Under the pieces are notes generated by a model. It was not told where the DNA came from, ran no database searches, and worked only from the letters and a program-made list of their open reading frames with translations. A DNA stretch of 64,000 nucleotides from an uncultured Desulfobacteraceae bacterium (GTDB taxonomy: Bacteria; Desulfobacterota; Desulfobacteria; Desulfobacterales; UBA5852): positions 186,001-250,000 of the forward strand of contig CAJXSL010000001.1 in NCBI GenBank assembly GCA_913060875.1, in the 5' to 3' direction. Below, in pieces: positions 1 through 64,000 of the stretch (positions are counted from its first letter, which is position 1; each line of letters begins with the position of its first letter). The position numbers and the translations under genes are program-made.

Positions 1-387
1 GAAAGAAAATTCATAGCCGTCGCCCAGCGGACAGCAGGTGACCTTGTCGGCGCCGACCCCTTCGGCAAAATCTTTGGCTTCCTTGATGAACCCGACGGCT
101 TTGGCGCGGACATCCGGGTCGTGGGAAGTTAAACCGCCATTGCGGAATTCGGGTTCGGCTTTGACGTTGACATTGACTGCCGCCACGTTCAGGCTGAACT
201 TGTCGAGCAGCGTCCGGGTTTGGGCGGGATCCTTGACCTCGTAGGGATAGACGATTTCCACGCCGTCATAGCCTTCGATGGTGCTCATCAGTTTAAATTT
301 TTCTTCCACGGCCAGGGGTTGGTTGTACTCGTGAAAACGGTCTTTGGTCCGGGAAAGAAATCCGGTAATGATGCCCATTTTGAGCAT
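1..387 (-). CDS. sugar phosphate isomerase/epimerase-like TIM-barrel protein (3' end outside window)
   Basis: The reading frame runs open from an ATG at 387 off the window edge (129 codons seen), so the C-terminus is missing. An AAGGAGG Shine-Dalgarno lies 8-10 bases before the ATG. The N-terminus reads MLKMGIITGFLSRTKDRF and continues with EGYDGVEIVYPYEV and a later TCCPLGDGYEFS strand. This is the alternating strand/helix pattern of the AP-endonuclease-2/xylose-isomerase-like TIM barrel family, which isomerises or epimerises sugars and sugar acids in the cytoplasm. It is the last visible gene of the GntR-tctCBA operon, only 10 bases after the preceding stop. That suggests the transporter imports a sugar-derived acid or polyol, which is an inference. 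The exact substrate cannot be told. Confidence 0.75.
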   Translation of the reverse strand, partial: MLKMGIITGFLSRTKDRFHEYNQPLAVEEKFKLMSTIEGYDGVEIVYPYEVKDPAQTRTLLDKFSLNVAAVNVNVKAEPEFRNGGLTSHDPDVRAKAVGFIKEAKDFAEGVGADKVTCCPLGDGYEFSF

Positions 388-397
388 GTGGTCCTCC

Positions 398-628
398 TTA
401 CTGCGCCGGTATGCCGGCCGCCGCTGTTTCAATATGGATAGCGATGAAATCACGGGTTTGCGCGTATTCTGCCCGACAGTGCTCCGGCGGACAGATGATT
501 TCAATGTTCTCGAGATCCTCCGTCATCTGTCGGGCCGAAAAGCGGTCGCCGAAGCGGGATATGAAATAGGCCGGTGAAACACCGATCACCGGTGGGGCCA
601 TTGCGTCCATGTCATCGTTCCGATTCAT
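398..628 (-). pseudogene. 76-aa remnant or small ORF between tctA and the isomerase-like gene
   Basis: This ORF starts with ATG at 628, inside the last codons of tctA (17-base overlap), behind a GGAAGAG ribosome site. It ends in TAA ten bases before the next gene, so it sits cleanly in the operon. The protein begins APPVIGVSPAYFISRFGDRF, which resembles the first strand of sugar isomerase TIM barrels. The end, YAQTRDFIAIHIE, could resemble a C-terminal helix of the same family, with nothing like a full barrel between. I infer an internally deleted isomerase paralogue whose frame was kept by translational coupling. A genuine small protein is the alternative. Confidence 0.4.
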
Positions 629-2177
629 TCTCTTCCAGGATCACTTCACAGGTGTTGCCCCGGCTGCGGATTTTGGCCATGGCCCGGTCCTTCAACCTGC
701 GGTACCAGTCGAACTGGCTGATGATGGTCAGGACGATGATGATAAACAGGATCAGGGATACCGGCCGCTGGAAGATGGGCATGAAACTGCCCTGGGATAC
801 CATCAGGGCGCGCCGGAGGTTTTCATCGGCCATGGGGCCCAGAATGACGCCGATGACAAGCGGCGCGATGGGGTAGCCCATTTCGGTCAGGAAATAGCAG
901 ATGATCCCGACGGGCAGCATCAGGTAGAGATTGAAGATATTCAGCCCCAGGGAATAGGAGCCGATGATGCACAGCACGCCGATAATCGGCATGAAGATCT
1001 GGGTCGGGATGCGCAGGACCTTGACCACCTGTTTGGCCAGCAGCAGGCCGGTGACGAACATGGCCATCGAAGCCAGCAACAGGATGGCGGCCACCTCCAT
1101 GATGAAGGTGGGGTGCTCGAAAGTGATCATGGGGCCGGGGGTAACCCCGTGGAGCATGAGGGCCCCCAAAAGCATGGCCGCCGGCGGACTGCCCGGGATC
1201 CCCAGGTTGAGCAGGGGGATCATGGCACCGCCCACGCAGGCATTGTTGGCGGTTTCGCTGGCCAGGACGGCTTTCAGTTCGCCCTTGCCGAAGGTTTCCG
1301 GGTGTTTGGAGGTGTTCTTGGCCGTACCGTAGGAAACCCAGCCGGCAATGTCTTCGCCGATGCCCGGCACAGCGCCGATGCCCACACCGATCAGGGCTGA
1401 ACGGATGATGGCCGGGATATTGCGGACCACCGTGCCGATTTCCGGTATGATGCGTTGAAGCTTCTGGGTCTCCCCGATTTGAAAGCGGTCTTTCAGCACC
1501 TGGATGATCTGGGGGATGCCGAAGGCGCCGATCAGCACCGGCACCACTTCGACCCCGCTGTCCAGCTCGGAGAAGCCGAAGGTAAAACGGGGATAGAACT
1601 GCAGGAGGTCGCGGCCTACGCAGGCCAGGAAGAGCCCCAGAAAGCCCGCGATCCAGCCTTTGATCACCAGGTCCGGGCTGGTGAGGGTGCCGCTGATGAG
1701 AATGCCGAAGAAGGCCAGCAGGAAGAATTCAAAAGATGTAAACTGCAAGGCGAAGTAGGATATGATCGGCGAGATGCTGACCACGAACAACATGCTGATG
1801 GTGGTGCCGATGGCCGAGGATGTCGTGGTGAGGCCGATGGCGCGTCCGCCCTCCCCCTTGCATGCCAGGGGATAGCCGTCCAGGGCCGTGGCGGCGGCCG
1901 CCGCCGTTCCCGGGATGTTGATCAAAATGGAGGCGTAGGAGCCGCCATAGGTGCCCCCCACATAAATGGCCAGCAGGCATACCATGGCCATGGAGGTGTC
2001 CATGCCGTAGGTCAGCGCCGTCAACAGCGCGACCCCCAGGGTTGATGTGAGGCCCGGCATGGCGCCGAAGATAATGCCCATCAGCACGCTGCCGAACAGA
2101 ATGGCGATATTGATGGGGTCCGCGGCAAGATGGAAGACAATGCCGAAAAAGGACCCGATACGTTCGAATACCATCAT
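612..2177 (-). CDS. tctA: TctA-family large permease of a tripartite tricarboxylate transporter
   Basis: This 521-residue, highly hydrophobic protein has about twelve membrane segments. It shows the TctA signatures GAMPGL near residue 40 and GIPGSPPAAM around residue 330, plus the GGTYGGSYASILINIPGT loop near residue 75. TctA is the large inner-membrane subunit that moves carboxylates (citrate, tartrate and others) with a cation, fed by a periplasmic TctC protein. Length and start are normal for the family. It lies 27 bases after tctB and overlaps the small ORF that follows. The substrate is not readable from sequence, but the neighbouring isomerase-like gene hints at a sugar-derived acid. 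Confidence 0.95.
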   Translation of the reverse strand: MMVFERIGSFFGIVFHLAADPINIAILFGSVLMGIIFGAMPGLTSTLGVALLTALTYGMDTSMAMVCLLAIYVGGTYGGSYASILINIPGTAAAAATALDGYPLACKGEGGRAIGLTTTSSAIGTTISMLFVVSISPIISYFALQFTSFEFFLLAFFGILISGTLTSPDLVIKGWIAGFLGLFLACVGRDLLQFYPRFTFGFSELDSGVEVVPVLIGAFGIPQIIQVLKDRFQIGETQKLQRIIPEIGTVVRNIPAIIRSALIGVGIGAVPGIGEDIAGWVSYGTAKNTSKHPETFGKGELKAVLASETANNACVGGAMIPLLNLGIPGSPPAAMLLGALMLHGVTPGPMITFEHPTFIMEVAAILLLASMAMFVTGLLLAKQVVKVLRIPTQIFMPIIGVLCIIGSYSLGLNIFNLYLMLPVGIICYFLTEMGYPIAPLVIGVILGPMADENLRRALMVSQGSFMPIFQRPVSLILFIIIVLTIISQFDWYRRLKDRAMAKIRSRGNTCEVILEENESER

Positions 2178-2204
2178 GGGTTTAAATGCTCCTGCCGTTA
2201 CAGA

Positions 2205-2969
2205 CTAAAAATCCCAGTACCAGAGGGCGTCCAGTACGGCCACGACCATTCCCTCCATCGGCATGGGAACCAGTAGAAAGTATTTGAAAATCGGCCCGAT
2301 CGTAAACGGCGCCAGCACGGCCAGGATCAAGGCGGTGCGGTATTTTTTACGCAGCGCGGGAACGCTGCGGATCAATGTCCAGGCATAGATCGCATAGGTG
2401 ACGATAAAGGCGAGGGTGAGCCAGTCACCGGCGTAGGGGAGCGTGGTTTCCAGGGCCCGGGGCAGCCCAAGGGCGAAAAAAACAATGAGAACGGCCGTTC
2501 CAACAAGATAAACGTAAAGCATTTTTTTCAGCAGCGCGTCGTCGTCGAAATAGAACATGGTGATGAAGACGATCAGAAACAGGATGGCGCAGAGAAAAAA
2601 ATCGATGCGCGGGATGTTCAGGAAAACAAAACTGAAGAACAGCACCACCATGGCATAAAAGCGGAAAACCGCCGGGGTTTTGAGATAACGGGCAAGGTCG
2701 GAACTGCCCAGCCATTGGATGACGTCCCGGAAGCCCTGGCGCCCGACGATTTTAAAAGCCTTGCGAACCAGCGTGGCGCCGAGCAGGGTGATCATGGCCC
2801 CCACGAAAAGCGGGAAGAGGGCCGGGGAGACATACCAGACGTTCTGGACACCGCCCCAGGAATCTTTCATGGGCATATCCAAGGCCTGGCTGATGATCCA
2901 GAGGCCGAAAAGCATGATCACACTGCCGGAAAAAATGTCGGCTTTGCGGAGTTTATCCTTCTCCATCAT
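2205..2969 (-). CDS. tctB: TctB-family small permease of a tripartite tricarboxylate transporter
   Basis: This 254-residue membrane protein begins MMEKDKLRKADIFSGSVIML and has a first helix followed by a loop with VSPALFPLFVGAMI, the usual TctB N-terminal pattern. Four or five helices follow. It is somewhat longer than typical TctB (about 150-190 residues) because of a central extension with FYFDDDALLKK and a late basic loop before the last helix. TctB helps assemble the transporter with TctA. It is separated from tctC by 114 bases that hold a strong hairpin, and it is followed 27 bases later by tctA. Confidence 0.88.
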   Translation of the reverse strand: MMEKDKLRKADIFSGSVIMLFGLWIISQALDMPMKDSWGGVQNVWYVSPALFPLFVGAMITLLGATLVRKAFKIVGRQGFRDVIQWLGSSDLARYLKTPAVFRFYAMVVLFFSFVFLNIPRIDFFLCAILFLIVFITMFYFDDDALLKKMLYVYLVGTAVLIVFFALGLPRALETTLPYAGDWLTLAFIVTYAIYAWTLIRSVPALRKKYRTALILAVLAPFTIGPIFKYFLLVPMPMEGMVVAVLDALWYWDF

Positions 2970-2999
2970 GATGCGCGATCCTCACACCGGTATGGGTTA

Positions 3000-3035
3000 G
3001 GCCGCCCGGATCGCGCGGGTCGGATCCGGGCGGCC
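3000..3035 (-). promoter_or_regulatory. intercistronic hairpin between tctC and tctB
   Basis: Bases 3000-3012 (GGCCGCCCGGATC) pair perfectly with 3023-3035 over a 10-base loop. No T-run follows on the minus strand, so it does not look like a simple terminator. Such stem-loops after a binding-protein gene usually protect the upstream message and lower expression of the permease genes. That role is inferred here. Confidence 0.6.
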
Positions 3036-3083
3036 GCTGCCGACGTCTACGGCAACGGCAGACATCGGCGCAATGGGTGGCGA

Positions 3084-4094
3084 CTAGGGTTTGGGAATGC
3101 CGAGCTTGGCCGGATCAACCGTGGCCGCCCCCAGTTCCCACAGGGTCCAGGCAAAGTTGGATTCCAGGGCGTCGAAAACCGCCTTGGATTCCGCACCGGT
3201 TTTGCCCGAGAGCAGGTAGTAGTTTTCCTTGGCCCAGGTTTTGACCTTGTCCGTGGCCATGGCTTTCTTGAAGGCATCCACGAGAACCGCCTTGGCTGCT
3301 TCCGGGGCGTCGGCCGGAACGGCAAAACCGATCGCCTGGGAGATGGGCAGGTATTCGGACAGCCCGGGATAGGCATCGAAAGAACTGGGGATCGTGCCCA
3401 GGCCTTCCACGTCGAAGGCGCTTGGAATCAGCATGCCCAGGGCGCGCAGTTTGCCGCCCCGCAGGAGTTGCTGCTGTTCGGCCAGGGAGGTGACCACCAC
3501 GGAAACTTCACCGGTCATGGCGGCATTCTGGGAAGGCGCGGAACCTTTGTACGGGATGAAATTGAATTTGGCGCCGGAGCCCTTTTCCACGGCCAGCAGG
3601 TTCAGGTGGTGGATGGAACCGGCGCCACTGGCGGCCGCCTTGATGCTTTTGGGGTTGGCCTTGGCCGCTTCGATCAGGTCTTTGAGGGTTTTGTAGGGCG
3701 TATCCGGGGTGACGGAAATCACATCCGGCGAACCACCGACGATGAAGGTGTCCCATACATCGAATTTCTTGTCCCAGCCGCCCTGGACGCCGGCGGTAAC
3801 GTTGGATTCGGACAGACCGCAGAGGGTGTAGCCGTCATGGGGTTTGCTGTAGGCATGGCTCATGCCCACGGAGCCGGCCACGCCGCCGGTCTTGTTGATG
3901 ACGTTGACATTGACCCCCAGAAACTTGGCCATTTCGGCGTGGATGATCCGGTTGCAGGTATCGGTCCCACCCCCGGCCCCCCAGACCACGACGGCCGTGA
4001 TGTTGCGTTTGGGAAAGCCTTTCGCCGCGTACGCACCCGCCGCCAGGGCGACGGCCATGAGTACAACCAGACTGATGAGCAGAAGCTTTTTCAT
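3084..4094 (-). CDS. tctC: TctC (Bug) family periplasmic solute-binding protein
   Basis: The 336-residue protein starts with a clear signal peptide (KKLL, a hydrophobic core, then AGAYAAKGFP). The mature start FPKRNITAVVVWGAGGGTD is the ligand-loop pattern of TctC/Bug proteins. The family binds carboxylates in the periplasm through two loops that hold the carboxyl group by water bridges. The later SAMPTCR-equivalent regions (SGAGSIHHLNLL, FIPYKGSAPSQNAAM) are typical. The ribosome site GGAGGAGGAA precedes the ATG. It is first in the tctCBA operon, downstream of the GntR gene, with a hairpin after it. Confidence 0.95.
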   Translation of the reverse strand: MKKLLLISLVVLMAVALAAGAYAAKGFPKRNITAVVVWGAGGGTDTCNRIIHAEMAKFLGVNVNVINKTGGVAGSVGMSHAYSKPHDGYTLCGLSESNVTAGVQGGWDKKFDVWDTFIVGGSPDVISVTPDTPYKTLKDLIEAAKANPKSIKAAASGAGSIHHLNLLAVEKGSGAKFNFIPYKGSAPSQNAAMTGEVSVVVTSLAEQQQLLRGGKLRALGMLIPSAFDVEGLGTIPSSFDAYPGLSEYLPISQAIGFAVPADAPEAAKAVLVDAFKKAMATDKVKTWAKENYYLLSGKTGAESKAVFDALESNFAWTLWELGAATVDPAKLGIPKP

Positions 4095-4260
4095 TGCCTG
4101 TTCCTCCTCCTACGAATGATGGTTGATGATGGTCCTTTGCAAAAAACGGAACGCAGGCCGATCTCTCCGCCGCCGGTGGTTGCTTCACACGATCGATGGA
4201 TCGTGGGCGGCCGGCCTGTCGCTGTCCTGCGCCTGTTATCCCCCCCTTTCTTCGCGGTCG

Positions 4261-4280
4261 GTGATCTTGTGGCAGATCAC
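4261..4280. promoter_or_regulatory. palindrome upstream of tctC, candidate regulator site
   Basis: GTGATCT and AGATCAC form a perfect 7-bp inverted repeat with a 6-base spacer, lying between the GntR stop and the tctC start. It is a plausible operator for the adjacent GntR protein, though it differs from the palindrome in front of the regulator gene itself. It could also be a weak stem-loop after the regulator gene. Confidence 0.35.
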
Positions 4281-4299
4281 GTCAGCTGTTCGCGACCTG

Positions 4300-4971
4300 T
4301 CAAGCCGACCGTAGTTTGGCGATGCCTTCGGTAAGCGACGCCGCCGATTTTTTAAAATGGTTGCGCATGAGGTTTTCGGCAGCCTCCGGGTCCCGGTCGC
4401 AGATGGCCTCGATCACCGCCAGGTGTTCTTCCAGGGTCTCGTCAGGGGAGCGCACCAGGCCCTCCGAAGAAACCACCTGATAACTGAAGCTGATGATGTT
4501 GTAGGTTTCCAGAATGCTGCGCAGAAATTCCTTGGCACCGATTTGGATGACGTAATTGTGAAAAAGGCGGTCTTCCTGGGAGTAACGGCGATAGTCACTG
4601 ATTTCCGGCAACTGCTTGAACGGGGAAAAAAATTGTCGCAGCCTGTCGATCTGGGTATTGGTGACCTGACCGGCGGCCCGTCGGGCGGCCAAGCCTTCCA
4701 GTACCTCGCGCAATTCGAAAATCGACACCATTTCCTGGATTTTAAACAGGCGGACGTAAAATCCCCGGCGGGGCTTGGACTCCACCAGTTTTTCGTGTTC
4801 CAGAAATTTGAGAGCCGCCACCAGCGGGGTGCGGCTGATGCCCAGTTCCTGGGCCAGCTTTTCCTGGCGGATTTTTTCACCCGGCAACAGCTTGCGCTCC
4901 ATGATCATGGTTTTGAGAATTTGATAGACTTTCTGGTCCAGGTTGGCGTGCTGGGCTCCAAGATTAGGCAT
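4300..4971 (-). CDS. GntR/FadR-type (FCD) transcriptional regulator of the tct operon
   Basis: I choose the ATG at 4971 (223 residues) because AGGGG lies 5 bases before it; an upstream TTG at 5019 has no ribosome site. Residues about 10-75 form the winged helix (KVYQILKTMIMERKLLPGEKI, then LAQELGISRTPLVAALKFLE). The rest is an all-helical FCD ligand domain with FELREVLEGLAARRAA and a YRRYSQEDRLFHNYV metal/ligand segment. FCD regulators respond to small organic acids or sugar acids. It is transcribed in the same direction as tctCBA and probably controls it and itself. A palindrome sits right at its promoter. Confidence 0.9.
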   Translation of the reverse strand: MPNLGAQHANLDQKVYQILKTMIMERKLLPGEKIRQEKLAQELGISRTPLVAALKFLEHEKLVESKPRRGFYVRLFKIQEMVSIFELREVLEGLAARRAAGQVTNTQIDRLRQFFSPFKQLPEISDYRRYSQEDRLFHNYVIQIGAKEFLRSILETYNIISFSYQVVSSEGLVRSPDETLEEHLAVIEAICDRDPEAAENLMRNHFKKSAASLTEGIAKLRSA

Positions 4972-5032
4972 GAATCCCCTCAGATCAGACGGTTGACGTC
5001 CCGGGTGGGACGAAGTCAATAAAATGAATTAT

Positions 5033-5052
5033 GAATTTTGAATACAAAATTC
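5033..5052. promoter_or_regulatory. perfect palindrome at the GntR gene promoter, candidate operator
   Basis: GAATTTTGAATACAAAATTC has 8-bp perfect arms around AATA. It lies directly downstream of the predicted -10 box of the GntR gene, where a bound repressor would block initiation. Confidence 0.5.
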
Positions 5053-5079
5053 AGTATAGAAATCCATTTGGCCTGTCAA
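5053..5079 (-). promoter_or_regulatory. sigma70-like promoter of the GntR gene
   Basis: On the minus strand TTGACA (5079-5074) and TATACT (5058-5053) are separated by 15 bases. Both boxes are close to consensus, though the spacing is short. The palindrome at 5033-5052 starts at the next base. Confidence 0.5.
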
Positions 5080-5299
5080 GCACATTTTTAACCGATTCTT
5101 CATGGAAGCCTAACAATGGCCCGTGGCGGAAACAGCCCATTGATGGGTTGTCGAGGCGTAACGCCTTCCCACCCTGGCCCCTGTCCGGCGGTCTTTGGCG
5201 GGGTAGCCTGGGGGCTGTACAACATCGGATCAGGTTTGCTACACAGGAAAAGCGCGGGTAGTCTGGCGCCATTTCCCCACTCCAGCAAAGGAGGGCCTT

Positions 5300-6298
5300 A
5301 TGGAATACCGACGATTGGGCCGATCCGGCCTGCAGGTATCTTCCCTGGTGCTCGGCACGATGAACTTCGGCAATCCCACTGAATTAGAAGAGGCCTGCCG
5401 CATGGTGGATGCGGCCATCGACGCCGGCATCAACCTGATCGACTGTGCGGATATCTACAACAAGGGACAGGCGGAACGCATCCTGGGCGAAGCCCTGAAG
5501 CGCAACGGCCGCCGCCGGCATATCCACCTGACATCCAAATGCTTCAATCGCATGGGCCCCGGACCCAATGAACAGGGCAATTCCCGCCACCACATCCTGG
5601 AAGCCTGTGAGCACAGCCTGAAACGGCTGCAAACGGATTGCATCGATATTTATTTTTTGCACCGGACGGATTTCGCGGTTCCCCAGGAAGAGTCCCTGGC
5701 CGCCCTGGATCAATTGCAGCGGGACGGCAAGATCCGTTATGCGGCCTGCTCCACGCATCCGGCCTGGCGGACCGTGGAGGCCCTGCACCTGGCGGACCGC
5801 TGCGGGTATCCTAAAATGGCGTGCGAGCAGCCGCCCTATAACCTGCTGGATCGGCGCATCGAAAACGAAATCCTGCCCATGTGCCAGGCTTACGATCTCG
5901 GCGTGCTGGCATGGGCACCATTGGCCCACGGCGTTTTGGCGGGGAAGTACACCCAGGCGGCGGAACTCCCCGAGGGCAGCCGGGGCACCCTGCGCAACGT
6001 CTTTCGTGAACGCATCAGACCCGAAGGCGTGGCCGTGGGGCAGCGCTTTGCCGAACGTGCAAAAGCCAAAGGCTGCACGGCCGCCCAACTGGCCGTGGCC
6101 TGGGTGCTGCACCAGCCCGGCATCACCAGCACGATTATAGGGCCCCGCAATTTGGAACAACTGGAGAGCCTGTTGCCCGCCGCGGAGGTGACGATGGATG
6201 CGGCCGATCAGCAGTTTTGCGACGACCTGGTGCCGCCGGGGCGGTATGTAACCAGTTTTTTCAATACGGCCAGTTGGATGAAATCCAAAGGCATTTAG
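5300..6298 (+). CDS. aldo/keto reductase
   Basis: This 332-residue (beta/alpha)8 oxidoreductase starts with MEYRRLGRSGLQVSSLVLGT, typical of the family, behind an AAAGGAGG site. The catalytic tetrad is readable: Asp in NLIDCADIY, Tyr in the same segment (DIYNKG), Lys in LTSKCF and His in YFLHRTDF. The C-terminal GPRNLEQLESLL binds the NADP phosphate in relatives. It reduces or oxidises carbonyl/hydroxyl groups of sugars or small aldehydes in the cytosol. It is divergent from the GntR-tct operon, so it may belong to the same catabolic function. A very long palindrome begins at its stop codon. Confidence 0.92.
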   Translation: MEYRRLGRSGLQVSSLVLGTMNFGNPTELEEACRMVDAAIDAGINLIDCADIYNKGQAERILGEALKRNGRRRHIHLTSKCFNRMGPGPNEQGNSRHHILEACEHSLKRLQTDCIDIYFLHRTDFAVPQEESLAALDQLQRDGKIRYAACSTHPAWRTVEALHLADRCGYPKMACEQPPYNLLDRRIENEILPMCQAYDLGVLAWAPLAHGVLAGKYTQAAELPEGSRGTLRNVFRERIRPEGVAVGQRFAERAKAKGCTAAQLAVAWVLHQPGITSTIIGPRNLEQLESLLPAAEVTMDAADQQFCDDLVPPGRYVTSFFNTASWMKSKGI

Positions 6299-6440
6299 AA
6301 TTGCTCCAGAAAACGCGTCTTGAATCCGATGGCGGCATTGGCGCGAGATGAAAAATGCTCACATACTGGCGTGTATGCTCCGCTTTTTCATCTCACGCCG
6401 CCTTGCCCTCGAATCCAATCCACGCTTTCTGGAGCAATTC
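6298..6440. repeat. 143-bp imperfect palindrome after the aldo/keto reductase
   Basis: GAATTGCTCCAGAAA at 6298-6312 pairs perfectly with 6426-6440. Inner blocks (GAATCC, GGCG, GAGATGAAAAA against TTTTTCATCTC, CATAC against GTATG) continue the pairing to the centre near 6369. It begins on the last base of the reductase stop codon. The overall design (long interrupted stem with a short AC/GT core) matches the palindromes at 29215, 30953 and 45385, but the sequence differs. Confidence 0.75.
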
Positions 6441-6504
6441 AAGCTATTTTGATCGTAAAGATCATCAATCTTATCGAGCGTTAACCCATCACGAGGAGAA
6501 ACAT

Positions 6505-7455
6505 ATGGCGGTCTTGATTACAGGCGGGCACGGGCACATCGGCTCGTGGGCGGCGCGTTATCTGGTGGGTGAGGGCGAAGACGTCATCCTTTTCGACACG
6601 AACCCCGTGGTACCGGACTGCCTGGTGCCGGTGGCGGACAAGATGCGCTTCATCCAGGGCAGTGTCATGGATTTTCCCCGGATGACGGACATTTTTCAGC
6701 GTTACCGGGGCCAAATCGACGGCATTATCCACACCGTGGGCATCATGGGGGAGCTCGTTCTGGAAAATCCGCATGCCAACGTGCAGCTGAACGTGGCGGG
6801 TACCCAGAATATCCTGGAGATCGCCCGGCAGTTTGAAATTCCCAAGGTGGTCTACACCAGCACCGGAGCGGTCTACGGGGAGGTATCCGGAACCATCGCG
6901 GAAGACGGGGCGCCGGTGAACCCCTCCGATCTATACGGCGCCACCAAGGCGTCCTGCGAATTCCTGGGGCGGCAGTATGCGCGGAGCTTCGGCTTCGACT
7001 TCCGCATCAGCCGGGTCTATTTTTGTTACGGCCCCGGCAAACTGCCGTCGCGCTTCATCCGGCTCTATCGGTTGGCCTTCGGTGCCTTGGAAGGGTTGTC
7101 CGGGCTCGAGATGGATCGCGGGGCCGACCAGGAGCTGGACTTCGTTTTTATCGAAGATGCCGCCCGCGGCACGGCCATGGTGTACCAGGCTGCGGACCCG
7201 CCGCACCAAACCTACAATATCGCCACCGGGGTGCCGACCGCGGTGGGGCGTATCGCGGAATTGGCGCAGCAGCAATCCCCTTATGACGTTACCGTGAGGC
7301 TGGGGCCGGGCACTTTGATGAAACGCTGCGAAGCCCTGGATATAACCCGGGCCCGCACAGAGCTGGGATTCGAACCCGCCTATGACGTGGAAACCGGTAT
7401 TCGGGCCTATGCGGCCTGGATGAGGGCCCAGGGCTTTAACCCGAACATTTCATGA
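6505..7455 (+). CDS. NAD-dependent epimerase/dehydratase (extended SDR)
   Basis: The start is the ATG at 6505, preceded by GAGGAGAAA; a longer in-frame ORF reaching back to 6355 runs through the palindrome and is not used. The 316-residue protein opens with the Rossmann motif ITGGHGHIGSWAARYL. It has the extended-SDR active site: Thr/Ser in VYTSTGAVYG and Tyr-x-x-x-Lys in DLYGATKAS. The family epimerises or dehydrates nucleotide sugars, or acts on sugar acids and lactones. The last five codons lie inside the repeat element at 7441, so that repeat supplies the stop codon. Confidence 0.9.
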   Translation: MAVLITGGHGHIGSWAARYLVGEGEDVILFDTNPVVPDCLVPVADKMRFIQGSVMDFPRMTDIFQRYRGQIDGIIHTVGIMGELVLENPHANVQLNVAGTQNILEIARQFEIPKVVYTSTGAVYGEVSGTIAEDGAPVNPSDLYGATKASCEFLGRQYARSFGFDFRISRVYFCYGPGKLPSRFIRLYRLAFGALEGLSGLEMDRGADQELDFVFIEDAARGTAMVYQAADPPHQTYNIATGVPTAVGRIAELAQQQSPYDVTVRLGPGTLMKRCEALDITRARTELGFEPAYDVETGIRAYAAWMRAQGFNPNIS

Positions 7456-7485
7456 ACATCCCGAACGCGTGAAATATTCGGGTTA
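7441..7485. repeat. short copy of stop-codon-associated repeat (family D)
   Basis: It starts CCGAACATTTCATGAACATC and ends GTGAAATATTCGGGTTA; the outer arms CCGAACATTTCA and TGAAATATTCGG are an inverted repeat with one mismatch. Compared with the long copy at 25437-25697, most of the interior is missing. Confidence 0.65.
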
Positions 7486-7577
7486 CTACCTGAGGCCGGA
7501 TTCTGTCTTGATCAATGGTCGCCGTGGGATTATACCAAATCCTTTGGTCGATGGTATGGAACCGGCGAGGACGAGAC

Positions 7578-7823
7578 GTGCGCTACGAATTGCTTTACGG
7601 CTATTGTCACTGCTTCGGCAGGACCACCTACCGCCATGGCCTGGCGGCATCCGAAAGCGAGGCCCGGCAGTGGGTGGCGGAAGGGCGCGGGAGCGATCAA
7701 CGGCCGGTGCCCCCAGGCAGCGACCCGGTGTGGACCTGCCCGGTCACCGGCTGTCCGGGACACCTGCAGCGGCCCTGGTATGCTTACCGTGCGGTCCCTG
7801 ACGGGGAGGACGGTACCCTATGA
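7578..7823 (+). CDS. small cysteine-containing protein of unknown function
   Basis: I do not recognise this protein. I place the start at the GTG at 7578, which has GAGG seven bases upstream, giving 81 residues (MRYELLYGYCHCFGRTTYRH...). Earlier in-frame starts extend it to 102 residues. It contains Cys in YCHCF and a TCPVTGCPGH segment that could bind metal. Its stop overlaps the next start (ATGA at 7820-7823), so the two genes are translationally coupled. That is the main reason to accept it as real. Confidence 0.55.
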   Translation: MRYELLYGYCHCFGRTTYRHGLAASESEARQWVAEGRGSDQRPVPPGSDPVWTCPVTGCPGHLQRPWYAYRAVPDGEDGTL

Positions 7824-8140
7824 TATGGCGCCGTCCCATCTTGGCCGGGTCCCTCCTGGCCGTGGGCCATTTCATGGCCTGTCTCGCCATCGTGCCCCTG
7901 ACCCTGCGGATTGGTGGCGCCATGCCGGGAGGGCCGGCGGATTCCTTTCTGTACGGCCTGCTGGCCGTGGCCACCAAGATTTTGTATTTCCCGATCCTGA
8001 CATTGGCGCTTTACCCGCGCTATTGGTTCCCGGGGCAGATGATTACCATCCCCATTGCCGTCAACAGCCTTTTGTGGGGCCTTGGCCTGACCGTGTTGCT
8101 GATGATCGGGCGCCGTTTCCCGGCGCACCGCCAACGATAA
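7820..8140 (+). CDS. small integral membrane protein of unknown function
   Basis: This 106-residue protein has three hydrophobic stretches (about 8-30, 42-66 and 72-97) and a basic C-terminal tail, RRFPAHRQR. No family is recognised. It is coupled by ATGA overlap to the Cys-containing protein before it and is followed 39 bases later by the Dabb gene in the same direction. Confidence 0.6.
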   Translation: MIWRRPILAGSLLAVGHFMACLAIVPLTLRIGGAMPGGPADSFLYGLLAVATKILYFPILTLALYPRYWFPGQMITIPIAVNSLLWGLGLTVLLMIGRRFPAHRQR

Positions 8141-8179
8141 TACCAGCCGAATGGTTGAAATGAACCTGGGAGACACACG

Positions 8180-8530
8180 ATGCTGCATCACATTGTCATG
8201 ATGAAATTCAAACCCGATACCCCCACGGAAGATATCGATCGTCTGGAAGAGATGCTCGATGCCCTGCCGGACAAGATGATCGAGATCCAGACCTACGAGT
8301 TCGGCCGCGACATCGTTCACTCGGACCGCTCCTATGATTTCGCTTTGGTGTCGGGGTTTGCCAACCTGGAAACCATGCAGCGTTACCAGACCCACCCCGA
8401 GCACCTGAAAGTGGTGGCCCTTCTCCGTACGATTTGCGACGATATCCGGGCCGTGGATTTCGACACCGAATATACGTTGCCGCAAGCCCTTGACGAAGCG
8501 GATCGCTTTGACGGGTTCAAGATGCCCTGA
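8180..8530 (+). CDS. Dabb (stress-responsive alpha/beta barrel) family protein
   Basis: This 116-residue protein begins MLHHIVMMKFKPDTPTEDID. The family pattern is a first strand with HIV.MKFK, a helix, a strand with YEFGRDI, the DFALVSGFANLETMQRYQTH core and a final HLKVVALL helix. Dabb proteins form dimeric ferredoxin-like barrels. Some are cyclases or oxygenases, and many have no known reaction. GGAG precedes the ATG. It ends the plus-strand group that starts with the aldo/keto reductase, so a role in the same carbohydrate or carboxylate breakdown is possible. Confidence 0.88.
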   Translation: MLHHIVMMKFKPDTPTEDIDRLEEMLDALPDKMIEIQTYEFGRDIVHSDRSYDFALVSGFANLETMQRYQTHPEHLKVVALLRTICDDIRAVDFDTEYTLPQALDEADRFDGFKMP

Positions 8531-8692
8531 CGTGAAAGGCGCTAGGGACGCTGGTTGCCCTTAATTTCAGCAACGGCCAGGTTCTTTGCCCTGTGGATCG
8601 GAATGCCGATCGGTGGCGTCCGGTTTCTGCATGGCAGGGGCAACGCCAAGCCATCAAGCGCTTTGACCGATGGGTTGCCGTATTCTAAGGGA

Positions 8693-10093
8693 TCACCCGG
8701 CAATACGTTTGCCAGGCTGCAAAGGGTCCGAAACGGTTTCGCCGCGTTGGCGGCGGGTGACGCCGCTGCGAATGGCCCTGTGGGCGGCGGCATCCAGTGG
8801 GTAGGCCACGGCCACGGCCAGGGCCACGATGTTGCACAGGCAGGGAACCAGCGCGTAGAGGATGCGCAGCGTCGTTACCACCTGTTCGGGCTGGTCGATG
8901 TTGGGCTCGTAGCCGACCCTGCCCAGGAAGGCCAGGGCCGCTCCCACCCCCACCGCGGCCGCCAGCTTTTTGGCAATGGACCAGATGCCGATGTAGAGGC
9001 CTTCCCGCCGTTGGCCGGTCAGCAGTTCATCATAGTCGATGACGTCCGCCTGGATGGCGGACGGCAGGGCCAGGGTTGCTCCGAACCCCAATCCGGAGCC
9101 TACCACCAGAATACCGTAAAGCCATTCATCGCCGGGCCCCAGGAAGAAGACCCCCATGAAGATGCCGGTGTTGATGGCCATGGATAGCAGCCAGGCGTTC
9201 TTTTTCCCATAGCGGCCGGCCAACTTGATCCAGGCCGGCAAAAAGAAAATGCCGGTGACGAAGTAGAGCATCAGGAAGAGATCGGCCCGCTGGGACTGCA
9301 GGACGTATTCCACATAGTAGAGAATGAGCGTGGCCGGCAGGTTGCTGCCCACGGCACTGATGGTATAGGCCGTCAACAGGATCAAAAAAGGGCGGTTTTC
9401 CCCGATGCTGCGCCAGCCTTGCAAGGTGGGCGCGGCGGCTGTCCGTTGTCCGCCGGCAGGGGTTTCACGGATGCGGTAGACGCACCAGGCGCAGGTGCCG
9501 ATCAGGAAGGGGGCGTAGCAGACAGCCAGCCAGAAGAATTTTCGGCGTTCACCCTCCTGGGAAGGGCCTGTGTCCAGGATCGCCCCGACCAGGGCCGGCG
9601 ATATGGCGGCCAGCAGGGTGCCGGCGATCAGAAGCCCGTCCCTTACGGCAAACAGGCTGGTGCGCTCGTCGTAGTCGAAGGTGAGTTCCGGTCCCAGCGA
9701 CTCATAGGGCACGGTGACCGCCGTCCAGCACAGGAACAGGGCGAAAATCCACACCCCGAACCACAGGGTGTGATTTTCGGCGGGATCGTCGGGAGGCGTA
9801 AACAACAGCAGCATGGTCAGCGCCACGCACACACCACCCGCCAGGATATAGGGCCGCCGGCGGCCGAGGGGGGTGCGGGTGCGGTCGGAAAGCACCCCGA
9901 TCAGGGGATCCGAGACCGCGTCGAAGAGACGCACGGCCAGAAGAATAATACCCATCATCGCGATATCGATGCCCACCACGTCGCTGTAGAACTTCGGGAT
10001 GTAGACATAGACGGGAATGCCCACCACGGCCAGGGCAAAGGCCGGCAGGCCGTAGGCCACTTTGTCCGACCAGATCATGCGGCTCGTTGTCAT
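8693..10093 (-). CDS. MFS transporter of the glycoside-pentoside-hexuronide (GPH) type
   Basis: This 466-residue protein has twelve predicted membrane segments. The N-terminus has FALAVVGIPVYVYIPKFY, and the first cytoplasmic loop reads DAVSDPLIGVLSDRTRTPLG, the GPH/MelB signature. GPH carriers usually import sugars with Na+ or H+. However, members next to cyclopropane-synthase and flavin amine-oxidase genes occur in clusters for unusual fatty acids, and this one is in such a cluster. It starts inside the stop of the chalcone-isomerase-like gene (4-base overlap), so the two are one transcript. The substrate is unknown. Confidence 0.9.
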   Translation of the reverse strand: MTTSRMIWSDKVAYGLPAFALAVVGIPVYVYIPKFYSDVVGIDIAMMGIILLAVRLFDAVSDPLIGVLSDRTRTPLGRRRPYILAGGVCVALTMLLLFTPPDDPAENHTLWFGVWIFALFLCWTAVTVPYESLGPELTFDYDERTSLFAVRDGLLIAGTLLAAISPALVGAILDTGPSQEGERRKFFWLAVCYAPFLIGTCAWCVYRIRETPAGGQRTAAAPTLQGWRSIGENRPFLILLTAYTISAVGSNLPATLILYYVEYVLQSQRADLFLMLYFVTGIFFLPAWIKLAGRYGKKNAWLLSMAINTGIFMGVFFLGPGDEWLYGILVVGSGLGFGATLALPSAIQADVIDYDELLTGQRREGLYIGIWSIAKKLAAAVGVGAALAFLGRVGYEPNIDQPEQVVTTLRILYALVPCLCNIVALAVAVAYPLDAAAHRAIRSGVTRRQRGETVSDPLQPGKRIAG

Positions 10094-10659
10094 CGAACCC
10101 CCAGCAGCGTGTCGCGAAAGTCTTCATCGATGGGCTCCGGCCCCAGCCAGATGGCAAACACGGCGGCGGCAAAATCGTCGCCGGGGATGCGGCCCAGCGG
10201 CTGGCCGTTCAAGGAAAGCTCGGTTCCGCGCTGCGGCAGATAGGTCAGGGCATAGCGATCACCGGGCTGGACGTCCCGGTAAAGGGCGTTGAAGGTCTTC
10301 AGGCGCTCCTGGATGGATGCCATGGCTTCGGGAGATACGTTGTCTCCTATTTTCTGGGTCGTGGCCTCGGCAAAATCGGCCGCACTGATGGCGTGGAAAT
10401 ATTGCAGCTCCAGGCGCCGCGGCGCCGATGCCAGGGCCTGGCTGGCATCATCCTGGGGTCGCATGTAAAGGGCCCCCACATAGGCTTTGATAAAGTACAT
10501 GTAGCGCAGCAGACCGACGCCACGCAGATGAAGCTGGGTGGCTGCAGCCTGGAAGGTCTTCTCGAAAGCAACCCCTTCGATGGCTACCGCCCCGAAGCCG
10601 GGGGGGGCTGTGCCAAGCAAGACCGCGGTAAGTATGATGACAGATATGAAAAGCTTCAT
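10090..10659 (-). CDS. exported chalcone-isomerase-like protein
   Basis: I use the ATG at 10659 (189 residues), after AAAGGA. The protein begins with a signal peptide (MKLFISVIILTAVLL...GFGAVA). The mature part contains GVAFEKTFQAAATQLHLRGV and GLLRYMYFIKAYVGALYM. These are the hallmarks of the bacterial chalcone-isomerase-like domain, which in plants and some bacteria binds fatty acids rather than isomerising flavonoids. A periplasmic fatty-acid or lipid-binding role fits the cluster. It is coupled to the MFS gene by a 4-base overlap. Confidence 0.85.
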   Translation of the reverse strand: MKLFISVIILTAVLLGTAPPGFGAVAIEGVAFEKTFQAAATQLHLRGVGLLRYMYFIKAYVGALYMRPQDDASQALASAPRRLELQYFHAISAADFAEATTQKIGDNVSPEAMASIQERLKTFNALYRDVQPGDRYALTYLPQRGTELSLNGQPLGRIPGDDFAAAVFAIWLGPEPIDEDFRDTLLGVR

Positions 10660-10920
10660 GGCTGTTATATCCTTTGGAATCATTGACGTTTCGCAAAGAT
10701 AAGGTCGCAAGCCTGTTTGACAAGTCGGATGGTTCGCGTTGGATTGCCCTCCCGGTCGGACGCTGGTATTGCGAAGGATGCGGGGATGCTTATTCTTTTT
10801 CATTCCATGCCATTTCTATCTCAGAGCGAAGCCGCCGGCTGATGCCGGTTTAAGCATTCATGAAAATAGCGCCTGTCGCGCTGGTCGCTTTTGGTATTTC
10901 GATGTCGACGCGAAGCGTCG
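10660..10920. other. intergenic region between divergent genes
   Basis: This is the divergent promoter region of the chalcone-isomerase-like gene and the SRPBCC-SDR gene. It contains no credible ORF. I see short inverted segments (GCCGGCTGATGCCGG) but no strong promoter boxes. Confidence 0.5.
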
Positions 10921-10957
10921 CCCTTTCAGCTTGACGCTTTGAGCTGGGCGCTTTTTT
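10921..10957 (+). repeat. 14-nt double repeat, copy 1 (family C)
   Basis: TTTCAGCTTGACGC is followed directly by TTTGAGCTGGGCGC and a T-run. Near-identical copies lie at 29435 and 50743. It sits 38 bases before the SRPBCC-SDR start. Confidence 0.65.
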
Positions 10958-10995
10958 ACTAGGGCTATTTTTTCCGAGCAACCGAGAGGACAGGG

Positions 10996-12390
10996 ATGCT
11001 GACCTTGCGAGAGACTATCGATGTGGCCTGCCCGGCCCAGGCCGCCTTCGACTACCTGGCGAATTTCACCAACATCCAGGCTTGGGATTCTAGTGTGCTG
11101 GCGGCCCGCCAGGTGACGGCGGGCGCGCCCCACATCGGAACCCGATTCCGGCTCACGCTCCAATTCGGCGGGCGCCCCGTGCCGATGGACTACCGGATCA
11201 CGGCCATGACACCGCCCCAGCGTCTGGTTCTGGCCGGCCGCGGTGAATCCTTTCGGGCGGAGGACCGGATTACCCTGGCCCCCCTGGCCACAGGCGTTCG
11301 CATCTACTATGAAGCCGATATCGAATTTACACGCCGATGGGGGCGGAAAATAGAACCCCTGCTAGCCCCCTTGCTGCGCCGCAGCGGGCGGCGGGCAATA
11401 CAAAACCTGAAGCAGCAGCTCTCCGGTGAAGGGCGTGTGCCGCGATTGACCCTGGCCACCCGCATGGCGGACCAGGCCATCCTTCCGGGTATCATCGGTT
11501 TTACCCGCCTGGGATACCGTTTTGGGAAAAACCGTTGGCCCCTTACGCCCAATTCCCTGCGCGGACGTACGGTTGTCCTGACCGGCGGGACGTCGGGTAT
11601 CGGCCGGGCTGCGGCTTTCCAACTGATCGCGCTGGGCGCCGAACTCATTCTGGTGGCCCGCGACAGGGCCAAGGCCGAGCAGGTGCAACGGTCCCTCTTG
11701 GCGGCAAGAGAAGATGCCAACGTTTCCATCGAGATCGCCGATCTCAGCTTGATGGCGGACATTCGTGCCCTGGCAAAGCGCATTGCCGCGTCCCATCCGG
11801 CGATAAACGTGCTGATCAACAATGCCGGCGCAATCTTCAACCCGCGTGAGGCCACTGCGGAGGGGATCGAAAAGACATTGGCCACCGATCTTCTGGGCCC
11901 CTTCCTGCTGACCCGTTTGCTCCTGCCGTGTTTGTCAGCGGGCCAAACGGCCCGCATCGTCAATGTCGCCTCGGGGGGCATGTATACCCGCGGGATCGAC
12001 CTGGAGAATCTCGACTCCGCCCAGGGGGCTTATAACGGTGCCGAGGCCTATGCCCGGGCCAAGCGGGGGCTGGTGATATTAACGGAGCTATGGGCGGCGG
12101 CACTGGCCGATAGCGGGATCAGCGTGCATGCCATGCATCCCGGATGGGTGGACACCCCCGGCCTCGAGCGGTCCCTGACCGCGTTCCACCAACGCCTGCG
12201 CCCCTGGCTGCGCACTCCCGAAGAGGGGGCCGACACGATTGTCTGGCTGGCGGCCTCGGCCGAAGCGGGACGCACATCCGGGCTCTTCTGGCGGGATCGT
12301 CTCCCGCGGGCCACCCATGTTTTTCCGGGAACGAAGTCGCCGTCCCGTGAACGAAAAGAATTGATGGCGCGTCTGGAACGGCTGGCCTGA
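10996..12390 (+). CDS. SRPBCC-SDR fusion protein (lipid-binding domain plus short-chain dehydrogenase)
   Basis: This 464-residue protein joins two domains. Residues 1-145 form an SRPBCC/polyketide-cyclase-like hydrophobic-pocket domain (LRETIDVACPAQAAFDYLAN...). Residues 190-445 form a classical SDR with the NAD(P) motif TGGTSGIGR, LINNAG, catalytic Ser in VASGG and Tyr/Lys in YARAK. SDR members occur in fatty-acid-modification clusters with cyclopropane synthase and flavin amine-oxidase genes; the fused lipid-binding domain suggests it presents a fatty acyl or phospholipid substrate. The ribosome site is GAGAGGACAGGG. It is divergent from the chalcone-isomerase/MFS pair and followed by the PP2C gene. 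Confidence 0.88.
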   Translation: MLTLRETIDVACPAQAAFDYLANFTNIQAWDSSVLAARQVTAGAPHIGTRFRLTLQFGGRPVPMDYRITAMTPPQRLVLAGRGESFRAEDRITLAPLATGVRIYYEADIEFTRRWGRKIEPLLAPLLRRSGRRAIQNLKQQLSGEGRVPRLTLATRMADQAILPGIIGFTRLGYRFGKNRWPLTPNSLRGRTVVLTGGTSGIGRAAAFQLIALGAELILVARDRAKAEQVQRSLLAAREDANVSIEIADLSLMADIRALAKRIAASHPAINVLINNAGAIFNPREATAEGIEKTLATDLLGPFLLTRLLLPCLSAGQTARIVNVASGGMYTRGIDLENLDSAQGAYNGAEAYARAKRGLVILTELWAAALADSGISVHAMHPGWVDTPGLERSLTAFHQRLRPWLRTPEEGADTIVWLAASAEAGRTSGLFWRDRLPRATHVFPGTKSPSRERKELMARLERLA

Positions 12391-12454
12391 TCCTGCGCGG
12401 TTGGCTGCGCGATGAGATAACCTCATGGGCTATGAAAGAGATTGACCAACTATT

Positions 12455-14026
12455 ATGAATTCCCCCCCGATACCCTCATCCTTGCGGCATAGGGACGCCG
12501 ATCCCATCGTTATAGCGGACCGCAACGGCGTGATCACCTATGTCAATCAACGGTTCTTGGAATGTTATGCCTGGTCGGCGGAGCTTGTCGGTGCCAGTCT
12601 GACCCGCATCATTCCGGCCCATTTCCACGATTCCCACAACATGGGGTTCTCGCGGTTTCTCGTGACCGGGCGTTCGCGCATCGCCGACCATCCCATGGAG
12701 GCCCCCGTGCGTCGGGGCGACGGCCGCCTGGCGCTTGCCGAGCACCTGATCGTGGTGGAGCAAATTCAGGGCGAGTGGGTGATCGGGGCCTGCCTGAAGC
12801 CGCTTCACCTTCATTCGACCCTGCCGGATTCCCACTTCTCCGGGGCGGCCGGCCCTGTTGCGGCCACTCTCGATGAAGTCCGCACCACCATGGGAAAGAT
12901 GGAGATTGCCCTCGGTGAAGTGGAGGACGCCATTGTCTGGACCGATCCGCACGGCATCGTCAACTGGTGCAACGCGGCCTTCGACCGTTTGACCCGGCGG
13001 CCCCACATGGACATCATCGGTGCGCGGATTACCGAAATACTTCCGCTGAAGCTGGAGGGGCGACCGGTTGAGCCGGACGAACATCCCCTGGCCCGCGCCC
13101 TAAGGAGTGACTGCCGCCATACCGAATATGAATTGGACCGACCCGGGCCGCCGGTGGTGCTGGAGATCAACGGCGCCCAGTTCCTGCTGACCGCGTCTGA
13201 GCGTGCCGTCATCCTGGCCATGCGTGATATGAGCGGGCGCAAGCAGATGGAGGCGTCCCTGCGGGCCTCCCGCAGGCGTATGGAAGACGAATTGAATGTC
13301 GCCCATGAGATCCAGATGAATCTCATGCCGCGCCGGTTCCCCGAAGGACCCGAATTCCGGCTACATGCCGCCATTCATCCGGCCCGTGAAGTGGGCGGCG
13401 ATTTCTATGACGTTTACTTCATCGATCCGGAACAGCTTTGCATCTGCGTCGGCGATGTGTCCGGCAAAGGGGTCCCGGCGGCCCTTTTCATGGCCCTGGC
13501 CAAGACACTCGTGCGCGATCGCGCTGAAGGCAGGATGGCCCTGGTCGACGTGATTCGCCAAGTCAATCGTACCATCAGCAATGACAATCCGTCACACATG
13601 TTTGTTTCCCTGTTTCTGGCTGTCCTGGACATCCCCACCGGCAAGCTGACCTATGTCAATGCCGGTCACAACCCGCCGTTGCTGCGTCGAATGGATGGCA
13701 CGCTGCAGAAGATGGACCGCCCCCATGGCCCTGTCCTGGGAGCATCGGAGCATTCCCGCTACGCCGACGCAAGCGTGATGCTGGGTGGCGGGGATATCGT
13801 CCTGCTTTACACCGACGGGTTGACCGAGGCCATGAATGCCAAAGGTGAGCTCTTTTCCGAAAAGCGCCTGACCCGCCTTGTGTCGGAACGGCCCCCTTCG
13901 CCCCACGACCTTACCCGGTCGCTGCTCCGGGCGGTCAATACGTTTCAAAACGGCACACCGCCCTCGGACGACATAACCCTCCTGGCGTTGGAATACCGCC
14001 GCTATCCTTTAGCCTACGACATCTAA
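12455..14026 (+). CDS. PAS-PAS-SpoIIE (PP2C) serine phosphatase
   Basis: This 523-residue cytosolic regulator has PAS domain one at about 12-125 (PIVIADRNGVITYVNQRF), PAS two at about 145-270 (AIVWTDPHGIVNWCNAAF), a short coiled linker, and a SpoIIE/RsbU phosphatase at about 300-520. The metal-binding motifs GGDFYD, CVGDVSGKG and LYTDGLTEA are present. Such phosphatases remove phosphate from anti-sigma antagonists of STAS type in response to signals sensed by the PAS domains. STAS-like proteins are encoded at 30289 and 60891. It lies inside the lipid cluster between the SDR fusion and the convergent DUF1365-CFAS gene and may control it. Confidence 0.92.
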   Translation: MNSPPIPSSLRHRDADPIVIADRNGVITYVNQRFLECYAWSAELVGASLTRIIPAHFHDSHNMGFSRFLVTGRSRIADHPMEAPVRRGDGRLALAEHLIVVEQIQGEWVIGACLKPLHLHSTLPDSHFSGAAGPVAATLDEVRTTMGKMEIALGEVEDAIVWTDPHGIVNWCNAAFDRLTRRPHMDIIGARITEILPLKLEGRPVEPDEHPLARALRSDCRHTEYELDRPGPPVVLEINGAQFLLTASERAVILAMRDMSGRKQMEASLRASRRRMEDELNVAHEIQMNLMPRRFPEGPEFRLHAAIHPAREVGGDFYDVYFIDPEQLCICVGDVSGKGVPAALFMALAKTLVRDRAEGRMALVDVIRQVNRTISNDNPSHMFVSLFLAVLDIPTGKLTYVNAGHNPPLLRRMDGTLQKMDRPHGPVLGASEHSRYADASVMLGGGDIVLLYTDGLTEAMNAKGELFSEKRLTRLVSERPPSPHDLTRSLLRAVNTFQNGTPPSDDITLLALEYRRYPLAYDI

Positions 14027-14029
14027 CCC

Positions 14030-14090
14030 GAACATGGCATGAAATTTTTCCTACACCAATGAACATCTCGAACGCGTTAAATATCCGGGT
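14030..14090. repeat. stop-codon-associated repeat (family D), between convergent genes
   Basis: It fills the gap between the PP2C stop and the DUF1365-CFAS stop. One arm (CCCGAACATGGCATGAAATT) follows the PP2C TAA and the other (CCCGGATATTTAACGCG on the minus strand) follows the CFAS TAA. It matches both ends of the long copy at 25437-25697 with the interior deleted. Confidence 0.65.
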
Positions 14091-16099
14091 TAACCCATTT
14101 GGGTCTTCTCAGATGGCAGGCGACAAAGATTGGCGTTGCCCTCGCGGGTGAGGACCAGCTGCAGGTCCCCCAGGATCCGTTCCCGGAACCCGGCCTCACA
14201 GCTCGACAGGTAGTACTCCCATTTGCGTCGGAACCGGCGATCGAAGCCCAGGGCCGCAACCTGGTCGCGGGCCGCCAGGAAACGGCGGCGCCATTCGGCC
14301 AGGGTGGGGGCGTAATGGTCGCCGATATTTTCGGCATGCTCCACCATGAGGCGGGAGTGTCGCGTCATGGTGCGGGTCAGGACGGTGAGGGACGGCAGCA
14401 ATCCGCCGGGGAAGATGTGTTTCTGAATCCAGTCGTGTTCCTTGCGATAGCGATCATAGCGCTGGTCGGGGATCGAGATGGTCTGGAGAACGGCGATGCC
14501 CCCGGGTTTGAGCAGACGTTCGAGGGTGCGGAAGAAAATACGGTAATAGGCGTGCCCCACGGCTTCCAGCATTTCGATGGACACGATTTTGTCGAACTGT
14601 CCGGTGATATGGCGGTAGTCTTGGAATTCGATGTTTATCCGATCGGTCAGACCGGCTTCCTGCACCCGGGTGCGGGCCTCTTGATACTGTTCGCGGGAGA
14701 CCGTGACGCCGGTGACCCGGCAGCCCGTCCGGCGCACGGCCTCGATGGCAAAGCCGCCCCACCCGCAGCCGATTTCCAATACGTGATCGTTGGCGCCAAG
14801 GCGTGCTTTGCGGATAATGGCGGCGAATTTGGTCTCCTGGGCTTCTTCCAGCGATGCGTCGGGCCGGGGATAGAGGGCGCAGGAATAGGCCATGGATTCA
14901 TCCAGAAAGGTCTGGAAAAAAGCGTTGGATAAGTCGTAATGCCGGTGGATGTTGCGCCGGCTTCCCCACAACGTGTTGCGCCGGGACAGGTGGCGCAGCC
15001 ATTCCACACCCCGGCTGACGAGCGTGCTCCGGAAACGGCCGTCATGGACCGTGTCGCGATTGCGGATGAAAAAGCGGACCACGGCCGTGGGGTCCTCGCT
15101 GTCCCACTCATCGTCCATAAACGCTTCCCCAAAGCCGATATCGCCGGCCAAAACGACCCGTGTGAAAAACCGATAGGCGTTGACCCGCAGCTCGACCGCA
15201 GGGGATGCGCCATCGCCGAAATCCCGTGCGGTTCCGTCGGGCAGGATCAGGCGCAGGCCCCCCCGGCGGGTGCGCCCCAGATAATTTTCCACCAGGGCCA
15301 TGCAGCGACGCTCCAGGGCGGTCGGGGGCAGGCGCTTGATGGTCATTCGGCTGAGCGGCACGGGTTTGGGGTGGTAGGTCAACCCGCGCCGGAACCGCAA
15401 CTTGAATGCTTCCCGGTAGATGCGGGGGATGGTCAGGTGCGGCATCACCGGGTGGCGCATCACGGTCTTGAAATGGTTGCAAGGGGTCAGGGGCCGTGGG
15501 TTACCCTTGAGACGGGCCTTCAAAAGGATCTGGTCGCCCTGATGAAGGTCGATGTGCACATCCAGTTCCCGCCGCACGTCGGCAAAAGAAAAATGGTAGC
15601 GTCCCTCCACCCTGTTGAAGGGGGAAACATGAAAGGCCTTTTCGGCTTCATAGCGGGCAGGGTAGGCGGGCGGCCCGCCGTTGGAAGGGGTCAGCACATA
15701 GACATGGCGTTCGCCGAAGGTATTGTTGACTTCGGCCACGTTGCCGAGCAGGTTCTCCCGGTGGTCATAGCAGTAGTAGAGGCTGACCGGATTGAAAACA
15801 TACCCCAGGTAGCGGCAGGCGGTTACCATGACGATGCGGTCGATGCGCTCCACCGGCAACTGCGTTCGGACGATGTCCAGAACTTTGTCACGGATCGGCC
15901 GTTCGCTGGTGTCCAGATAATCGCGATCCCAGAGGGAAACGGGGCGGCGCCGGTTATAGCCGAACAGCGGCAGCTGCCGGTCCAGTCGGCTCAGTTCGCC
16001 AAGATCAAGGGCATAGACATAGAGCGGATAAAGCAGGCGGTGATCCGTCGGGTGAAGACGACGGTGTTCCACATAGCCTTTGTAGAGCATGGACGTCAT
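14090..16099 (-). CDS. DUF1365-cyclopropane-fatty-acid-synthase fusion
   Basis: This 669-residue protein fuses DUF1365 (about 1-245, with GYVFNPVSLYYCYDH) to a SAM-dependent CFA synthase-type methyltransferase (about 260-660). The SAM motif VLEIGCGWGGFA, the active-site Cys in SMAYSCALY, SIEMLEAVGH and IQKHIFPGG are all present. Such enzymes transfer a methyl group to the double bond of membrane phospholipid acyl chains, giving cyclopropane, methyl-branched or furan-precursor chains. The two domains are usually separate neighbouring genes; here they are one polypeptide. It overlaps the flavoprotein gene by 4 bases (ATGA), so the two are made together. Confidence 0.93.
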   Translation of the reverse strand: MTSMLYKGYVEHRRLHPTDHRLLYPLYVYALDLGELSRLDRQLPLFGYNRRRPVSLWDRDYLDTSERPIRDKVLDIVRTQLPVERIDRIVMVTACRYLGYVFNPVSLYYCYDHRENLLGNVAEVNNTFGERHVYVLTPSNGGPPAYPARYEAEKAFHVSPFNRVEGRYHFSFADVRRELDVHIDLHQGDQILLKARLKGNPRPLTPCNHFKTVMRHPVMPHLTIPRIYREAFKLRFRRGLTYHPKPVPLSRMTIKRLPPTALERRCMALVENYLGRTRRGGLRLILPDGTARDFGDGASPAVELRVNAYRFFTRVVLAGDIGFGEAFMDDEWDSEDPTAVVRFFIRNRDTVHDGRFRSTLVSRGVEWLRHLSRRNTLWGSRRNIHRHYDLSNAFFQTFLDESMAYSCALYPRPDASLEEAQETKFAAIIRKARLGANDHVLEIGCGWGGFAIEAVRRTGCRVTGVTVSREQYQEARTRVQEAGLTDRINIEFQDYRHITGQFDKIVSIEMLEAVGHAYYRIFFRTLERLLKPGGIAVLQTISIPDQRYDRYRKEHDWIQKHIFPGGLLPSLTVLTRTMTRHSRLMVEHAENIGDHYAPTLAEWRRRFLAARDQVAALGFDRRFRRKWEYYLSSCEAGFRERILGDLQLVLTREGNANLCRLPSEKTQMG

Positions 16100-17367
16100 A
16101 GCGTGATCCCGAAAGCGTCGGCCACGCGGGTGGCTGACCGCACGGCGTCTTCATGAAAGCCGTATCCGAAATAACTGCCGCAGTAAGAGGTGCGGTTGCG
16201 GCCGTTGAGCTGGGCCAGCTGCGGCTGGGTGGCCAGACTGGCGAAGCTGAACATGGGGTGGGTATAATTCAGCCGGGTGACCACGTACCGATCTTCGATA
16301 TCACGGTTCGGATTCAAGGTGACGAAATAGGGGGACTGGGTTTCGAGCCGCTGGAGACGGTTCATGTGGTAGGTCAGGGTGACCGGCGCACGCGGGGAGG
16401 CCCCGATTTCCCGGGTGTAGTTCCAGGAAGCCCAGGCCCGCGGTTGGGACGGCATGAAACCCGGGTCCCTGTGCAATACGATGCGATTGTGGCTGTAGCG
16501 CCAGGGCTTCAGCAGGCGCTGTTCGTCTTCGGTCGGGTCGTCGAGCAGTTGCAGGGCCTCGTCGGCATGGGTGGCAATGACAACGTGATCCAGGTGGCGC
16601 TGGCGGCCGTTCGACATGCGCAGGGTGGCTCCATCCCGGTCCCGGCGAATGCCGGCGACGGCGGCATTGCAGACGATATCCCCCTGGAATTGGACCTTGA
16701 AAGCCTTGACATAGGCGTGGCTGCCTCCCCTGACGACGTACCACTGGGGCTGGTCGCGCACGGTGAGAAGCCCGTGATTGCTGAAGAAGCGGGCAAACGT
16801 TGCCATCGGGAAATCGGCGATATCGTCATCCGGCGATGACCAGATCGCCGCTGCCATGGGAATGATATATTGTTCGCGAAAGCGGCGGCTGAAGCCAAAG
16901 CGGTCCAGGAACCGGCCCAGGGTCAGCGTTTCCAAACGGCCGGCGGCCAACTCCCGGGAGGCCGTGCGGTTGAACCGCAGGATGCCCAGCAGCATGCGCA
17001 GAAAACCGGCATCGAGACAATTGATGCGTCGGGCAAACAGGCCGTTCAGGCTGTGACTGGCATACTGGAACCCCGAGGCTTCGCAGAAATAACTGAACGA
17101 CATGTCACTGGCCAGGATTGGAACCCTCAACTGCTCCAGGAGGCGGGTGAAGTTCGGATAGGTGCGGTCGTTGAGGACGATGAACCCCGTATCCACCGGT
17201 GTTCCGGCATCCGGGCCGTCCGGAATGACAATCGTATGGGTATGCCCCCCCACATAATCGTTTTTTTCATAGAGGGTGACCTTGTGGCGGCGCTGAAGAA
17301 GAAAAGCGGCGGTAATCCCGGCCACGCCGCCACCCACGACGGCAATGTTCAGAGGGGGACTCGTCAT
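16096..17367 (-). CDS. FAD-dependent amine-oxidase-like protein of the fatty-acid cluster
   Basis: I choose the ATG at 17367 (423 residues), which has GGAG about seven bases upstream; an earlier ATG at 17388 has none. The N-terminus is the FAD-binding Rossmann motif NIAVVGGGVAGITAAFLL followed by YEKNDYVGGHTHT. The protein belongs to the NAD/FAD-binding flavin amine-oxidase group that accompanies DUF1365 and CFA synthases and is thought to desaturate or otherwise oxidise phospholipid acyl chains. It is the first gene of a two-gene operon with the DUF1365-CFAS fusion. Whether it introduces a double bond before methylation or reduces one afterwards cannot be read from sequence. Confidence 0.9.
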   Translation of the reverse strand: MTSPPLNIAVVGGGVAGITAAFLLQRRHKVTLYEKNDYVGGHTHTIVIPDGPDAGTPVDTGFIVLNDRTYPNFTRLLEQLRVPILASDMSFSYFCEASGFQYASHSLNGLFARRINCLDAGFLRMLLGILRFNRTASRELAAGRLETLTLGRFLDRFGFSRRFREQYIIPMAAAIWSSPDDDIADFPMATFARFFSNHGLLTVRDQPQWYVVRGGSHAYVKAFKVQFQGDIVCNAAVAGIRRDRDGATLRMSNGRQRHLDHVVIATHADEALQLLDDPTEDEQRLLKPWRYSHNRIVLHRDPGFMPSQPRAWASWNYTREIGASPRAPVTLTYHMNRLQRLETQSPYFVTLNPNRDIEDRYVVTRLNYTHPMFSFASLATQPQLAQLNGRNRTSYCGSYFGYGFHEDAVRSATRVADAFGITL

Positions 17368-17543
17368 CGGCATCTCCATTCGCGGCATCTGTTTGACGGA
17401 GGGAGGAACCCGAGGGGTGTTTCGGTATCAGGGATGGTAGCCGCTTTTCGGTGCTGCGTCAACCGTTTGGGATAAATTCATAATGTGATTTGAATACCTT
17501 ATCGTGTTAATCGAAAGCGGCCAGCCACCCTGGCGCCCCTTGC

Positions 17544-17573
17544 TTGAGCCCTTGTGAAAAATTATGGTATAGA
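17544..17573 (+). promoter_or_regulatory. candidate promoter of the LppC-like gene
   Basis: TTGAGC (17544-17549) and TATAGA (17568-17573) are 18 bases apart, about 70 bases before the chosen start codon. Confidence 0.35.
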
Positions 17574-17645
17574 CTTTCTCAAAACAGCGTGTGGATCGCT
17601 ATAACCCCTTATAGACGCTCCATGCATCCCGGCATAGCTTGCCCC

Positions 17646-19751
17646 ATGCGTATTGCCATCAACCCGACAGCCCAGAGTGATCCCGTGACAACAAAATCAA
17701 ATATCGGCCAGAGCATGACCATTGCAGTCCTTCTCGTGTGTGCGTTCATGAGCGCCTGTGCGCCGCGCAAGATGCCTCCGCCGCCGGCCGCCGCCACCGA
17801 TACGGCCCTGCTGGCCCAGGCCGAGTCGGCCTTTCAAAAGGGTGAACTGCACTCCGCGCTGGATTACTATCAGGTACTGGTTCAGAATTTTCCCGACAGT
17901 CCGCTTCTGCCCCGGGCGTTTTTGAAAATCGGACGCATCCAGACGGCCCTCGATGATGATGTGGCCGCTCTGGAAAGCTACGACCAACTGGTGGCCACCT
18001 ACCCGGAAAGCCCGGAGGCCATGGACGCCCGGATCGAAATGCTGGGGGCGCTGCAGCGCCTGGGGCGTCACCAGGAAATTCTCGATACGGCCCCGGCCTT
18101 CGCCGATCAGGTTCAGGGGGATATGCAGCGCTTCCGGCTCTACGTGATTTTGGGAGATGCCCATGCGGCCCTGTCAATGTGGGACCAGAGCGTCTATTTT
18201 TATGCCCTGGCAGCCTCGGTCGCGCCCCCTCTCCACCAGGCAACCCTCAGGGAGAAGATGACCGCCGGGGTGGCCATGCTCCAGGACGACCAGATCGACC
18301 TGCTGCTGGGCCAGATCAGCGATGACACGGTTGCGGGCTATCTTGTCTTCCAGCGGGCCGTCAACATGGCCGGCACATCGGCCTATGACGACGCCGTCTG
18401 GCAGTTGACGGCATTCCTGGAGCGTTTCCCGGCGCATGAACTGGCGCCCCAGGCCCGGGAGCTGATGGCCCAGTTGGCCGACAAGGTGGCCTACGACCGC
18501 TATGCCCTCGGGTGTCTGCTCCCGCTCAGCGGACCTTATAAACTTTTTGGTGCCCGGGCCCTGGACGGCATTCAGCTGGCCTTCCGGGAAGCCAGCGCCA
18601 ATCTGGACGGGCAGCCCCTCCGGCTGGTGGTCAAGGATACCGGTTCGGATCCCAACCAGGCGGCCCGGGCCATGTCCGCCCTGGCCGAAGCCCGCGTCGC
18701 GGCTGTACTCGGCCCTATCGCCACCGCCGAATCAGCTGCCGAAGTGGCTCAGGCCCAGCGTATTCCCATCATGACGATTTCCCAGCGAGAGGGTGTGACG
18801 GCCATCGGCGACAATGTTTTCCGCCATTTTATCACCCCCCGCATGCAGGCGTCGGCCCTGGCCGCCTATATGATGGAAACCCTTGACAAACGGCGTATGG
18901 CCATCCTTTACCCGGATGAAAAATACGGGCGTATTTTTCGGGATGCGTTTTGGGAAGAAGTTTACCAGCGGGGGGGGGAGATCGTGGCAATGGAAGCTTA
19001 CGATCCCCAGAAGACCGATTTTGAAGTACCCGTCAAGAAACTCGTGGGGCGCCATTATGAAACGCCGGAAGACCTCAAAGCCCTGCGCGAGCCCCTGGAT
19101 CTTTTAGGCCCGCTGACCGCCCTGCCGGGATACCAGCCGCCCGAGGAGGAAGCCGTCGAGGAAACGATACCCGGCAAGCGGTCCCGGTCTTCACGCCCGG
19201 AAGATGATGCGCCGCCTCCCATAGTGGATTTCGAGGCCATCCTGGTGCCGGACGCTCCCCAGATGCTGGGCCTGGTCATTCCCCAACTGGCCTATCATGA
19301 TATCAACCATGTGACCCTGCTGGGCACCAACCTGTGGCATTCGGAGAAATTATTGAATAATGCCGGCGAGTACGTGCAGGGGGCGGTGCTGCCTTCGGGG
19401 TTCTATGCTGCCAGCCAGGCCCCCCGGGTCCGGCAGTTCATGGCCACGTTCGAATCGGTATATGGACGATTACCGGGATTTATCGAAGCCATCGCCTATG
19501 ACTCCGCTCACCTCATGCTGCAAACGTTGCTCAACCCCGAGGTTTGGCTGCGGGCCGGTATTCGCCAGGCGCTGCGGCAGGGTACGCCTGTGGCAGGGGT
19601 GACCGGTGATGTGGTTTTCGACGGCAGCGGCGAACCTGCCAAAGGGCTTAGTCTTTTACAGATCCGCGGCCGTGAATTTGTGGAAATCGATCCCACCCAG
19701 CGCCCACCGGCCGGCAGGCCGGTGGATGGGCCGCCCGTTCCCGCGCCCTGA
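17646..19751 (+). CDS. LppC/LpoA-like lipoprotein with TPR repeats and a periplasmic-binding fold
   Basis: The start is uncertain; I take the ATG at 17646 (701 residues), downstream of a promoter-like TATAGA. A lipoprotein signal ends at FMSAC, so the protein is probably anchored to a membrane. Residues about 45-270 are TPR-like helices (ALDYYQVLVQNFPDSPLL). About 290-680 form a type-1 periplasmic-binding fold (LGCLLPLSGPYKLFGARALD). E. coli LpoA, with the same architecture, activates penicillin-binding protein 1A, so a role in peptidoglycan growth is likely. A 70-residue acidic/basic insertion with EEEAVEETIPGKRSRS interrupts the fold. It converges on the phosphofructokinase gene. Confidence 0.82.
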   Translation: MRIAINPTAQSDPVTTKSNIGQSMTIAVLLVCAFMSACAPRKMPPPPAAATDTALLAQAESAFQKGELHSALDYYQVLVQNFPDSPLLPRAFLKIGRIQTALDDDVAALESYDQLVATYPESPEAMDARIEMLGALQRLGRHQEILDTAPAFADQVQGDMQRFRLYVILGDAHAALSMWDQSVYFYALAASVAPPLHQATLREKMTAGVAMLQDDQIDLLLGQISDDTVAGYLVFQRAVNMAGTSAYDDAVWQLTAFLERFPAHELAPQARELMAQLADKVAYDRYALGCLLPLSGPYKLFGARALDGIQLAFREASANLDGQPLRLVVKDTGSDPNQAARAMSALAEARVAAVLGPIATAESAAEVAQAQRIPIMTISQREGVTAIGDNVFRHFITPRMQASALAAYMMETLDKRRMAILYPDEKYGRIFRDAFWEEVYQRGGEIVAMEAYDPQKTDFEVPVKKLVGRHYETPEDLKALREPLDLLGPLTALPGYQPPEEEAVEETIPGKRSRSSRPEDDAPPPIVDFEAILVPDAPQMLGLVIPQLAYHDINHVTLLGTNLWHSEKLLNNAGEYVQGAVLPSGFYAASQAPRVRQFMATFESVYGRLPGFIEAIAYDSAHLMLQTLLNPEVWLRAGIRQALRQGTPVAGVTGDVVFDGSGEPAKGLSLLQIRGREFVEIDPTQRPPAGRPVDGPPVPAP

Positions 19752-19772
19752 GGGACTTCAGATCCGTCCGGG

Positions 19773-21101
19773 TCAGGCTGGGTTTTTGAGAGAGCCCTGT
19801 CCGGTGGCTTCCAGTACGGTGGACCAGAGCTTGCCCTTGGGGTTGACCTGTTTGCGGTGGCCGGAGGACACGGCCATGGGCACGTGGACAAAGTGGTTGT
19901 TCCAGTGACCGATCAGCATCCGCGTTTTACCGGCCATGCCCGCATGGACGGCATCACGGCCCAGAAATCCGCAGAACACGCTGTCATTGGCATTGGCCTG
20001 CAGACTGCGGATCATGTAGCTGGGATCGATATACTTGAGGTTGATTTCGGTATTTTTCCCCTGGAAATAGTCCTTGATGCGGTTTTTTAAAAAATGCCCC
20101 ACGTCGTGCAGCTTGACGTTGCCGCTGGCATCCCGTGTGGTTTCCTCTTCCTGAAAACATTCCTGCAACGCCCCTTCGGCCACCACGATAACGGCGTGAC
20201 TGCGCTGCTTCAAGCGCTCTTCCAGTTTGGTCAGCAGGCCGTTGGGGCCCTCCAGATCGATGGCGATTTCCGGAATCAGCACGAAATTGACATCCTGCTT
20301 GGCCAGGGTCGCGGTGGCGGCGATGAACCCGGAATGGCGCCCCATGAGCTTGATGAGGCCGATCCCGTTGGGATAGCCCTCGGCTTCGTTGTGGGCCCCG
20401 CGAATCGCCTGGGTGGCCACGTCCACGGCCGTGTCGAAACCAAACGAGCGGGATACCATGTGGATATCGTTGTCGATGGTCTTGGGGATGCCCACCACGC
20501 TGATTTTCAGGCCGCGCTCCAGGATCGCATCGGCAACGCGGCTGGCGGCTTTCAGGGTGCCGTCACCGCCGATGGTGAAGAGGATACTGATGTTCATGCG
20601 TTCCAGAGTGTCCACGATCTCGTCAATGGGCTGGGGCCCCCGGGAAGAGCCCAGGATGGAGCCCCCCATGTCCTGGATGTCGCTGACGTTGTCGGGGGCC
20701 AGATCGATTACGTCGTGGCCGTAGCGGGGGATAAAGCCCTGCAAACCGTATTTTATCCCATAGATGTGACGGACCCCATACCCGTAGTAGAGCTCCAGTA
20801 CGATCGAGCGGATAATGTCGTTCAGGCCCGGGCACATGCCGCCGCAGGTCACCAAGGCGCAGCGCAGTTTGCTGGGATCGAAGTAGATGTGGCTGCGGGG
20901 GCCGGCCATCTCAAACGAGGGGAAAGGTTCGTTTTCGCGGCACATTTTTTCCAGGCCGGACGGGGTGACATCCACCAGCACACGGTCGTCTGCCTGAATG
21001 AAATTGGGCTCTTCATCTCCGTTTTTCCATCCCTGGATGGGGGTTGGGATCTTGGCATCGCCAAGTACCGGGATGGTTGTATCAATTTGTCCGAATATCA
21101 T
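19773..21101 (-). CDS. pfkA: 6-phosphofructokinase, ATP-type with PPi-type lysine
   Basis: This 442-residue protein phosphorylates fructose 6-phosphate in glycolysis. The nucleotide site reads LFTIGGDGTLKAA: glycine after GGD marks an ATP enzyme, since PPi enzymes have GGDD. The substrate loop is GIPKTIDNDI, with a lysine that PPi enzymes share and E. coli PfkA replaces by glycine. This mixed pattern is known from the long ATP-dependent clade found in plants, trypanosomes and some bacteria. The 90-residue N-terminal extension before CALVTCGGMCPGLND also fits that clade. It converges on the LppC-like gene with 21 bases between stops. Confidence 0.92.
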   Translation of the reverse strand: MIFGQIDTTIPVLGDAKIPTPIQGWKNGDEEPNFIQADDRVLVDVTPSGLEKMCRENEPFPSFEMAGPRSHIYFDPSKLRCALVTCGGMCPGLNDIIRSIVLELYYGYGVRHIYGIKYGLQGFIPRYGHDVIDLAPDNVSDIQDMGGSILGSSRGPQPIDEIVDTLERMNISILFTIGGDGTLKAASRVADAILERGLKISVVGIPKTIDNDIHMVSRSFGFDTAVDVATQAIRGAHNEAEGYPNGIGLIKLMGRHSGFIAATATLAKQDVNFVLIPEIAIDLEGPNGLLTKLEERLKQRSHAVIVVAEGALQECFQEEETTRDASGNVKLHDVGHFLKNRIKDYFQGKNTEINLKYIDPSYMIRSLQANANDSVFCGFLGRDAVHAGMAGKTRMLIGHWNNHFVHVPMAVSSGHRKQVNPKGKLWSTVLEATGQGSLKNPA

Positions 21102-21240
21102 GGTTTCCTCTTGGAAATAGGGGTTGTTGTAACGCTGCCGGCTTTATGGACCCAAACCGGAAGGGCATCGTGCCTGTTCGTCACACCGGGGACTTTTGTT
21201 CTCCATGCGGTCGTTTTGAAATTAAGGAAGCGCTCTGCCC

Positions 21241-21278
21241 GGGATGCTTTAAGCTGCATCCCGCCATTCTATTGTCAA
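21241..21278 (-). promoter_or_regulatory. candidate promoter with overlapping palindrome upstream of pfkA
   Basis: On the minus strand TTGACA lies at 21278-21273, and 17 bases further on is a weak -10 (AGCTTA). A perfect inverted repeat GGGATGC-8-GCATCCC (21241-21262) covers the -10 region and could be an operator. Confidence 0.35.
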
Positions 21279-21392
21279 TATTTGGGATTAAAAAGCAAGT
21301 TGTTCCTGCCGGTTGCGTGGAGCTGTGTTGGGGCCTGAAGGTTTGCCGGAAAAGGCCACAAACGCATCAAATACGATTTTGTTAAAAAAGCC

Positions 21393-21421
21393 TTGACAAA
21401 CCCGATCGAATTTTTTAGGTT
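21393..21421 (+). promoter_or_regulatory. candidate promoter of the PxxKW protein gene
   Basis: TTGACA (21393-21398) and TAGGTT (21416-21421) are spaced by 17 bases, about 90 bases before the start codon. A GGCCGGG...CCCGGCC stem lies in the leader near 21452-21473. Confidence 0.4.
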
Positions 21422-21510
21422 CGCTCGGCTTTAATATAGAATTTGCTGAGGCCGGGTGAATCTAATCCCGGCCTTTCTGCGTTAAAATATCCCCAAAGGA
21501 GGTGATACCC

Positions 21511-21789
21511 TTGCTTTGTACAACCGTTCGCAAAGATCAGGAATGCCCGTTCATGACCGCCAATGGCTGTTCTTACACCGGCGGTATCTGCCATGAAACG
21601 GTCGAAGCCTGTGAAGGCTGTAGCCGTAAAGTTGAATTTTCGTCCGGCTGGTTTTGTTCTGCGTGCCCCGACCCGGCGGCCAAATGGAAGTCCGGCCACT
21701 GCAACCTGGCCACCCATGTGACCAAAGCCACCACCAGTAACAAGCAGAAAATCAACCCGCTCAAGGCTTCCAAGCGCGCCAATCGCTAA
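21511..21789 (+). CDS. PxxKW-family cysteine-rich protein
   Basis: The start is a TTG at 21511, with a nearly complete anti-ribosome match (AAAGGAGGTGAT) ending 5 bases before it, giving 92 residues. The protein has nine cysteines arranged as LCTTV, ECPF, GCSYTGGIC, ACEGCS, WFCSACPDPAAKW and GHCNL. The PAAKW sequence is the PxxKW signature of a small family seen mainly in Desulfobacterota. Function is unknown; the cysteines suggest a zinc or iron-sulfur site. The perfect ribosome site combined with a weak start codon and a strong terminator suggests a separately and highly transcribed gene. Confidence 0.85.
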   Translation: MLCTTVRKDQECPFMTANGCSYTGGICHETVEACEGCSRKVEFSSGWFCSACPDPAAKWKSGHCNLATHVTKATTSNKQKINPLKASKRANR

Positions 21790-21811
21790 AAAGCGTCGCG
21801 GATCGATATCG

Positions 21812-21847
21812 AAACCCCGCTCGTCATGCAACGAGCGGGGTTTTTTT
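21812..21847 (+). terminator. rho-independent terminator after the PxxKW gene
   Basis: CCCCGCTCGT pairs with ACGAGCGGGG over the 6-base loop CATGCA and is followed by seven T. It ends at the stop codon of the convergent aminotransferase gene and may serve both directions weakly. Confidence 0.9.
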
Positions 21848-23126
21848 ATACGGCGCCAAGCTGGTCGATGGCGGCGATCTGGGTGCAGATGGCCAAAACT
21901 TCCACGGCCGTCCGCACGTCTTCGATGGAGGCAAACGTGGGTGCGATGCGGATATTGCTGTCGCACGGATCGTTCCTCAGCGGATATGTGGCGCCGGCCG
22001 GTGTCAGCTTGACCCCGGCGTCGGCGGCCATTTTAACCACCGTGCGCGCACAACCATCAGGGGCATCAAAACTCACGAAATAACCGCCCTCGGGGCGCGT
22101 CCATGCGGCAATACCTTTGCCGGCCAGCTCAGTGTTGAGAACGTCTTCCACAACTTGAAAACGCGGCCGTATGACGGCGGCATGCTTTTCCATGTGCGCC
22201 AGGATGCCGTCCATATTTTTCAAAAAGCGGACATGACGCAACTGGTTGAGCTTGTCCGGGCCGATGGTCTGGAAAAAGAGGTGCGAGCGTACCCACTCCA
22301 TGTTGGTGGCGCTGCCGGCTATCATGGCCAGACCGGCACCGGGAAAGGTTATTTTGGATGTGGAACCGAACAGGAAGGGCCGCTCCGGACACCCGGCCGC
22401 CTTGCACGCTTCCAGGATGCTGCGCACGCGCCCGGGTCGCTCGCCCAGATAGTGAACGGCATAGGCATTGTCCCAGAAAATCCGGAAATCCGCCGCCCGG
22501 GTGGTCATGCGCGCCAGGCGGTCGACGGTGTCGTCCGAATAGATCGCGCCGGTGGGGTTGCTGTAGAGGGGCACGCACCAGATGCCCTTGATCGCTTCAT
22601 CAGCGGCCGCCAGCGATTCCACCGCGTCCATGTCGGGGCCGTCATCCGTCATGTCTACGGGGATCATCTCGATACCCAGCTGTTCGCAGATGGCGAAATG
22701 GCGATCGTAGCCGGGGCTTGGGCAGATGAACTTCAGTTGCGGCTCGCGGCACCAAGGGGTATGGGAAGCGCCCAGGCCGTGCACCATGGCCCGCAGAAAG
22801 GTATCGTACATCAGGTTGAGGCTGCTGTTGCCGCCGATAATGATTTCTTCCGGTCTAACCCCCATGTATTCGGCGAAGAGTTGGCGGACTTCCGGCAAAC
22901 CGTCCAGGCCGCCGTAGTTGCGGCAGTCCGTGCCCGCCGACGAAGTGTAATCCCGGGCATCGACGGTTTCCAGCAAACCGGCTGACAGGTCGAGCTGTTC
23001 CGGGGAGGGTTTGCCGCGGGTGATATCCAGGGAAAGCTCCCGGTCGCAAATGGCGGTATAGCGTTTCAGCAGGCCGGTTTTGATGGCCTGGAGTTCTTCG
23101 GGTGGCAACACGCTGAATTCGGTCAT
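21846..23126 (-). CDS. aspartate aminotransferase of the AspT (type Ic) group
   Basis: This 426-residue PLP enzyme has the cofactor lysine in STSKITFPGAG. The N-terminus LSLDITRGKPSPEQLDLS and RNYGGLDGLPEVRQLFA are characteristic of the corynebacterial AspT-like group rather than of classical AspC. It would exchange amino groups between aspartate/glutamate and their keto acids in the cytosol. Length and start are normal for the group. It is alone on the minus strand, facing the PxxKW gene, with a MITE-like repeat in its upstream region. Confidence 0.88.
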   Translation of the reverse strand: MTEFSVLPPEELQAIKTGLLKRYTAICDRELSLDITRGKPSPEQLDLSAGLLETVDARDYTSSAGTDCRNYGGLDGLPEVRQLFAEYMGVRPEEIIIGGNSSLNLMYDTFLRAMVHGLGASHTPWCREPQLKFICPSPGYDRHFAICEQLGIEMIPVDMTDDGPDMDAVESLAAADEAIKGIWCVPLYSNPTGAIYSDDTVDRLARMTTRAADFRIFWDNAYAVHYLGERPGRVRSILEACKAAGCPERPFLFGSTSKITFPGAGLAMIAGSATNMEWVRSHLFFQTIGPDKLNQLRHVRFLKNMDGILAHMEKHAAVIRPRFQVVEDVLNTELAGKGIAAWTRPEGGYFVSFDAPDGCARTVVKMAADAGVKLTPAGATYPLRNDPCDSNIRIAPTFASIEDVRTAVEVLAICTQIAAIDQLGAV

Positions 23127-23186
23127 GACCTGGTCTCCTTAGCGGGTCGGGTTTGGTCCGGGGTCGTGGCAAACGAGACTGCCATA

Positions 23187-23332
23187 TCGTGTCCGTCCAT
23201 AAAGGGTAGATTTTGGTTCCTGGCAAGGCCCGAGCGCGTTTGAAACCGGAGGAATAGCGCGTTATTGCGAGGATTGAAAACGAGCGAGAACGCCGCCAGG
23301 GGTCGAAAGATGCCATTTATGGACGGGCACTA
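23187..23332 (+). repeat. MITE-like element A, copy 1 (146 bp)
   Basis: Terminal inverted repeats CGTGTCCGTCCATAAA and TTTATGGACGGGCAC bound 146 bp that are about 90 % identical by eye to the reverse complement of the copy at 40166. The interior folds into a long hairpin. It encodes nothing. Confidence 0.8.
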
Positions 23333-23463
23333 TATAGCATTGCTCCGGCTGGTCATCAAGGGGGGCGGGGCATGGAGAGGTCAATTTTGCTTGCATTTCA
23401 TGCGGTGAGCGTTTAGACAAAGCAGTTACCCGTTGACGGAACCACCGGTTTGGATTCAAGCTT

Positions 23464-25299
23464 ATGCCCACGTTTTCATCCATGCGCGATCGATTCAAAT
23501 CACCCGATGCCAATTCGCTCTCCGCCCGCATCAGCCGGGCCGGGAAGTGGTCCTTTTACTTCATTATCATCGGTCTCATCGCCGGGCTCGGCTCGATTAT
23601 TTTCCATTATCTCTGCCTCCTGGGGATTCATTGGTTCATGGATTTCATGGCCGGGTACGTGCCCCCGTCACCGGCCGGCGAACACCATCTGTGGGCGCCG
23701 ACAGGGCGATCCTTCAACCGCTATATGCTGCTCTTCCTCCCGGCCCTGGGCGGCATCCTGAGCGGCTGGATCGTGTATACCTTTGCGCCGGAAGCGGAAG
23801 GGCACGGCACGGATGCGGCCATCGATGCCTATCACCGCAAGGGCGGTTTCATGCGGGGGCGGGTGCCCATCATCAAAACCATTGCTTCCGCCATTACGTT
23901 ATCGAGTGGGGGCTCCGGCGGTCGCGAAGGCCCCATTGCCCAGATCGGGGCGGGGTTCGGATCTTTTCTGGCCACCCGCCTGAAGCTTTCCGAACGGGAG
24001 CGCCGAATCATGATGGCGGCCGGCATCAGCGCCGGTGTGGGCAGTATCTTCCGGGCACCCCTGGCCGGAGCTCTCTTTGCGGCGGAGGTTCTATACCGGG
24101 ACCCGGAATTCGAGTCGGAAGTCATCATCCCGGCCGGAATTTCTTCGGTGGTGGCCTATTGCCTGTTTTGCCTGGTGTTCGGCTGGGGGTCCCTCTTCGA
24201 TACCCCGCATTTTGAGTTTCAGAATCCGCTGGAACTGGGGCCGTATCTCGTTTTGGCACTGGTGCTGGTGGCCACCGGTGTCTTTTACGTCAAATCGTTT
24301 TACGGGATCACGGCAATCTTCAAAAAGATCCCGATTCCCAACCATATCAAACCCGCCGTGGGCGGGTTATGCACGGGCCTCATCGGGTTTTATTTTCCCC
24401 AGTGTCTGGCCTTTGGCTACGGATTTGCCCAGCAGGCCCTCAATAACGAGCTGACCGTCCAATTTTTGCTGGCCCTGGCCATCGGAAAGGTCCTGACCAC
24501 CTCCTTTTCCATCGGTTCGGGAGGCAGCGGTGGTGTTTTCGGCCCCTCGGTCGTTATTGGCGGGGCCATGGGCGGGGCGGTGGGGATTATCTTCCATAAC
24601 ATCATGCCCGGGGTGGTCACGGCGCCGGGCGCTTTCGTGGTGGTGGGCATGGCCGGTTTTTTTACGGCGGTTTCCAATACCCCCATTTCCACGATCATCT
24701 TCGTCAGCGAGATGACGGATTCCTACCAACTGCTTCTGCCCAGCCTGCTGGTCTGCTCGGTGGCCTACCTGGCCTCCCGGAAGTGGACGATCTATGAGAA
24801 GCAGCCCCAGAACCGCATCAACTCGCCTGCCCATGCCGGCGAATTCTTCGTGGACATTCTGCAGACCTTCAAGGTGAAGGACCTGATGCCCCGGGTTCGC
24901 AAGGTCAACCTGATTCCCCAGGACATGCCCTTTCTGGAATTCAAACGCTATTTTGCCAAAACCAAACAGCATTATTTCCCTGTCATGGACCAGAACGGCC
25001 GGCTGAACGGCATCTTTTCCAGTACCGATATCCGCGGAGTCCTGTTCTCGTCGGAAATCGAAAACCTGGTGGTGATGAAAGACATTGCCACCAGCGATAT
25101 CATCCTGACCACGCCGGAAGAGGATCTGAACACGGTGCTGCAGAAGTTTACCACTAAGAACATCGACAGCCTGCCGGTGGTGGAACCGGATGACTACGGT
25201 TTGTTGATCGGCATGCTGACACGGCGGGAAGTGATTTCCTTCTACAACGAGCGTATCCAGGAAATGAAGGGCCAGCAGACCGCCCCTCAGGAAGCCTGA
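23464..25299 (+). CDS. ClC-family chloride channel/antiporter with CBS domains
   Basis: This 611-residue protein has a ClC membrane core (about 25-445) and two C-terminal CBS domains (about 470-600). The gating-glutamate motif is intact (GGSGGREGPIAQIG), as is GSGGSGGVFGPSVVIGG. The first selectivity motif reads GHGTDAAID instead of the GSGIP of E. coli ClcA. ClC proteins exchange chloride or other anions for protons or act as channels. The CBS pair usually binds adenine nucleotides and gates the core. It stands alone, with MITE copy 1 upstream and a long D-type repeat downstream. Confidence 0.92.
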   Translation: MPTFSSMRDRFKSPDANSLSARISRAGKWSFYFIIIGLIAGLGSIIFHYLCLLGIHWFMDFMAGYVPPSPAGEHHLWAPTGRSFNRYMLLFLPALGGILSGWIVYTFAPEAEGHGTDAAIDAYHRKGGFMRGRVPIIKTIASAITLSSGGSGGREGPIAQIGAGFGSFLATRLKLSERERRIMMAAGISAGVGSIFRAPLAGALFAAEVLYRDPEFESEVIIPAGISSVVAYCLFCLVFGWGSLFDTPHFEFQNPLELGPYLVLALVLVATGVFYVKSFYGITAIFKKIPIPNHIKPAVGGLCTGLIGFYFPQCLAFGYGFAQQALNNELTVQFLLALAIGKVLTTSFSIGSGGSGGVFGPSVVIGGAMGGAVGIIFHNIMPGVVTAPGAFVVVGMAGFFTAVSNTPISTIIFVSEMTDSYQLLLPSLLVCSVAYLASRKWTIYEKQPQNRINSPAHAGEFFVDILQTFKVKDLMPRVRKVNLIPQDMPFLEFKRYFAKTKQHYFPVMDQNGRLNGIFSSTDIRGVLFSSEIENLVVMKDIATSDIILTTPEEDLNTVLQKFTTKNIDSLPVVEPDDYGLLIGMLTRREVISFYNERIQEMKGQQTAPQEA

Positions 25300-25436
25300 T
25301 TCTCTTCCCCCGAATCCATCCAATTCTACTGATCGGCTAACCCTTTCGGGCCCAACCAATCCCGCATCTCGTCAGAGAGGAAAACATTCGTCCAACGCCG
25401 ATATCGGGCGAAAAGACTTTTTTGTGATGGCTTCTA

Positions 25437-25697
25437 TCCCGGATATTTCACGCGCTCGAGATGTTCATTGACAAGGCATCAGGGGCGCCGCTGTACTTCT
25501 GCTACCGCAAGCGCCTGATAACACGGTCAATGAGCATCTCGGGCGCGCCCGCAGGGTGAAATTTTTTCGATGATTTTGGAAATCGACCCAGGGTATTACG
25601 TGCCACCTAGAAATCATACCCCGATTCGCTTTGATAACCCTGAATAGTTGCCTAAAATTTATCGTGTAGAAAAAATTTCATGAAATGTTCGGGCTAG
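25437..25697. repeat. longest copy of the stop-codon-associated repeat (family D)
   Basis: It fills most of the 394-bp gap between the convergent clc and truA genes. Outer arms are CCCGGATATTTCACGCG on the left and TTTCATGAAATGTTCGGG on the right. The first 130 bp are a palindrome of their own (GAGATGTTCATTGAC against GTCAATGAGCATCTC, then GCGCC cores). The right end touches the truA stop codon. The shorter copies at 14030, 7441 and 40083 carry the same ends. Confidence 0.65.
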
Positions 25698-26464
25698 TAC
25701 TGGACATGCACCAGGAAGAGCCCATGCGGTGGCGCCGTAGGGGGGGCCAGGCGGCGGTCGGCGACCTCCAGAAGACCCGGGATATCGTCGGCGGCAAGTT
25801 TGCCCATACCCACGGCCACCAGCGTGCCAACGATGTTGCGCACCATAAAACGCAAAAAGCCGTCCGCGCGGATGTCGAACTCCAGGTGATCGTCGCGCTT
25901 CTGCCAGCTGGCTTCCATGACCTCCCGGACGGTGCTGGCGCGGGGGCTGCCGGAGCTTTCGAAGGATTTAAAATCGTGTCGGCCCCGCAGATGCCGGGCG
26001 GCTTGCGCCATGGCCGCGACATCCAGCGGGCGGTAGAGGTGCCAGGCATACTGGCGCCCTACGGCCCGGCGCACCGGGAGGTTACAGATCCGGTAGCGGT
26101 AGCGTTTCCAGCGGCTGTCGAAACGGGCGTGGAAATCCAGCGGGACCGACTGACAGGATTGCACGGCGATGTCGCCGGGCAGCAGGCCGTTCATGCCCTT
26201 TTGCAATTCCGCCGGTTCCAGGCGCGTATGGCTTTTAAAGTGGGCCGTCTGCCCCAGGGCGTGGACGCCGGCGTCGGTGCGTCCCGACCCATGCAGGGTG
26301 ACAGGTGCCCTGGTCATGCGCTGCAAAACATTTTCCAACGCCCCTTGGATGCTGGGCTGATCCGGCTGGCGTTGCCAGCCGCAGTAGGCCGTACCGTCGT
26401 ATTCCACCACCAGCTTGAAGTTTTTTTCCGGCCGTTGGTCAGGCGTGCAGGGGTTATCGGCCAT
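25694..26464 (-). CDS. truA: tRNA pseudouridine(38-40) synthase TruA
   Basis: This 256-residue cytosolic enzyme converts uridines 38-40 of tRNA anticodon arms to pseudouridine. The N-terminus FKLVVEYDGTAYCGWQRQP and the catalytic-aspartate motif GSGRTDAGVHALGQ are diagnostic, and FLRFMVRNIVGTL marks the C-terminal half. It starts 4 bases after the AEC transporter stop and shares a transcript with it and the dual-CXXC protein. Confidence 0.97.
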   Translation of the reverse strand: MADNPCTPDQRPEKNFKLVVEYDGTAYCGWQRQPDQPSIQGALENVLQRMTRAPVTLHGSGRTDAGVHALGQTAHFKSHTRLEPAELQKGMNGLLPGDIAVQSCQSVPLDFHARFDSRWKRYRYRICNLPVRRAVGRQYAWHLYRPLDVAAMAQAARHLRGRHDFKSFESSGSPRASTVREVMEASWQKRDDHLEFDIRADGFLRFMVRNIVGTLVAVGMGKLAADDIPGLLEVADRRLAPPTAPPHGLFLVHVQY

Positions 26465-26468
26465 GATG

Positions 26469-27383
26469 CTACCCGAAGATTGTCAGGACAATGGTTAACG
26501 AAATAAACGAGAGGGCCGTGGAGAGAACAATGGCCGCGGAAGCCAGACGGGTGTCGCTTTTCAGCTGGGAAGAGAGAACATAGATGGCCGGCGAGGTCGG
26601 CAGCGCAAAAAAAATCATCCCGATTTGCAGGTGGAGCCCATGGACATTCAGCCACCGGAACAGGGCCCAGCCGGTAAGGGGCAGAACCAGGAGCTTGAAG
26701 AAGGCTCCCACCAGGGATTGTCCCCAGTGTTCCCGGAGGCCGTTCAGGGTAAGTGCGCCCCCGATGGATAAAAGGGCCATCGGCAGGGTGATGGCGGCCA
26801 TCAATGCCAGGGCGTTGTGCACGAACACGGGGAAACTGCCCACCACCCGGGAATAGATCAGGCCGGACACACAGGCGATGATCAGGGGATTGGTTATCAT
26901 GGCCCGCAGGGCCTGGCGGATTCTATGGAAGCCGCCGCTGCGCTCGGCGGCAAACCAGGTCAGGGTCGAAACCGCCAGAACATTGATGGTGGGGATCAGA
27001 AAACCGATCAGGATGCCGAACTGCCGCACCCCTTCTTCTCCCAGGGCATTTATGATGATGGCCATGCCGATGTAAGTGTTGAAGCGGTAGCAGCTCTGGG
27101 AAAAGGTGCCGGCCTGGAACGCCGGCACCCGCCAGACGATATAGGCCAGGGAAACCAGGTAGATCAGGATCACCGCCAGCGCGGCTGCCAGATAGAAATT
27201 GCCGCTGGCTTCCGGAGACGGCGGTGCGCCGCCGATTTTCCAGAAGAGAAGGGCCGGGAAGAAAATAAAATAGACCAGGCGGTCCGCCGTTTGCAGAAAC
27301 TCGCCGTTGGTCAGGCGCCAGTGACGGAAGGCCATTCCCATGACCAGAAGGGCAAAAACGGGAAAAAGGCTGTTCATCACCAT
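26469..27383 (-). CDS. AEC (auxin efflux carrier) family transporter
   Basis: This 304-residue protein has ten predicted membrane segments in two five-helix repeats. It starts MVMNSLFPVFALLVMGMAFR, with LTNGEFLQTADRLVYFIFFPALLF split around the first loop, which is typical of AEC carriers. Bacterial members export or import malate, malonate and other carboxylates or amino acids. It lies between the dual-CXXC selenoprotein candidate (6 bases upstream) and truA (4 bases downstream). Confidence 0.88.
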   Translation of the reverse strand: MVMNSLFPVFALLVMGMAFRHWRLTNGEFLQTADRLVYFIFFPALLFWKIGGAPPSPEASGNFYLAAALAVILIYLVSLAYIVWRVPAFQAGTFSQSCYRFNTYIGMAIIINALGEEGVRQFGILIGFLIPTINVLAVSTLTWFAAERSGGFHRIRQALRAMITNPLIIACVSGLIYSRVVGSFPVFVHNALALMAAITLPMALLSIGGALTLNGLREHWGQSLVGAFFKLLVLPLTGWALFRWLNVHGLHLQIGMIFFALPTSPAIYVLSSQLKSDTRLASAAIVLSTALSFISLTIVLTIFG

Positions 27384-27389
27384 GGTGTA

Positions 27390-27572
27390 TCAGATCCTGT
27401 CACAGGGAATATCGGCCAGGGCTTCTTCGAGTGCCTGGTCCATGTCCTCGGCCATGTTCTCGATGGCATAATTCGCACGGCAAACCCGGCAGTGCAAATA
27501 GACGCGTCGTCAGGAGCGATGGATCGCGAGGGCGCCGCCGCATTGGCGGCAGGTTAAATCGGATGGTGTCAT
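27390..27572 (-). CDS. dual-CXXC small protein, candidate selenoprotein (in-frame TGA at 27512-27510)
   Basis: From ATG at 27572 (AGGA 7 bases upstream) the frame reads MTPSDLTCRQCGGALAIHRS, then TGA as codon 21, then RRVYLHCRVCRANYAIENMA and on to a TGA at 27390. Read through, it is a 60-residue protein with CRQC and CRVC pairs and an acidic C-terminus. A small dual-CXXC protein family with Cys or Sec is known in Desulfobacterota. After the TGA, GCAC and GTGC pair around a loop with CGGG about 21 bases downstream and a bulged U, which fits a bacterial SECIS. It is first in an operon with the AEC transporter and truA. A nonsense-mutated pseudogene is the alternative. Confidence 0.7.
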
Positions 27573-27654
27573 AGGTTTCCTGTTGTAATTATCTTTCGCA
27601 ATGCGGGGTCATTGTCTAACCACGGAATCGATACGTCGTGGAACGGACACTAAC

Positions 27655-27867
27655 TAGTGTTCGTCCAGAGATGGTAGATTTTGGTTCCGAGCAAGGCCTG
27701 AGCGATTTTTCCCGCTTCGCGGGATATTATCCCGCTATACGGGACTTCCCGTCTATCCTATTCTCTGCGGAGGGTGGAAACCGCAGGAATAGTGGACTAT
27801 TTCGAGGATTTCAAAAGAGCGAAAACGCCGCTCGGGGCCAAAAGATGCCATTTATGAATGGACACTA
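27655..27867 (+). repeat. MITE-like element A, copy 2 (213 bp)
   Basis: TAGTGTTCGTCC at the left and GAATGGACACTA at the right bound 213 bp. It equals the 146-bp form plus a 67-bp inner block with CCCGCTTCGCGGG and GGATATTATCC palindromes. An orphan end, CGGACACTAAC (27644-27654), abuts the left side, as if another copy had been there. Confidence 0.8.
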
Positions 27868-28026
27868 ACTAAGCCGGACACTGTCGCATGTCAACAGGAG
27901 AGTCCCCCGGGCGGTTCCGGCCATTGACAAAGCCGGCGGTTTCCTGCATGCAGTCCTGGTCGGTGTGATTCCTTGCAAACATACACTGGTAAGACAAGAT
28001 TTCGACCTCACGGAAAGGATGATGTT

Positions 28027-29211
28027 ATGACCGCACCTGTTTGCAGCGGCATGCAAGCGGCCGGTGTTGCCGCCGGTTTGAAAAAAAATGGACAGCCCGA
28101 TTTAGGGCTTATTTATTCCCGGACCCCGGCCGCCGCTGCGGGCGTGTTCACCCGCAATGTGGTCAAGGCCGCGCCGGTCCTGCTCGACCAGCAGCGGATC
28201 ACTTCCGGGCGCTGCCGGGCCATTGTGGCCAACAGCGGCAACGCCAACTGCTGCAATGGGGACCAGGGCCTGCGGGACGCCGTGGCCGCCAGTGCGGCCG
28301 TGGCGGCGGCGCTCGACATTCCGGAAGAAGAGGTGCTGGTGGCCTCCACCGGTGTGATCGGCCAGCCCCTGCCGGTGGAGCGAATTGTCGGTGCCGTGCC
28401 GGAGTTGGTGGCCGATCTGACCGACGATGGATTCGGCCGCCTGGCGGCAGCGGTCATGACCACCGATACCGAACCCAAATGCATTCATCGCCGGGGCACC
28501 CTCGGCGGCCAGCCCTTCAACCTGGTGGCCGTGGCCAAGGGGGCCGGCATGATCCGGCCCGACATGGCCACCATGCTCTGTTTCGCCTGTACCGATGCGG
28601 CCATCCCGGCACCCTTGCTGGACACCATGCTGCGCCGGGCCGTGGACCAGTCCTTCAACCGCATCACCATCGACGGGGATACCAGCACCAATGACTCGGT
28701 CATTCTCCTGGCCAACGGTGCGGGGGGGGCGGTGCTGCAAGACGAGGACGGCGAGGCCGCTTTCCAGACCTTGCTGGACGAAATCTTTCTCCAACTGGCC
28801 AAATGGCTGGTCCGGGACGGGGAGGGGGCCAACAAACTGGTGGAGGTGAAGGTCAAGGGGGCTCTGTCCGACCAGGATGCCCGGCGTATCGCCGACACCG
28901 TGGCGGAATCCCCCCTGGTCAAGACCGCCCTGTTCGGCGAGGATGCCAACTGGGGGCGCATCCTGGGGGCGGCCGGCCGGGCAGGGGTTGCGTTCGATCC
29001 CGGCCGGGTGGATCTCTATTTCGATGATGTCCGCATGGTGGCGGGTGGCGTCGGCTGCGGCGAGGAGGCCGAAGCCGCGGCTACGGCGGTTTTGAAGCAG
29101 CCGGAGTTGGCCATTACGCTGGATTTGAAGGATGGTTCCGGCCGGGCCGCCGTGTTGACCTGCGATTTCTCGGTGGAATACGTTAAGATCAACGCTGATT
29201 ACCGTTCGTGA
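28027..29211 (+). CDS. argJ: bifunctional glutamate N-acetyltransferase/amino-acid acetyltransferase ArgJ
   Basis: The start is the ATG at 28027 after AAAGGATG, giving 394 residues. ArgJ transfers the acetyl group of N-acetylornithine to glutamate in arginine synthesis. The self-cleavage site is visible as MATMLCFACTDA: the chain is cut before the Thr, which becomes the nucleophile. The upstream KGAGMIRPD, NCCNGDQG (oxyanion and substrate loop) and TIDGDTSTND also match. Whether it can also use acetyl-CoA cannot be decided from sequence. It is a single gene behind MITE copy 2, with palindrome B starting 4 bases after its stop. Confidence 0.96.
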   Translation: MTAPVCSGMQAAGVAAGLKKNGQPDLGLIYSRTPAAAAGVFTRNVVKAAPVLLDQQRITSGRCRAIVANSGNANCCNGDQGLRDAVAASAAVAAALDIPEEEVLVASTGVIGQPLPVERIVGAVPELVADLTDDGFGRLAAAVMTTDTEPKCIHRRGTLGGQPFNLVAVAKGAGMIRPDMATMLCFACTDAAIPAPLLDTMLRRAVDQSFNRITIDGDTSTNDSVILLANGAGGAVLQDEDGEAAFQTLLDEIFLQLAKWLVRDGEGANKLVEVKVKGALSDQDARRIADTVAESPLVKTALFGEDANWGRILGAAGRAGVAFDPGRVDLYFDDVRMVAGGVGCGEEAEAAATAVLKQPELAITLDLKDGSGRAAVLTCDFSVEYVKINADYRS

Positions 29212-29214
29212 AAG

Positions 29215-29338
29215 AGGAATGGCATCTTTTGGCCCAGGCCGGCGTTCTCCGCGGATTTTTTGGCTGCGGCGTACTTCAGTACGCCTCGCCATAAATCCTT
29301 GTGCGGCCTTGGCCTGAACCAAAACCTGCCATTCCTTG
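29215..29338. repeat. long palindrome with GGCGTACT core (family B), copy 1
   Basis: GAGGAATGGCA at 29215 pairs with TGCCATTCCTT at 29327; the centre is GGCGTACTTCAGTACGCC (29268-29285), an 8-bp perfect stem with a 2-base loop. Interrupted pairing links the two. It follows the argJ stop codon. Confidence 0.75.
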
Positions 29339-29434
29339 CCTGACGGGTGTTTGATTGCAGCAAAGCCGTTGACTCGCGCCGATTGATCCTTGGCGGGCTT
29401 GGCGAATCGGTTTGAGGTCGCCCCGAAGCGCTTT

Positions 29435-29470
29435 CCCTTTCAGCTTGACGCTTTGAACTTGGCGCTTTTC
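29435..29470 (+). repeat. 14-nt double repeat, copy 2 (family C)
   Basis: TTTCAGCTTGACGC then TTTGAACTTGGCGC and TTTT, ending 22 bases before the pseudouridine synthase start. The preceding CGAAGCG is also shared with copy 1. Confidence 0.65.
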
Positions 29471-29491
29471 CAGAATAGATAGATCAGACAA

Positions 29492-30220
29492 ATGGCACTT
29501 GTACGACTGCAAAAATGGTTGGCTTCGGCGGGGGTGTGCTCCCGGCGCAAGGGGGAAGTCCTGATCAGGGAAGGCCGGGTGGCGGTCAACGGGCAGGTGG
29601 TGACCGAACTGGGGACCAAAATAGACCCGCAGACCGACCGCGTTGCCGTGGACGGCGCTGCGGTGGCTGCCCCTGAAGAGAACTTCGTCTATATCATCGT
29701 CAACAAACCCCGGGGGGTGGTGACCTCCTGCGAGCAGGAGGGGGTCCCGGTGGTGGTGGACCTGGTGGACTGCGCTACCCGCATCTACCCGGTGGGGCGC
29801 CTGGACAAGGACTCCACCGGTCTGGTCCTGTTGACCAACGACGGGCGTCTGCACCACGGATTGCTGCACCCCTCTTTCGATCATGAAAAGGAGTACGAGG
29901 TTACGGTGGCCCGGCCCATCACGGAGGGCGCCCTGGGCCGCATGGCCGCCGGCATGCCCATGATGGGAACCCGCACCCGCCCGGCGGATGTCCGCCGCCG
30001 TTCGGGCCGGCGGTTTCGGATCATCCTCAAAGAAGGCAAGAACCGCCAGATCCGGCGCATGGTCCGCAAGGTCGGCAATCATGTGGTGACCCTCAGGCGC
30101 ATCCGCATGGCATCCATTCGTCTGGGCAATCTCAAGGAGGGGCAGTGGCGCCACCTGACCGGCAGGGAGGTTGAGAAACTTATCGCGACGCTGCCGGCTG
30201 ATGCGGTAAAGCAGACCTGA
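29492..30220 (+). CDS. RsuA/RluB-family 16S/23S rRNA pseudouridine synthase
   Basis: This 242-residue protein has an N-terminal S4 RNA-binding domain (VRLQKWLASAGVCSRRKGE) and a catalytic domain with GRLDKDSTGLVLLTNDG, which holds the active-site aspartate. KEGKNRQIRRMVRKVG is the conserved C-terminal motif. It modifies one uridine of ribosomal RNA. The sequence fits RluB/RluE/RluF-type enzymes, but the exact target cannot be assigned. The family C repeat is just upstream. Confidence 0.92.
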   Translation: MALVRLQKWLASAGVCSRRKGEVLIREGRVAVNGQVVTELGTKIDPQTDRVAVDGAAVAAPEENFVYIIVNKPRGVVTSCEQEGVPVVVDLVDCATRIYPVGRLDKDSTGLVLLTNDGRLHHGLLHPSFDHEKEYEVTVARPITEGALGRMAAGMPMMGTRTRPADVRRRSGRRFRIILKEGKNRQIRRMVRKVGNHVVTLRRIRMASIRLGNLKEGQWRHLTGREVEKLIATLPADAVKQT

Positions 30221-30288
30221 TAGCAATATGGTCTAGGGCAAGGGCTGCAACCGTTAAATACCCCGGCTGGGATTCAAGGATTCAGGGA

Positions 30289-30675
30289 ATGGGAACGATT
30301 CATACGCGTATTGATCGTGATCATGAGCTTACGATTAACACGGCCGAAGGCCCCCTGGTCATCGATGATATCATCGCGGCAGTAACCAAATACCTGGAAG
30401 ATGAGTCCACCTTAAAGGTGCTCTGGGATTTTCGGCGTGCCGATGGCGCGACGATCCAACTGGAGGACTTGATTCAACTTCAGGATATCGTGCGCCGGAA
30501 AGCGGCGGGGAAAGCCAAGCGGCAGGTCGCCATCGTCGTCGCCCGTGATCTGGGGTTCGGCATCTCCCGCATGGCCGGGTCCCAGGCGGAAATCGCCGGC
30601 ATCCAAGTCGAATACTTCGTCACCCGCAGCCTGGAAGATGCCATGGCCTGGCTGGGGGTTCCCCCCTCCCCGTAA
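30289..30675 (+). CDS. STAS/SpoIIAA-like protein
   Basis: This 128-residue cytosolic protein has no clear catalytic motif. Alternating strands and helices (TIHTRIDRDHELTI, LKVLWDFRRADGA, RQVAIVVARDLGFGISRMAG) and a final EDAMAWLG helix match the STAS-like fold of SpoIIAA-like proteins of unknown role. It resembles the protein at 60891-61289, which has the same strand order and ends ALAWIG. The ribosome site AAGGATTCAGGGA precedes the ATG. A partner phosphatase could be the PAS-PP2C protein at 12455, but that is only an inference. Confidence 0.65.
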   Translation: MGTIHTRIDRDHELTINTAEGPLVIDDIIAAVTKYLEDESTLKVLWDFRRADGATIQLEDLIQLQDIVRRKAAGKAKRQVAIVVARDLGFGISRMAGSQAEIAGIQVEYFVTRSLEDAMAWLGVPPSP

Positions 30676-30676
30676 A

Positions 30677-30889
30677 TAGTGCCCATCCATAAACGGCATC
30701 TTTTAGCCCCGAGCGGCGTTTTCGCTCTTTGGAAATCCTCGCAATAGTCGACTATTCCTGCGGTTTCCACCCACCTTTCGAGATAGACCAGATGGGAAGT
30801 CCCGTCTATCGGGATAATATCCCGCAGGGCGGGACAAATCGCTCAGGCATTGCTCGAAACCAAAATCCACCATTTCTGGACGGACATTA
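30677..30889 (-). repeat. MITE-like element A, copy 3 (213 bp, inverted)
   Basis: It is the long form in reverse orientation, with ends TAGTGCCCATCCATAAA and GGACGGACATTA. Its length is exactly that of copy 2, and it carries the same inner block with GGGATAATATCCCG. Confidence 0.8.
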
Positions 30890-30952
30890 AATAATTGACG
30901 GTAAAGCAATGCGGCCCCAAGCTCCCGATGCGGAGCGCTTTTTCCAAAAAGT

Positions 30953-31075
30953 GGCGGCTTTGTAAATCGTCCAAGATCAAGGCATGCAAACTCCGAGGAG
31001 CGAGGCGTACTTATGTACGCCGCAGCGACGAGGAGTGAAGCATAACGCTGATATTGGGCGATTTACAAAGCCGCC
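30953..31075. repeat. long palindrome with GGCGTACT-type core (family B), copy 2
   Basis: GGCGGCTTTGTAAATCG at 30953-30969 pairs perfectly (17 bp) with 31059-31075; the centre is GGCGTACTTATGTACGCC (31004-31021). It ends 3 bases before the dctM stop, so it follows dctM on the minus strand. Confidence 0.8.
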
Positions 31076-31077
31076 GG

Positions 31078-32379
31078 TTAGCGCATCATGTTGGGCAGAT
31101 AGAGCGCAATCTCGGGAAACGGCAGCATGAGAAGCGTGGCGGCCACCAGGGCCGCCAGCAGCGGAATAACCCCCTTGAAGATGACATGCAGGGGGATGTC
31201 CCGGGCCACCCCGCTGACCACGTAGACGTTGACCCCCACCGGCGGTGTGATTACCCCGATCTGGGTGACCAGCACGATGACGACCCCGAACCAGATGGGA
31301 TTGTAGCCCAGGGAGAGGACCACCGGGTAGAAAATCGGCACGGTCAGCATGATCAGGGCCAGGGCATCGATGACGCAGCCCCCCAGCAGGTAGACCAGGA
31401 TAATCAGTCCCATGATGGCATAGGCCGGCAGGTTGAAGCCGGCCACCCACTCGGCGATGTCGAAAGGGATGCGGGTAATGGCCAGAAAGTGTCCGAAAAT
31501 GGTGGCGCCCGCCACGATGACCAGGATCATGCAGGAAATGCGGGTGGTCTCGAAAAGGGACTGGACAAATCCTTTCCAGGTCAGGTTGCGGCGGAACAGC
31601 GCAATCAGGATCGACCCCATGGCGCCCACGGCGCCGGCCTCGGTGGGGGTGAAAAATCCCAGGAATAACCCCCCCATGACCAGGAGAAAGAGCAGCAGGG
31701 TCTCGACCAGGCCGGCCAGGGACGCCATACGGGCGCGGAGATCCGAGCGCGGTCCGCGCGGGGCCACGTCAGGCGACAGATGCGCCCATATCACGATGGC
31801 CAGGATAAACAGACCGGCCAGCAGAATGCCCGGAACGATGCCGGCCACGAAGAGTTTGCCGATGGACTGTTCGGTCATGATGCCGTAGATGATAAACACC
31901 ACACTGGGGGGCACCAGAATGCCGAGGCTGCCACCGGCCGCCACCACGCCTGCGGCCAGGGTGTCCTTGTAATGGTATTTGCGCATTTCGGGCAGGGTTA
32001 CGGCGGCCATGGTGGCGGCCGTGGCGTTGGTGGAACCGCAGATGGCCGAAAATCCGGCGCAGGCCCCGATGGTGGCAATGGCCATGCCCCCGGGCCAGTG
32101 GCCGATGAACTTATAGGCCACCTCGAAGAGCCGGCTGCTGATGCCGGCATGGAAGGAGATCTGCCCCATGAGGATGAACAGGGGGATCACCGTGAGGTTG
32201 TAGGAACCGAAGACGTCGAATATGTCTTTGGCGATCAGGTTCAGGGCGGCATCGTAGTTGACGATGTAGCCGAAACCGGTAAAGCCGATCAGGGCCATCA
32301 CAAAACCCACCGGCATGCGGGAGAAGATCAGGATAAACAGGGCGAAGAGGCCGATAATTCCGGTTACCGTCGGGGTCAT
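31078..32379 (-). CDS. dctM: TRAP transporter large permease DctM
   Basis: This 433-residue protein starts at the ATG at 32379 (AAGGAT upstream); a longer frame reaching 32427 lacks a ribosome site. It has about twelve membrane segments and DctM features such as LFALFILIFSRMPVGFVMA at the start, FSAICGSTNATAATM and ITPPVGVNVYVVSG. It carries solute across the inner membrane with sodium. It is the last gene of the dctP-dctQ-dctM set. Palindrome B copy 2 directly follows. Confidence 0.95.
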   Translation of the reverse strand: MTPTVTGIIGLFALFILIFSRMPVGFVMALIGFTGFGYIVNYDAALNLIAKDIFDVFGSYNLTVIPLFILMGQISFHAGISSRLFEVAYKFIGHWPGGMAIATIGACAGFSAICGSTNATAATMAAVTLPEMRKYHYKDTLAAGVVAAGGSLGILVPPSVVFIIYGIMTEQSIGKLFVAGIVPGILLAGLFILAIVIWAHLSPDVAPRGPRSDLRARMASLAGLVETLLLFLLVMGGLFLGFFTPTEAGAVGAMGSILIALFRRNLTWKGFVQSLFETTRISCMILVIVAGATIFGHFLAITRIPFDIAEWVAGFNLPAYAIMGLIILVYLLGGCVIDALALIMLTVPIFYPVVLSLGYNPIWFGVVIVLVTQIGVITPPVGVNVYVVSGVARDIPLHVIFKGVIPLLAALVAATLLMLPFPEIALYLPNMMR

Positions 32380-32487
32380 GCAACGATCCTTGTGGTGGCG
32401 CGCGCTGTAGCGCGCGCGGGACGGCATCCCTGGGGATGCATTGGTTTTTGGGATGAAACGGGAGTCGTCATGTCGCGGAGCTTCCCT

Positions 32488-32976
32488 TTACTGTCCCAGG
32501 CTGACGGCCATGGTTTTGACAAACTGCACGGCCAGGACCAGGGCCAGCAGAAAGCAGCCGGCGGCAATGCCGTAGACAAAGGGATAAACCGGCATTTGCA
32601 GCGTCATGGACACTTCGCCGTGCGCTTTCAGGTCGCCGGCATAGGTCAGGCATTGACGGGCCAGAAAGCCGAAGAAGACCGCACAGATCAGGGCGTTGAT
32701 GCCGTCCACCAGGGACTGGACCCGCCGCGGAAATTTCTGCACCAAAAAATCAACAGCGATATGCCCCCGGTTGACCGAGGTGTAGCCTAACGAAAAAGCG
32801 GCGAAGACCGCTCCCAGGAAACCGACCATTTCATACGTGCCCGGAATCGGGTGCCGGAACAGGCGCAGGATGATGTCCGTGCAGGTCAGCACCATCATGC
32901 CCGCCACGGCCGCGGCCGCCACCCAGTTAAATACGTCGGCGGCTTTGGCCACCCATTGCTCGATGCGATAAATCAA
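32488..32976 (-). CDS. dctQ: TRAP transporter small permease DctQ
   Basis: This 162-residue protein has four membrane helices. The family motif around residues 38-60 is present (FRHPIPGTYEMVGFLGAVFAA), with YTSVNRGHIAVDFLV next. DctQ bridges the binding protein and DctM. The gap to dctP holds a 15-bp perfect hairpin; dctM follows after 108 bases. Confidence 0.92.
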   Translation of the reverse strand: MIYRIEQWVAKAADVFNWVAAAAVAGMMVLTCTDIILRLFRHPIPGTYEMVGFLGAVFAAFSLGYTSVNRGHIAVDFLVQKFPRRVQSLVDGINALICAVFFGFLARQCLTYAGDLKAHGEVSMTLQMPVYPFVYGIAAGCFLLALVLAVQFVKTMAVSLGQ

Positions 32977-33132
32977 AATGACTCCTTTGCCGGCGCCAGG
33001 ATTTGCGGATCAGTCCGCCATCATGCCGAGCGCCATGCTGTACCCCAGTTGCGCGTCCAAAGGCCAGTAAAAAATGATGAATTGGAGGCCCCGGGGCGCT
33101 GTCGGCAACGCCGGTGTTGCGCGTTGGACACC

Positions 33133-33175
33133 CAGATGGTGTTGCGGCCCGACGGGCGGACCGCAACACCATCTG
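33133..33175 (-). promoter_or_regulatory. intercistronic hairpin between dctP and dctQ
   Basis: CAGATGGTGTTGCGG at 33133-33147 pairs perfectly with 33161-33175 over a 13-base loop, with no T-run. It parallels the hairpin after tctC and probably stabilises the binding-protein message. Confidence 0.6.
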
Positions 33176-33214
33176 CGGGGATCGACAGGCTGGCCAAAGC
33201 CCCCTGTACGCGAA

Positions 33215-34225
33215 CTAGTTCGCGTTTTTCAGCATGCCCTGCAGCGCCTTGACATAATCGTCGCCCGGCAGGCCTTTTTCCTTGGTGGCGGCCGCGTAGT
33301 CATCGAGAATGGGCTTGACGGCCTCGATCCAGCGGGCGTTTTCACTGTCGGACAATTCCAGAATCTGGTTGCCCAGGCTGAGGGTGAATTCACGGCCGGC
33401 CGCATCGTCCTTGTCCCAGGTTTCACCATGGACGTCGATCCATTCCTTGCTGACATCCGCGAAAACCTTCTGCACGTCGGCCGGCAGCTTGTCCCATTTG
33501 CCGCGGTTCATCACCACGTACATGGCCGTGGTGTAGCCGATGCTTTTGGAATCCGTGGTGTACTTGATCACTTCGGCCTGTTTCCAGCCCTTGAGGGTCT
33601 CGATGGGGGCAAATGTACCTTCCACGACGCCTTTTTGCAGCGCCTCATAGGCCGCATTCTGGGGCATGGCCACGGCCACGCCGCCCAGGCTTTCCACGAT
33701 GCGGGCGCTCAGGCCGGTGGACCGGATCTTGAGCCCTTGCATGTCTTCGATGGATTGGGTGGGTTTTTTGGTGTGCAGCAGGCCGGGCCCATGGCCGTGC
33801 AGGTAGAGGACTTTGACGTCGTCGAGTTCTTTGGGTTTGAACTGGTTGTAGTAGTCATTGGCCATGCGGGTGGCCGCCAGGCCGCTGGGGTAGCCGAAGG
33901 GCAGGTCCAGGGCCGCCATGACCGGAAAGCGGCCGCGAGTATAGGCAAACACCGACATGCCGATGTCGGAGATGCCGTTGACAACACCGTCGTAGCATTG
34001 CTGGGGTTTGGTCAGGGTTCCGGTGGGGAAGACCTGGATTTTGACCTGGCCGTTGGTGCGTTTTTCGATTTCCTTGGCCCAGCTCATGGCGGCCTGACAT
34101 TGGCCGTGACTGGGCGGGAAGAAGATGCTGTAGGTGAGGTTGATGGTTTTGGCGGCTGCCGGGCCGGAAAGGGCCAGGGCCAGGAACAAGGCGATAATCG
34201 TGACGACGGCGAGATGTCTTTTCAT
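33215..34225 (-). CDS. dctP: TRAP transporter periplasmic solute-binding protein DctP
   Basis: I choose the ATG at 34225 (336 residues), directly after AAGGAGGCCCC. A signal peptide (MKRHLAVVTIIALF...AAA) is followed by NLTYSIFFPPSHGQ. The ligand-binding arginine lies in MQGLKIRSTGLSARIV, the usual carboxylate site. It captures an organic acid in the periplasm for DctQM. Which acid cannot be told. The order dctP-dctQ-dctM on the minus strand is common. Confidence 0.95.
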   Translation of the reverse strand: MKRHLAVVTIIALFLALALSGPAAAKTINLTYSIFFPPSHGQCQAAMSWAKEIEKRTNGQVKIQVFPTGTLTKPQQCYDGVVNGISDIGMSVFAYTRGRFPVMAALDLPFGYPSGLAATRMANDYYNQFKPKELDDVKVLYLHGHGPGLLHTKKPTQSIEDMQGLKIRSTGLSARIVESLGGVAVAMPQNAAYEALQKGVVEGTFAPIETLKGWKQAEVIKYTTDSKSIGYTTAMYVVMNRGKWDKLPADVQKVFADVSKEWIDVHGETWDKDDAAGREFTLSLGNQILELSDSENARWIEAVKPILDDYAAATKEKGLPGDDYVKALQGMLKNAN

Positions 34226-34745
34226 GGGGCCTCCTTGCTGTGATACTGCAGGGTGAATCAGATGCGCGGCGGCCATGCCTCCATCATAATACAGCTATGG
34301 CAGACAAGCGATCTGAATGGTAACGGTCTTGATGCGTTTCAATTGTTGGCCCGAGCGGCCTAAAACGGGGTCGGGGGCGGGCCTGCTTGCTCAGATGGAA
34401 ATGAGCAGCAGGCCTTCAATAGATATAATCGTAGGCGTGGTAACGGATATGTTGTAGAATTCGAAACAGCATAGGATTTATCCTTGGTAAAGATGATCAA
34501 TACTGGTCGAAGAAGGCCTTGTTTGTCAAGCCTTTTCTGGACAGGGAAAAGGTGATGGGGCTGAACGCAGGCCATCAGGGCTGTGCCGGCCGCAATGACA
34601 AGTCATGCTTGACTTCAAACCCTGTTGCGATAGAAAAGACATGCAAACGACAGGCAGAATTCCCCGGGGCGTCGTTACGGCTTGAACCCTTTCCCATTCG
34701 CCCCGCCTGCTCATCCGGAACTGAAAAGCACTGAGAGGAGTTCGC
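34226..34745. other. divergent intergenic region upstream of dctP and the UDP-sugar dehydrogenase
   Basis: No credible gene is present. A strong hairpin (GGCCTGCTTGCTCA at 34380-34393 against 34402-34414) lies in the middle. A promoter-like TTGACT (34609-34614) and TAGAAA (34631-34636), 16 bases apart, could drive the dehydrogenase gene. Confidence 0.5.
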
Positions 34746-36056
34746 ATGGTTACCTTCGAGTCACTGGCAGACCGCCGCGACAGCATTGCCGTTGTCGGGT
34801 TGGGCTATGTGGGCCTGCCCCTGGCGGTTCATTTGTCGCGGCATTTCGAGGTGGTGGGGTATGACCTCAAGCAGGCGCGTATCGATGAACTCCAGGCGGG
34901 TTGCGACCGTACCCTGGAAGTGGATGATGACGTCCTGAAAGCGTCGGCGATCCGGTTTACGGCCGATCCCGAAGACCTGGCCAGCTGCCGCCTGGTCATC
35001 GTGGCTGTGCCGACCCCCATCGACGGCCATCGCATTCCTGACCTGGCGCCCCTGCGGGGCGCGTCCCAGACCGTGGGGGGGCATTTGCAGGCGGGATCCT
35101 GCGTGGTGTTCGAATCGACCGTTTTTCCGGGGGCCACGGAAGATATCTGTGTCCCGATCATGGAGGCCCAGTCCGGCCTGGTCTGCGGGCAGGATTTCAC
35201 CGTGGGCTATTCCCCCGAACGCATCAATCCCGGTGACAAAGTCCATACGGTGGACAATATCATCAAGGTCGTGGCCGGCTCCGATGCCGATACGACCCGC
35301 TTGCTGTCCGAGGTATACGCGAAGGTGGTCACGGCCGGCATTCACCAGGCGCCTTCCATCAAGGTGGCCGAAGCGGCCAAGGTGATCGAGAACACCCAGC
35401 GTGACATCAATATCGCGCTCATGAACGAGCTCGCCATGATCTTCGACCACATGGACATCGACACCCTGGATGTCTTGAAAGCGGCCGGCACCAAGTGGAA
35501 TTTCCTCAATTTCCGGCCGGGGCTGGTGGGCGGCCACTGCATCGGGGTCGACCCCTACTACCTGACCTTCAAGGCGGAGGCCATCGGCTATCATCCCAAC
35601 ATGATCCTGGCCGGGCGCCGGATCAACGACAACGTGGGCAAATTCGTGGCGGAGAAAACCGTCAAGATGCTGATCAAGGGCAAACGCCAGGTGCGGGGGG
35701 CCATCGTGGCCATCCTGGGGTTGACCTTCAAGGAAAATGTGCCGGACCTGCGCAATACCAAGGTGGTGGACATCATCCACGAGTTGGAGGATTTCGGTGT
35801 GAACGTGCGGCTGCACGATCCCCTGGCCGATCCGGAGGAGGCCCGGCGCTATTACGGCCTCGAACTGTCCGGCTGGGATCAGCTGGGTACGGTGGATGCG
35901 GTGATTCTGACCGTGCTGCATGACGAATACCGCGAACGGGGCCTTAAGGCGGTGGCCGAACGCCTGCACCCGGAATACCCGCTTCTGCTGGACGTGAAAG
36001 GGGCCTTCGATCCCGAAGACGCCGCCGCCCTGAACCTTAACTACTGGCGGCTGTAG
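34746..36056 (+). CDS. UDP-N-acetyl-hexosamine 6-dehydrogenase (WbpA/TviB-like)
   Basis: This 436-residue enzyme has an NAD-binding N-terminus (IAVVGLGYVGLPLAVHLSRH), a helical linker with KVAEAAKVIENTQRDINIA, and the catalytic cysteine motif GGHCIGVDPYYL. The C-terminal UDP-binding domain includes LGLTFKENVPDLRNTKV. It oxidises UDP-GlcNAc or UDP-GalNAc to the uronic acid used in surface polysaccharides. The EN.QRDINIALMNEL signature favours WbpA/TviB over UDP-glucose dehydrogenase. GAGAGGAG precedes the ATG. No glycosyltransferases are adjacent, so it stands apart from a polysaccharide locus here. Confidence 0.92.
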   Translation: MVTFESLADRRDSIAVVGLGYVGLPLAVHLSRHFEVVGYDLKQARIDELQAGCDRTLEVDDDVLKASAIRFTADPEDLASCRLVIVAVPTPIDGHRIPDLAPLRGASQTVGGHLQAGSCVVFESTVFPGATEDICVPIMEAQSGLVCGQDFTVGYSPERINPGDKVHTVDNIIKVVAGSDADTTRLLSEVYAKVVTAGIHQAPSIKVAEAAKVIENTQRDINIALMNELAMIFDHMDIDTLDVLKAAGTKWNFLNFRPGLVGGHCIGVDPYYLTFKAEAIGYHPNMILAGRRINDNVGKFVAEKTVKMLIKGKRQVRGAIVAILGLTFKENVPDLRNTKVVDIIHELEDFGVNVRLHDPLADPEEARRYYGLELSGWDQLGTVDAVILTVLHDEYRERGLKAVAERLHPEYPLLLDVKGAFDPEDAAALNLNYWRL

Positions 36057-36106
36057 TCGACCAATTGCCGGCCTATAAGACCGAATGTCACAACAGGAGA
36101 TAAACT

Positions 36107-36841
36107 TTGGGCCGTATGTTACGCAAGCTCTATAAAATCTACGCCTGGCTTATCTATGCCCCCATCATTGGTATCTCTACCTGTTTTTTCGGTACCATGG
36201 CGGTCATTTTGACATTCGTTCTCAAACCGAAAATGGTGGCCAACCTGTGTGCCAAACCATGGGCCCGGGTCAACAGCTGGGCCACCCCCATGCTGGTCAA
36301 GGTGGTGGGCCGCTCCCATGTAGACCCGAAGCAGTCTTACGTCATCGTCAGCAACCACCAGAGCCAGTTCGATATCTTCGTACTTTACGGTTGGCTGAAC
36401 ATCGACTTCAAATGGGTCATGAAAATGGAGTTGCGCAAGGTGCCCGTCATCGGGATTTCCTGCGAACGCCTGGGGCATATCTACGTGGACCGCTCCAACC
36501 GGGAGGCGGCCCTGGCGTCCATCAACGCGGCCAAACAGCGCATCGTGGACGGCACCTCGGTATTGTTTTTTCCGGAGGGCACCCGCAGCCGGACCACCCA
36601 AATGCTGCCCTTTAAAAAGGGCGCTTTCCGGATGGCCCTCGACCTGCAGCTGCCGATCCTGCCCATCACCATCCAGGGCACCCGGGAAATCCTGCCGTCG
36701 GACACGGCCGACCTGTATCCAGGCCGGGCCACCATGATCATTCATCCGCCCATTGCCATTGATGACCTCAGCCACGATACGCTGGAGGACCTCATGGCCC
36801 GTACCCGTGAAGTAATCGAAGCACCGAACCTGGCCCGTTAG
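36107..36841 (+). CDS. plsC: 1-acyl-glycerol-3-phosphate acyltransferase (PlsC family)
   Basis: The start is a TTG at 36107, seven bases after AGGAG; the next ATG is too far from it. The 244-residue protein has an N-terminal membrane helix, then the acyltransferase motifs VSNHQSQFD (HxxxxD), GHIYVDRSNR, FFPEGTRSR and LPILPITIQGT. It adds the second acyl chain to lysophosphatidic acid in the inner membrane. The lysoplasmalogenase gene follows directly, with its start after a 20-base gap, so both could act on lysophospholipids. Confidence 0.92.
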   Translation: MGRMLRKLYKIYAWLIYAPIIGISTCFFGTMAVILTFVLKPKMVANLCAKPWARVNSWATPMLVKVVGRSHVDPKQSYVIVSNHQSQFDIFVLYGWLNIDFKWVMKMELRKVPVIGISCERLGHIYVDRSNREAALASINAAKQRIVDGTSVLFFPEGTRSRTTQMLPFKKGAFRMALDLQLPILPITIQGTREILPSDTADLYPGRATMIIHPPIAIDDLSHDTLEDLMARTREVIEAPNLAR

Positions 36842-36861
36842 GTATGATCCGGGAGACAACC

Positions 36862-37515
36862 ATGCCCTTTAACGTCGTTTTGTTTCTGGCCCCTGTTTTA
36901 TTGATCCTTCTGCTGGTGTTCGAAAAGCGCGACAGCCTGGGGGGAAAATTAACGGTCAAGCCGCTTTTGTCCTGCCTGTTCGTGCTGACGGCCCTGGTGG
37001 CGGCGCCCCATTTCAGCCGCTATGCGATTATCGTGGTGGCGGGGCTGGTGCTGTGCCTTGCGGGAGATGTCTGCCTGGCCTTTCCCCAGCGGGCCATGTT
37101 CCGCAGCGGCCTGGTGGCGTTTCTCCTGGGGCACGTGGCCTACATCGTGGCGTTTGCCGCGGCGGCCCATCCCAACTGGGGGCTCTGGATCGCGGTGGCG
37201 GTGGCCCTTCCCGTGAGCAGCCTGGTCTATATCAAACTGCAACCCTTCCTGGGGGCCATGAAGACCCCGGTCATGGCCTATATCGTGGTGATTACATTGA
37301 TGGTGATCGCGGCCGGCGGTGTGTTCGGCGATATACGCCTGAGCCTCCTGGGGCGTTTCCTGGTCCTCAACGGGGCCTTCAGCTTCTACCTCTCCGATAT
37401 TTTCGTGGCCCGTCAGCGCTTTGTCCAGCCCGCTTTCTGGAACCGCCTGATCGGGCTGCCGCTGTACTACCTGGGGCAGTTTCAGATCGCCTATACGACC
37501 GGGCTGATCGGTTAG
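36862..37515 (+). CDS. TMEM86/YhhN-family lysoplasmalogenase
   Basis: I choose the ATG at 36862 (217 residues), which has GGGAG seven bases upstream; an ATG at 36844 lies too close to the plsC stop and lacks a site. It has about eight membrane helices. The family signatures AGDVCLAFPQ and FLLGHVAYIVAF hold the conserved aspartate and histidine, and FYLSDIFVARQRF the second aspartate. Family members cleave the vinyl-ether bond of lysoplasmalogens. Plasmalogens occur in anaerobes, which fits the inferred host. It forms a likely pair with plsC. Confidence 0.9.
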   Translation: MPFNVVLFLAPVLLILLLVFEKRDSLGGKLTVKPLLSCLFVLTALVAAPHFSRYAIIVVAGLVLCLAGDVCLAFPQRAMFRSGLVAFLLGHVAYIVAFAAAAHPNWGLWIAVAVALPVSSLVYIKLQPFLGAMKTPVMAYIVVITLMVIAAGGVFGDIRLSLLGRFLVLNGAFSFYLSDIFVARQRFVQPAFWNRLIGLPLYYLGQFQIAYTTGLIG

Positions 37516-37625
37516 AAGGTTGCATCGGATCCAGCGGGTAGCAGCAAAAACGATTTATTCCGTCTGCGTTGAGGTGGTGCCTCTACCGGAACTTGTACCT
37601 GGTCTGCACAAGGAAATGCCTGCCG

Positions 37626-39479
37626 ATGAGTGTCCTGGTTGTCGTAACAAGGCCTGAATCCGCCGCCCCTGTCATTCGCTGGGGAGCTCGCCTGGCCATA
37701 AGGGCCGAAAGCCCTTTGAAGGTTCTGTGCTGTATCTTTGACACGCCCCATTTTCCCTCGACGCCTGCCGCCCGGAAACCGGAGTTGACCAAAAGTCCGC
37801 TTGTACGCCAAGCGGCCGAAGCAATGGGTGATCTTCAGGGCGTAGAGGTGGAGCACCTTGCGATAGGCAACACCAATCCGGCCCAGGCGATCATCAAGAT
37901 GATCCAGGAAAACGGGGTCGAAACACTTTGTGTCGACGCCCACGAAGATATCGCCAGGAATTCCCCTGCCTGGCGCCTGGCCCGAAACCTCTCTCGATTT
38001 GCCCCCTGCAACAAACTATTGCTGGATACCGGCGACTCGGATGCGCGTCGGCTCGAGCGCATTCTCCTGCCAATGGGCAAAGATCAGGGGCGGCAAACGA
38101 TTCAGGCCGCCGCAAAATTTGCCGAAAAACTGAAGTGCCAAATCGTGCCCCTGAAAGTGGGGTCGAATTTCGGACTGGATTCCCATATCATCGCTCAACG
38201 CAGTATGGCCAAAAAGCTCGAAGACGCCGGGCTGAAACCCGGCAAACATGTCCGGCCGACGGTAACCCTGAAGGGGCGCGTATGGCCGGCCATTGTCGAT
38301 AAAAGCCGTAAAAGCGATTTGGTGGTTTTCAGCTCGATTTCACTGCTGACCCTTGCCAGGTTTCGCAAGGAGGAAAAGAAATTGTTGGGCACAGGTGGCC
38401 AACGCGCCTGTATCGGTACCTATATAACCGCCAGGGAAACCAGGGGACAGTACAGTGTCCCCCACCACATCTTCAAATGGCTGCCAACCCTCAAACTTTC
38501 CGAACGTATCGACCTGTTCGACCGGCTTCGGGCGGGGGCCCGCTGGAACATCGATTTCATCCTGATGATCGGACTCTCCACCGCCATCGCGTCCATGGGG
38601 CTGATGCAGAATTCCACGGCCGTCGTCATCGGTGCCATGGTGGTAGCGCCCCTCATGACACCGCTTATCGGTTCCGGGTTGGCCCTTGTGCAGGGCAATT
38701 TCCTGTTTTTCCGGGATACGCTCAGAACCATGGGGTACGGCGTGACGGTGTGCCTGGTGATATCAGCCCTAGTCGGGCTGGTGGTGCCGATGGAGCAGCT
38801 CACGCCGGAGCTGCTCGCGCGGGGAGGGCCCACCCTGATCGACATGGCCGTTGCTTTTCTGTCGGGGATCGCGGCTTCGTACGCCATGGCGCGTCCCTCA
38901 CTCCTGGGTGCGCTGGCCGGTGTGGCCATCGCCACGGCGTTGGTTCCCCCCCTGTCAACGGTCGGCATCGCCCTTGTGGAAGCCCAGTGGCACATTGCCC
39001 AGGGTGCCGCCATTCTTTTCCTGACCAACCTTATCGCCATCATTTTAGGGGCGGCGACCATTTACAGCGGGCTTGGAATTCAGGGATCACGTGTGGGGGT
39101 GGGAATGCCTCTGTGGGTGGGGCGCACCATCATGGGGCTTGTTTTCGTGGCCCTGCTTTTGACCGCTCCCCTCTGGAACGAGCTTTCGTCCCAATTGCGC
39201 ACGGGGCAAACGCGGCCATTGTCCCTGCCCCTGAGCCAGACAGTCAACGATGCCATTATCGAGCGGGTATACCTGGACTACGGCGTCCATTTTGTGCAGG
39301 CCCGCCGGATGGGGATCGAAAGCAACAGGGATGTGGAAATATACTTGAGCGCTAACGGATCCGTGTCCGTCGATCTGGTATCGGACCTGAAAAAGCTCGT
39401 AAATGATCGCATGGAAGAGAATGTCAATGTGAAGGTGTTTGTTTTCAAAGAAGCCGATATTATTAATAAAGACAATTGA
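37626..39479 (+). CDS. DUF389 membrane protein with N-terminal universal-stress-like domains
   Basis: The start is the ATG at 37626 (617 residues). Residues 1-270 look like two universal-stress-protein-like domains (MSVLVVVTRPESAAPVI, and RILLPMGKDQGRQTIQAA). The rest is the TIGR00341/DUF389 membrane domain with WNIDFILMIGLSTAIASMGL and TAVVIGAMVVAPLMTPLIGS. About six helices and a 90-residue soluble C-terminus follow. DUF389 proteins have no agreed function; the added nucleotide-binding-like domains suggest regulation by ATP or cyclic dinucleotides, which is an inference. It is a single gene. Confidence 0.85.
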   Translation: MSVLVVVTRPESAAPVIRWGARLAIRAESPLKVLCCIFDTPHFPSTPAARKPELTKSPLVRQAAEAMGDLQGVEVEHLAIGNTNPAQAIIKMIQENGVETLCVDAHEDIARNSPAWRLARNLSRFAPCNKLLLDTGDSDARRLERILLPMGKDQGRQTIQAAAKFAEKLKCQIVPLKVGSNFGLDSHIIAQRSMAKKLEDAGLKPGKHVRPTVTLKGRVWPAIVDKSRKSDLVVFSSISLLTLARFRKEEKKLLGTGGQRACIGTYITARETRGQYSVPHHIFKWLPTLKLSERIDLFDRLRAGARWNIDFILMIGLSTAIASMGLMQNSTAVVIGAMVVAPLMTPLIGSGLALVQGNFLFFRDTLRTMGYGVTVCLVISALVGLVVPMEQLTPELLARGGPTLIDMAVAFLSGIAASYAMARPSLLGALAGVAIATALVPPLSTVGIALVEAQWHIAQGAAILFLTNLIAIILGAATIYSGLGIQGSRVGVGMPLWVGRTIMGLVFVALLLTAPLWNELSSQLRTGQTRPLSLPLSQTVNDAIIERVYLDYGVHFVQARRMGIESNRDVEIYLSANGSVSVDLVSDLKKLVNDRMEENVNVKVFVFKEADIINKDN

Positions 39480-39868
39480 GATTAACATCGTTTCGCGGAT
39501 TGGCCTGATAAGACTTTGAAAAAAGATTTCGACTTGCCCGCCTGTAATTTTTTGATTGTTGCCGCCCTTTCAAGATATTCTATGGCCTCATAATCCTTCC
39601 TTGCCCGAGGTGTTTACACGACATCGCGTACCCAAATCGGTCATTGTAGGCTTTCGCAAAACTTGACAAACCCTCTCGGCAATCCATACTTGATTTAATG
39701 ATTTGCTTTTACAAGGCAATATCGCGAATTCCGCCAATTCCTGCTTGCCCTGGCCCGGATATTCTGATCGTACGGATGGGATAAATTTATGCGGCTAAGG
39801 TGACCGTCACATCCTGTTGCCACCGCTCTATAATAATATCATCAACCCAAGTCGGAAAGGAGATTGCC
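39480..39868. other. intergenic region before dodecin
   Basis: No ORF is convincing. A possible promoter for dodecin is TTGACA (39663-39668) with CATACT (39685-39690), 16 bases apart. Its TTGACAAACCC context resembles the promoter at 21393. Confidence 0.4.
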
Positions 39869-40075
39869 ATGGATACGAGTGTTTACAAAATAGTAGAAGT
39901 CGTAGGATTCTCGGAAAAGTCCTGGGAAGATGCCGCCAAAGCGGCCGTAGCGACGGTCGACCGCTCCATTCGCGACATGCGTGTGGCGGAAGTCGTCCAA
40001 ATGGATATGCGCTTGGAAGACAACCGAATCGTCGGATATCGCACCAAATTAAAAGTATCCTTTAAATTGGAATAA
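39869..40075 (+). CDS. dodecin family protein
   Basis: This 68-residue protein starts MDTSVYKIVEVVGFSEKSWE, the dodecin signature, and includes RDMRVAEVVQMDMRLEDNRI with the flavin-contact region. Dodecins form hollow dodecamers that store flavins or other cofactors. The ribosome site GGAAAGGAG precedes the ATG. It is monocistronic, with a D-type repeat 8 bases after its stop and a terminator beyond. Confidence 0.95.
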   Translation: MDTSVYKIVEVVGFSEKSWEDAAKAAVATVDRSIRDMRVAEVVQMDMRLEDNRIVGYRTKLKVSFKLE

Positions 40076-40082
40076 TGAACAC

Positions 40083-40107
40083 GAATATTTCATGAAATGT
40101 TCGGGCT
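40083..40107. repeat. minimal copy of stop-codon-associated repeat (family D)
   Basis: It is 24-25 bp long, with CGAATATTTCA joined to TGAAATGTTCGGG: only the two ends of the long copy at 25437-25697 remain, and they form a near-perfect palindrome after the dodecin stop. Confidence 0.65.
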
Positions 40108-40130
40108 GATGTGTTGAGACTTTGAGACGA

Positions 40131-40166
40131 GGGCACAACGTCGGTAGCGGCGCTGTGCCCTTATTT
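40131..40166 (+). terminator. terminator after dodecin
   Basis: GGGCACA and TGTGCCC pair over a 16-base loop and are followed by TTATTT. The MITE copy 4 starts in this T-rich tail. Confidence 0.6.
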
Positions 40167-40311
40167 AGTGTCCATCCATAAGTGGCATCTTTCGGCCCCT
40201 GGCGGCGTTCTCGCTCGTTTTCAATCCTCGCAATAGCGGGCTATTCCTCCGGTTGAAAACGCGCTCGGGCCTTGCCAGGAACCAAAATCTATCATTTATG
40301 GGCGGACACTA
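40166..40311 (-). repeat. MITE-like element A, copy 4 (146 bp, inverted)
   Basis: The ends TAGTGTCCATCCATAA and TTATGGGCGGACACTA are inverted repeats with two mismatches. It has exactly the same length as copy 1. TTTA occurs on both flanks and may be a target duplication. Confidence 0.82.
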
Positions 40312-40333
40312 TTTAATGGTTTTACTGTAGACC

Positions 40334-40990
40334 CTATTCAACAGAAATCGTCACAATTTCAATGATGTCTCCGACCATGCGGATGCTTCCCATGTCTGGC
40401 TTCAGGGTGGCGACAACGTTCACCTTCAGGCCGTCCCGCTTGAAAGCATCCTCAAGATTGACGGGGTCATAAATCCGGCCGTCGTCGCCTTCGATGACAA
40501 AGAAGCCGCCTTCCAGGTTCTTGAAAACAATGGTTCCCGCGATAGCAATGCGATCCTTATGGGCTTCCCGAAATCGCATGCTGCCGCTGTCATAGGGGAG
40601 TTCCAGATAAAGCTGCCCGTCTTCGACGAAGAAGGATTCGGCCCGCTGCAGGTCACGCATGAAAGGCGCGTCCAGGCTGTCTTCCGGGCAGGCCATGCGC
40701 GTGGCAAACAAGGGCCCGAAGGAAAGCTTGCCTGGCGCGATCCGATATTCCCCGCCCCCGTTGTTGCAGTCGAACCGGGCCTGGACGTTACCCTCAGTCT
40801 TCAAAAGAAGGGTATAGCGCTCCGGGGTCGGCACTTCGATTCGCTCGACCGGGGTGACGGTCGCTTCCCACTGCCACGTTTTATTCAAAACCAGACGGGG
40901 GTCCGTATGGCGCTCAGCCACGACGGGCGGACTTGTGGTGCAGGCGGATAAAAGCATGCCGATAAATACGATTGTTAAAATGCGGCTCAT
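40334..40990 (-). CDS. META-domain (HslJ-like) lipoprotein
   Basis: The start is the ATG at 40990 after AAAGGTGAAAAG, giving 218 residues. A lipoprotein signal ends in MLLSACTT. Residues about 35-140 form a META domain (LNKTWQWEATVTPV...YTLLLKTEGNVQARFDCNN). A second beta domain about 150-215 (IAGTIVFKNLEGGFFVIEGD) is not recognised; it has an OB-like strand pattern. META proteins in bacteria include HslJ, linked to novobiocin tolerance and outer-membrane stability. It is 59 bases from the second VWA gene on the same strand, so it may be the last gene of the VWA operon. Confidence 0.8.
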   Translation of the reverse strand: MSRILTIVFIGMLLSACTTSPPVVAERHTDPRLVLNKTWQWEATVTPVERIEVPTPERYTLLLKTEGNVQARFDCNNGGGEYRIAPGKLSFGPLFATRMACPEDSLDAPFMRDLQRAESFFVEDGQLYLELPYDSGSMRFREAHKDRIAIAGTIVFKNLEGGFFVIEGDDGRIYDPVNLEDAFKRDGLKVNVVATLKPDMGSIRMVGDIIEIVTISVE

Positions 40991-41049
40991 CTTTTCACCT
41001 TTGATGGTTTTCAATTTAATAAAAGACACCTACAAGCGTCTTAATATAT

Positions 41050-42045
41050 TTATGGCCGGGCCCGGTTCAACCCCACAAACGCCCCGCCGTTGCGTTCGCA
41101 CAGCGCCCGCATGAGGGCGGCGAAGCGGATGCCGGTGATGCCGCGGGGGTCGGTGAGCACGGTGGGGAAGCCCACGGCGTGAATCCTGACCCGGCGCTGG
41201 CCGCCGGGGCCGGCCCGGTTGATCCGGTCTACGGCTTTGACGGCCTTCTGCATATCTTTTCCGGAGTACTCGTCCCCGAAAACATAGAGGCTGATCTTCT
41301 TCTTGGGATCATAGAAGGACCGGATGGCCATGGCGATGCCTTCCACCGGGCTGCTGTTGCTGAAGGGCTGCCAGGTGGCCAGGGCCTGGAGGATGATTTC
41401 CCGCCGCTTTCTCGTGTCCGGGATCCAGCGGCCGCGGTACTGGGGGAACATGTAGTCCCCCATGTCGTTCATGATCTGGATGCCCTTGACCTTGGGGTAG
41501 ACGTCTAACGTCTCGCGGATTTTCTTGCGGACGGAGCCCCAGGCCCCGCGCTGCATGCTGCCGGAAGTGTCGATGATGAAGACGATGTACTCGCTGTCCA
41601 CCGGGATGCCGCCCACCGAGGCGCTGGGGGGCGGCGGGCGCCGGGCGGCGAGCCGCTTCATCTCTTCGGTGAGGTCCTGGAGGGTCCGGGCCATGCGGCC
41701 TTCGATGATGTTCTGCACCTCGGCGTTCTGGCGCGAGGCCGCAAATTCCCCCTCCAGGGCGGACAGGTCCCCCTGAAGCCGGGCCAGTTTTTCCCGGGCT
41801 TCGGTGAGCTGCGTTCTTTTCGCTTCGAGCTCCCGCTCCAGCACCAGGGCTTCCCCCCGGATTGCATGCCGTTCCTCTTCCAGGCGGATGATGGCCGCAT
41901 CCAGGTCGCTGCGGGTCTGCTCGATCACCATGGGTTCCCCGAACTTGGACAGGACGAACAGGAGTATGATGGCCCCGAAGGCGCAGCAGATGCAGTCCAG
42001 GAAGGACAGGCTGAAGATTTCGATATCGCGGCGTCGGGTGCGCAT
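41050..42045 (-). CDS. membrane-anchored von Willebrand A protein 2 with ExbD-like N-terminal helix
   Basis: The ATG at 42045 is 2 bases after the previous stop, giving 331 residues. Residues 11-33 form the only membrane helix, FSLSFLDCICCAFGAIILLF, with an aspartate (D17) in the place of the channel aspartate of ExbD, TolR and MotB. Residues 40-130 are coiled coil. A VWA domain starts near 150 with the metal motif FIIDTSGSM. It is a paralogue of the next gene upstream. I infer it is the ExbD-like partner of the ExbB-like protein at 44538, with a VWA head in the periplasm. A cytosolic VWA on a plain anchor is the alternative. Confidence 0.88.
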   Translation of the reverse strand: MRTRRRDIEIFSLSFLDCICCAFGAIILLFVLSKFGEPMVIEQTRSDLDAAIIRLEEERHAIRGEALVLERELEAKRTQLTEAREKLARLQGDLSALEGEFAASRQNAEVQNIIEGRMARTLQDLTEEMKRLAARRPPPPSASVGGIPVDSEYIVFIIDTSGSMQRGAWGSVRKKIRETLDVYPKVKGIQIMNDMGDYMFPQYRGRWIPDTRKRREIILQALATWQPFSNSSPVEGIAMAIRSFYDPKKKISLYVFGDEYSGKDMQKAVKAVDRINRAGPGGQRRVRIHAVGFPTVLTDPRGITGIRFAALMRALCERNGGAFVGLNRARP

Positions 42046-42047
42046 GG

Positions 42048-43139
42048 TCAGGGCCAGTCCGGTGAGGGGCAGAAATAGGCGCCCCGGGTCAGGGCCGCCA
42101 GCTTCCAGTAGGCGCTGGCCGCAGCCGGATCCCCTTCCAAAGGGAGGAGGATCACGTTGACGGGGACCTTGTCGGGCAGCAGTTTGACGGCATCGTTGAA
42201 CAGGCTGAGCCGCTTTTCGCCGGACACCTTTTTGAACCAGGGCGTGCTGGTGCCCATGGTGGGCAGCCCGTCGGTGATCAGGAAGACGTTTTCGGGCAGC
42301 GGCCGCATTTTGCGCAGGACCTCGAAGGCATTGGCCAGGCTGGTGCTTTTCTCCGGCACCAGGTCGTAGAGTTTGTTGACGGCTTCGTTGAGCTGGCGGG
42401 TGTCGTCGGTCTTCAGCCAGCGCCCGGCGGTGCCCGGCAGCAGGGGGCGGGCCGTTTCGTTGAAGACGATGACCTGGTAGCGGCTGCCGGGCGGGAACTG
42501 GGCGGTGAGCCAGTCCACCGTGGCCAGGGCCTTGCGCCATTTGGGGGCTTGCCGCTTCTTTGCTTCGGGCATGTTCCGGCGGCGGATGATGCCCACGATG
42601 CTGTCGTCCAGCATGCTGGCGGAGGCGTCCAACAGGATGAGGATATGGCCTTCGCCGATCCTTAGATCGGTGAGGTACTGCCGGTTGCCCTCGCCGGCGA
42701 AGGTGCGCACCTTGGACCCGTAGTCGTCTTCGGCCTGGCTGCCCGCTTTCAGCCGTTTGACGTCCTCTTCCAGCGATTTTACGTCAGCCTTGAGCTTGTT
42801 GGCGTGTGTTTTTTTGGCCAGGGTCTTGTCCTGGTAATGGGCGATTTCGATCTGGCGTTCTTCGATCACGGGTATGATCTGGCGGGTGCTGCCCTGGATC
42901 TGGACGATTTCATTTTCGGCGGCCTCCAGGGCGTTGCGCAGGTCCGCCATGCGCTTGCGGCCTTCCAGGACCTCGCGTTCCAGCAGGTCGACCTCGCTTT
43001 TCAGGTCCTGGGTGATGACGTCGCGGCGGACGGCCGAGCGGGCGTTGACGATGACGAACAGCAGGATGATGGCCCCCAGACCGCAGCAGATGCAGTCGAT
43101 GAAGGACAGGCTGAAAACGTTAAGCGTTCGTCGTTTCAT
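42048..43139 (-). CDS. membrane-anchored von Willebrand A protein 1 with ExbD-like N-terminal helix
   Basis: This 363-residue protein starts inside the FHA gene's end (20-base overlap). Residues 9-31 (FSLSFIDCICCGLGAIILLF) are nearly identical to the paralogue downstream and hold D15 in the ExbD/TolR channel position. Coiled coil covers 40-135, and the VWA domain 160-345 has ILLDASASM and a matching FLITDGLPTMG strand. Both metal-site motifs are intact. With its paralogue it could form a heterodimeric rod inside an ExbB-like pentamer. Confidence 0.88.
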   Translation of the reverse strand: MKRRTLNVFSLSFIDCICCGLGAIILLFVIVNARSAVRRDVITQDLKSEVDLLEREVLEGRKRMADLRNALEAAENEIVQIQGSTRQIIPVIEERQIEIAHYQDKTLAKKTHANKLKADVKSLEEDVKRLKAGSQAEDDYGSKVRTFAGEGNRQYLTDLRIGEGHILILLDASASMLDDSIVGIIRRRNMPEAKKRQAPKWRKALATVDWLTAQFPPGSRYQVIVFNETARPLLPGTAGRWLKTDDTRQLNEAVNKLYDLVPEKSTSLANAFEVLRKMRPLPENVFLITDGLPTMGTSTPWFKKVSGEKRLSLFNDAVKLLPDKVPVNVILLPLEGDPAAASAYWKLAALTRGAYFCPSPDWP

Positions 43140-44541
43140 CGTCGTCCAGGCAGGCGATGACCTGCAGTTCTTCTCCGGGGGTGCCCACCCGGATGGATTG
43201 CCCCACGGCCAGTTCGGTTTCGCCGGTGATTTTGATGCCGTTGACGAAGGTGCCGTAGGTGCTGGTGTCGGTGAGGATCAGGCGGCCGTCCCGGCGCATC
43301 ACGCTGCAGTGGCGGCGGGACACCCCTTCGGTGCGGCCGCTGATCGGGATGCCGGCGCTGCCATCCGGGATGACCCGGCCGATGACAAGCGGGCGCTCTC
43401 CGACGGGGTAGCCCCGGCTGCGATAGAGCAGGTGGGTCGGCGCGGGATGGCCGGTATCCTCGTCGGCGGACAGGGCCGGGCGTGCCGTGCCGTCGGCGTC
43501 GTCTTTGCCCGGCCGCCGATTGAGAAAGGGGACCCCCCTGCGCCCCTCCCGGTGGGGAAAGGCATTCTCGAAGGCCAGGGCCCCGATGGCCGCGGCGCCT
43601 TCCGGCAGGGGGACCATCCGGGTGCCGGCGGCCGCCGCCAGGCGGTCCCTGATGCCGGGAAGCCGGGCGGCCCGGTGGCTGACGATCATCGTGTTCAGGG
43701 GATGATGGCCCCAGAATTCCTTCTTCAGCAGGACGACCTGGCGGTGCACGGCATCCATCAGGGGGGCCAGGCAGCGCTCCAGCTGGCTTCGCGCCAGGCG
43801 GATGCGGTGGCTGGCCGAGGGCGTGCTCATCTCCACGACGGCCTCCTCGTCGGTCGCCAGGTCGGCCAGCAGGGCCGGCAGGCGGTCGTAGAGGGTCTGC
43901 TCGGCTTCGGCGGCATGAAAGGGGTCGAAGCGGGTGTGCCGCACGAATTCGTCGGCAATGACCTGCATCCAGGCGGCCCGCAGGCGGTCCAGGCCCAGGC
44001 CGTCCACCGGGACGCGGCCCAGGATGGCGGCTTCGCGGCGGTTGTCCAGCACCGTCAGGACCGTGCGGTGCCGGTGGAGATCCAGGTGCAGCAGGATCTC
44101 GGCGGGCGCGGTTTTCGGAAGGGCGGCCAGGGGCAGGGCAATGAAGCCCCTAACCGGGATGGCCAGGGCGTGCATGACGCCGGCCAGCAATTCCAGCTGC
44201 GGGGCGGCATAGGTGTCCGGCACGGCCACCAGGACGTCCTGGTGGGCGGGGGCCAGGGCCTCCCAGATGGTTCTCAAATGGGCGTGGGCCAGATCCGCGT
44301 GGCTCCACCCGGCAAAGGCCGGATCCTCCAGGGGCTCACTGGCCAGGCGATCCCAGAAATGGAGATTGGTCTGGCGCGGTATCCGGCGGCAGGATTTCTC
44401 GGCGGCCAGCCCCACTGTCAACGCGCCGGCGTCGATGACCGCCACCCCCGGGCTGGCCGCCGCATTGCCGTCGAGGGGCAGCAGGGTGCCGTCCTCTGTG
44501 GCGGCCAGGATGCCCGTATCGTTCAGCTCCAGGCCGATCAT
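43120..44541 (-). CDS. Hsp70/actin-like protein with C-terminal FHA domain
   Basis: The start is the ATG at 44541 (473 residues), behind AGGAGG and overlapping the channel gene by 4 bases. Residues 1-340 look like an Hsp70/actin-like domain (IGLELNDTGILAA, HLDLHRHRTVLTVL, TMIVSHRAARLPGIRDRL), but the phosphate loop lacks the DLGTT of true chaperones, so ATPase activity is doubtful. Residues about 370-470 are a complete FHA domain (VIGRV, EGVSRRHCS, TSTYGTFVNG), which binds phosphothreonine. The likely partner kinase is encoded at 48065-50434, so it probably reads the kinase's phosphorylation. Confidence 0.88.
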   Translation of the reverse strand: MIGLELNDTGILAATEDGTLLPLDGNAAASPGVAVIDAGALTVGLAAEKSCRRIPRQTNLHFWDRLASEPLEDPAFAGWSHADLAHAHLRTIWEALAPAHQDVLVAVPDTYAAPQLELLAGVMHALAIPVRGFIALPLAALPKTAPAEILLHLDLHRHRTVLTVLDNRREAAILGRVPVDGLGLDRLRAAWMQVIADEFVRHTRFDPFHAAEAEQTLYDRLPALLADLATDEEAVVEMSTPSASHRIRLARSQLERCLAPLMDAVHRQVVLLKKEFWGHHPLNTMIVSHRAARLPGIRDRLAAAAGTRMVPLPEGAAAIGALAFENAFPHREGRRGVPFLNRRPGKDDADGTARPALSADEDTGHPAPTHLLYRSRGYPVGERPLVIGRVIPDGSAGIPISGRTEGVSRRHCSVMRRDGRLILTDTSTYGTFVNGIKITGETELAVGQSIRVGTPGEELQVIACLDDDETTNA

Positions 44542-45362
44542 GGGGTGCGGCCCTCCTGGCGTCGGGTGTGCAGACGCCGGGTGAGCCGCTCTTCGCAATA
44601 GGCCTCCGTGTCCAGGACATAGCGCTCCTGCAGCAACTGCAGCTGGTGCAGCAGAAACATGAGCACGATGCTGATCAGGAGGGCGATCAGGGTCGAGTTG
44701 AAGGCCACTCCCAGGCTGCGGGTGACTTCCATGATATCGCCTTCCACCGCCTTGTGGGCGTGCCCCAGGGCCTGGCCGATCCCCCGCACCGTGCCGATGA
44801 ACCCCACGGACGGGATGGCCCAGGCGATGTAGCGGATCATGGCCAGCTCGGCGTCCAGGCGTTCGTTCTCGGCTTCACAGGAGGCATGCATGGCGTGGGC
44901 CACGTCCTGGATGTTGCGCGTGGAGCCGAAGCGGTGCAGGGCCGCCAGCAGGGTCCGGGGCAGGAGGGATTTCCGCTGGGGGGGCGGCAGGGCCTGGATG
45001 CGCCGGGAAAATTCAAGGGAATCCTCGGGCAGGATGCGCACCCCCTCGGCCAGGGGGATCAGGTCCAGGTTGAGCAGGCCCCGGTGCCGAATGGTGGTCA
45101 CGCTTTTGTAGCCCATGATGGCCAGGGCCCAGAACATGAGCACGAAGCAGGCCTCCTGCTCATAGTCCTTGATCATGACGAAAAGCGACTGCTCGCTGGA
45201 GGCGCGCGCGTCGGTTTCCAGGGCAACGGCCTGGGCCTCGAGAAAGGCATCCGCATTGGGCCGGATGATGGCGACATAGGCCGCATGCACGATGATCACG
45301 ATCACGATCAGGGCGAAGATCTGGTAGATGAATTCGAGGGATATGGGCAATTGTTGTTTCAT
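44538..45362 (-). CDS. MotA/TolQ/ExbB-type proton-channel family protein
   Basis: This 274-residue protein has membrane segments at about 9-31, 70-88, 178-200 and 218-243 with a large cytoplasmic loop between the second and third. The ExbB/TolQ hallmark region is present: AWAIPSVGFIGTVRGIGQAL followed by SLGVAFNSTLIALLISIV. These proteins form the pentameric ion channel that drives TonB, Tol or flagellar-type motors together with an ExbD/TolR/MotB partner. No such partner is encoded nearby except the two VWA proteins with an aspartate-bearing helix. It is first in the four-gene run 45362-41050. Confidence 0.9.
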   Translation of the reverse strand: MKQQLPISLEFIYQIFALIVIVIIVHAAYVAIIRPNADAFLEAQAVALETDARASSEQSLFVMIKDYEQEACFVLMFWALAIMGYKSVTTIRHRGLLNLDLIPLAEGVRILPEDSLEFSRRIQALPPPQRKSLLPRTLLAALHRFGSTRNIQDVAHAMHASCEAENERLDAELAMIRYIAWAIPSVGFIGTVRGIGQALGHAHKAVEGDIMEVTRSLGVAFNSTLIALLISIVLMFLLHQLQLLQERYVLDTEAYCEERLTRRLHTRRQEGRTP

Positions 45363-45384
45363 CGTTTTTTCCCTGCTGTATGAC

Positions 45385-45500
45385 GGTCTCGCAAAATGTC
45401 CAATGTCGGCGTTACGCAGATCCTTCGTTGCTGCGGCGTACTCAAGTACGCCTCGCGCCTCAGGATCTGCAAGCCTTGATCTTGAACATTTTTCGAAACC
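45385..45500. repeat. long palindrome with GGCGTACT core (family B), copy 3
   Basis: GGTCTCGCAAAATGT at the left pairs with ACATTTTTCGAAACC at the right. AGATCC pairs with GGATCT in the middle, and the centre is GGCGTACTCAAGTACGCC (45435-45452). It lies 23 bases upstream of the ExbB-like gene start. Confidence 0.75.
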
Positions 45501-45554
45501 TTAGCCATTTTACCGATTACTTGTTGACGGGTTGCAGTGTTTATAGATTTTAAT

Positions 45555-45604
<50 letters not shown>

Positions 45605-45615
45605 TTTATCCCCCC

Positions 45616-45921
45616 TCATATATCCGCCGGAAAATCCACCGCCTTGTCCACCCGGATTTCTTCCGAGGGGACAAAGTCCTTGAGCGGGTCCTTGTCGCGG
45701 CGGTAGGACCGGCTGCGGTCCGGGGCCGGTTGGGCTTTTTTTTCGTCGGGCGTCTCCTGGGGTGTTGCATCGGGCGCGGCTTCCTTGGCCGGCGTGCTTT
45801 CCTGCGTCGGCGTTGTCGGCGATTGGGCCCGCAGGTCTGCGGCCGTTCCACCAAGGAGACCTATCGCCAGCAAGCCGGCAGGGATAAGGCCGATAAGCAT
45901 CCTGTGCTGCTTCGTTGTCAT
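45616..45921 (-). CDS. small exported proline/acidic-rich protein
   Basis: This 101-residue protein begins with a signal sequence (MTTKQHRMLIGLIPAGLLAI...ADLRAQS). The mature part is low-complexity, rich in Pro, Thr and Glu (residues 34-70), and ends with DPLKDFVPSEEIRVDKAVDF. It has no known family. It starts within the stop of the PEGA-SUMF1 gene (ATGA overlap), so it is co-translated. It may be a flexible periplasmic linker or a regulator of the adjacent envelope proteins. Confidence 0.7.
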   Translation of the reverse strand: MTTKQHRMLIGLIPAGLLAIGLLGGTAADLRAQSPTTPTQESTPAKEAAPDATPQETPDEKKAQPAPDRSRSYRRDKDPLKDFVPSEEIRVDKAVDFPADI

Positions 45922-48083
45922 GGCGTCTTCTCCGACGGGCCCGCATAGCGGCAGACCCGGAAGCCCAGATCCGCGCGGGGTTCGTCCTGGTAGTCCCGGT
46001 AGGCAGCCCGCAGGTTGCGGATGGAGGCATGCTTCCAGCTGCTGCCCTTGATAACGTGGTGCTGGCCCTCGCCCGGGCCGGTGGGGTCGGTGTCCACGGT
46101 GCCGGGGCGGAAGGGGTAGATGCTGTAATAGTCATGGCACCATTCGGCCACATTGCCCGCCAGGTCGAAGAGGCCTTCCGGGTTGGCGGGGAAAGATCCC
46201 ACCGGAGCGGCCGCGGGATGGGTATCGTCGTATTTGTCCAGGACCAGGGTCAGGATGTTGGTGGCACTGGCATCGGCGATATTGACCGTTTTGGCCGGCG
46301 GGGGATAGCTCTCGCCCCAGGGATATTTCCAGGATTTGGCCGTGGGGCCGTAGCGGGCGCAAAATTCCCACTCGGCCTCGGTGGGCAGGCGATAGCCGTT
46401 GCTGACGGGATTGGTGGACCGCAGGCGGCCGTTGATTTCGGCATAGACCGGCGGCAGGTTTTCCTTCCGGCTGAGCCAGTTGCAGAAGCCGGCGGCCTGC
46501 TCCCAGGTGACCTGAACCACCGGCCGGTCATCCTGATTGAGGTCCACGCCCTTGAAGGTGCCGGAGTCGTGTGCGGGCGCGAAAGCCCGGAATTCCGCAT
46601 TGGTCACTTCCCGGAGGCCCATGTAGATGGGCCGGGTCAGGCGGATCACCCGCAGGGTTTCATTGGCGCGGCGGCCCTGCTCCCGGCGGGAGGCGCCCAT
46701 TTCGAACCGGCCCGGCGCGATCCGCTTCAGGCGATAGCCGTTGGGGGCCCGGACCACACCGGGGACTTCGGTGGCATTGGTGCGTTTGAGGCCCACCTGG
46801 AGCTCGATGGGGAATCCCGGCCGGGGGGTGATGCGCCGGGTGAAAGGGGTGTGGCCCTTTTGCCGGATCTCGATTCGGTGGGGAACGGCCAGCAGGGTCA
46901 GTTTCTCCGGAACAGGACCCCGGGCGCGGCCGTCGACATAGAGGACGGCATCCTTAGACGCCCCCCGCAGGTGAACGACCCCCATGCGGGCGGCCAGCGT
47001 CACCTCCATGGCCGTCTGCTCCCCGGAGGTCAGGGTCACTTCCCGGCGGGCGGGCGCATAGCCGGATTTGGATAGCTGGACCACCAGGGGCTGGTCCGGC
47101 GGCAGTTCCACTTCCAGGGGGGTCTGCCCCCGGAACCGGTTGTCCACCATGACATTGGCGCCGGCAGGACGGGAGGTTATGGCCAGGCGGCCGTCCAGGG
47201 GGGCCAGTACGGCGGTATCCAGGGTGACCGGGGGGCCGGCCACAACCGGAACGGTTTGGATCCACGGCTTGTAGCCGGCCAGCCGCAGTTCCAGCCGGCG
47301 GGTGCCGGCGGCCATGGGCAGGGTGGCGGGGGTCGTCCCCCGGGGCGTATCGTCCACCCGGATTTCCGCCTGCGGGGGGGTCGAATCCACCGTGACGTTG
47401 GCATAATCGGGGACCAGCCCGAAGGCCATCACCTGGCGGCGCCCCATCCCTTCCACCGTGATGATGGTTTCCAGGGGGCGGTAGAGATCGGCTTCGATGC
47501 GGAGCGGGTGGTCCCCGGCCGCCACTTCCAGGTCCTTTAGCGGGGTTTGGCCCACGGCCCGGCCGTCGATCAGGAGGCGGGCCTCTGAAATGGTGGTTTC
47601 CGGCCGGTCCGCCACGTGGGCGGCCAGGTCCAGGCGCCCCGGGAGTTTGGTCATTTCCAGGCTGAGGGTCTGGCGGTCTTCGTCCGCCACGGTGATGTCG
47701 GTTGCAAGGGGCACGTAGCCTTCCTTGACGGCAGTCACATGATAAGTGCCGGGGCGCAGCAGGTAGTAGCCCTCGAACCGCGGGGTCACCAGGGCCCCCT
47801 GGATGTCGATCCGGTCGGGGGGCGGCTGGATATCAAGGTGCAGCTGCCGGGCCGTGAACACGAACCACACTCCGTAGATCAGGGCGAACAGGACCAGCGC
47901 CGTCACAATGCCAAAGGCCATGCGGCGCCGGGGAGGCGGACCGGCGGGCGTTGCCGGTTGGGACGGTTCGAAGGGAAAGGGGGCAATGGTTTCGGGCGCC
48001 GTGGTGTCCGGCGGCGTGGTATGGCGGGCGGTCTCCCCGGCGGGGGGAGAGACGGCCGGTGGTTTTAAATCTTTTCCGTGCAT
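45918..48083 (-). CDS. transmembrane PEGA-repeat protein with SUMF1 (FGE-like) domain
   Basis: This 721-residue protein has a Pro/Thr-rich cytoplasmic N-terminus (1-52), one membrane helix (about 54-78), five PEGA-type beta repeats (about 95-430, for example AEIRVDDTPRGTTPATL) and a C-terminal SUMF1/formylglycine-enzyme fold (about 465-715; YRLPTEAEWEFCAR, DLAGNVAEWCHDYY, DLGFRVCR). The cysteine pair that sulfatase-activating enzymes use is absent: the corresponding region reads SSWKHASIRNLRAAYR. It is thus more likely a binding domain than a sulfatase activator. It overlaps the kinase gene by 19 bases and probably displays its PEGA/SUMF1 part outside the membrane. Confidence 0.88.
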   Translation of the reverse strand: MHGKDLKPPAVSPPAGETARHTTPPDTTAPETIAPFPFEPSQPATPAGPPPRRRMAFGIVTALVLFALIYGVWFVFTARQLHLDIQPPPDRIDIQGALVTPRFEGYYLLRPGTYHVTAVKEGYVPLATDITVADEDRQTLSLEMTKLPGRLDLAAHVADRPETTISEARLLIDGRAVGQTPLKDLEVAAGDHPLRIEADLYRPLETIITVEGMGRRQVMAFGLVPDYANVTVDSTPPQAEIRVDDTPRGTTPATLPMAAGTRRLELRLAGYKPWIQTVPVVAGPPVTLDTAVLAPLDGRLAITSRPAGANVMVDNRFRGQTPLEVELPPDQPLVVQLSKSGYAPARREVTLTSGEQTAMEVTLAARMGVVHLRGASKDAVLYVDGRARGPVPEKLTLLAVPHRIEIRQKGHTPFTRRITPRPGFPIELQVGLKRTNATEVPGVVRAPNGYRLKRIAPGRFEMGASRREQGRRANETLRVIRLTRPIYMGLREVTNAEFRAFAPAHDSGTFKGVDLNQDDRPVVQVTWEQAAGFCNWLSRKENLPPVYAEINGRLRSTNPVSNGYRLPTEAEWEFCARYGPTAKSWKYPWGESYPPPAKTVNIADASATNILTLVLDKYDDTHPAAAPVGSFPANPEGLFDLAGNVAEWCHDYYSIYPFRPGTVDTDPTGPGEGQHHVIKGSSWKHASIRNLRAAYRDYQDEPRADLGFRVCRYAGPSEKTP

Positions 48084-50434
48084 TGGATGACGACCTGAAC
48101 AGGCCCCTGTCCGGGGCGGATTCGGATGGTTTGGCGGACGTCTTTGTAGCCGTCCCGCGAACCGGTCACCGTGTAAGTACCGGGGCGCAGTTCCACGGTT
48201 TCCGTAAGGAACCGGCCCAGCCGTCCGATGCGATAGATAGTGACCTCGGTCTGCTCATCCGAGGTCAGGTTGACGGTGACAATCTGTTGGGCATTCTGCA
48301 CCATCCGGTCCAGGGTTGCAATCTGGGATTGCAGGCGCGGTCCCTGGGGCGTTAGCCGGCGCAGTTCCGCCACCAGTTGGACGGCCTGCTCAAGGTAGGC
48401 GGCCTGGGCCAGATCGCCGGGATGGTCCACATAGTAGGCGACCCGTTTTTCCAGCCGCAGGCGTTCTTCGGCCCGGGCGGCCCCCCGGACGGCGAACTGC
48501 AGGGCCGTGTCGATGGCCAGGGCGGTCCGGTAATGCTGCAGGGCCTGGTGCCAGTTTTCTTCGGTTTCCGCCCCCTGGGCCTGACGCCTCAAACGGGCTA
48601 CCCGGTCGTCCCGGGCGGCGGCATCGATCTGGCGGAGGGCATCCAGGGCTTCGGGCGCGCCGGGTTTAAAGGCCAGGGCCTTGTTGATTTCCCGGCGGGC
48701 TTCGGCATAGGCCTTGTGATGAAACGCCGCCAGCCCGGCGGACATGTGCCGGCCGAATTGGTCCGCGGCCATCTGGCGGCGCACGCGGGGCACGGCTTCC
48801 CGGGCCGGTGCCCAGTCCGGATCCAAGGCGAGCGCGGCTTCGTAATCCGCCAGGGCCAGGGCCAGGCTGCCGGCAGACTCGTGCGCTTCGCCGTTTTCCA
48901 TAAGGGCGACGACCTCCGCCACTTTTTGGGCGCGGTTTTGTCCTTTAAGCGCCGTGGGGTTTTGGGGATCGATTTTAAGGGCCAGGGCAAACCGTTCGCC
49001 GGCCAGGCGGCCGTCGCCCCGGGCCAAAGCATCCTGGGCTTCCGTAATAAGCCGTGCCAGGACCTCCGGGGCGCGGGATGCCAGGTTGCGGGCGTCCTGG
49101 GCGGCCGCGGCATAGTGCAGCGCCGCGCCGGTAAATTCGGATGCCAGGAAGGCCTCGTCACCGGCCTTGGCCACCCGGTCGACAGCGGCCACTTCCTCCG
49201 GCGCCCAATCCGGACCGCCGATGGCTTCCAGATCGCTCCGGGCCCGGCGCCAGTCGGCCAGCGCGGCTTCCGCCCGGTCTTCATCGGCGGCGGTTTGGGG
49301 GGCGGGGGGCGGTTCTGTCGCCCGGGCCGGAACCTGGGGTGCGGGGGCCGGGGCGGGCTGAGCCGTTGGCGCCGGTTTTGGTACCAGGGGGTTCCGGGCC
49401 AGGTATTGCAGAATCCCCAGGCCGCCCGCCACGAGCAGAAGGGCGGCCAGCGCGATGAAAACGGGGACCCGCCATGAACGGGTTTGCTCCTCGGCGGGCT
49501 CCCGGGCTTCCGGTGTGGCAAAAGGTTGGGGCGTGATCACCTCCCCGGAAGGCTTCACCGGAGTGTCGACAGGGGGGGCGGGCGTTTCCCCGGGGGGCAT
49601 GGTTTGTCCGGAGGACCCGGCCAGGGCCTGTTCCATGACGGCGGCCACCGATGCCATGGATGCCGGACGCTCTTCCCGCCGGTGGGCCAGCATGCGCGCG
49701 GTGATGTCGATCAGGTCGGTGGACAGGCCGGCGGTTGGCGCGAGTCGCCGGCGAACCTCTTCATCCGTTGGCGGATGGGAGGGCAGCCGATCTTCCGGGG
49801 CCAGGGTTTCCACCAGCAGCAGGCCGAAGCTGTAGATGTCATCGGCGGGGTGGGGCGGCAGCCCCTGGCGCTGCTGGGGACTCATTACGTCCACGGAACC
49901 CCCCGAGTGGCGCCGGGTGCGGTCCGCATGGACCTGGTAGACCCCGGCGATGCCGAAATCGGTGAGATGAGGCCGGCCCGTTCGGTCGATCAGGATGTTG
50001 CCGGATTTGATGTCCCGGTGGACCAGGTTCTGCCCGTGCACGTGACCCAGCGCCCGGGCGATGGGGGCCAGGGGGGCCAGGCGATCGGGCCAGGGGCGTT
50101 CCGCCTGCCGGCGCCAGCGGTCGAAGCTGGGCCCATCCACCCATGCCATGGAGATAAACACCGTTTCCCCCTCGTGGTGGAAATCGAATACTTGAACGAT
50201 ATGGGGATGGTTGAGGCTGCGGGCCAGGCGGCATTCGTTTTTGAGGAATTCCACCTGGGCCGGGGATGCGGCCAGCTCCGGATGCAGCAGCTTGATGGCG
50301 ATGTCGAGATCCAGGTCCTGGTCCCGGGCCTGCCAGACTTCCCCCATGCCGCCCTGTCCCAGGGGGCGGGCGAGGTGGAACCGGTTGAGCAGCACCTGCC
50401 CCGGCCGGGCCTGTAAGGGTGCGTTGGCGGTCAT
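48065..50434 (-). CDS. transmembrane Ser/Thr protein kinase with TPR-like region and PEGA domain
   Basis: I choose the ATG at 50434 (789 residues). Residues about 15-275 form an intact eukaryote-like kinase: LGQGGMGEVW, the lysine in IAIKLLHPE, HRDIKSGNIL and LTDFGIAG. A Pro-rich linker and membrane helix (VFIALAALLLVAGGLGILQY) lie near 330. A long helical TPR-like region (about 390-700) and a C-terminal PEGA domain (RPGTYTVTGSRDGYKDV) follow. It probably senses an envelope state and phosphorylates the FHA partner or other proteins. It is first in the run kinase, PEGA-SUMF1, small exported protein. Confidence 0.93.
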   Translation of the reverse strand: MTANAPLQARPGQVLLNRFHLARPLGQGGMGEVWQARDQDLDLDIAIKLLHPELAASPAQVEFLKNECRLARSLNHPHIVQVFDFHHEGETVFISMAWVDGPSFDRWRRQAERPWPDRLAPLAPIARALGHVHGQNLVHRDIKSGNILIDRTGRPHLTDFGIAGVYQVHADRTRRHSGGSVDVMSPQQRQGLPPHPADDIYSFGLLLVETLAPEDRLPSHPPTDEEVRRRLAPTAGLSTDLIDITARMLAHRREERPASMASVAAVMEQALAGSSGQTMPPGETPAPPVDTPVKPSGEVITPQPFATPEAREPAEEQTRSWRVPVFIALAALLLVAGGLGILQYLARNPLVPKPAPTAQPAPAPAPQVPARATEPPPAPQTAADEDRAEAALADWRRARSDLEAIGGPDWAPEEVAAVDRVAKAGDEAFLASEFTGAALHYAAAAQDARNLASRAPEVLARLITEAQDALARGDGRLAGERFALALKIDPQNPTALKGQNRAQKVAEVVALMENGEAHESAGSLALALADYEAALALDPDWAPAREAVPRVRRQMAADQFGRHMSAGLAAFHHKAYAEARREINKALAFKPGAPEALDALRQIDAAARDDRVARLRRQAQGAETEENWHQALQHYRTALAIDTALQFAVRGAARAEERLRLEKRVAYYVDHPGDLAQAAYLEQAVQLVAELRRLTPQGPRLQSQIATLDRMVQNAQQIVTVNLTSDEQTEVTIYRIGRLGRFLTETVELRPGTYTVTGSRDGYKDVRQTIRIRPGQGPVQVVIQCTEKI

Positions 50435-50742
50435 CGCGGTTGCGGATATCCTTTTATGGCAGGGTAAGAGGGTTCGAGAATCCAAGGATTCAAGTGTGAT
50501 CGCTTCTTTAATAGCTTTTTCTGTGTCATTCCGGATCCCGGATCGGCGTCCGGGACAGGCTTTGATCCGAAATCTCTAACTTTTTGATATCAATAGATTC
50601 CGGCTCCCGCCGGAATGACGTCAAAACGGAAATCGCGGTTTTTTACGGTGCCGTCAAGAAAACGAACCAATTTTATTTTGCCTGGCAGCATGATACTTGC
50701 TGCATCGCTTGGTTGATGCGGCCGGAACGAGCGGAAACTCAC
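50435..50742. other. intergenic region upstream of the kinase with GTCATTCCGG repeats
   Basis: There is no gene. GTCATTCCGG occurs at 50525-50534 and inverted at 50611-50620, and both are part of hairpins (TCCCGGA/TCCGGGA and ATTCCGGC/GCCGGAAT). This is a common REP-like intergenic sequence in proteobacteria. A promoter for the kinase must lie here but is not obvious. Confidence 0.5.
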
Positions 50743-50784
50743 CCCCGCTTTCAGCTTGACGCTTTCAGCTTAGCGCTTTTTTTT
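50743..50784 (+). repeat. 14-nt double repeat, copy 3 (family C)
   Basis: CTTTCAGCTTGACGC then TTTCAGCTTAGCGC and eight T. It ends 26 bases before the stop of the lipoprotein gene at 50811. Confidence 0.65.
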
Positions 50785-50810
50785 ACCAAAGCATTTCACT
50801 CGACCCCTCG

Positions 50811-52070
50811 CTAGGCCTGCGGCGCCTCACCGGTGTCTTCGGGCACCGCATCCGGCGGCACGATGCCGGTTTCCCGCAGGTAGATTTCCTTGAGCAGCCG
50901 CCGCCACTGGCGGTATTGCTCCTGGGCGGTGCCGGACAGCTCATGGGTCTGGCCCTGGATGTCGAGAAAGATCGGCTCCATGTCGGCGCCGAAGGATTCG
51001 CTGAGTTCCTGGATGGCTGCCGCGTGCATTTCGGCCTGTTTGGAGATGTTGAGGCCGCTCATGAACACCTGCCCGCCGGACAGCAGCAGCAACCCTTCCA
51101 GGATATTGGAACCGCTGCTGCCGCCGTAAACCTCCAGGGCGATGGCCGCGGCCACCAGCAGCACCCCGCCCACCTTGCGGACCCAGGCGGAGCGCTCCAC
51201 TTCCTCCCGGGCCAGGCGTTCGGTGAGGTCCAGCTTGCGCCAGTTCTCGTAGGCGGGCCACATGCTGGCATAAAACCCGTCGTAATACTGATTGAGGGTG
51301 TCGATGAACATGTACTCCCGCTCGCGGATGGTCATGAGCCGCAGCATCATGGGGTCGTTGTCGGCCGGCAGGCGTTTGGGCTGCAGTTGGCCGTCTTCGT
51401 CTTCTTCCAGGTAGTCGCCATAGGCATCGGGGGAGAAGTTCCGGGCGAATTTGAGCTGGGAGACCCGGCGAATGGCACGGATCTCTTCCGGGGTCAGCAT
51501 TTCCCGATAGGCGGCCATCTCGTTGGCGATGGTGTTGTAGAGATCCTGAAAGGCGTCTTTCTGCCAGGGGATATTGTCCCGGTAGTTCTCGCCCGTGGCC
51601 TCGGCTTCGTAGACCTCCTCGAACCACTGCCTTCCCGTGGCGTCCGTCACCGTCACCCGCACCACCAGGGTTTGGCCGTTGGATTCCAGGATTTCGCCGT
51701 TGACCACCACGTCATGGGCCTCGCCCGCTTCGGGCAGGACCCGCACCGCACCCCAGTGGGCGCTTTGCTGCAGGGTGTTGCGGACGTGACAGGGGATGAA
51801 ATGGCCCTCGGATTGGCGGACCCGGTTGTGGGTGCCCATTTCCTCGGCTTCTTCCTCGGTCAGCTCCGGGCTGCTGAACACCACGACCCCCACGTCGAGC
51901 AGCTCCGCTTCCGGGATTTCGTACTGGGCGATCTGAATTTCGGCGGGGGTGATTTCACGGGCGTTGTAGGAGGCACAGCCGGCGGTCAGCAACGAAAGGC
52001 TGTAGACGGCCAGCATGACAACGCTGGTCCACCAGCGCCTGCGGCCGGCCCGGTGGCCGCCGCACCGCAT
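50811..52070 (-). CDS. lipoprotein of unknown function in the kinase/VWA region
   Basis: I take the ATG at 52070 (419 residues); a TTG at 52127 inside the previous gene has no good site. An arginine-rich start (GGHRAGRRRWW) and hydrophobic stretch end in a lipobox, LLTAGCAS. The N-terminal 200 residues form an alpha/beta domain with DVGVVVFSSPE and HDVVVNGEILESNGQ, resembling outer-membrane CsgG/GNA1162-type lipoproteins only loosely. A glycine-rich hydrophobic segment (GGVLLVAAAIALEVYGG) lies near 300. I do not recognise the family. It follows the coiled-coil gene by 20 bases. Confidence 0.75.
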   Translation of the reverse strand: MRCGGHRAGRRRWWTSVVMLAVYSLSLLTAGCASYNAREITPAEIQIAQYEIPEAELLDVGVVVFSSPELTEEEAEEMGTHNRVRQSEGHFIPCHVRNTLQQSAHWGAVRVLPEAGEAHDVVVNGEILESNGQTLVVRVTVTDATGRQWFEEVYEAEATGENYRDNIPWQKDAFQDLYNTIANEMAAYREMLTPEEIRAIRRVSQLKFARNFSPDAYGDYLEEDEDGQLQPKRLPADNDPMMLRLMTIREREYMFIDTLNQYYDGFYASMWPAYENWRKLDLTERLAREEVERSAWVRKVGGVLLVAAAIALEVYGGSSGSNILEGLLLLSGGQVFMSGLNISKQAEMHAAAIQELSESFGADMEPIFLDIQGQTHELSGTAQEQYRQWRRLLKEIYLRETGIVPPDAVPEDTGEAPQA

Positions 52071-52090
52071 GGGCGGGCATCCGAACGGTT

Positions 52091-53002
52091 TCAGAGGCTC
52101 TTTTTGTAGTCGCGGTATTCTTTCCAAAGCCGTTCTTTCAGTACGGGATCGGTTTCCTTCTCGGCGGCCTCGCGCAGCTGCCGGGCCACGATGTCGTCAT
52201 CCTGGGTGTCGGCGGCCTGATCCGCCTGACCGGCCGATTTTTCGGTTCCCTGGCCCTGGGAGGACTTGGCCGGGCGCTTGGAGGGATCCCGGCCGCCGCC
52301 GGTCTCCTTGGCGCCGCCTTCCGGGTCGGCATCACCGGCGTCGCCCTCCAAACCTTCCATGCCGCCCTGCTCGGCGTCTTCACCGGTCTCCGTGCCGCCT
52401 CCGGACGACGACGTACCGCTTTCCATGCCGCTCTCGCTGTCTTCGGAGCCCTCACCCCCGCCACCGTCGCCCTCCGCCAGGCCGCGGGCCGCCTCGGCAG
52501 CTTCCTGGGCCAGCTGTTTCATCTTCAACTCGGACTCCACCCGGGCCAGTTCGCTTTCGGTGAGCAGCATGTCGTCAAAAGCCGCGATGGATTGATCCAG
52601 TTCCCGCTGGAGGGCCCGCAGCTGGTCGAGTTCCCGGTCCTCGGGCACATCGAGGGCGGGTGGGGGCAGGGGGGCGCTCCCGTCTCCGGCGCGGCCGGCG
52701 GCCGCGGACCGTTTTTGGGCCTGTTCGAGGGCCCGGACGATTTTGCGTTTTTCGTCCGTGAGCTGACGCACGCGGTCCAGGTAGGTTTCATACAACTGGA
52801 TGCGTTCGGGCGAGGCGTCGGTGCCGGCCCGGTACTGGTTGAGTTCGGTCAGGATGCGTGCCTCAGTGGCCAGGCCGATTTCCAGCTCCAGGCGGGCCGT
52901 GGCCAGACGATCCTCTAGAGAGGCTGCTCCGGCCGTCGAAATCACAACCAGCAGGAACAGCAGGGTATAACCCCCTATCCGTATCCGGTGGTGCACCCGC
53001 AT
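52091..53002 (-). CDS. exported coiled-coil protein with low-complexity acidic tail
   Basis: This 303-residue protein has a signal peptide (about 1-26, ending TAGAAS) and two coiled-coil stretches (about 27-95 and 125-170). A Gly/Ser/Glu-rich disordered region (175-255) and a short charged helix (DDDIVARQLREAAEKETDPV) follow. The C-terminus KERLWKEYRDYKKSL is well conserved-looking but of unknown role. AGGGATAAG precedes the ATG. It is first of a pair with the lipoprotein gene and likely works in the periplasm beside the VWA/kinase machine. Confidence 0.75.
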   Translation of the reverse strand: MRVHHRIRIGGYTLLFLLVVISTAGAASLEDRLATARLELEIGLATEARILTELNQYRAGTDASPERIQLYETYLDRVRQLTDEKRKIVRALEQAQKRSAAAGRAGDGSAPLPPPALDVPEDRELDQLRALQRELDQSIAAFDDMLLTESELARVESELKMKQLAQEAAEAARGLAEGDGGGGEGSEDSESGMESGTSSSGGGTETGEDAEQGGMEGLEGDAGDADPEGGAKETGGGRDPSKRPAKSSQGQGTEKSAGQADQAADTQDDDIVARQLREAAEKETDPVLKERLWKEYRDYKKSL

Positions 53003-53170
53003 GACGCTTATCCCTCATTGAGCCGATGATATGCTAAAATTATTAGTGATTTGCATTTGAGGTGTCAAGTTCGGTCCGTGCGTAGTTGCGAATGGGAAAG
53101 CTAAGATTGGAATCGATCCAAACCGTCCACCTATGAAAGTTGGCCCGGAAAGATTTTACTACTTCAGGGT
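53003..53170. other. intergenic sequence upstream of the coiled-coil gene
   Basis: No ORF or clear repeat is seen; it is AT-richer than its surroundings and should hold the promoter of the minus-strand pair. Confidence 0.3.
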
Positions 53171-53370
53171 GTTACTTTTCTTCCCCGTGGAAGAAAAGTA
53201 ACCAAAAGAACACGCCCGTGTCCCGAGACCCCTGCGGGGTTTCCCTGCGCGTTGACGTAACGGCCGGAGCGTGCGGAAACTCCCCCGCCTTCGCTTTGGC
53301 TACGGCGGGCTCAAACAGTCCGCACGCTTTTTCCCGTCCGTTACGTCAATGCTCGGCACGGGACAATGGG
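53171..53370. repeat. compound stem-loop repeat
   Basis: GTTACTTTTCTTCC pairs perfectly (14 bp) with GGAAGAAAAGTAAC at 53189-53202. A second, longer interrupted stem follows: GACGTAACGG, GCGTGCGGA and CCCGCC against GGCGGG, TCCGCACGC and CCGTTACGTC, ending near 53350. The GTTACTTTTCTTCC hairpin followed by CAAAAGAA is an intergenic pattern seen in many proteobacteria. It may terminate ppdK transcripts, whose stop is 68 bases away. Confidence 0.65.
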
Positions 53371-53437
53371 ATACAACCCAACCCTACTCCCAAATGATTC
53401 CGGATGAAATCTATTCGATACAGTGTGTTGCTATCGT

Positions 53438-56164
53438 TTATCCTATGTCCTTCAATGCGGCATGGGCGGCGGCCAGGCGGGCCACCGGCACCCGGAAGGG
53501 CGAGCAGGACACGTAATTGAGCCCCAACTTGTGGCAGTGCATGATGGATTCGGGATCGCCGCCGTGTTCGCCGCAGATGCCGCACTCCAGGTCCGGGTTG
53601 ACGGAGCGGCCCTTCTTGACGGCGATGTCCATCAGCTCCCCGACCCCTTCCCGGTCGATGGTGGCAAAGGGGTTGTTCGGCAGGATCTTGTTTTCCATGT
53701 AGTCCACCAGGAAGCCGGTCTCGGCATCGTCCCGGGAGACGCCGAAAGTGGTCTGGGTCAGGTCGTTGGTGCCGAAGGAGACGAACTCGGCGTATTCCGC
53801 GATCTGGTCGGCGGTCAGGGCGGCCCGGGGGATTTCGATCATGGTGCCGAACTTGTAGGCCACATCCATCAACTGCTCCTCCATGACCCGGTGGGCTTCT
53901 TCCTCCAGAATGCTGCGCTGGTATTTCAATTCGTTCACGTGGCTGGTCAGCGGGATCATGATTTCGGGATGCACGTCCACGCCTTCACGGGACACCAGGC
54001 AGGCCGCCTCGAAAATGGCCCGAACCTGCATGGTGGTCAGCTCGGGCACGATCATGCCCAGGCGCACGCCGCGCAGACCCAGCATGGGGTTTTCCTCCCG
54101 CAGGCTTTCCACGCGTTTGAGGATGCGCTCTTTTTTGCGGTACTGCTCGAGCAGGGCGTCGATGGCCTCCAGGTCGGCGGCATGCTGCAGGCGGATTTTC
54201 AGGTCGGACAGCTCCGTCAAAAGCGCGATGTGGTTGGGCAGGAATTCATGCAGGGGCGGATCGATCAGGCGGATGATCACCGGCAGGCCGTCCATGGCCC
54301 GGAACAGGCCGGCAAAATCATCCCGCTGGAACGGCAGCAGGGCATCCAGGGCCTCGCGCCGCTCGATGGGCAGGTCGGTCATGATCATTTTCTGGATATG
54401 GGGCAGCCGGTGGGTTTCGAAGAACATGTGTTCCGTCCGGCAGAGGCCGATCCCCTGGGCGCCGTATTCCCGTGCCCGGCGGGCATCGTCCGGATAGTCG
54501 GCATTGGTCCAGACCCCCAGGTGGCGGTAGGCGTCGGCCCAGCCGAGCAGCTTGATCAGCCAGGGGTCCTTGATGTCCGGGGCGGTGGTGGTCAGCTGGC
54601 CCTTGTAGATTTCACCGATGGTGCCGTCGATGGAAATCCAGTCGCCCTCCTGGATCACCTCCGAGCCGATGGTCATCTGGCGCTTGCCCATGTCGATCTT
54701 GAGCTCGGATACCCCGACCACGGCCGGCTTGCCGAACTGGCGGGCCACCAGGGCGGCATGGCTGGTGCGCCCGCCCCGGCTGGTCAGAATGCCTTTGGCG
54801 GCCAGCATGCCGTGCACATCGTCCGGTTTGGTCTCCGGCCGCACCATGATCACGGACCGGCCCTCGTTTTTGGCCCAGGCCTCGGCCAGGTCGGCCTCCA
54901 GGGCCACGACACCCACGGCGGCCCCGGGGGAGACATTGAGGCCGGTGGCCAGCATCTGCTCCATCTCGCGGGCGGCCTGGGCGGATTCCAGGCTGAACTG
55001 GGGGTGCAGGAAAAAGTCCACCTGATCCGGCGAGACCCGCAGAACAGCCTCTTCCCTGTTGATCAGGTTTTCCTCGGCCATTTCCACGGCGATGCGCACG
55101 GCCGCCTGGGCGGTGCGTTTGCCGTCGCGGGTCTGGAGCATCCACAGATGGCCGTTTTCGATGGTGAATTCCATGTCCTGCATTTCACGGTAATGGTTTT
55201 CGAGGCGCTTGGCGATATCGATGAGTTCCTGGTAGGCTTCGGGCATTTCCTCCTGCAGCTGGGAAATATCGCGCGTCATGCGGATGCCGGCCACCACGTC
55301 TTCGCCCTGGGCGTTGGTCAGGTAGTCCCCCTCGATCATTTTCTCGCCGGTGGACCCGTTGCGGGTCATGGCCACACCGGTGGCGCTCGTATCGCCCATG
55401 TTGCCGAAGACCATGGTCACGATGCTCACCGCGGTGCCGAGATCGTGGGCAATGCCGGCGGCGTTGCGGTAGTCGATGGCCCGCTTGCCGTTCCAGCTCT
55501 TGAACACCGCTTCGGTGGCCAGGCGCAGCTGCTTGTAGGGGTCCTGGGGAAAGTTCATTTTGGCATGGCGGTAGAAGATGGCCTTGAAGTCGGATACGAT
55601 GCTGCGCAGGGTTTCCGGCGGCAGCTGGGCATCGTTTTCCACCTGGTCCTTGCGGCGGGCATGCTCCAGGACTTCCTCGAAAAAGTCGTCCGCAATTTCC
55701 ATGACCACGCTGCCGAACATCTGGATCAGGCGGCGGTAGGCATCGTAGACGAAGCGCTCGTCGCCGGTCAGGTCGATCATGCCCTGGACCGTTTTGTCAT
55801 TGAGCCCGATGTTCAGGACCGTGTCCATCATGCCGGGCATGGAAAATTTGGCGCCGCTGCGGCAGGAGACCAGCAGGGGACGGTCAGCGTCTCCGAAAAC
55901 CTTGCCGCTGGCCTGCTCCACGGCTTTCAGGGCCGCCAGCAGTTGCTCCCACAACCCTTCCGGCAGCAGGTTGCCGGCTTCCAGATAGGTGTTGCAGGCT
56001 TCGGTGGTGACGGTGAAACCCGGCGGCACGGGAATCCCGATCCGGGCCATTTCGGCCAGGTTGGCGCCCTTGCCTCCCAAAAGGCCGCGTACGCCCTCCC
56101 AGTCACCCCCGGCGTTGGCTTGCGCTTCTTCGACTTCGCTGAACAGATAGACCCACTTCGTCAT
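53438..56164 (-). CDS. ppdK: pyruvate, phosphate dikinase
   Basis: This 908-residue enzyme converts pyruvate, ATP and phosphate to PEP, AMP and PPi, or the reverse. The order is an N-terminal nucleotide domain (LLVSCRSGAKFSMPGMMD), a phosphohistidine domain with GGRTSHAALVARQFGKPA near 450, and the C-terminal PEP/pyruvate barrel with the catalytic cysteine in ECGICGEHGGD. Length equals other bacterial enzymes. It is monocistronic with its own near-consensus promoter. In a sulfate reducer it serves gluconeogenesis or PPi-linked glycolysis. Confidence 0.97.
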   Translation of the reverse strand: MTKWVYLFSEVEEAQANAGGDWEGVRGLLGGKGANLAEMARIGIPVPPGFTVTTEACNTYLEAGNLLPEGLWEQLLAALKAVEQASGKVFGDADRPLLVSCRSGAKFSMPGMMDTVLNIGLNDKTVQGMIDLTGDERFVYDAYRRLIQMFGSVVMEIADDFFEEVLEHARRKDQVENDAQLPPETLRSIVSDFKAIFYRHAKMNFPQDPYKQLRLATEAVFKSWNGKRAIDYRNAAGIAHDLGTAVSIVTMVFGNMGDTSATGVAMTRNGSTGEKMIEGDYLTNAQGEDVVAGIRMTRDISQLQEEMPEAYQELIDIAKRLENHYREMQDMEFTIENGHLWMLQTRDGKRTAQAAVRIAVEMAEENLINREEAVLRVSPDQVDFFLHPQFSLESAQAAREMEQMLATGLNVSPGAAVGVVALEADLAEAWAKNEGRSVIMVRPETKPDDVHGMLAAKGILTSRGGRTSHAALVARQFGKPAVVGVSELKIDMGKRQMTIGSEVIQEGDWISIDGTIGEIYKGQLTTTAPDIKDPWLIKLLGWADAYRHLGVWTNADYPDDARRAREYGAQGIGLCRTEHMFFETHRLPHIQKMIMTDLPIERREALDALLPFQRDDFAGLFRAMDGLPVIIRLIDPPLHEFLPNHIALLTELSDLKIRLQHAADLEAIDALLEQYRKKERILKRVESLREENPMLGLRGVRLGMIVPELTTMQVRAIFEAACLVSREGVDVHPEIMIPLTSHVNELKYQRSILEEEAHRVMEEQLMDVAYKFGTMIEIPRAALTADQIAEYAEFVSFGTNDLTQTTFGVSRDDAETGFLVDYMENKILPNNPFATIDREGVGELMDIAVKKGRSVNPDLECGICGEHGGDPESIMHCHKLGLNYVSCSPFRVPVARLAAAHAALKDIG

Positions 56165-56402
56165 TATGATGTCCCCCCTTCATACTGGCTGCTTAATATC
56201 CCACCGCGCGGACATGTCCCGACCGCATCGGCAGAAGGCGTTTTCGACAAGGAATTCAACGATATGAAGCCGACCTGGGCATCGGGCGCGGTGAGCGCCG
56301 CAGGGCGGGATGGCCTCGTCCCCCGAACGGTAAAGGTTTCGGGGCGGACGATGCAATGCCAACGGGCTGCGCTGGCACCCCAAGTTTCTCGACTTTCATT
56401 TT

Positions 56403-56431
56403 ATATAAGCCAGGGAAGGAAAAACTGTCAA
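56403..56431 (-). promoter_or_regulatory. promoter of ppdK
   Basis: On the minus strand TTGACA (56431-56426) and TTATAT (56408-56403) are separated by exactly 17 bases, about 240 bases before the start codon. The long leader between has no clear known riboswitch. Confidence 0.6.
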
Positions 56432-56572
56432 TTGCCAATAACTTGACCGGGGGCGACAGGATCGGTACAAAAATGGGGGGCAATTGAAATGACGCGATTC
56501 GTTTGGGCGGAATTAATGGCCGCCGCGGTTTTCAAGCTGCACGGCCCAAACAGTTCATTGTGTGGCGGCAGG

Positions 56573-56959
56573 TTATCCGATTATTCGTTTGATTAGACCT
56601 GCGGCGAACGCCATGACAGAGAACGCCAGAAATAGCCAGATAAAAATTTTCCACCTTCTCTTGAGGATTTCATTGGCGCCGAAATGCCAAATGTCCGGAT
56701 CGACCGTCACATCGATCGGCAAATCGGCAAGAATAGTTTTGGCCTCCTCGGCAAATTCAGGCGAGACCAGAATATTGTAATAGGTCCCCGGCCCCATTGC
56801 CGGTTGGAAGGGCATGGCGATCCTAAGGCCACTGGAGGTTTCCATCTGTTTGTAGAAGGGAATATCGTTTTCCTTTAAAGCATTTGCGGCCATATCATGC
56901 TCGAATAATTTGCCTGTGCTCAATATGCAAACATGGTTGCCGGTCGAAGTTTTATTCAT
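56573..56959 (-). CDS. DUF2007-like protein with a C-terminal membrane helix
   Basis: The start is the ATG at 56959 (128 residues), though its ribosome site is weak; an upstream frame to 57010 is possible. Residues 5-75 (CILSTGKLFEHDMAANALKE, then NILVSPEFAEEAKTIL) match the DUF2007 putative signal-transducing fold. A membrane helix (about 102-124) ends in GLIKRIIG. Function is unknown. It marks the start of the AT-richer stretch after ppdK. Confidence 0.7.
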   Translation of the reverse strand: MNKTSTGNHVCILSTGKLFEHDMAANALKENDIPFYKQMETSSGLRIAMPFQPAMGPGTYYNILVSPEFAEEAKTILADLPIDVTVDPDIWHFGANEILKRRWKIFIWLFLAFSVMAFAAGLIKRIIG

Positions 56960-57231
56960 TGTTCTGTAACGGGTTGGGTATAAGGAGCGCGACTTTAGGG
57001 ACAGGAGCAATAACGGACATGTTTAATCGGCGATACCGGTGCTGTCGCTGTTTTGCTGTTGATATATCTGCGCTGACTGTTGAATAGTCTGCCAATAATG
57101 AATAATTATGATGCGATCCAATATGCCTACTATATGCCTATATGCTTCCCATGGAAAAAAGGCACGCCATCGACCCAATTGCACACCACGGCTAAAAATG
57201 GTATTGTACCCTAAATACTAAGGACACGACC

Positions 57232-57678
57232 ATGACACTATTCACCATCGGTTATGAAGGGCTCGACGAACGGCAATTTATGGCGCACCTATCCCACCAT
57301 GGTGTGGATTTGGTCGCAGACGTACGAAAGCTACCGGTCAGCCGCAAAAAGGGCTTCTCAAAGACGGCGTTGGGTGAAATGCTCAAGAAACGCAAGATTA
57401 GCTATCTTAATTTTCAGGTGCTCGGTGCTCCCAAAAACATCCGCGAGGAACTTTATCGTTCAGGTGATTACCAGCGCTTCTTTCTGCGATACCGGGATAG
57501 CATCGCCGATAAGCAGAACGACCTTAAAGCGATCCTCAACCTAATCCATTCAGGCCAGAACGTTACATTGCTTTGCTTTGAGCGGGATCCCCAAAAATGC
57601 CACCGTAAGGTGGTCGCCGAAGAAATCAAAAAAATCGACGGTAATGGCTTAAAGGTCAACCACATCATTCCCATCTAA
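57232..57678 (+). CDS. DUF488 family protein
   Basis: This 148-residue protein has the family marks TIGYEGLDERQFM at the start, VADVRKLPVSRKKGF, and CFERDPQKCHRKVVAEEI near residue 120. The conserved Arg/Lys and Cys/His sites suggest nucleic acid or nucleotide binding, but no reaction is established. AAGGACACGACC precedes the ATG. Its stop overlaps the stop of the convergent gene by three bases. Confidence 0.9.
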   Translation: MTLFTIGYEGLDERQFMAHLSHHGVDLVADVRKLPVSRKKGFSKTALGEMLKKRKISYLNFQVLGAPKNIREELYRSGDYQRFFLRYRDSIADKQNDLKAILNLIHSGQNVTLLCFERDPQKCHRKVVAEEIKKIDGNGLKVNHIIPI

Positions 57679-58472
57679 GCAAAAAGCGCTCTCTGCTGGG
57701 TTGCATGTCTTGGCGGATAAAAAAAGCCCAAAACACAAAACACTTGTTGGTGATTAGCCATATTCCCCAAAATAATGTAAGTGTCACGATTCTCGCCAAA
57801 AATGTCCTTGCGGATCTTATCCTTGATTTTCGTCTCAAAATCACGGTCATACCTTAGCCGCCTGTATAGCTGACCAAACTCCCAATCGAGGATGCTCATC
57901 TTGTGGCCTCCGCAAGCGGGGTCCCTACAGAAAAATTCGATCGATATTCGGATGGGTAGGATGTAAAGATCTTTTTTTTCCTCAAACATGTCGATCTGGC
58001 TTATTATACTATCCTTCTTAGCGGTCGCCTCGGCCACTTCATACTCTTTTCGGGGTTCTATTAAAACTCGCTTGAGCATTTTAGGTTTGACCAACCCCAG
58101 GGATGTCTTCTTGTCGGCCTGGGCATCACGAAGTGCCTTAACCGATGGATAGACATTGTGTTTTTGAAGGATCCAAACACATCGTCTTCTCCAATCTTTG
58201 CTTGGCTCAATAACTTCGCCCAGTTCAATAGAGTCCGGATCGATCGTATAACTTTCGGGTCGAGAGTCCGCCGTTGATTTATGAATGGCGGCTCGTATCC
58301 ATTGGTATTTTCTAAACTGCTGGTTTCCTTCAAGGTATCGAAACCGGATGGGATAAAGTCTTACCAACGATCGTGACTCGGCCAAAATGCCGGCTGTGCA
58401 AACGGTTTCGGTGTATTTCCGGCTAATCTCGGGATATGTTTTGACAAAGATCAGAATATCCTTCTTGGCCAT
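57675..58472 (-). CDS. unknown protein convergent with DUF488
   Basis: The ATG at 58472 follows AAGGAG, giving 265 residues. It has FVKTYPEISRKYTETVCTAG at the start and a CRDPACGGHKMSILDWEFGQ motif near 205 that could bind a metal (Cys, Cys, His). No known family is recalled, but proteins of this size beside DUF488 genes are familiar to me. Normally such partners are collinear; here they converge with overlapping stop codons, so each mRNA could silence the other. It is AT-richer than the surrounding genes. Confidence 0.75.
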   Translation of the reverse strand: MAKKDILIFVKTYPEISRKYTETVCTAGILAESRSLVRLYPIRFRYLEGNQQFRKYQWIRAAIHKSTADSRPESYTIDPDSIELGEVIEPSKDWRRRCVWILQKHNVYPSVKALRDAQADKKTSLGLVKPKMLKRVLIEPRKEYEVAEATAKKDSIISQIDMFEEKKDLYILPIRISIEFFCRDPACGGHKMSILDWEFGQLYRRLRYDRDFETKIKDKIRKDIFGENRDTYIILGNMANHQQVFCVLGFFYPPRHATQQRALFA

Positions 58473-58503
58473 AGTGACTCTCCTTGGCGGCTCACATCGG
58501 GGA

Positions 58504-58533
58504 CTATTAAGGGACGGGGGGCTATTAAGGGAC
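58504..58533. repeat. direct repeat CTATTAAGGGAC
   Basis: The 12-mer CTATTAAGGGAC occurs at 58504-58515 and 58522-58533. This type of AAGGGAC repeat is often left beside REP-associated transposases, but none is seen here. Confidence 0.5.
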
Positions 58534-58659
58534 ATTGTTGACAAACTACACAAAGAGTTTTGGTTTGTACTCTTATTCAACAGCGTCCACCTAACTGCCT
58601 TTAATGGAAGTTGTTGAATTATTTAAGGGCGTCCAACATGACGCACGTTGGTCTGAGGA

Positions 58660-59154
58660 TTACTTATACGTATTGTTACGCAACGTCTCTATGTCGTATT
58701 CATCCTTTGATATTGTCATGATCAACTCGTAGTTTGTTGGTGTCAATGATTTTTGGATCTGTTTTTCATCAAAGGGATTATTTTGCAAACACGTTCCTAT
58801 TTCTTGAATATTTTCCTCACCTCGGAACATGAGATGTCTAGTAAACATGCAAAAACCAAATAATTTGCCAAATTTTTCATTGTTTCCTGCTATGTTGCCA
58901 CTGACGGATGCAGATGCGTATTCGAAGCATTCTTTTGTAAAGGGTTTCAACTCTTTGAGGCATTGATCCCTGTCAATATTTAGACATTTTAAATACGATG
59001 GTTGATCGCAATACAGATAAGCCCCTTTTTTCTTGAATTGCTGTGAAAGAATTTGATTTTGAATATCATCGGTAAGTACAATTTCATGTTTTTCTGTTTG
59101 AGCGCAACCTATCATCAGAAAGAGGGCAAAAGCACAGAGGAATGTTTGGCGCAT
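58660..59154 (-). CDS. small lipoprotein of unknown function
   Basis: The ATG at 59154 is preceded by AAGGA, giving 164 residues. The signal ends FLMIGCAQT, a lipobox. The mature part has seven cysteines (YLYCDQ, LKCLN, DQCL, KECF, FGFCMF, GTCL), suggesting disulfide bonds in the periplasm. No family is recognised. It is AT-rich with low-GC codons, unlike the window's core genes. Confidence 0.7.
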   Translation of the reverse strand: MRQTFLCAFALFLMIGCAQTEKHEIVLTDDIQNQILSQQFKKKGAYLYCDQPSYLKCLNIDRDQCLKELKPFTKECFEYASASVSGNIAGNNEKFGKLFGFCMFTRHLMFRGEENIQEIGTCLQNNPFDEKQIQKSLTPTNYELIMTISKDEYDIETLRNNTYK

Positions 59155-59276
59155 GGGAGCAGTCCTTGTTTTATTATTTAAGCACGTCACGAATGATCTA
59201 TCCGCATTGTCTATCAAGTTAAAGCGTAAAGCACGTTCTTTACGAATGTTCCCTTTATGTATAGAAAATCAAACTA

Positions 59277-59480
59277 TTATTTCTTTCTTTCACAAAACGC
59301 CCAAATTAAAACAAAAATCCACAAGGCTATTGTCCAACCTCCAAAAAGATTTACCAAAAATATCAAAAATGTCGCAGCAGAATTTCTGCCCGATGCGATG
59401 ACAGTCGGAAAAAAATAAATATACAAAGCAACAATGCCGATTATAATATAGAAGATTATTTCCAATCCTGACTCTGTCAT
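59277..59480 (-). CDS. superinfection-immunity-like small membrane protein
   Basis: This 67-residue protein has two membrane helices. The second contains FLVNLFGGWTIALWIFVLIWA, matching the pattern of the superinfection immunity (T4 Imm-like) family, where a conserved Asn-Gly-Trp-Thr segment lies before the second helix. In phage T4 the protein blocks DNA entry of a second phage; bacterial homologues are mostly uncharacterised. Its ribosome site is weak. It sits in the AT-rich accessory stretch. Confidence 0.7.
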   Translation of the reverse strand: MTESGLEIIFYIIIGIVALYIYFFPTVIASGRNSAATFLIFLVNLFGGWTIALWIFVLIWAFCERKK

Positions 59481-59680
59481 ACTTTTATCATTTCAGCGTT
59501 AAATCTTGCGATATCTTATGAAGATTGACGCTAACGTTGAGATCAGGTGCAGATGAAATCTTACAACCAATAGATTAATAAAAATTGTGGCGACTAAATA
59601 CATATTTTGCTAAAAGCGATGCCGTCTTTGGCTGCAGTCTGAAGAATTTGGTTTGACTTCGGTATAAAGGTATTAAAAAA

Positions 59681-60406
59681 TTATTGTACCATTTTCTGCA
59701 TTTCAATAATGCGCATTCTCTGTGATGTGTTGTCAATTTTTATCGTCATATCAAAAACAGTTTTTACATATATATTCATTGTAGGTTCTTTTATAAAATA
59801 TCCATTATAAATCACAGGTATTGAGGAGCCATTTACCCTTAGTTTTCCTTCGCCTTTGATTTCCACCAGTGGGTATTTTCGATCTTTATAATAGGTTTCC
59901 CCGTGGACATAGCAGTACGCATCTATTTCCATATTCGCCTTACCAAAGTAGAGATTATATTTTGATGGAATTATTTCACCGGATGAGGCATAGGGGGAAA
60001 GGTAGAGCCCTAAAGATTTCTTGAAAAGTCCTTTTAAGGAGTTAGTTTGGCTGGGCGTAAGAACACCTGACTTGTCAACAATATGAATTATCTTTTGGTT
60101 TTTTTGGTTATACTGAACCAATAAATTCTTTATTTCAAAAGTTACTATATCATCATGAACTTTCATAGATATTATATTATTTTCTGTTTCTTCCTTCTCG
60201 GGTGAAATAGTTGTTAGTACCTGCTCAATTTTATACTCTCCTTCCGGCATGCTTGTGTTGAACAACAATAAATTATTTTTTTGTTCAATACTGAAGCATT
60301 CACCGTCATAGCAAAACGTGGGCTCGACATTAAACTTTTCAGGCTGTTGCGATGATACACATCCGAATAAAAATAAAGAAATGAGTATTATAACAAATTT
60401 TTTCAT
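59681..60406 (-). CDS. lipoprotein of unknown function
   Basis: I use the ATG at 60406 (241 residues), with AAGGGA six bases upstream. The signal ends in SLFLFGCVSS, a lipobox. The rest is beta-rich with FCYDGECFSIEQKNN near residue 30 and no catalytic motif; it might be a surface or periplasmic binding protein. It is strongly AT-rich. No family is recognised. Confidence 0.7.
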   Translation of the reverse strand: MKKFVIILISLFLFGCVSSQQPEKFNVEPTFCYDGECFSIEQKNNLLLFNTSMPEGEYKIEQVLTTISPEKEETENNIISMKVHDDIVTFEIKNLLVQYNQKNQKIIHIVDKSGVLTPSQTNSLKGLFKKSLGLYLSPYASSGEIIPSKYNLYFGKANMEIDAYCYVHGETYYKDRKYPLVEIKGEGKLRVNGSSIPVIYNGYFIKEPTMNIYVKTVFDMTIKIDNTSQRMRIIEMQKMVQ

Positions 60407-60890
60407 ATACATTCCCTTGTGTTTGAATGTGGGTAAACTGAGTTGCCAAGGAACTTATTACGCAACAACACGCTGCAATTAACAGATTGATCAAGCCAAC
60501 GAACTATAGCTCTTGCGACGCGTACTTGTCGATACTACTACTTTCTATCAACCGGGTATCGATCGATCATTTCAGCATCAAGCAACCCCCTATGGGAATC
60601 GCCCTATATCTTGACCAAAGCAATCCACGCGCAACCCTCCTGAAGGTGACGCCCTGCTTTTTTAAATTTTCATTATGCCGGCTTGGGGGGTAATTCTGGT
60701 GGTGCCTGATACAAAGATGGACAGAATTCGTTATGAACTAATACTCATATATATTGACATGGGTTTTTAGTCAATCATTTCAAAGAGTAGGTCGGTTCAA
60801 AAATGCTGCCGCCGGCACAGCAATGAACGTTGGGTTGGGATTGGATAACCACAAGTGGGGTTGGGCGCCTTATTGCGGTGACTGCGTTGA
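60407..60890. other. 484-bp region without a recognised gene
   Basis: Short ORFs exist, but none has a family match, a good ribosome site or a convincing length. Base composition changes here from the AT-rich stretch back to the GC-rich core, so a boundary of transferred DNA may lie at about 60.7-60.8 kb. Confidence 0.4.
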
Positions 60891-61289
60891 TCAGGCCGGT
60901 GAGTGCGGGATGGCGGTATCGTCATCGCTCCCGCAACCTATCCAGGCCAGGGCTTTCGCCATGTCGAGGAAAATTTCCGAGCTGCATCCGGCGCATTCGG
61001 CGTTGATGCAGAACATGCGGCCCATGGCATAGGTGAAGGAGCCGCGTTCCGCCACGAAGACCATTTTGTTGAAGAAGCGATTGCGTTTCAGGTCGTAGAC
61101 GATCCTCTCGATTTCATGCCCCGGCACGTCGATATGGGCCTTGCGAAGATCGATCAGGGTATCGATGGGCACCTGGAAAGACGGGTCGGCGGTGATGTCA
61201 TCCCATGTCCTGTAGAAGTCCCTGACGGTCACCACGCCTTCGGCCTTGAACAGCAGCAGATAATCTTTGAGGAGGTAGGATATGGGCAT
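60891..61289 (-). CDS. STAS/SpoIIAA-like protein (paralogue-like to 30289)
   Basis: The start at 61289 gives 132 residues. Strands and helices (ISYLLKDYLLLFKAEGVV, IDTLIDLRKAHIDVPG, FNKMVFVAERGSFTYAMG) have the same order as the protein at 30289 and end ALAWIG. It has two cysteines in FCINAECAGCS that its relative lacks. Function is unknown, perhaps a signalling partner of the histidine kinase encoded next to it, which lies on the same strand. Confidence 0.65.
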   Translation of the reverse strand: MPISYLLKDYLLLFKAEGVVTVRDFYRTWDDITADPSFQVPIDTLIDLRKAHIDVPGHEIERIVYDLKRNRFFNKMVFVAERGSFTYAMGRMFCINAECAGCSSEIFLDMAKALAWIGCGSDDDTAIPHSPA

Positions 61290-61492
61290 TGGCGGAGCGA
61301 TTCCTGTCGTTATGAGAATTATCTTCCAGGTGCCGAGGCGTACCATGCCAGAAAAATACAATAAGATCAAGTGGACGGGTAATTTTTTGCAGTGAGAAGG
61401 GGTCAAGGGTTCAGAGGGGCGAGGGTTCAAGTGTTTATTCGTTAAGGACTGAAGCAGCGCCTTTAGCGCATAGCGCCAATAGCGGTTTGGGC

Positions 61493-63499
61493 CTATCGAT
61501 TCAACTCTTCTCGAACCGCGGCCGCGATTTTTTTAATGGCGTAGGGCTTCCGGATATACTGTCCGGCCCCTAATGCCTGAACTTGTTTGACCTGGTCGGA
61601 TTCCGAGTAGCCGCTGGCGATAATGGCCCGCTGCCCCGGATCCTGTTCGATGATGCGCCGATAGGTTTCCAAACCGCCAATACCGGGATCCATGACCATG
61701 TCCAGCAGGATCAAATCGGCTTTGTTCGTTTTCAGGTATTCGACCGCGGCTTCACCGCTGGAAACGGTATCGGCCTTATATCCCAACTGGGTGAGAATCG
61801 CCGCGGCGATCGTGCGCTGGTTGGCGGCGTCGTCCACGACTAGGATGCTTTCCCCCTTTCCCACATAATTCTCTCCAGAAGACTCGGGTTCGATTTTGCC
61901 GGTTTGCCTTGTCACCGGCAGGTAGATCGAAAAAGAAGTCCCCTGGCCAAGGGCACTGTTAACTTCGATGTAGCCGTTGTGATCTTTGACCGTGCCCCAG
62001 ACAATGGCCATTCCAAGGCCGGTCCCGCTGCGGCCAAGCACTTTTTTGGTATAGAACGGTTCAAAAATGCGGCCGATGCATTCGGGCTCGATTCCGGTAC
62101 CGGTGTCGGAGATCCGCAGGCGCACATAATCGCCCTCCGCAACGGTCTCGTAGCCTTTAACAGGGGTATCGATATAGATATTGTCCGTCGTGATCGTAAT
62201 GGTGCCGCCATCCGGCATGGCTTCGATGGCATTGTTGACCAGGTTCATGACGGTTTTCTGCAGGTGAATCTTCGAGCCGGCCACCGGCATGATGTCGGGT
62301 GCAAATCGTGTGGTGATGTTGACCTGGGGGTGAAGGGTCACCATGTGTTCCAGTTCCGGCGTCCTGAGATGGTCGGAAACAATCTGGCCGATGTCGACCA
62401 CATCGACCAGGGCAACGCTGCGACGGGACAGCGCAAGCAGGTCCTGAACGATGGCTACGGCCCGGTGGCCCGAATTTTTAATGGTCTCCAGGGGTTCGTA
62501 TAGCGGGCTGTCTTCCGCTATCTGCATCAGCAGGAGTTCAGGGTAGCTGGTGATGCCCGAGAGAATGTTGTTAAGGTCGTGGGCCACCCCGGCCGCCAGC
62601 AGGCCGATGGCTTCCATTTTTTGGGCCCGGTTCAGTTCTTCCTGCATCTGGATCCGTTCGTTGATTTCCGCTTTCAGCTGATCGTTAGAGTTTTGAAGCT
62701 CCATGGTGCGCTGGGTCACCAGTTCTTCCAGATTTTCCCTGTGTTCCTCCAGGGCCCGGTCGCGTGCCTGGATCTGGGCCAGCATGTCGTTGAAGCTGTC
62801 GATCAGACGGCCCAGTTCATCTTCGGACTGGAAGGCGACTCGCTGGCTGTAATCGCGTTTGGAAGAGACGAGGTGCATGGTCTTGAGCACATCCTCGAGG
62901 GGAGCGGTGATGACACGCTGGAGGCGGACACAGGCGGCCTGGGCGGCAAAAAAAAGCAGGATGCTGCCGAATACCGTCCACGAGCCGAAATGGCCCAACC
63001 GGCGGTTGATTCGGGTCATGTCCGCCCTGATGGCCACATGGCCGATGGTTGCGCCGTTCAAAAGAATGGGGTGGGATAGATCTAGCTGATGGTAGCCGAT
63101 TTCGACAACCTCGCGCTGATTTGCAAAGCGGCCGATGCAGGTTTGCACTTCTTCGGCCGCAACGACGGGCGTACCCTCGGGCGTTTTTTTCTCGTAAGAC
63201 TGGAAAACCAGGCCATCGGCACTGAAAATATGTGCCATGAGAATATCCGATTCCGCACTGAGGGCGGAAAGAATTTCTTCGGCGGTACCGGGGTCGTCGA
63301 ACGCGAGAGCAGCGGTGCTGTTGATACCAATGACCTTTGCCAGGGTGGATATGTTTTCCACCATGGCCTGGCGATAGGAGATGTATTTGTCTCCGATGAA
63401 ATATGTGGCCATCAGGCCGATCAAGACGCCGCAAATGACCAGAACAATGAACAACAGCTTATTGCGGATGGACAGTTTGCGATAGAATCGATTCATCAT
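61493..63499 (-). CDS. hybrid sensor histidine kinase with CHASE8, HAMP and receiver domains
   Basis: This 668-residue protein has membrane helices at about 14-34 and 170-192. Between them is a CHASE8-like sensor (INSTAALAFDDPGTAEEIL). A HAMP (about 193-245) and coiled coil follow, then HisKA with phospho-His307 in GVAHDLNNILSG. The ATPase domain has NLVNNAIEAMPDGG and GTGLGMAIVWG, and a receiver (about 545-665) has LILLDMVMDP. It phosphorylates itself and its receiver; no separate output protein is adjacent. It overlaps the upstream YfiR gene by 4 bases, so the YfiR protein probably modulates it. Confidence 0.94.
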   Translation of the reverse strand: MMNRFYRKLSIRNKLLFIVLVICGVLIGLMATYFIGDKYISYRQAMVENISTLAKVIGINSTAALAFDDPGTAEEILSALSAESDILMAHIFSADGLVFQSYEKKTPEGTPVVAAEEVQTCIGRFANQREVVEIGYHQLDLSHPILLNGATIGHVAIRADMTRINRRLGHFGSWTVFGSILLFFAAQAACVRLQRVITAPLEDVLKTMHLVSSKRDYSQRVAFQSEDELGRLIDSFNDMLAQIQARDRALEEHRENLEELVTQRTMELQNSNDQLKAEINERIQMQEELNRAQKMEAIGLLAAGVAHDLNNILSGITSYPELLLMQIAEDSPLYEPLETIKNSGHRAVAIVQDLLALSRRSVALVDVVDIGQIVSDHLRTPELEHMVTLHPQVNITTRFAPDIMPVAGSKIHLQKTVMNLVNNAIEAMPDGGTITITTDNIYIDTPVKGYETVAEGDYVRLRISDTGTGIEPECIGRIFEPFYTKKVLGRSGTGLGMAIVWGTVKDHNGYIEVNSALGQGTSFSIYLPVTRQTGKIEPESSGENYVGKGESILVVDDAANQRTIAAAILTQLGYKADTVSSGEAAVEYLKTNKADLILLDMVMDPGIGGLETYRRIIEQDPGQRAIIASGYSESDQVKQVQALGAGQYIRKPYAIKKIAAAVREELNR

Positions 63500-64000
63500 G
63501 GCCTTTTCCCCGCAGCGTCGGTCTGCACCTGCCGGGCAACCTTGAGCAGTTTGGCGCTGATCATCAATTCCGATTTACGGGATTCGGCCAGGTTGATTTC
63601 AATTTTTATGCGGTTGCGATGTTTGTTGATGGACACCATGCCGCCCTTTTGGCCGAACCCGGGCATATCGCTCACCGTGAGCAGGTTGAACCGGCCTAAA
63701 AAGGCTTTGATCCGGGACCACTGTTGACTGAAGGACTGACTGATAAATAGAATTTGGCAGGGGCGCTCTGAGAGTTCCCCTTCCGATTGATAACGTTCGA
63801 TCTTAATGCTCCGGCCGCCGACCTGCTCGTCGGCAACAACCCGGTCGAGATGCGGACCGAATGGGTCATCCCCCAGGATACCGATCGTAAAGGGGGCGTC
63901 AGCGTTGTGGAACGCCTCCTGGGGCCACGTTACAAAAAGCGACAGACGGTAGAGAAAGACCGCTTTCAACTGGTATTCGTCAATGGCCTTGGCCCTCAGC
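63496..64000 (-). CDS. YfiR/DUF4154-family periplasmic protein (5' end outside window)
   Basis: The frame is open to the window end, so the N-terminus and signal peptide are missing. The visible part starts AKAIDEYQLKAVFLYRLSLF and continues VTWP, the strong YfiR/DUF4154 signature, and includes ILFISQSFSQQW and FNLLTVSDMPGFGQKGGM. YfiR proteins are periplasmic regulators that inhibit partner membrane proteins. Here the partner is the overlapping CHASE8 histidine kinase. Confidence 0.9.
   Translation of the reverse strand, partial: LRAKAIDEYQLKAVFLYRLSLFVTWPQEAFHNADAPFTIGILGDDPFGPHLDRVVADEQVGGRSIKIERYQSEGELSERPCQILFISQSFSQQWSRIKAFLGRFNLLTVSDMPGFGQKGGMVSINKHRNRIKIEINLAESRKSELMISAKLLKVARQVQTDAAGKRP

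Follow-up and report, generated by a model that had tools for sequence, protein, structure and literature searches.

A ufaD-ufaO-ufaM locus with UfaO and UfaM fused in a sulfate-reducing Desulfobacteraceae bacterium, a candidate furan-fatty-acid gene set

Organization of the locus

The window, i.e., the whole stretch of 64,000 nucleotides that was analyzed, harbors genes in the order ufaD-ufaO-ufaM (the trio), of which the last two form one open reading frame (Table 1). The genes named in a preliminary description of this DNA were all confirmed at their coordinates by Pfam matches, and the fusion of DUF1365 with a cyclopropane-fatty-acid synthase (CFAS) that it had proposed is borne out by a single open frame that carries both domains. 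An assembly artefact is ruled out as the source of the fusion, as the frame is likewise single and open in five of five sampled genomes of the genus. The ufaD gene and the fusion gene overlap by 4 bp (letters ATGA), and the start codon of the fusion gene lies inside the 4 bp shared with the ufaD stop. The end of the cluster had been placed at 17367, which is not the end of the open frame (17388) but its Met8; this position is aligned with an ATG in genome G003. A sigma-70 consensus scan returned 7 sites in 10 kb as putative promoters, compared with 3.0 +/- 1.7 in shuffles. A PF00487 desaturase is encoded immediately ahead of ufaD in all three loci scanned.

Table 1. Features of the locus, with positions in the window
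Feature	Position	Strand	Evidence
GPH/MFS_2 transporter	8693-10093	-	PF13347, 1.3e-103; TIGR00792 above cut-off
Chalcone-isomerase-like protein (Chalcone_3)	10090-10803	-	PF16036, 5.9e-42
SRPBCC-SDR fusion, 464 aa, accessory	10996-12390	+	PF10604, residues 1-142; PF00106, residues 192-390
PAS-PAS-SpoIIE phosphatase	12455-14026	+	PF07228, 3.3e-51
UfaO-UfaM fusion, 669 aa	14090-16099	-	PF07103, residues 5-247 (3.3e-74); PF02353, residues 381-643 (3.1e-87); single frame
CMAS/UfaM methyltransferase core of the fusion	14171-14959	-	CMAS/CFAS profile matches; E239/A240/Q266/Y317 pattern
DUF1365/UfaO domain of the fusion	15359-16087	-	Pfam; model pLDDT 94.2; ten invariant positions
UfaD-like FAD oxidoreductase (Amino_oxidase, 430 aa; probable start 17367)	16096-17388	-	PF01593, 4.3e-24
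Candidate sigma-70-like promoter upstream of ufaD, TTGACG-17-TACCAT	17434-17462	-	Consensus scan only

The gene previously described as an SDR does contain an SDR domain but is not a plain SDR, as this domain is fused to a Polyketide_cyc2/SRPBCC domain. Both domains are also found in the neighbor gene of G001, G002, G003, and G013 and in locus L051 of the genus. The likeness of the SDR to RSP1087 is probably weak, given 27% identity over 221 residues to an Azospirillum SDR from a ChrR-linked-type locus that stands in for RSP1087. The chalcone-isomerase-like gene may truly start near 10659, ahead of a stretch that reads like a signal peptide. Of the 80 trios, 14 have a Chalcone_3 homolog nearby and 19 a GPH/MFS_2 homolog; a Chalcone_3 homolog also occurs in 12 of the 20 stretches fetched. 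The preliminary description had likened the whole cluster to RSP1087-RSP1091; this stands for RSP1090, RSP1091, and their link to furan fatty acids (PMC7380195) and is less well backed for the SDR and the chalcone isomerase, no gene for the latter being part of the eight-gene core RpoE-ChrR regulon in the pertinent passage of PMC5507510. The SpoIIE phosphatase gene, which had been passed over within the range described, is probably a local insertion outside the pathway, because in G001, G002, G003, and G004 no such gene separates the fusion from the SDR gene.

The UfaD protein and the UfaO domain

Roles in furan-fatty-acid formation have been shown genetically for UfaD (RSP1091), UfaO (RSP1090, a DUF1365 protein), and the CFAS-like UfaM, and the genes RPA2571-2570-2569 of Rhodopseudomonas palustris are arranged as ufaD-ufaO-ufaM (PMC7380195). 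The window encodes the same three families as RSP1091, RSP1090, and RSP2144 of Rhodobacter/Cereibacter sphaeroides and RPA2571-2569, in the R. palustris order. It differs from these in its single UfaO-UfaM polypeptide, in its sulfate-reducing host, and in that RpoE-ChrR was not found. Plasmid-borne ufa loci served as sequence comparators for all three proteins, and the R. sphaeroides enzymes (UfaM Q3J4I7, UfaO Q3IYV8, and UfaD Q3IYV7; PMC10940516) were matched by family and description.

The protein encoded directly before ufaO is an FAD/NAD-binding protein of the amine-oxidase type, with LkcE as the closest solved structure (7.7e-40). The FAD oxidoreductases encoded at three ufa loci on plasmids share 44-46% identity with it; one of these loci, on Azospirillum pAB510d, has a sigma factor and a cupin gene adjoining the oxidoreductase gene and is homologous to the window's trio protein by protein. 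The surroundings differ, with SRPBCC-SDR, Chalcone_3, and GPH transporter genes in the window and DUF3833, NTF2-like, and SDR genes in two plasmid comparators (one also with phrB). A ufaD homolog is present at 78 of the 80 named loci, both misses (L104 and L109) being cut by contig ends, and the ufaD-ufaO-ufaM order is kept on one strand at all 28 phylum loci read.

UfaO is described as O2-using, and its unfused forms presumably are. The DUF1365 domain of the window has the conserved residues of unfused UfaO, at about 26-37% identity to most of these proteins. Ten positions (H12, R14, F102, P104, N126, S159, P160, F161, P217, and I227) are invariant in 85 sequences, and fused and unfused forms alike, the window's domain included, retain the core residues. 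A Foldseek search of the UfaO model against the PDB gave no match at E<=0.001. In VIA-align the predicted structure weakly resembles ligand-binding or cyclizing barrels, namely OssO/OlmO and nitrobindins, with a best Z of 6.6 (OssO/OlmO) that falls in the range called common in VIA-align's own note. When the whole fusion was compared with a viral library by Foldseek, the 50 matches listed were mainly methyltransferases and capping enzymes.

The UfaM domain and its active site

CFAS models align from residue 277 of the fusion onward; the N-terminal part of CFAS is therefore kept in this CMAS methyltransferase, which is encoded together with UfaD and UfaO and is the sole strong CMAS protein of the genome. 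Escherichia coli Cfa (PDB 6BQC) belongs to the same family (1.4e-57). The bicarbonate ligands of cyclopropane synthase are E239, H266, and Y317 (PMC11387697, PMC3132707); the window shares E239 and Y317 with Cfa, but H266 is replaced by Q and H240 by A, in addition to the fusion to DUF1365. These replacements are typical of the trio: A240 is found in 24/24 fused and 78/79 unfused rows and Q266 in 23/24 and 78/79, where the unfused rows include three genomes twice (G015, G056, and G060) and rows with stops or shorter than 300 residues, L082 and L158 included, were left out. The unfused exception (L161) is an enzyme of canonical type encoded on the opposite strand, and the fused one (L052) is a frame that ends early. 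H240/H266 is present in all 13 canonical-type CFAS rows. The active site of the window (EAVG, Q266) is the same as that of the Azospirillum UfaM (L175) beside the sigma factor and cupin gene.

Because of A240 and Q266, the identity of the fusion as a cyclopropane synthase is weakened. Two cotton enzymes, GhCPS1 and GhCPS3, are cyclopropane synthases, going by the title of PMC3132707. Both have Q266, as in the window (PMC3132707), and the EAVG/Q266 pattern is thus not exclusive to UfaM. Q266 is accordingly no strict bar to cyclopropanation, and a cyclopropane product of the fusion is, judging by these residues, unlikely.

In the preliminary description, the cluster was seen as a candidate for making cyclopropane or 10-methyl acids without O2. 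The fusion would then make these acids and the FAD protein would be a methylene reductase, which is very unlikely in our estimate. This reading is favored by the CMAS domain, by the Q266 shared with GhCPS1 and GhCPS3 (PMC3132707), by a flavoprotein that adjoins the fusion as in bfa and tmp operons, and by the 10-methylpalmitic acid made by Desulfobacteraceae (PMC7791843). The Desulfobacter 10-methylpalmitate operon in print, however, is tmpBA (Desulfobacter postgatei, Marinobacter), which resembles the window in its CMAS-family methyltransferase, adjoining flavoprotein, and occurrence in Desulfobacteraceae; unlike the window, it is a two-gene operon whose TmpA resembles geranylgeranyl reductases and not amine-oxidase-type flavoproteins, and DUF1365 is not mentioned in the passage concerned (PMC7791843). 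The window does not fit a tmp-type operon: the methyltransferase has a PF01593 protein as its neighbor, and the best geranylgeranyl-reductase (TIGR02032) match of the genome lies on contig C3 beside a methyltransferase with only 20.6 bits to CMAS. In the bfaAB 10-methylstearate operon, the FAD oxidase BfaA, encoded next to BfaB, may be of another type than the PF01593 neighbor in the window. Moreover, the flavoprotein of the window groups with UfaD, a desaturase, the canonical-type CFAS of relatives form a different, unfused group with H240/H266, and neither the cyclopropane nor the 10-methyl pathway has a named role for DUF1365, the conserved partner. Together with the mismatch to tmpBA and the Q at position 266, the described use of O2 by UfaO speaks against the oxygen-free origin of such acids.

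Pontiella sulfatireligans F21 carries a trio of the fused clade (L064). Its major acids are only straight and iso saturated ones, with no 10-methyl or cyclopropane acid listed among them (PMC7356697). The preliminary description had counted strains with the cluster and without such acids against its own reading, and Pontiella comes close to this case on a list that covers major acids only. Because the culture was grown without O2, the list is neither for nor against furan fatty acids.

Distribution and origin of the fusion

Fused rows account for 36 of the 123 in the O+M tree and form one clade, with one gain and one loss; by this quick method the fusion state takes 2 changes, compared with 31 in shuffles. 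The tree leaves out L051 (same genome as G004), L052 and L161 (unusable as UfaM), L091, L081, the short loci L009, L014, L025, and L028, rows with stops, and short pieces. The UfaD proteins of the fused group are almost a separate branch as well (2 changes). The clade consists mostly of Desulfobacterota, Kiritimatiellota, Lentisphaerota, Omnitrophota, and Sumerlaeota. It lies mostly in anaerobic lineages, and the origin of the fusion is near-single. Salidesulfovibrio brasiliensis is a cultured strain in which the genes are fused.

A second, divergent CMAS protein accompanies unfused Desulfobacterales trios in 11/15 genomes, compared with 1/81 others, and the single one tested is of the coclaurine-methyltransferase type, which we take to include the plant homolog of FufM. 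A FufM-like enzyme at E<=1e-30 was absent from all seven fused Desulfobacterales genomes.

The DUF1365-'OMT' protein of Desulfococcus oleovorans Hxd3, tabulated in 2008, probably has the same domain architecture, and the passage in question gives no function, pathway, or distribution (PMC2613160). In plants, AT3G23510 (AtUFAMD1) matches both UfaM and UfaD (PMC10940516), so that two pathway members are joined there as in the window. In plants, UfaM is combined with UfaD, and UfaO (AT1G30130) is a protein of its own; the window instead combines UfaM with UfaO and has a separate UfaD.

Respiration and regulation in the host

The genome encodes dsrA (631 bits), which identifies a sulfate reducer and supports the anaerobe supposed in the preliminary description; it also has a cbb3-like oxidase operon and three bd oxidases (three cydA). 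COX1, for heme-copper oxidase, is found in 19/22 trio genomes of the order sample compared with 27/74 others (p=5e-5) and in 20/33 compared with 119/361 in the phylum sample (p=0.002). Because some of these matches are nitric-oxide-reductase-like (with frames near 760 aa, G033 among them), the count was repeated without weak matches, and both associations became stronger (18/22 and 19/74 in the order, 20/33 and 100/361 in the phylum). The bd oxidase is present in 22/22 trio genomes and 52/74 others of the order sample, with no association in the phylum sample (15/33 and 187/361). It is the unfused trios that account for the COX1 link. In Desulfobacterota, these have COX1 in 12/16 genomes, compared with 119/361 (p=0.001), and the fused trios in 7/15, with no difference from the background (p=0.28; 0.14 without weak matches); this division covers genomes with loci that were read, and so not G171 and G232; G064 is counted as unfused though the CMAS next to its ufaO is canonical-type and on the opposite strand, and G338, which has a second DUF1365, rests on one of the two.

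Neither COX1 nor bd was found in 6/15 fused Desulfobacterota genomes, five of them from one family and all six 91-99% complete. This would suit an anaerobic variant in which the fused clade was re-tooled to work without O2 and yields methyl-branched mono- or dienoic acids or water-derived furan acids. UfaM would methylate, UfaD would have a quinone or flavoprotein rather than O2 as its electron acceptor, and DUF1365 would perform a non-oxygenating step (isomerization, hydration, or cyclization) or merely present the lipid. The confinement of the fusion to one tree group of mostly the five phyla above, the nearly separate UfaD branch, and the weak barrel likeness of the UfaO model are consistent with such a variant, which we hold to be tentative and rather doubtful. 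Against it, the window keeps all ten invariant UfaO positions, common to the presumably O2-using unfused forms, and an oxidase is present in 9/15 fused genomes, with several in the window's own. Oxidases missing from these metagenome-assembled genomes may also be assembly gaps or matches below the 1e-20 cut, and both are likewise missing from 3/16 unfused genomes. That the fused clade is an anaerobic furan-fatty-acid branch, in which oxidase-less strict anaerobes make methyl-branched conjugated or even furan acids without O2, seems unlikely.

The absence of ChrR from the cluster had been pointed out before and holds genome-wide, as no ChrR-type cupin (PF12973, E<=0.001) was matched in the genome with a positive Caulobacter control. 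Visual inspection and a search with one short pattern showed no shared ECF-type motif upstream of ufaD in three genus genomes. The genus loci read show no regulator gene adjoining the trio. This and the missing ChrR weigh against a role in signaling or membrane stress, in which a trace lipid made by the trio would be a redox signal, comparable to the breakdown of ChrR that RSP1090/1091 promote under singlet oxygen. Such a role is highly improbable; it is also compatible with furan-fatty-acid synthesis and does not exclude it.

Proposed pathway and implications

With moderate confidence, we interpret the locus as a set of furan-fatty-acid genes in a sulfate reducer that is exposed to oxygen, in which furan or methyl fatty acids would be synthesized when triggered by O2. 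Gene content and order, the fusion and its near-single origin, the conserved residues, and the oxidases of the genome are its basis; the reactions, products, O2 trigger, and benefit are those that we infer. The reaction would start on a phospholipid whose acyl chain is monounsaturated: UfaM would methylate the double bond in a SAM-dependent manner and shift it, which leads to a methyl-branched trans-monoene. For UfaM, the expected product is an 11-methyl-trans-monoene formed from a cis-monoene. Subsequently, UfaD would introduce a second, conjugated double bond. Once O2 enters the cell, the UfaO part, covalently linked to UfaM, would add oxygen across the diene and close the furan ring. Being joined, the enzymes of the first and last steps would stay with one and the same lipid, and expression would proceed without the RpoE-ChrR switch of Rhodobacter.

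Furan fatty acids are described as membrane protectants formed with O2 in phototrophs, plants, and other air-exposed organisms. As the fused set lies in mostly anaerobic lineages, it can be used to test whether an O2-dependent pathway serves anaerobes or was re-tooled in them; if the fused clade were indeed an anaerobic branch, DUF1365 would not be an oxygenase at heart. The locus also calls for caution with the biomarkers cy17:0 and 10Me16:0, of which the CFAS-type genes of sulfate reducers need not all be a source. The whole furan-fatty-acid set, with two of its enzymes fused, forms a conserved lineage among anaerobes, sulfate reducers included, where it may be either a response to oxygen exposure or an O2-independent form of the pathway.

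Relation to the furan fatty acid pathway

The CFAS-like enzyme UfaM converts cis-vaccenate to 11-methyl-12-trans-18:1 in R. sphaeroides and R. palustris, UfaD introduces a second, conjugated double bond into this product, and the DUF1365 protein UfaO forms the furan from the resulting diene using O2 (PMC7380195). The fatty acid profile was unaltered by single deletions of RSP1087, 1088, and 1089, and homologs of the trio are described across bacteria (PMC7380195). The locus shares the ufaD-ufaO-ufaM order with R. palustris RPA2571-2569, here with UfaO and UfaM joined. Both genes read leftward and overlap by 4 bases (ATGA). The fusion is the only strong CMAS match in the genome (295.6 bits versus 27.6 for the next). 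Membership in the furan pathway is based on gene families and order, and the activity of the window enzymes is predicted. In the literature searched, DUF1365 is mentioned in seven papers, one of which tabulates a "DUF1365-OMT" for Desulfococcus oleovorans Hxd3 (PMC2613160). Among the papers listed for furan fatty acids together with either anaerobes or sulfate reducers, no title or abstract opening reports the pathway in sulfate reducers.

Genes of the locus in the window and unfused trio loci scanned for desaturases
Feature	Source	Positions	Strand	Remarks
MFS transporter, GPH type	Window	8693-10093		Leftmost of the neighbors named
Chalcone_3 gene	Window			Between MFS and SRPBCC-SDR genes
SRPBCC-SDR fusion, 464 aa	Window			Next after Chalcone_3 by coordinate; divergent from it
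PAS-PAS-SpoIIE phosphatase	Window	12455-14026		Between fusion and SRPBCC-SDR genes
DUF1365-CMAS fusion, 669 aa	Window	14090-16099	-	DUF1365 residues 5-247, CMAS 381-643
UfaD-like FAD oxidoreductase, 430 aa	Window	16096-17388	-	Amino_oxidase family
Unfused Desulfobacterales trio	G038, L164	442-6779		
Unfused Desulfobacterales trio	G033, L165	5946-15604		
Unfused Desulfobacterales trio	G061, L167	1426-7023		

Four further members of the genus (L155, L156, L157, and L051) repeat the arrangement of ufaD, the fusion, SRPBCC-SDR on the opposite strand, Chalcone_3, and MFS to the extent that their contigs cover it, and G003 (L157) retains the entire order from LppC to AKR. The phosphatase is missing between the fusion and SRPBCC-SDR genes in all four loci and is an insertion in the window's genome. 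In G013, the fusion gene (L158 8740-10658) carries a frameshift within its UfaM part that is either real or a sequencing error, and in Desulfacinum infernum DSM 9756 (L052) the fused frame stops ~90 residues sooner than in relatives. Elsewhere in the window, 57000-61500 looks like a foreign island. Its G+C content is low (0.385 at 58-60 kb versus ~0.60 across most of the window), and it contains small lipoprotein-like ORFs and a putative DUF488-like ORF.

Distribution and origin of the fusion

The fusion was used as the query to name 80 loci, which are biased to near relatives because only the best 80 of 581 were taken. Among these best 80, 78 have a ufaD homolog and the other two end at contig ends, while DUF1365 and CMAS share one frame at 20. 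At one locus (L081), ufaD is preceded by a DUF1365 gene. DUF1365 is present in 22/96 genomes of the order sample, which was drawn around the window's genome, and in 33/394 of the phylum sample, and the ufaD-ufaO-ufaM order on one strand was seen in 28/28 phylum-sample loci read (14 of them fused). One genome (G038) has both an unfused trio (L007/L164) and a fused one (L029).

The UfaO and UfaM alignments were concatenated for a tree of 123 rows, of which 36 are fused (built by a quick method without a mixture model); on it the fused/unfused label needs 2 changes versus 31 in shuffles. All fused rows form one group with four unfused Kiritimatiellota rows (SH-aLRT 99), and L092 is a long branch within this group. 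One gain of the fusion followed by one later split is therefore the simplest account. By the taxon labels in the MAG records, the fused group spans several Desulfobacterota families, Kiritimatiellota, Lentisphaerota, Omnitrophota, Sumerlaeota, and one Paenibacillaceae-labeled MAG. The unfused trios of Desulfobacterota fall outside it, with those of Gammaproteobacteria and other taxa. The UfaD tree (114 rows) gives nearly the same split, with 2 changes.

Structure and active site

Ten positions are invariant across 85 fused and unfused UfaO sequences, and a further conserved core is common to fused (25 rows) and other (77 rows) UfaO. The UfaO-domain model (pLDDT 94.2) is rich in strands and has two C-terminal helices; the model of the whole fusion reaches pLDDT 87.9 and pTM 0.74. 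Foldseek found no solved relative of the UfaO-domain model at E ≤ 0.001. The best matches in a second look, the spirocyclases OssO/OlmO and nitrobindins (Z 5.9-6.6), are too weak to assign a fold family.

In cyclopropane formation, the proton is taken off by a bicarbonate held by Glu239, His266, and Tyr317 (PMC11387697). The position of Escherichia coli Cfa H240 is A in 24/24 fused enzymes and that of H266 is Q in 23/24; the unfused ufaO neighbors have A and Q in 78/79 each, three genomes being counted twice in these 79 rows. The Azospirillum pAB510d UfaM, which adjoins sigma factor and cupin genes, likewise has EAVG and Q. Both histidines are present in canonical-type CFAS rows (13/13; 8 plus 5 from a second group) and FufM-like rows (3/3). 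The A/Q pattern marks the UfaM/plant group, and it does not alone exclude a cyclopropane product because the cotton cyclopropane synthases GhCPS1 and GhCPS3 also have Q at 266 (PMC3132707).

The preliminary description had proposed the cluster as a candidate for making 10-methyl or cyclopropane fatty acids without O2. This proposal is weak, as the printed Desulfobacter 10-methylpalmitate operon is tmpBA; its TmpA is geranylgeranyl-reductase-like and, as presented there, itself without demonstrated activity (PMC7791843). The obligate anaerobe Pontiella sulfatireligans F21, which carries both cydAB and ccoNOP, has i-C12:0, i-C14:0, C18:0, i-C18:0, and i-C16:0 in an account of its major acids only (PMC7356697). 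Its unfused trio (L064) belongs to the fused-group clade.

Additional enzymes in unfused trios

Of the Desulfobacterales genomes with an unfused trio, 11/15 also encode a divergent second CMAS protein (E between 1e-35 and 1e-41), versus 0/7 fused ones and 1/74 others. In the one example tested (G061), it is nearest to coclaurine N-methyltransferase (5e-65, versus 8e-24 for Cfa), the type to which LIME1 belongs. FufM resembles plant LIME1/AT4G33110 (PMC10940516). A PF00487 fatty acid desaturase directly precedes ufaD in 3/3 loci scanned (L164, L165, and L167). Together, the FufM-like CMAS and the desaturase hint at sulfate reducers making dimethyl furan fatty acids.

Association with terminal oxidases

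The window's genome has a dsrA match (631 bits), three cydA genes, and a COX1 protein whose neighbor is a cytochrome of FixO type and whose best-scoring class is cbb3 (TIGR00780, 290 bits, below the cut-off of 583). The host is therefore a sulfate reducer equipped for O2 reduction. A search of this genome found no ChrR-type cupin.

At E ≤ 1e-20, COX1 is present in 19/22 DUF1365 genomes versus 27/74 without DUF1365 in the order sample (p = 5e-5) and in 20/33 versus 119/361 in the phylum sample (p = 0.002). Fragments and nitric-oxide-reductase-like proteins (frames of about 760 aa) are among these matches; a stricter count that omits best matches weaker than 1e-70 gives 18/22 versus 19/74 (p = 3e-6) and 20/33 versus 100/361 (p = 2e-4), respectively. 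In the phylum sample, COX1 accompanies 12/16 unfused trios (p = 0.001) and 7/15 fused trios (p = 0.28), each compared with 119/361, and fused versus unfused gives p = 0.15. In the order sample, it accompanies 15/15 unfused trios (14/15 minus weak matches) and 4/7 fused trios, two of the three misses being genomes only ~80% complete. Family bd is found in 22/22 DUF1365 genomes of the order sample versus 52/74 others and is not associated with DUF1365 in the phylum sample (15/33 versus 187/361). Neither oxidase was found in 9/33 phylum-sample DUF1365 genomes, three unfused and six fused (G158, G207, G231, G306, G325, and G474). The association between oxidases and the trio is suggestive only, and its counts ignore kinship. 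The locus most likely functions like the UfaD-UfaO-UfaM pathway, its UfaO and UfaM forming one protein, in an O2-exposed anaerobe.
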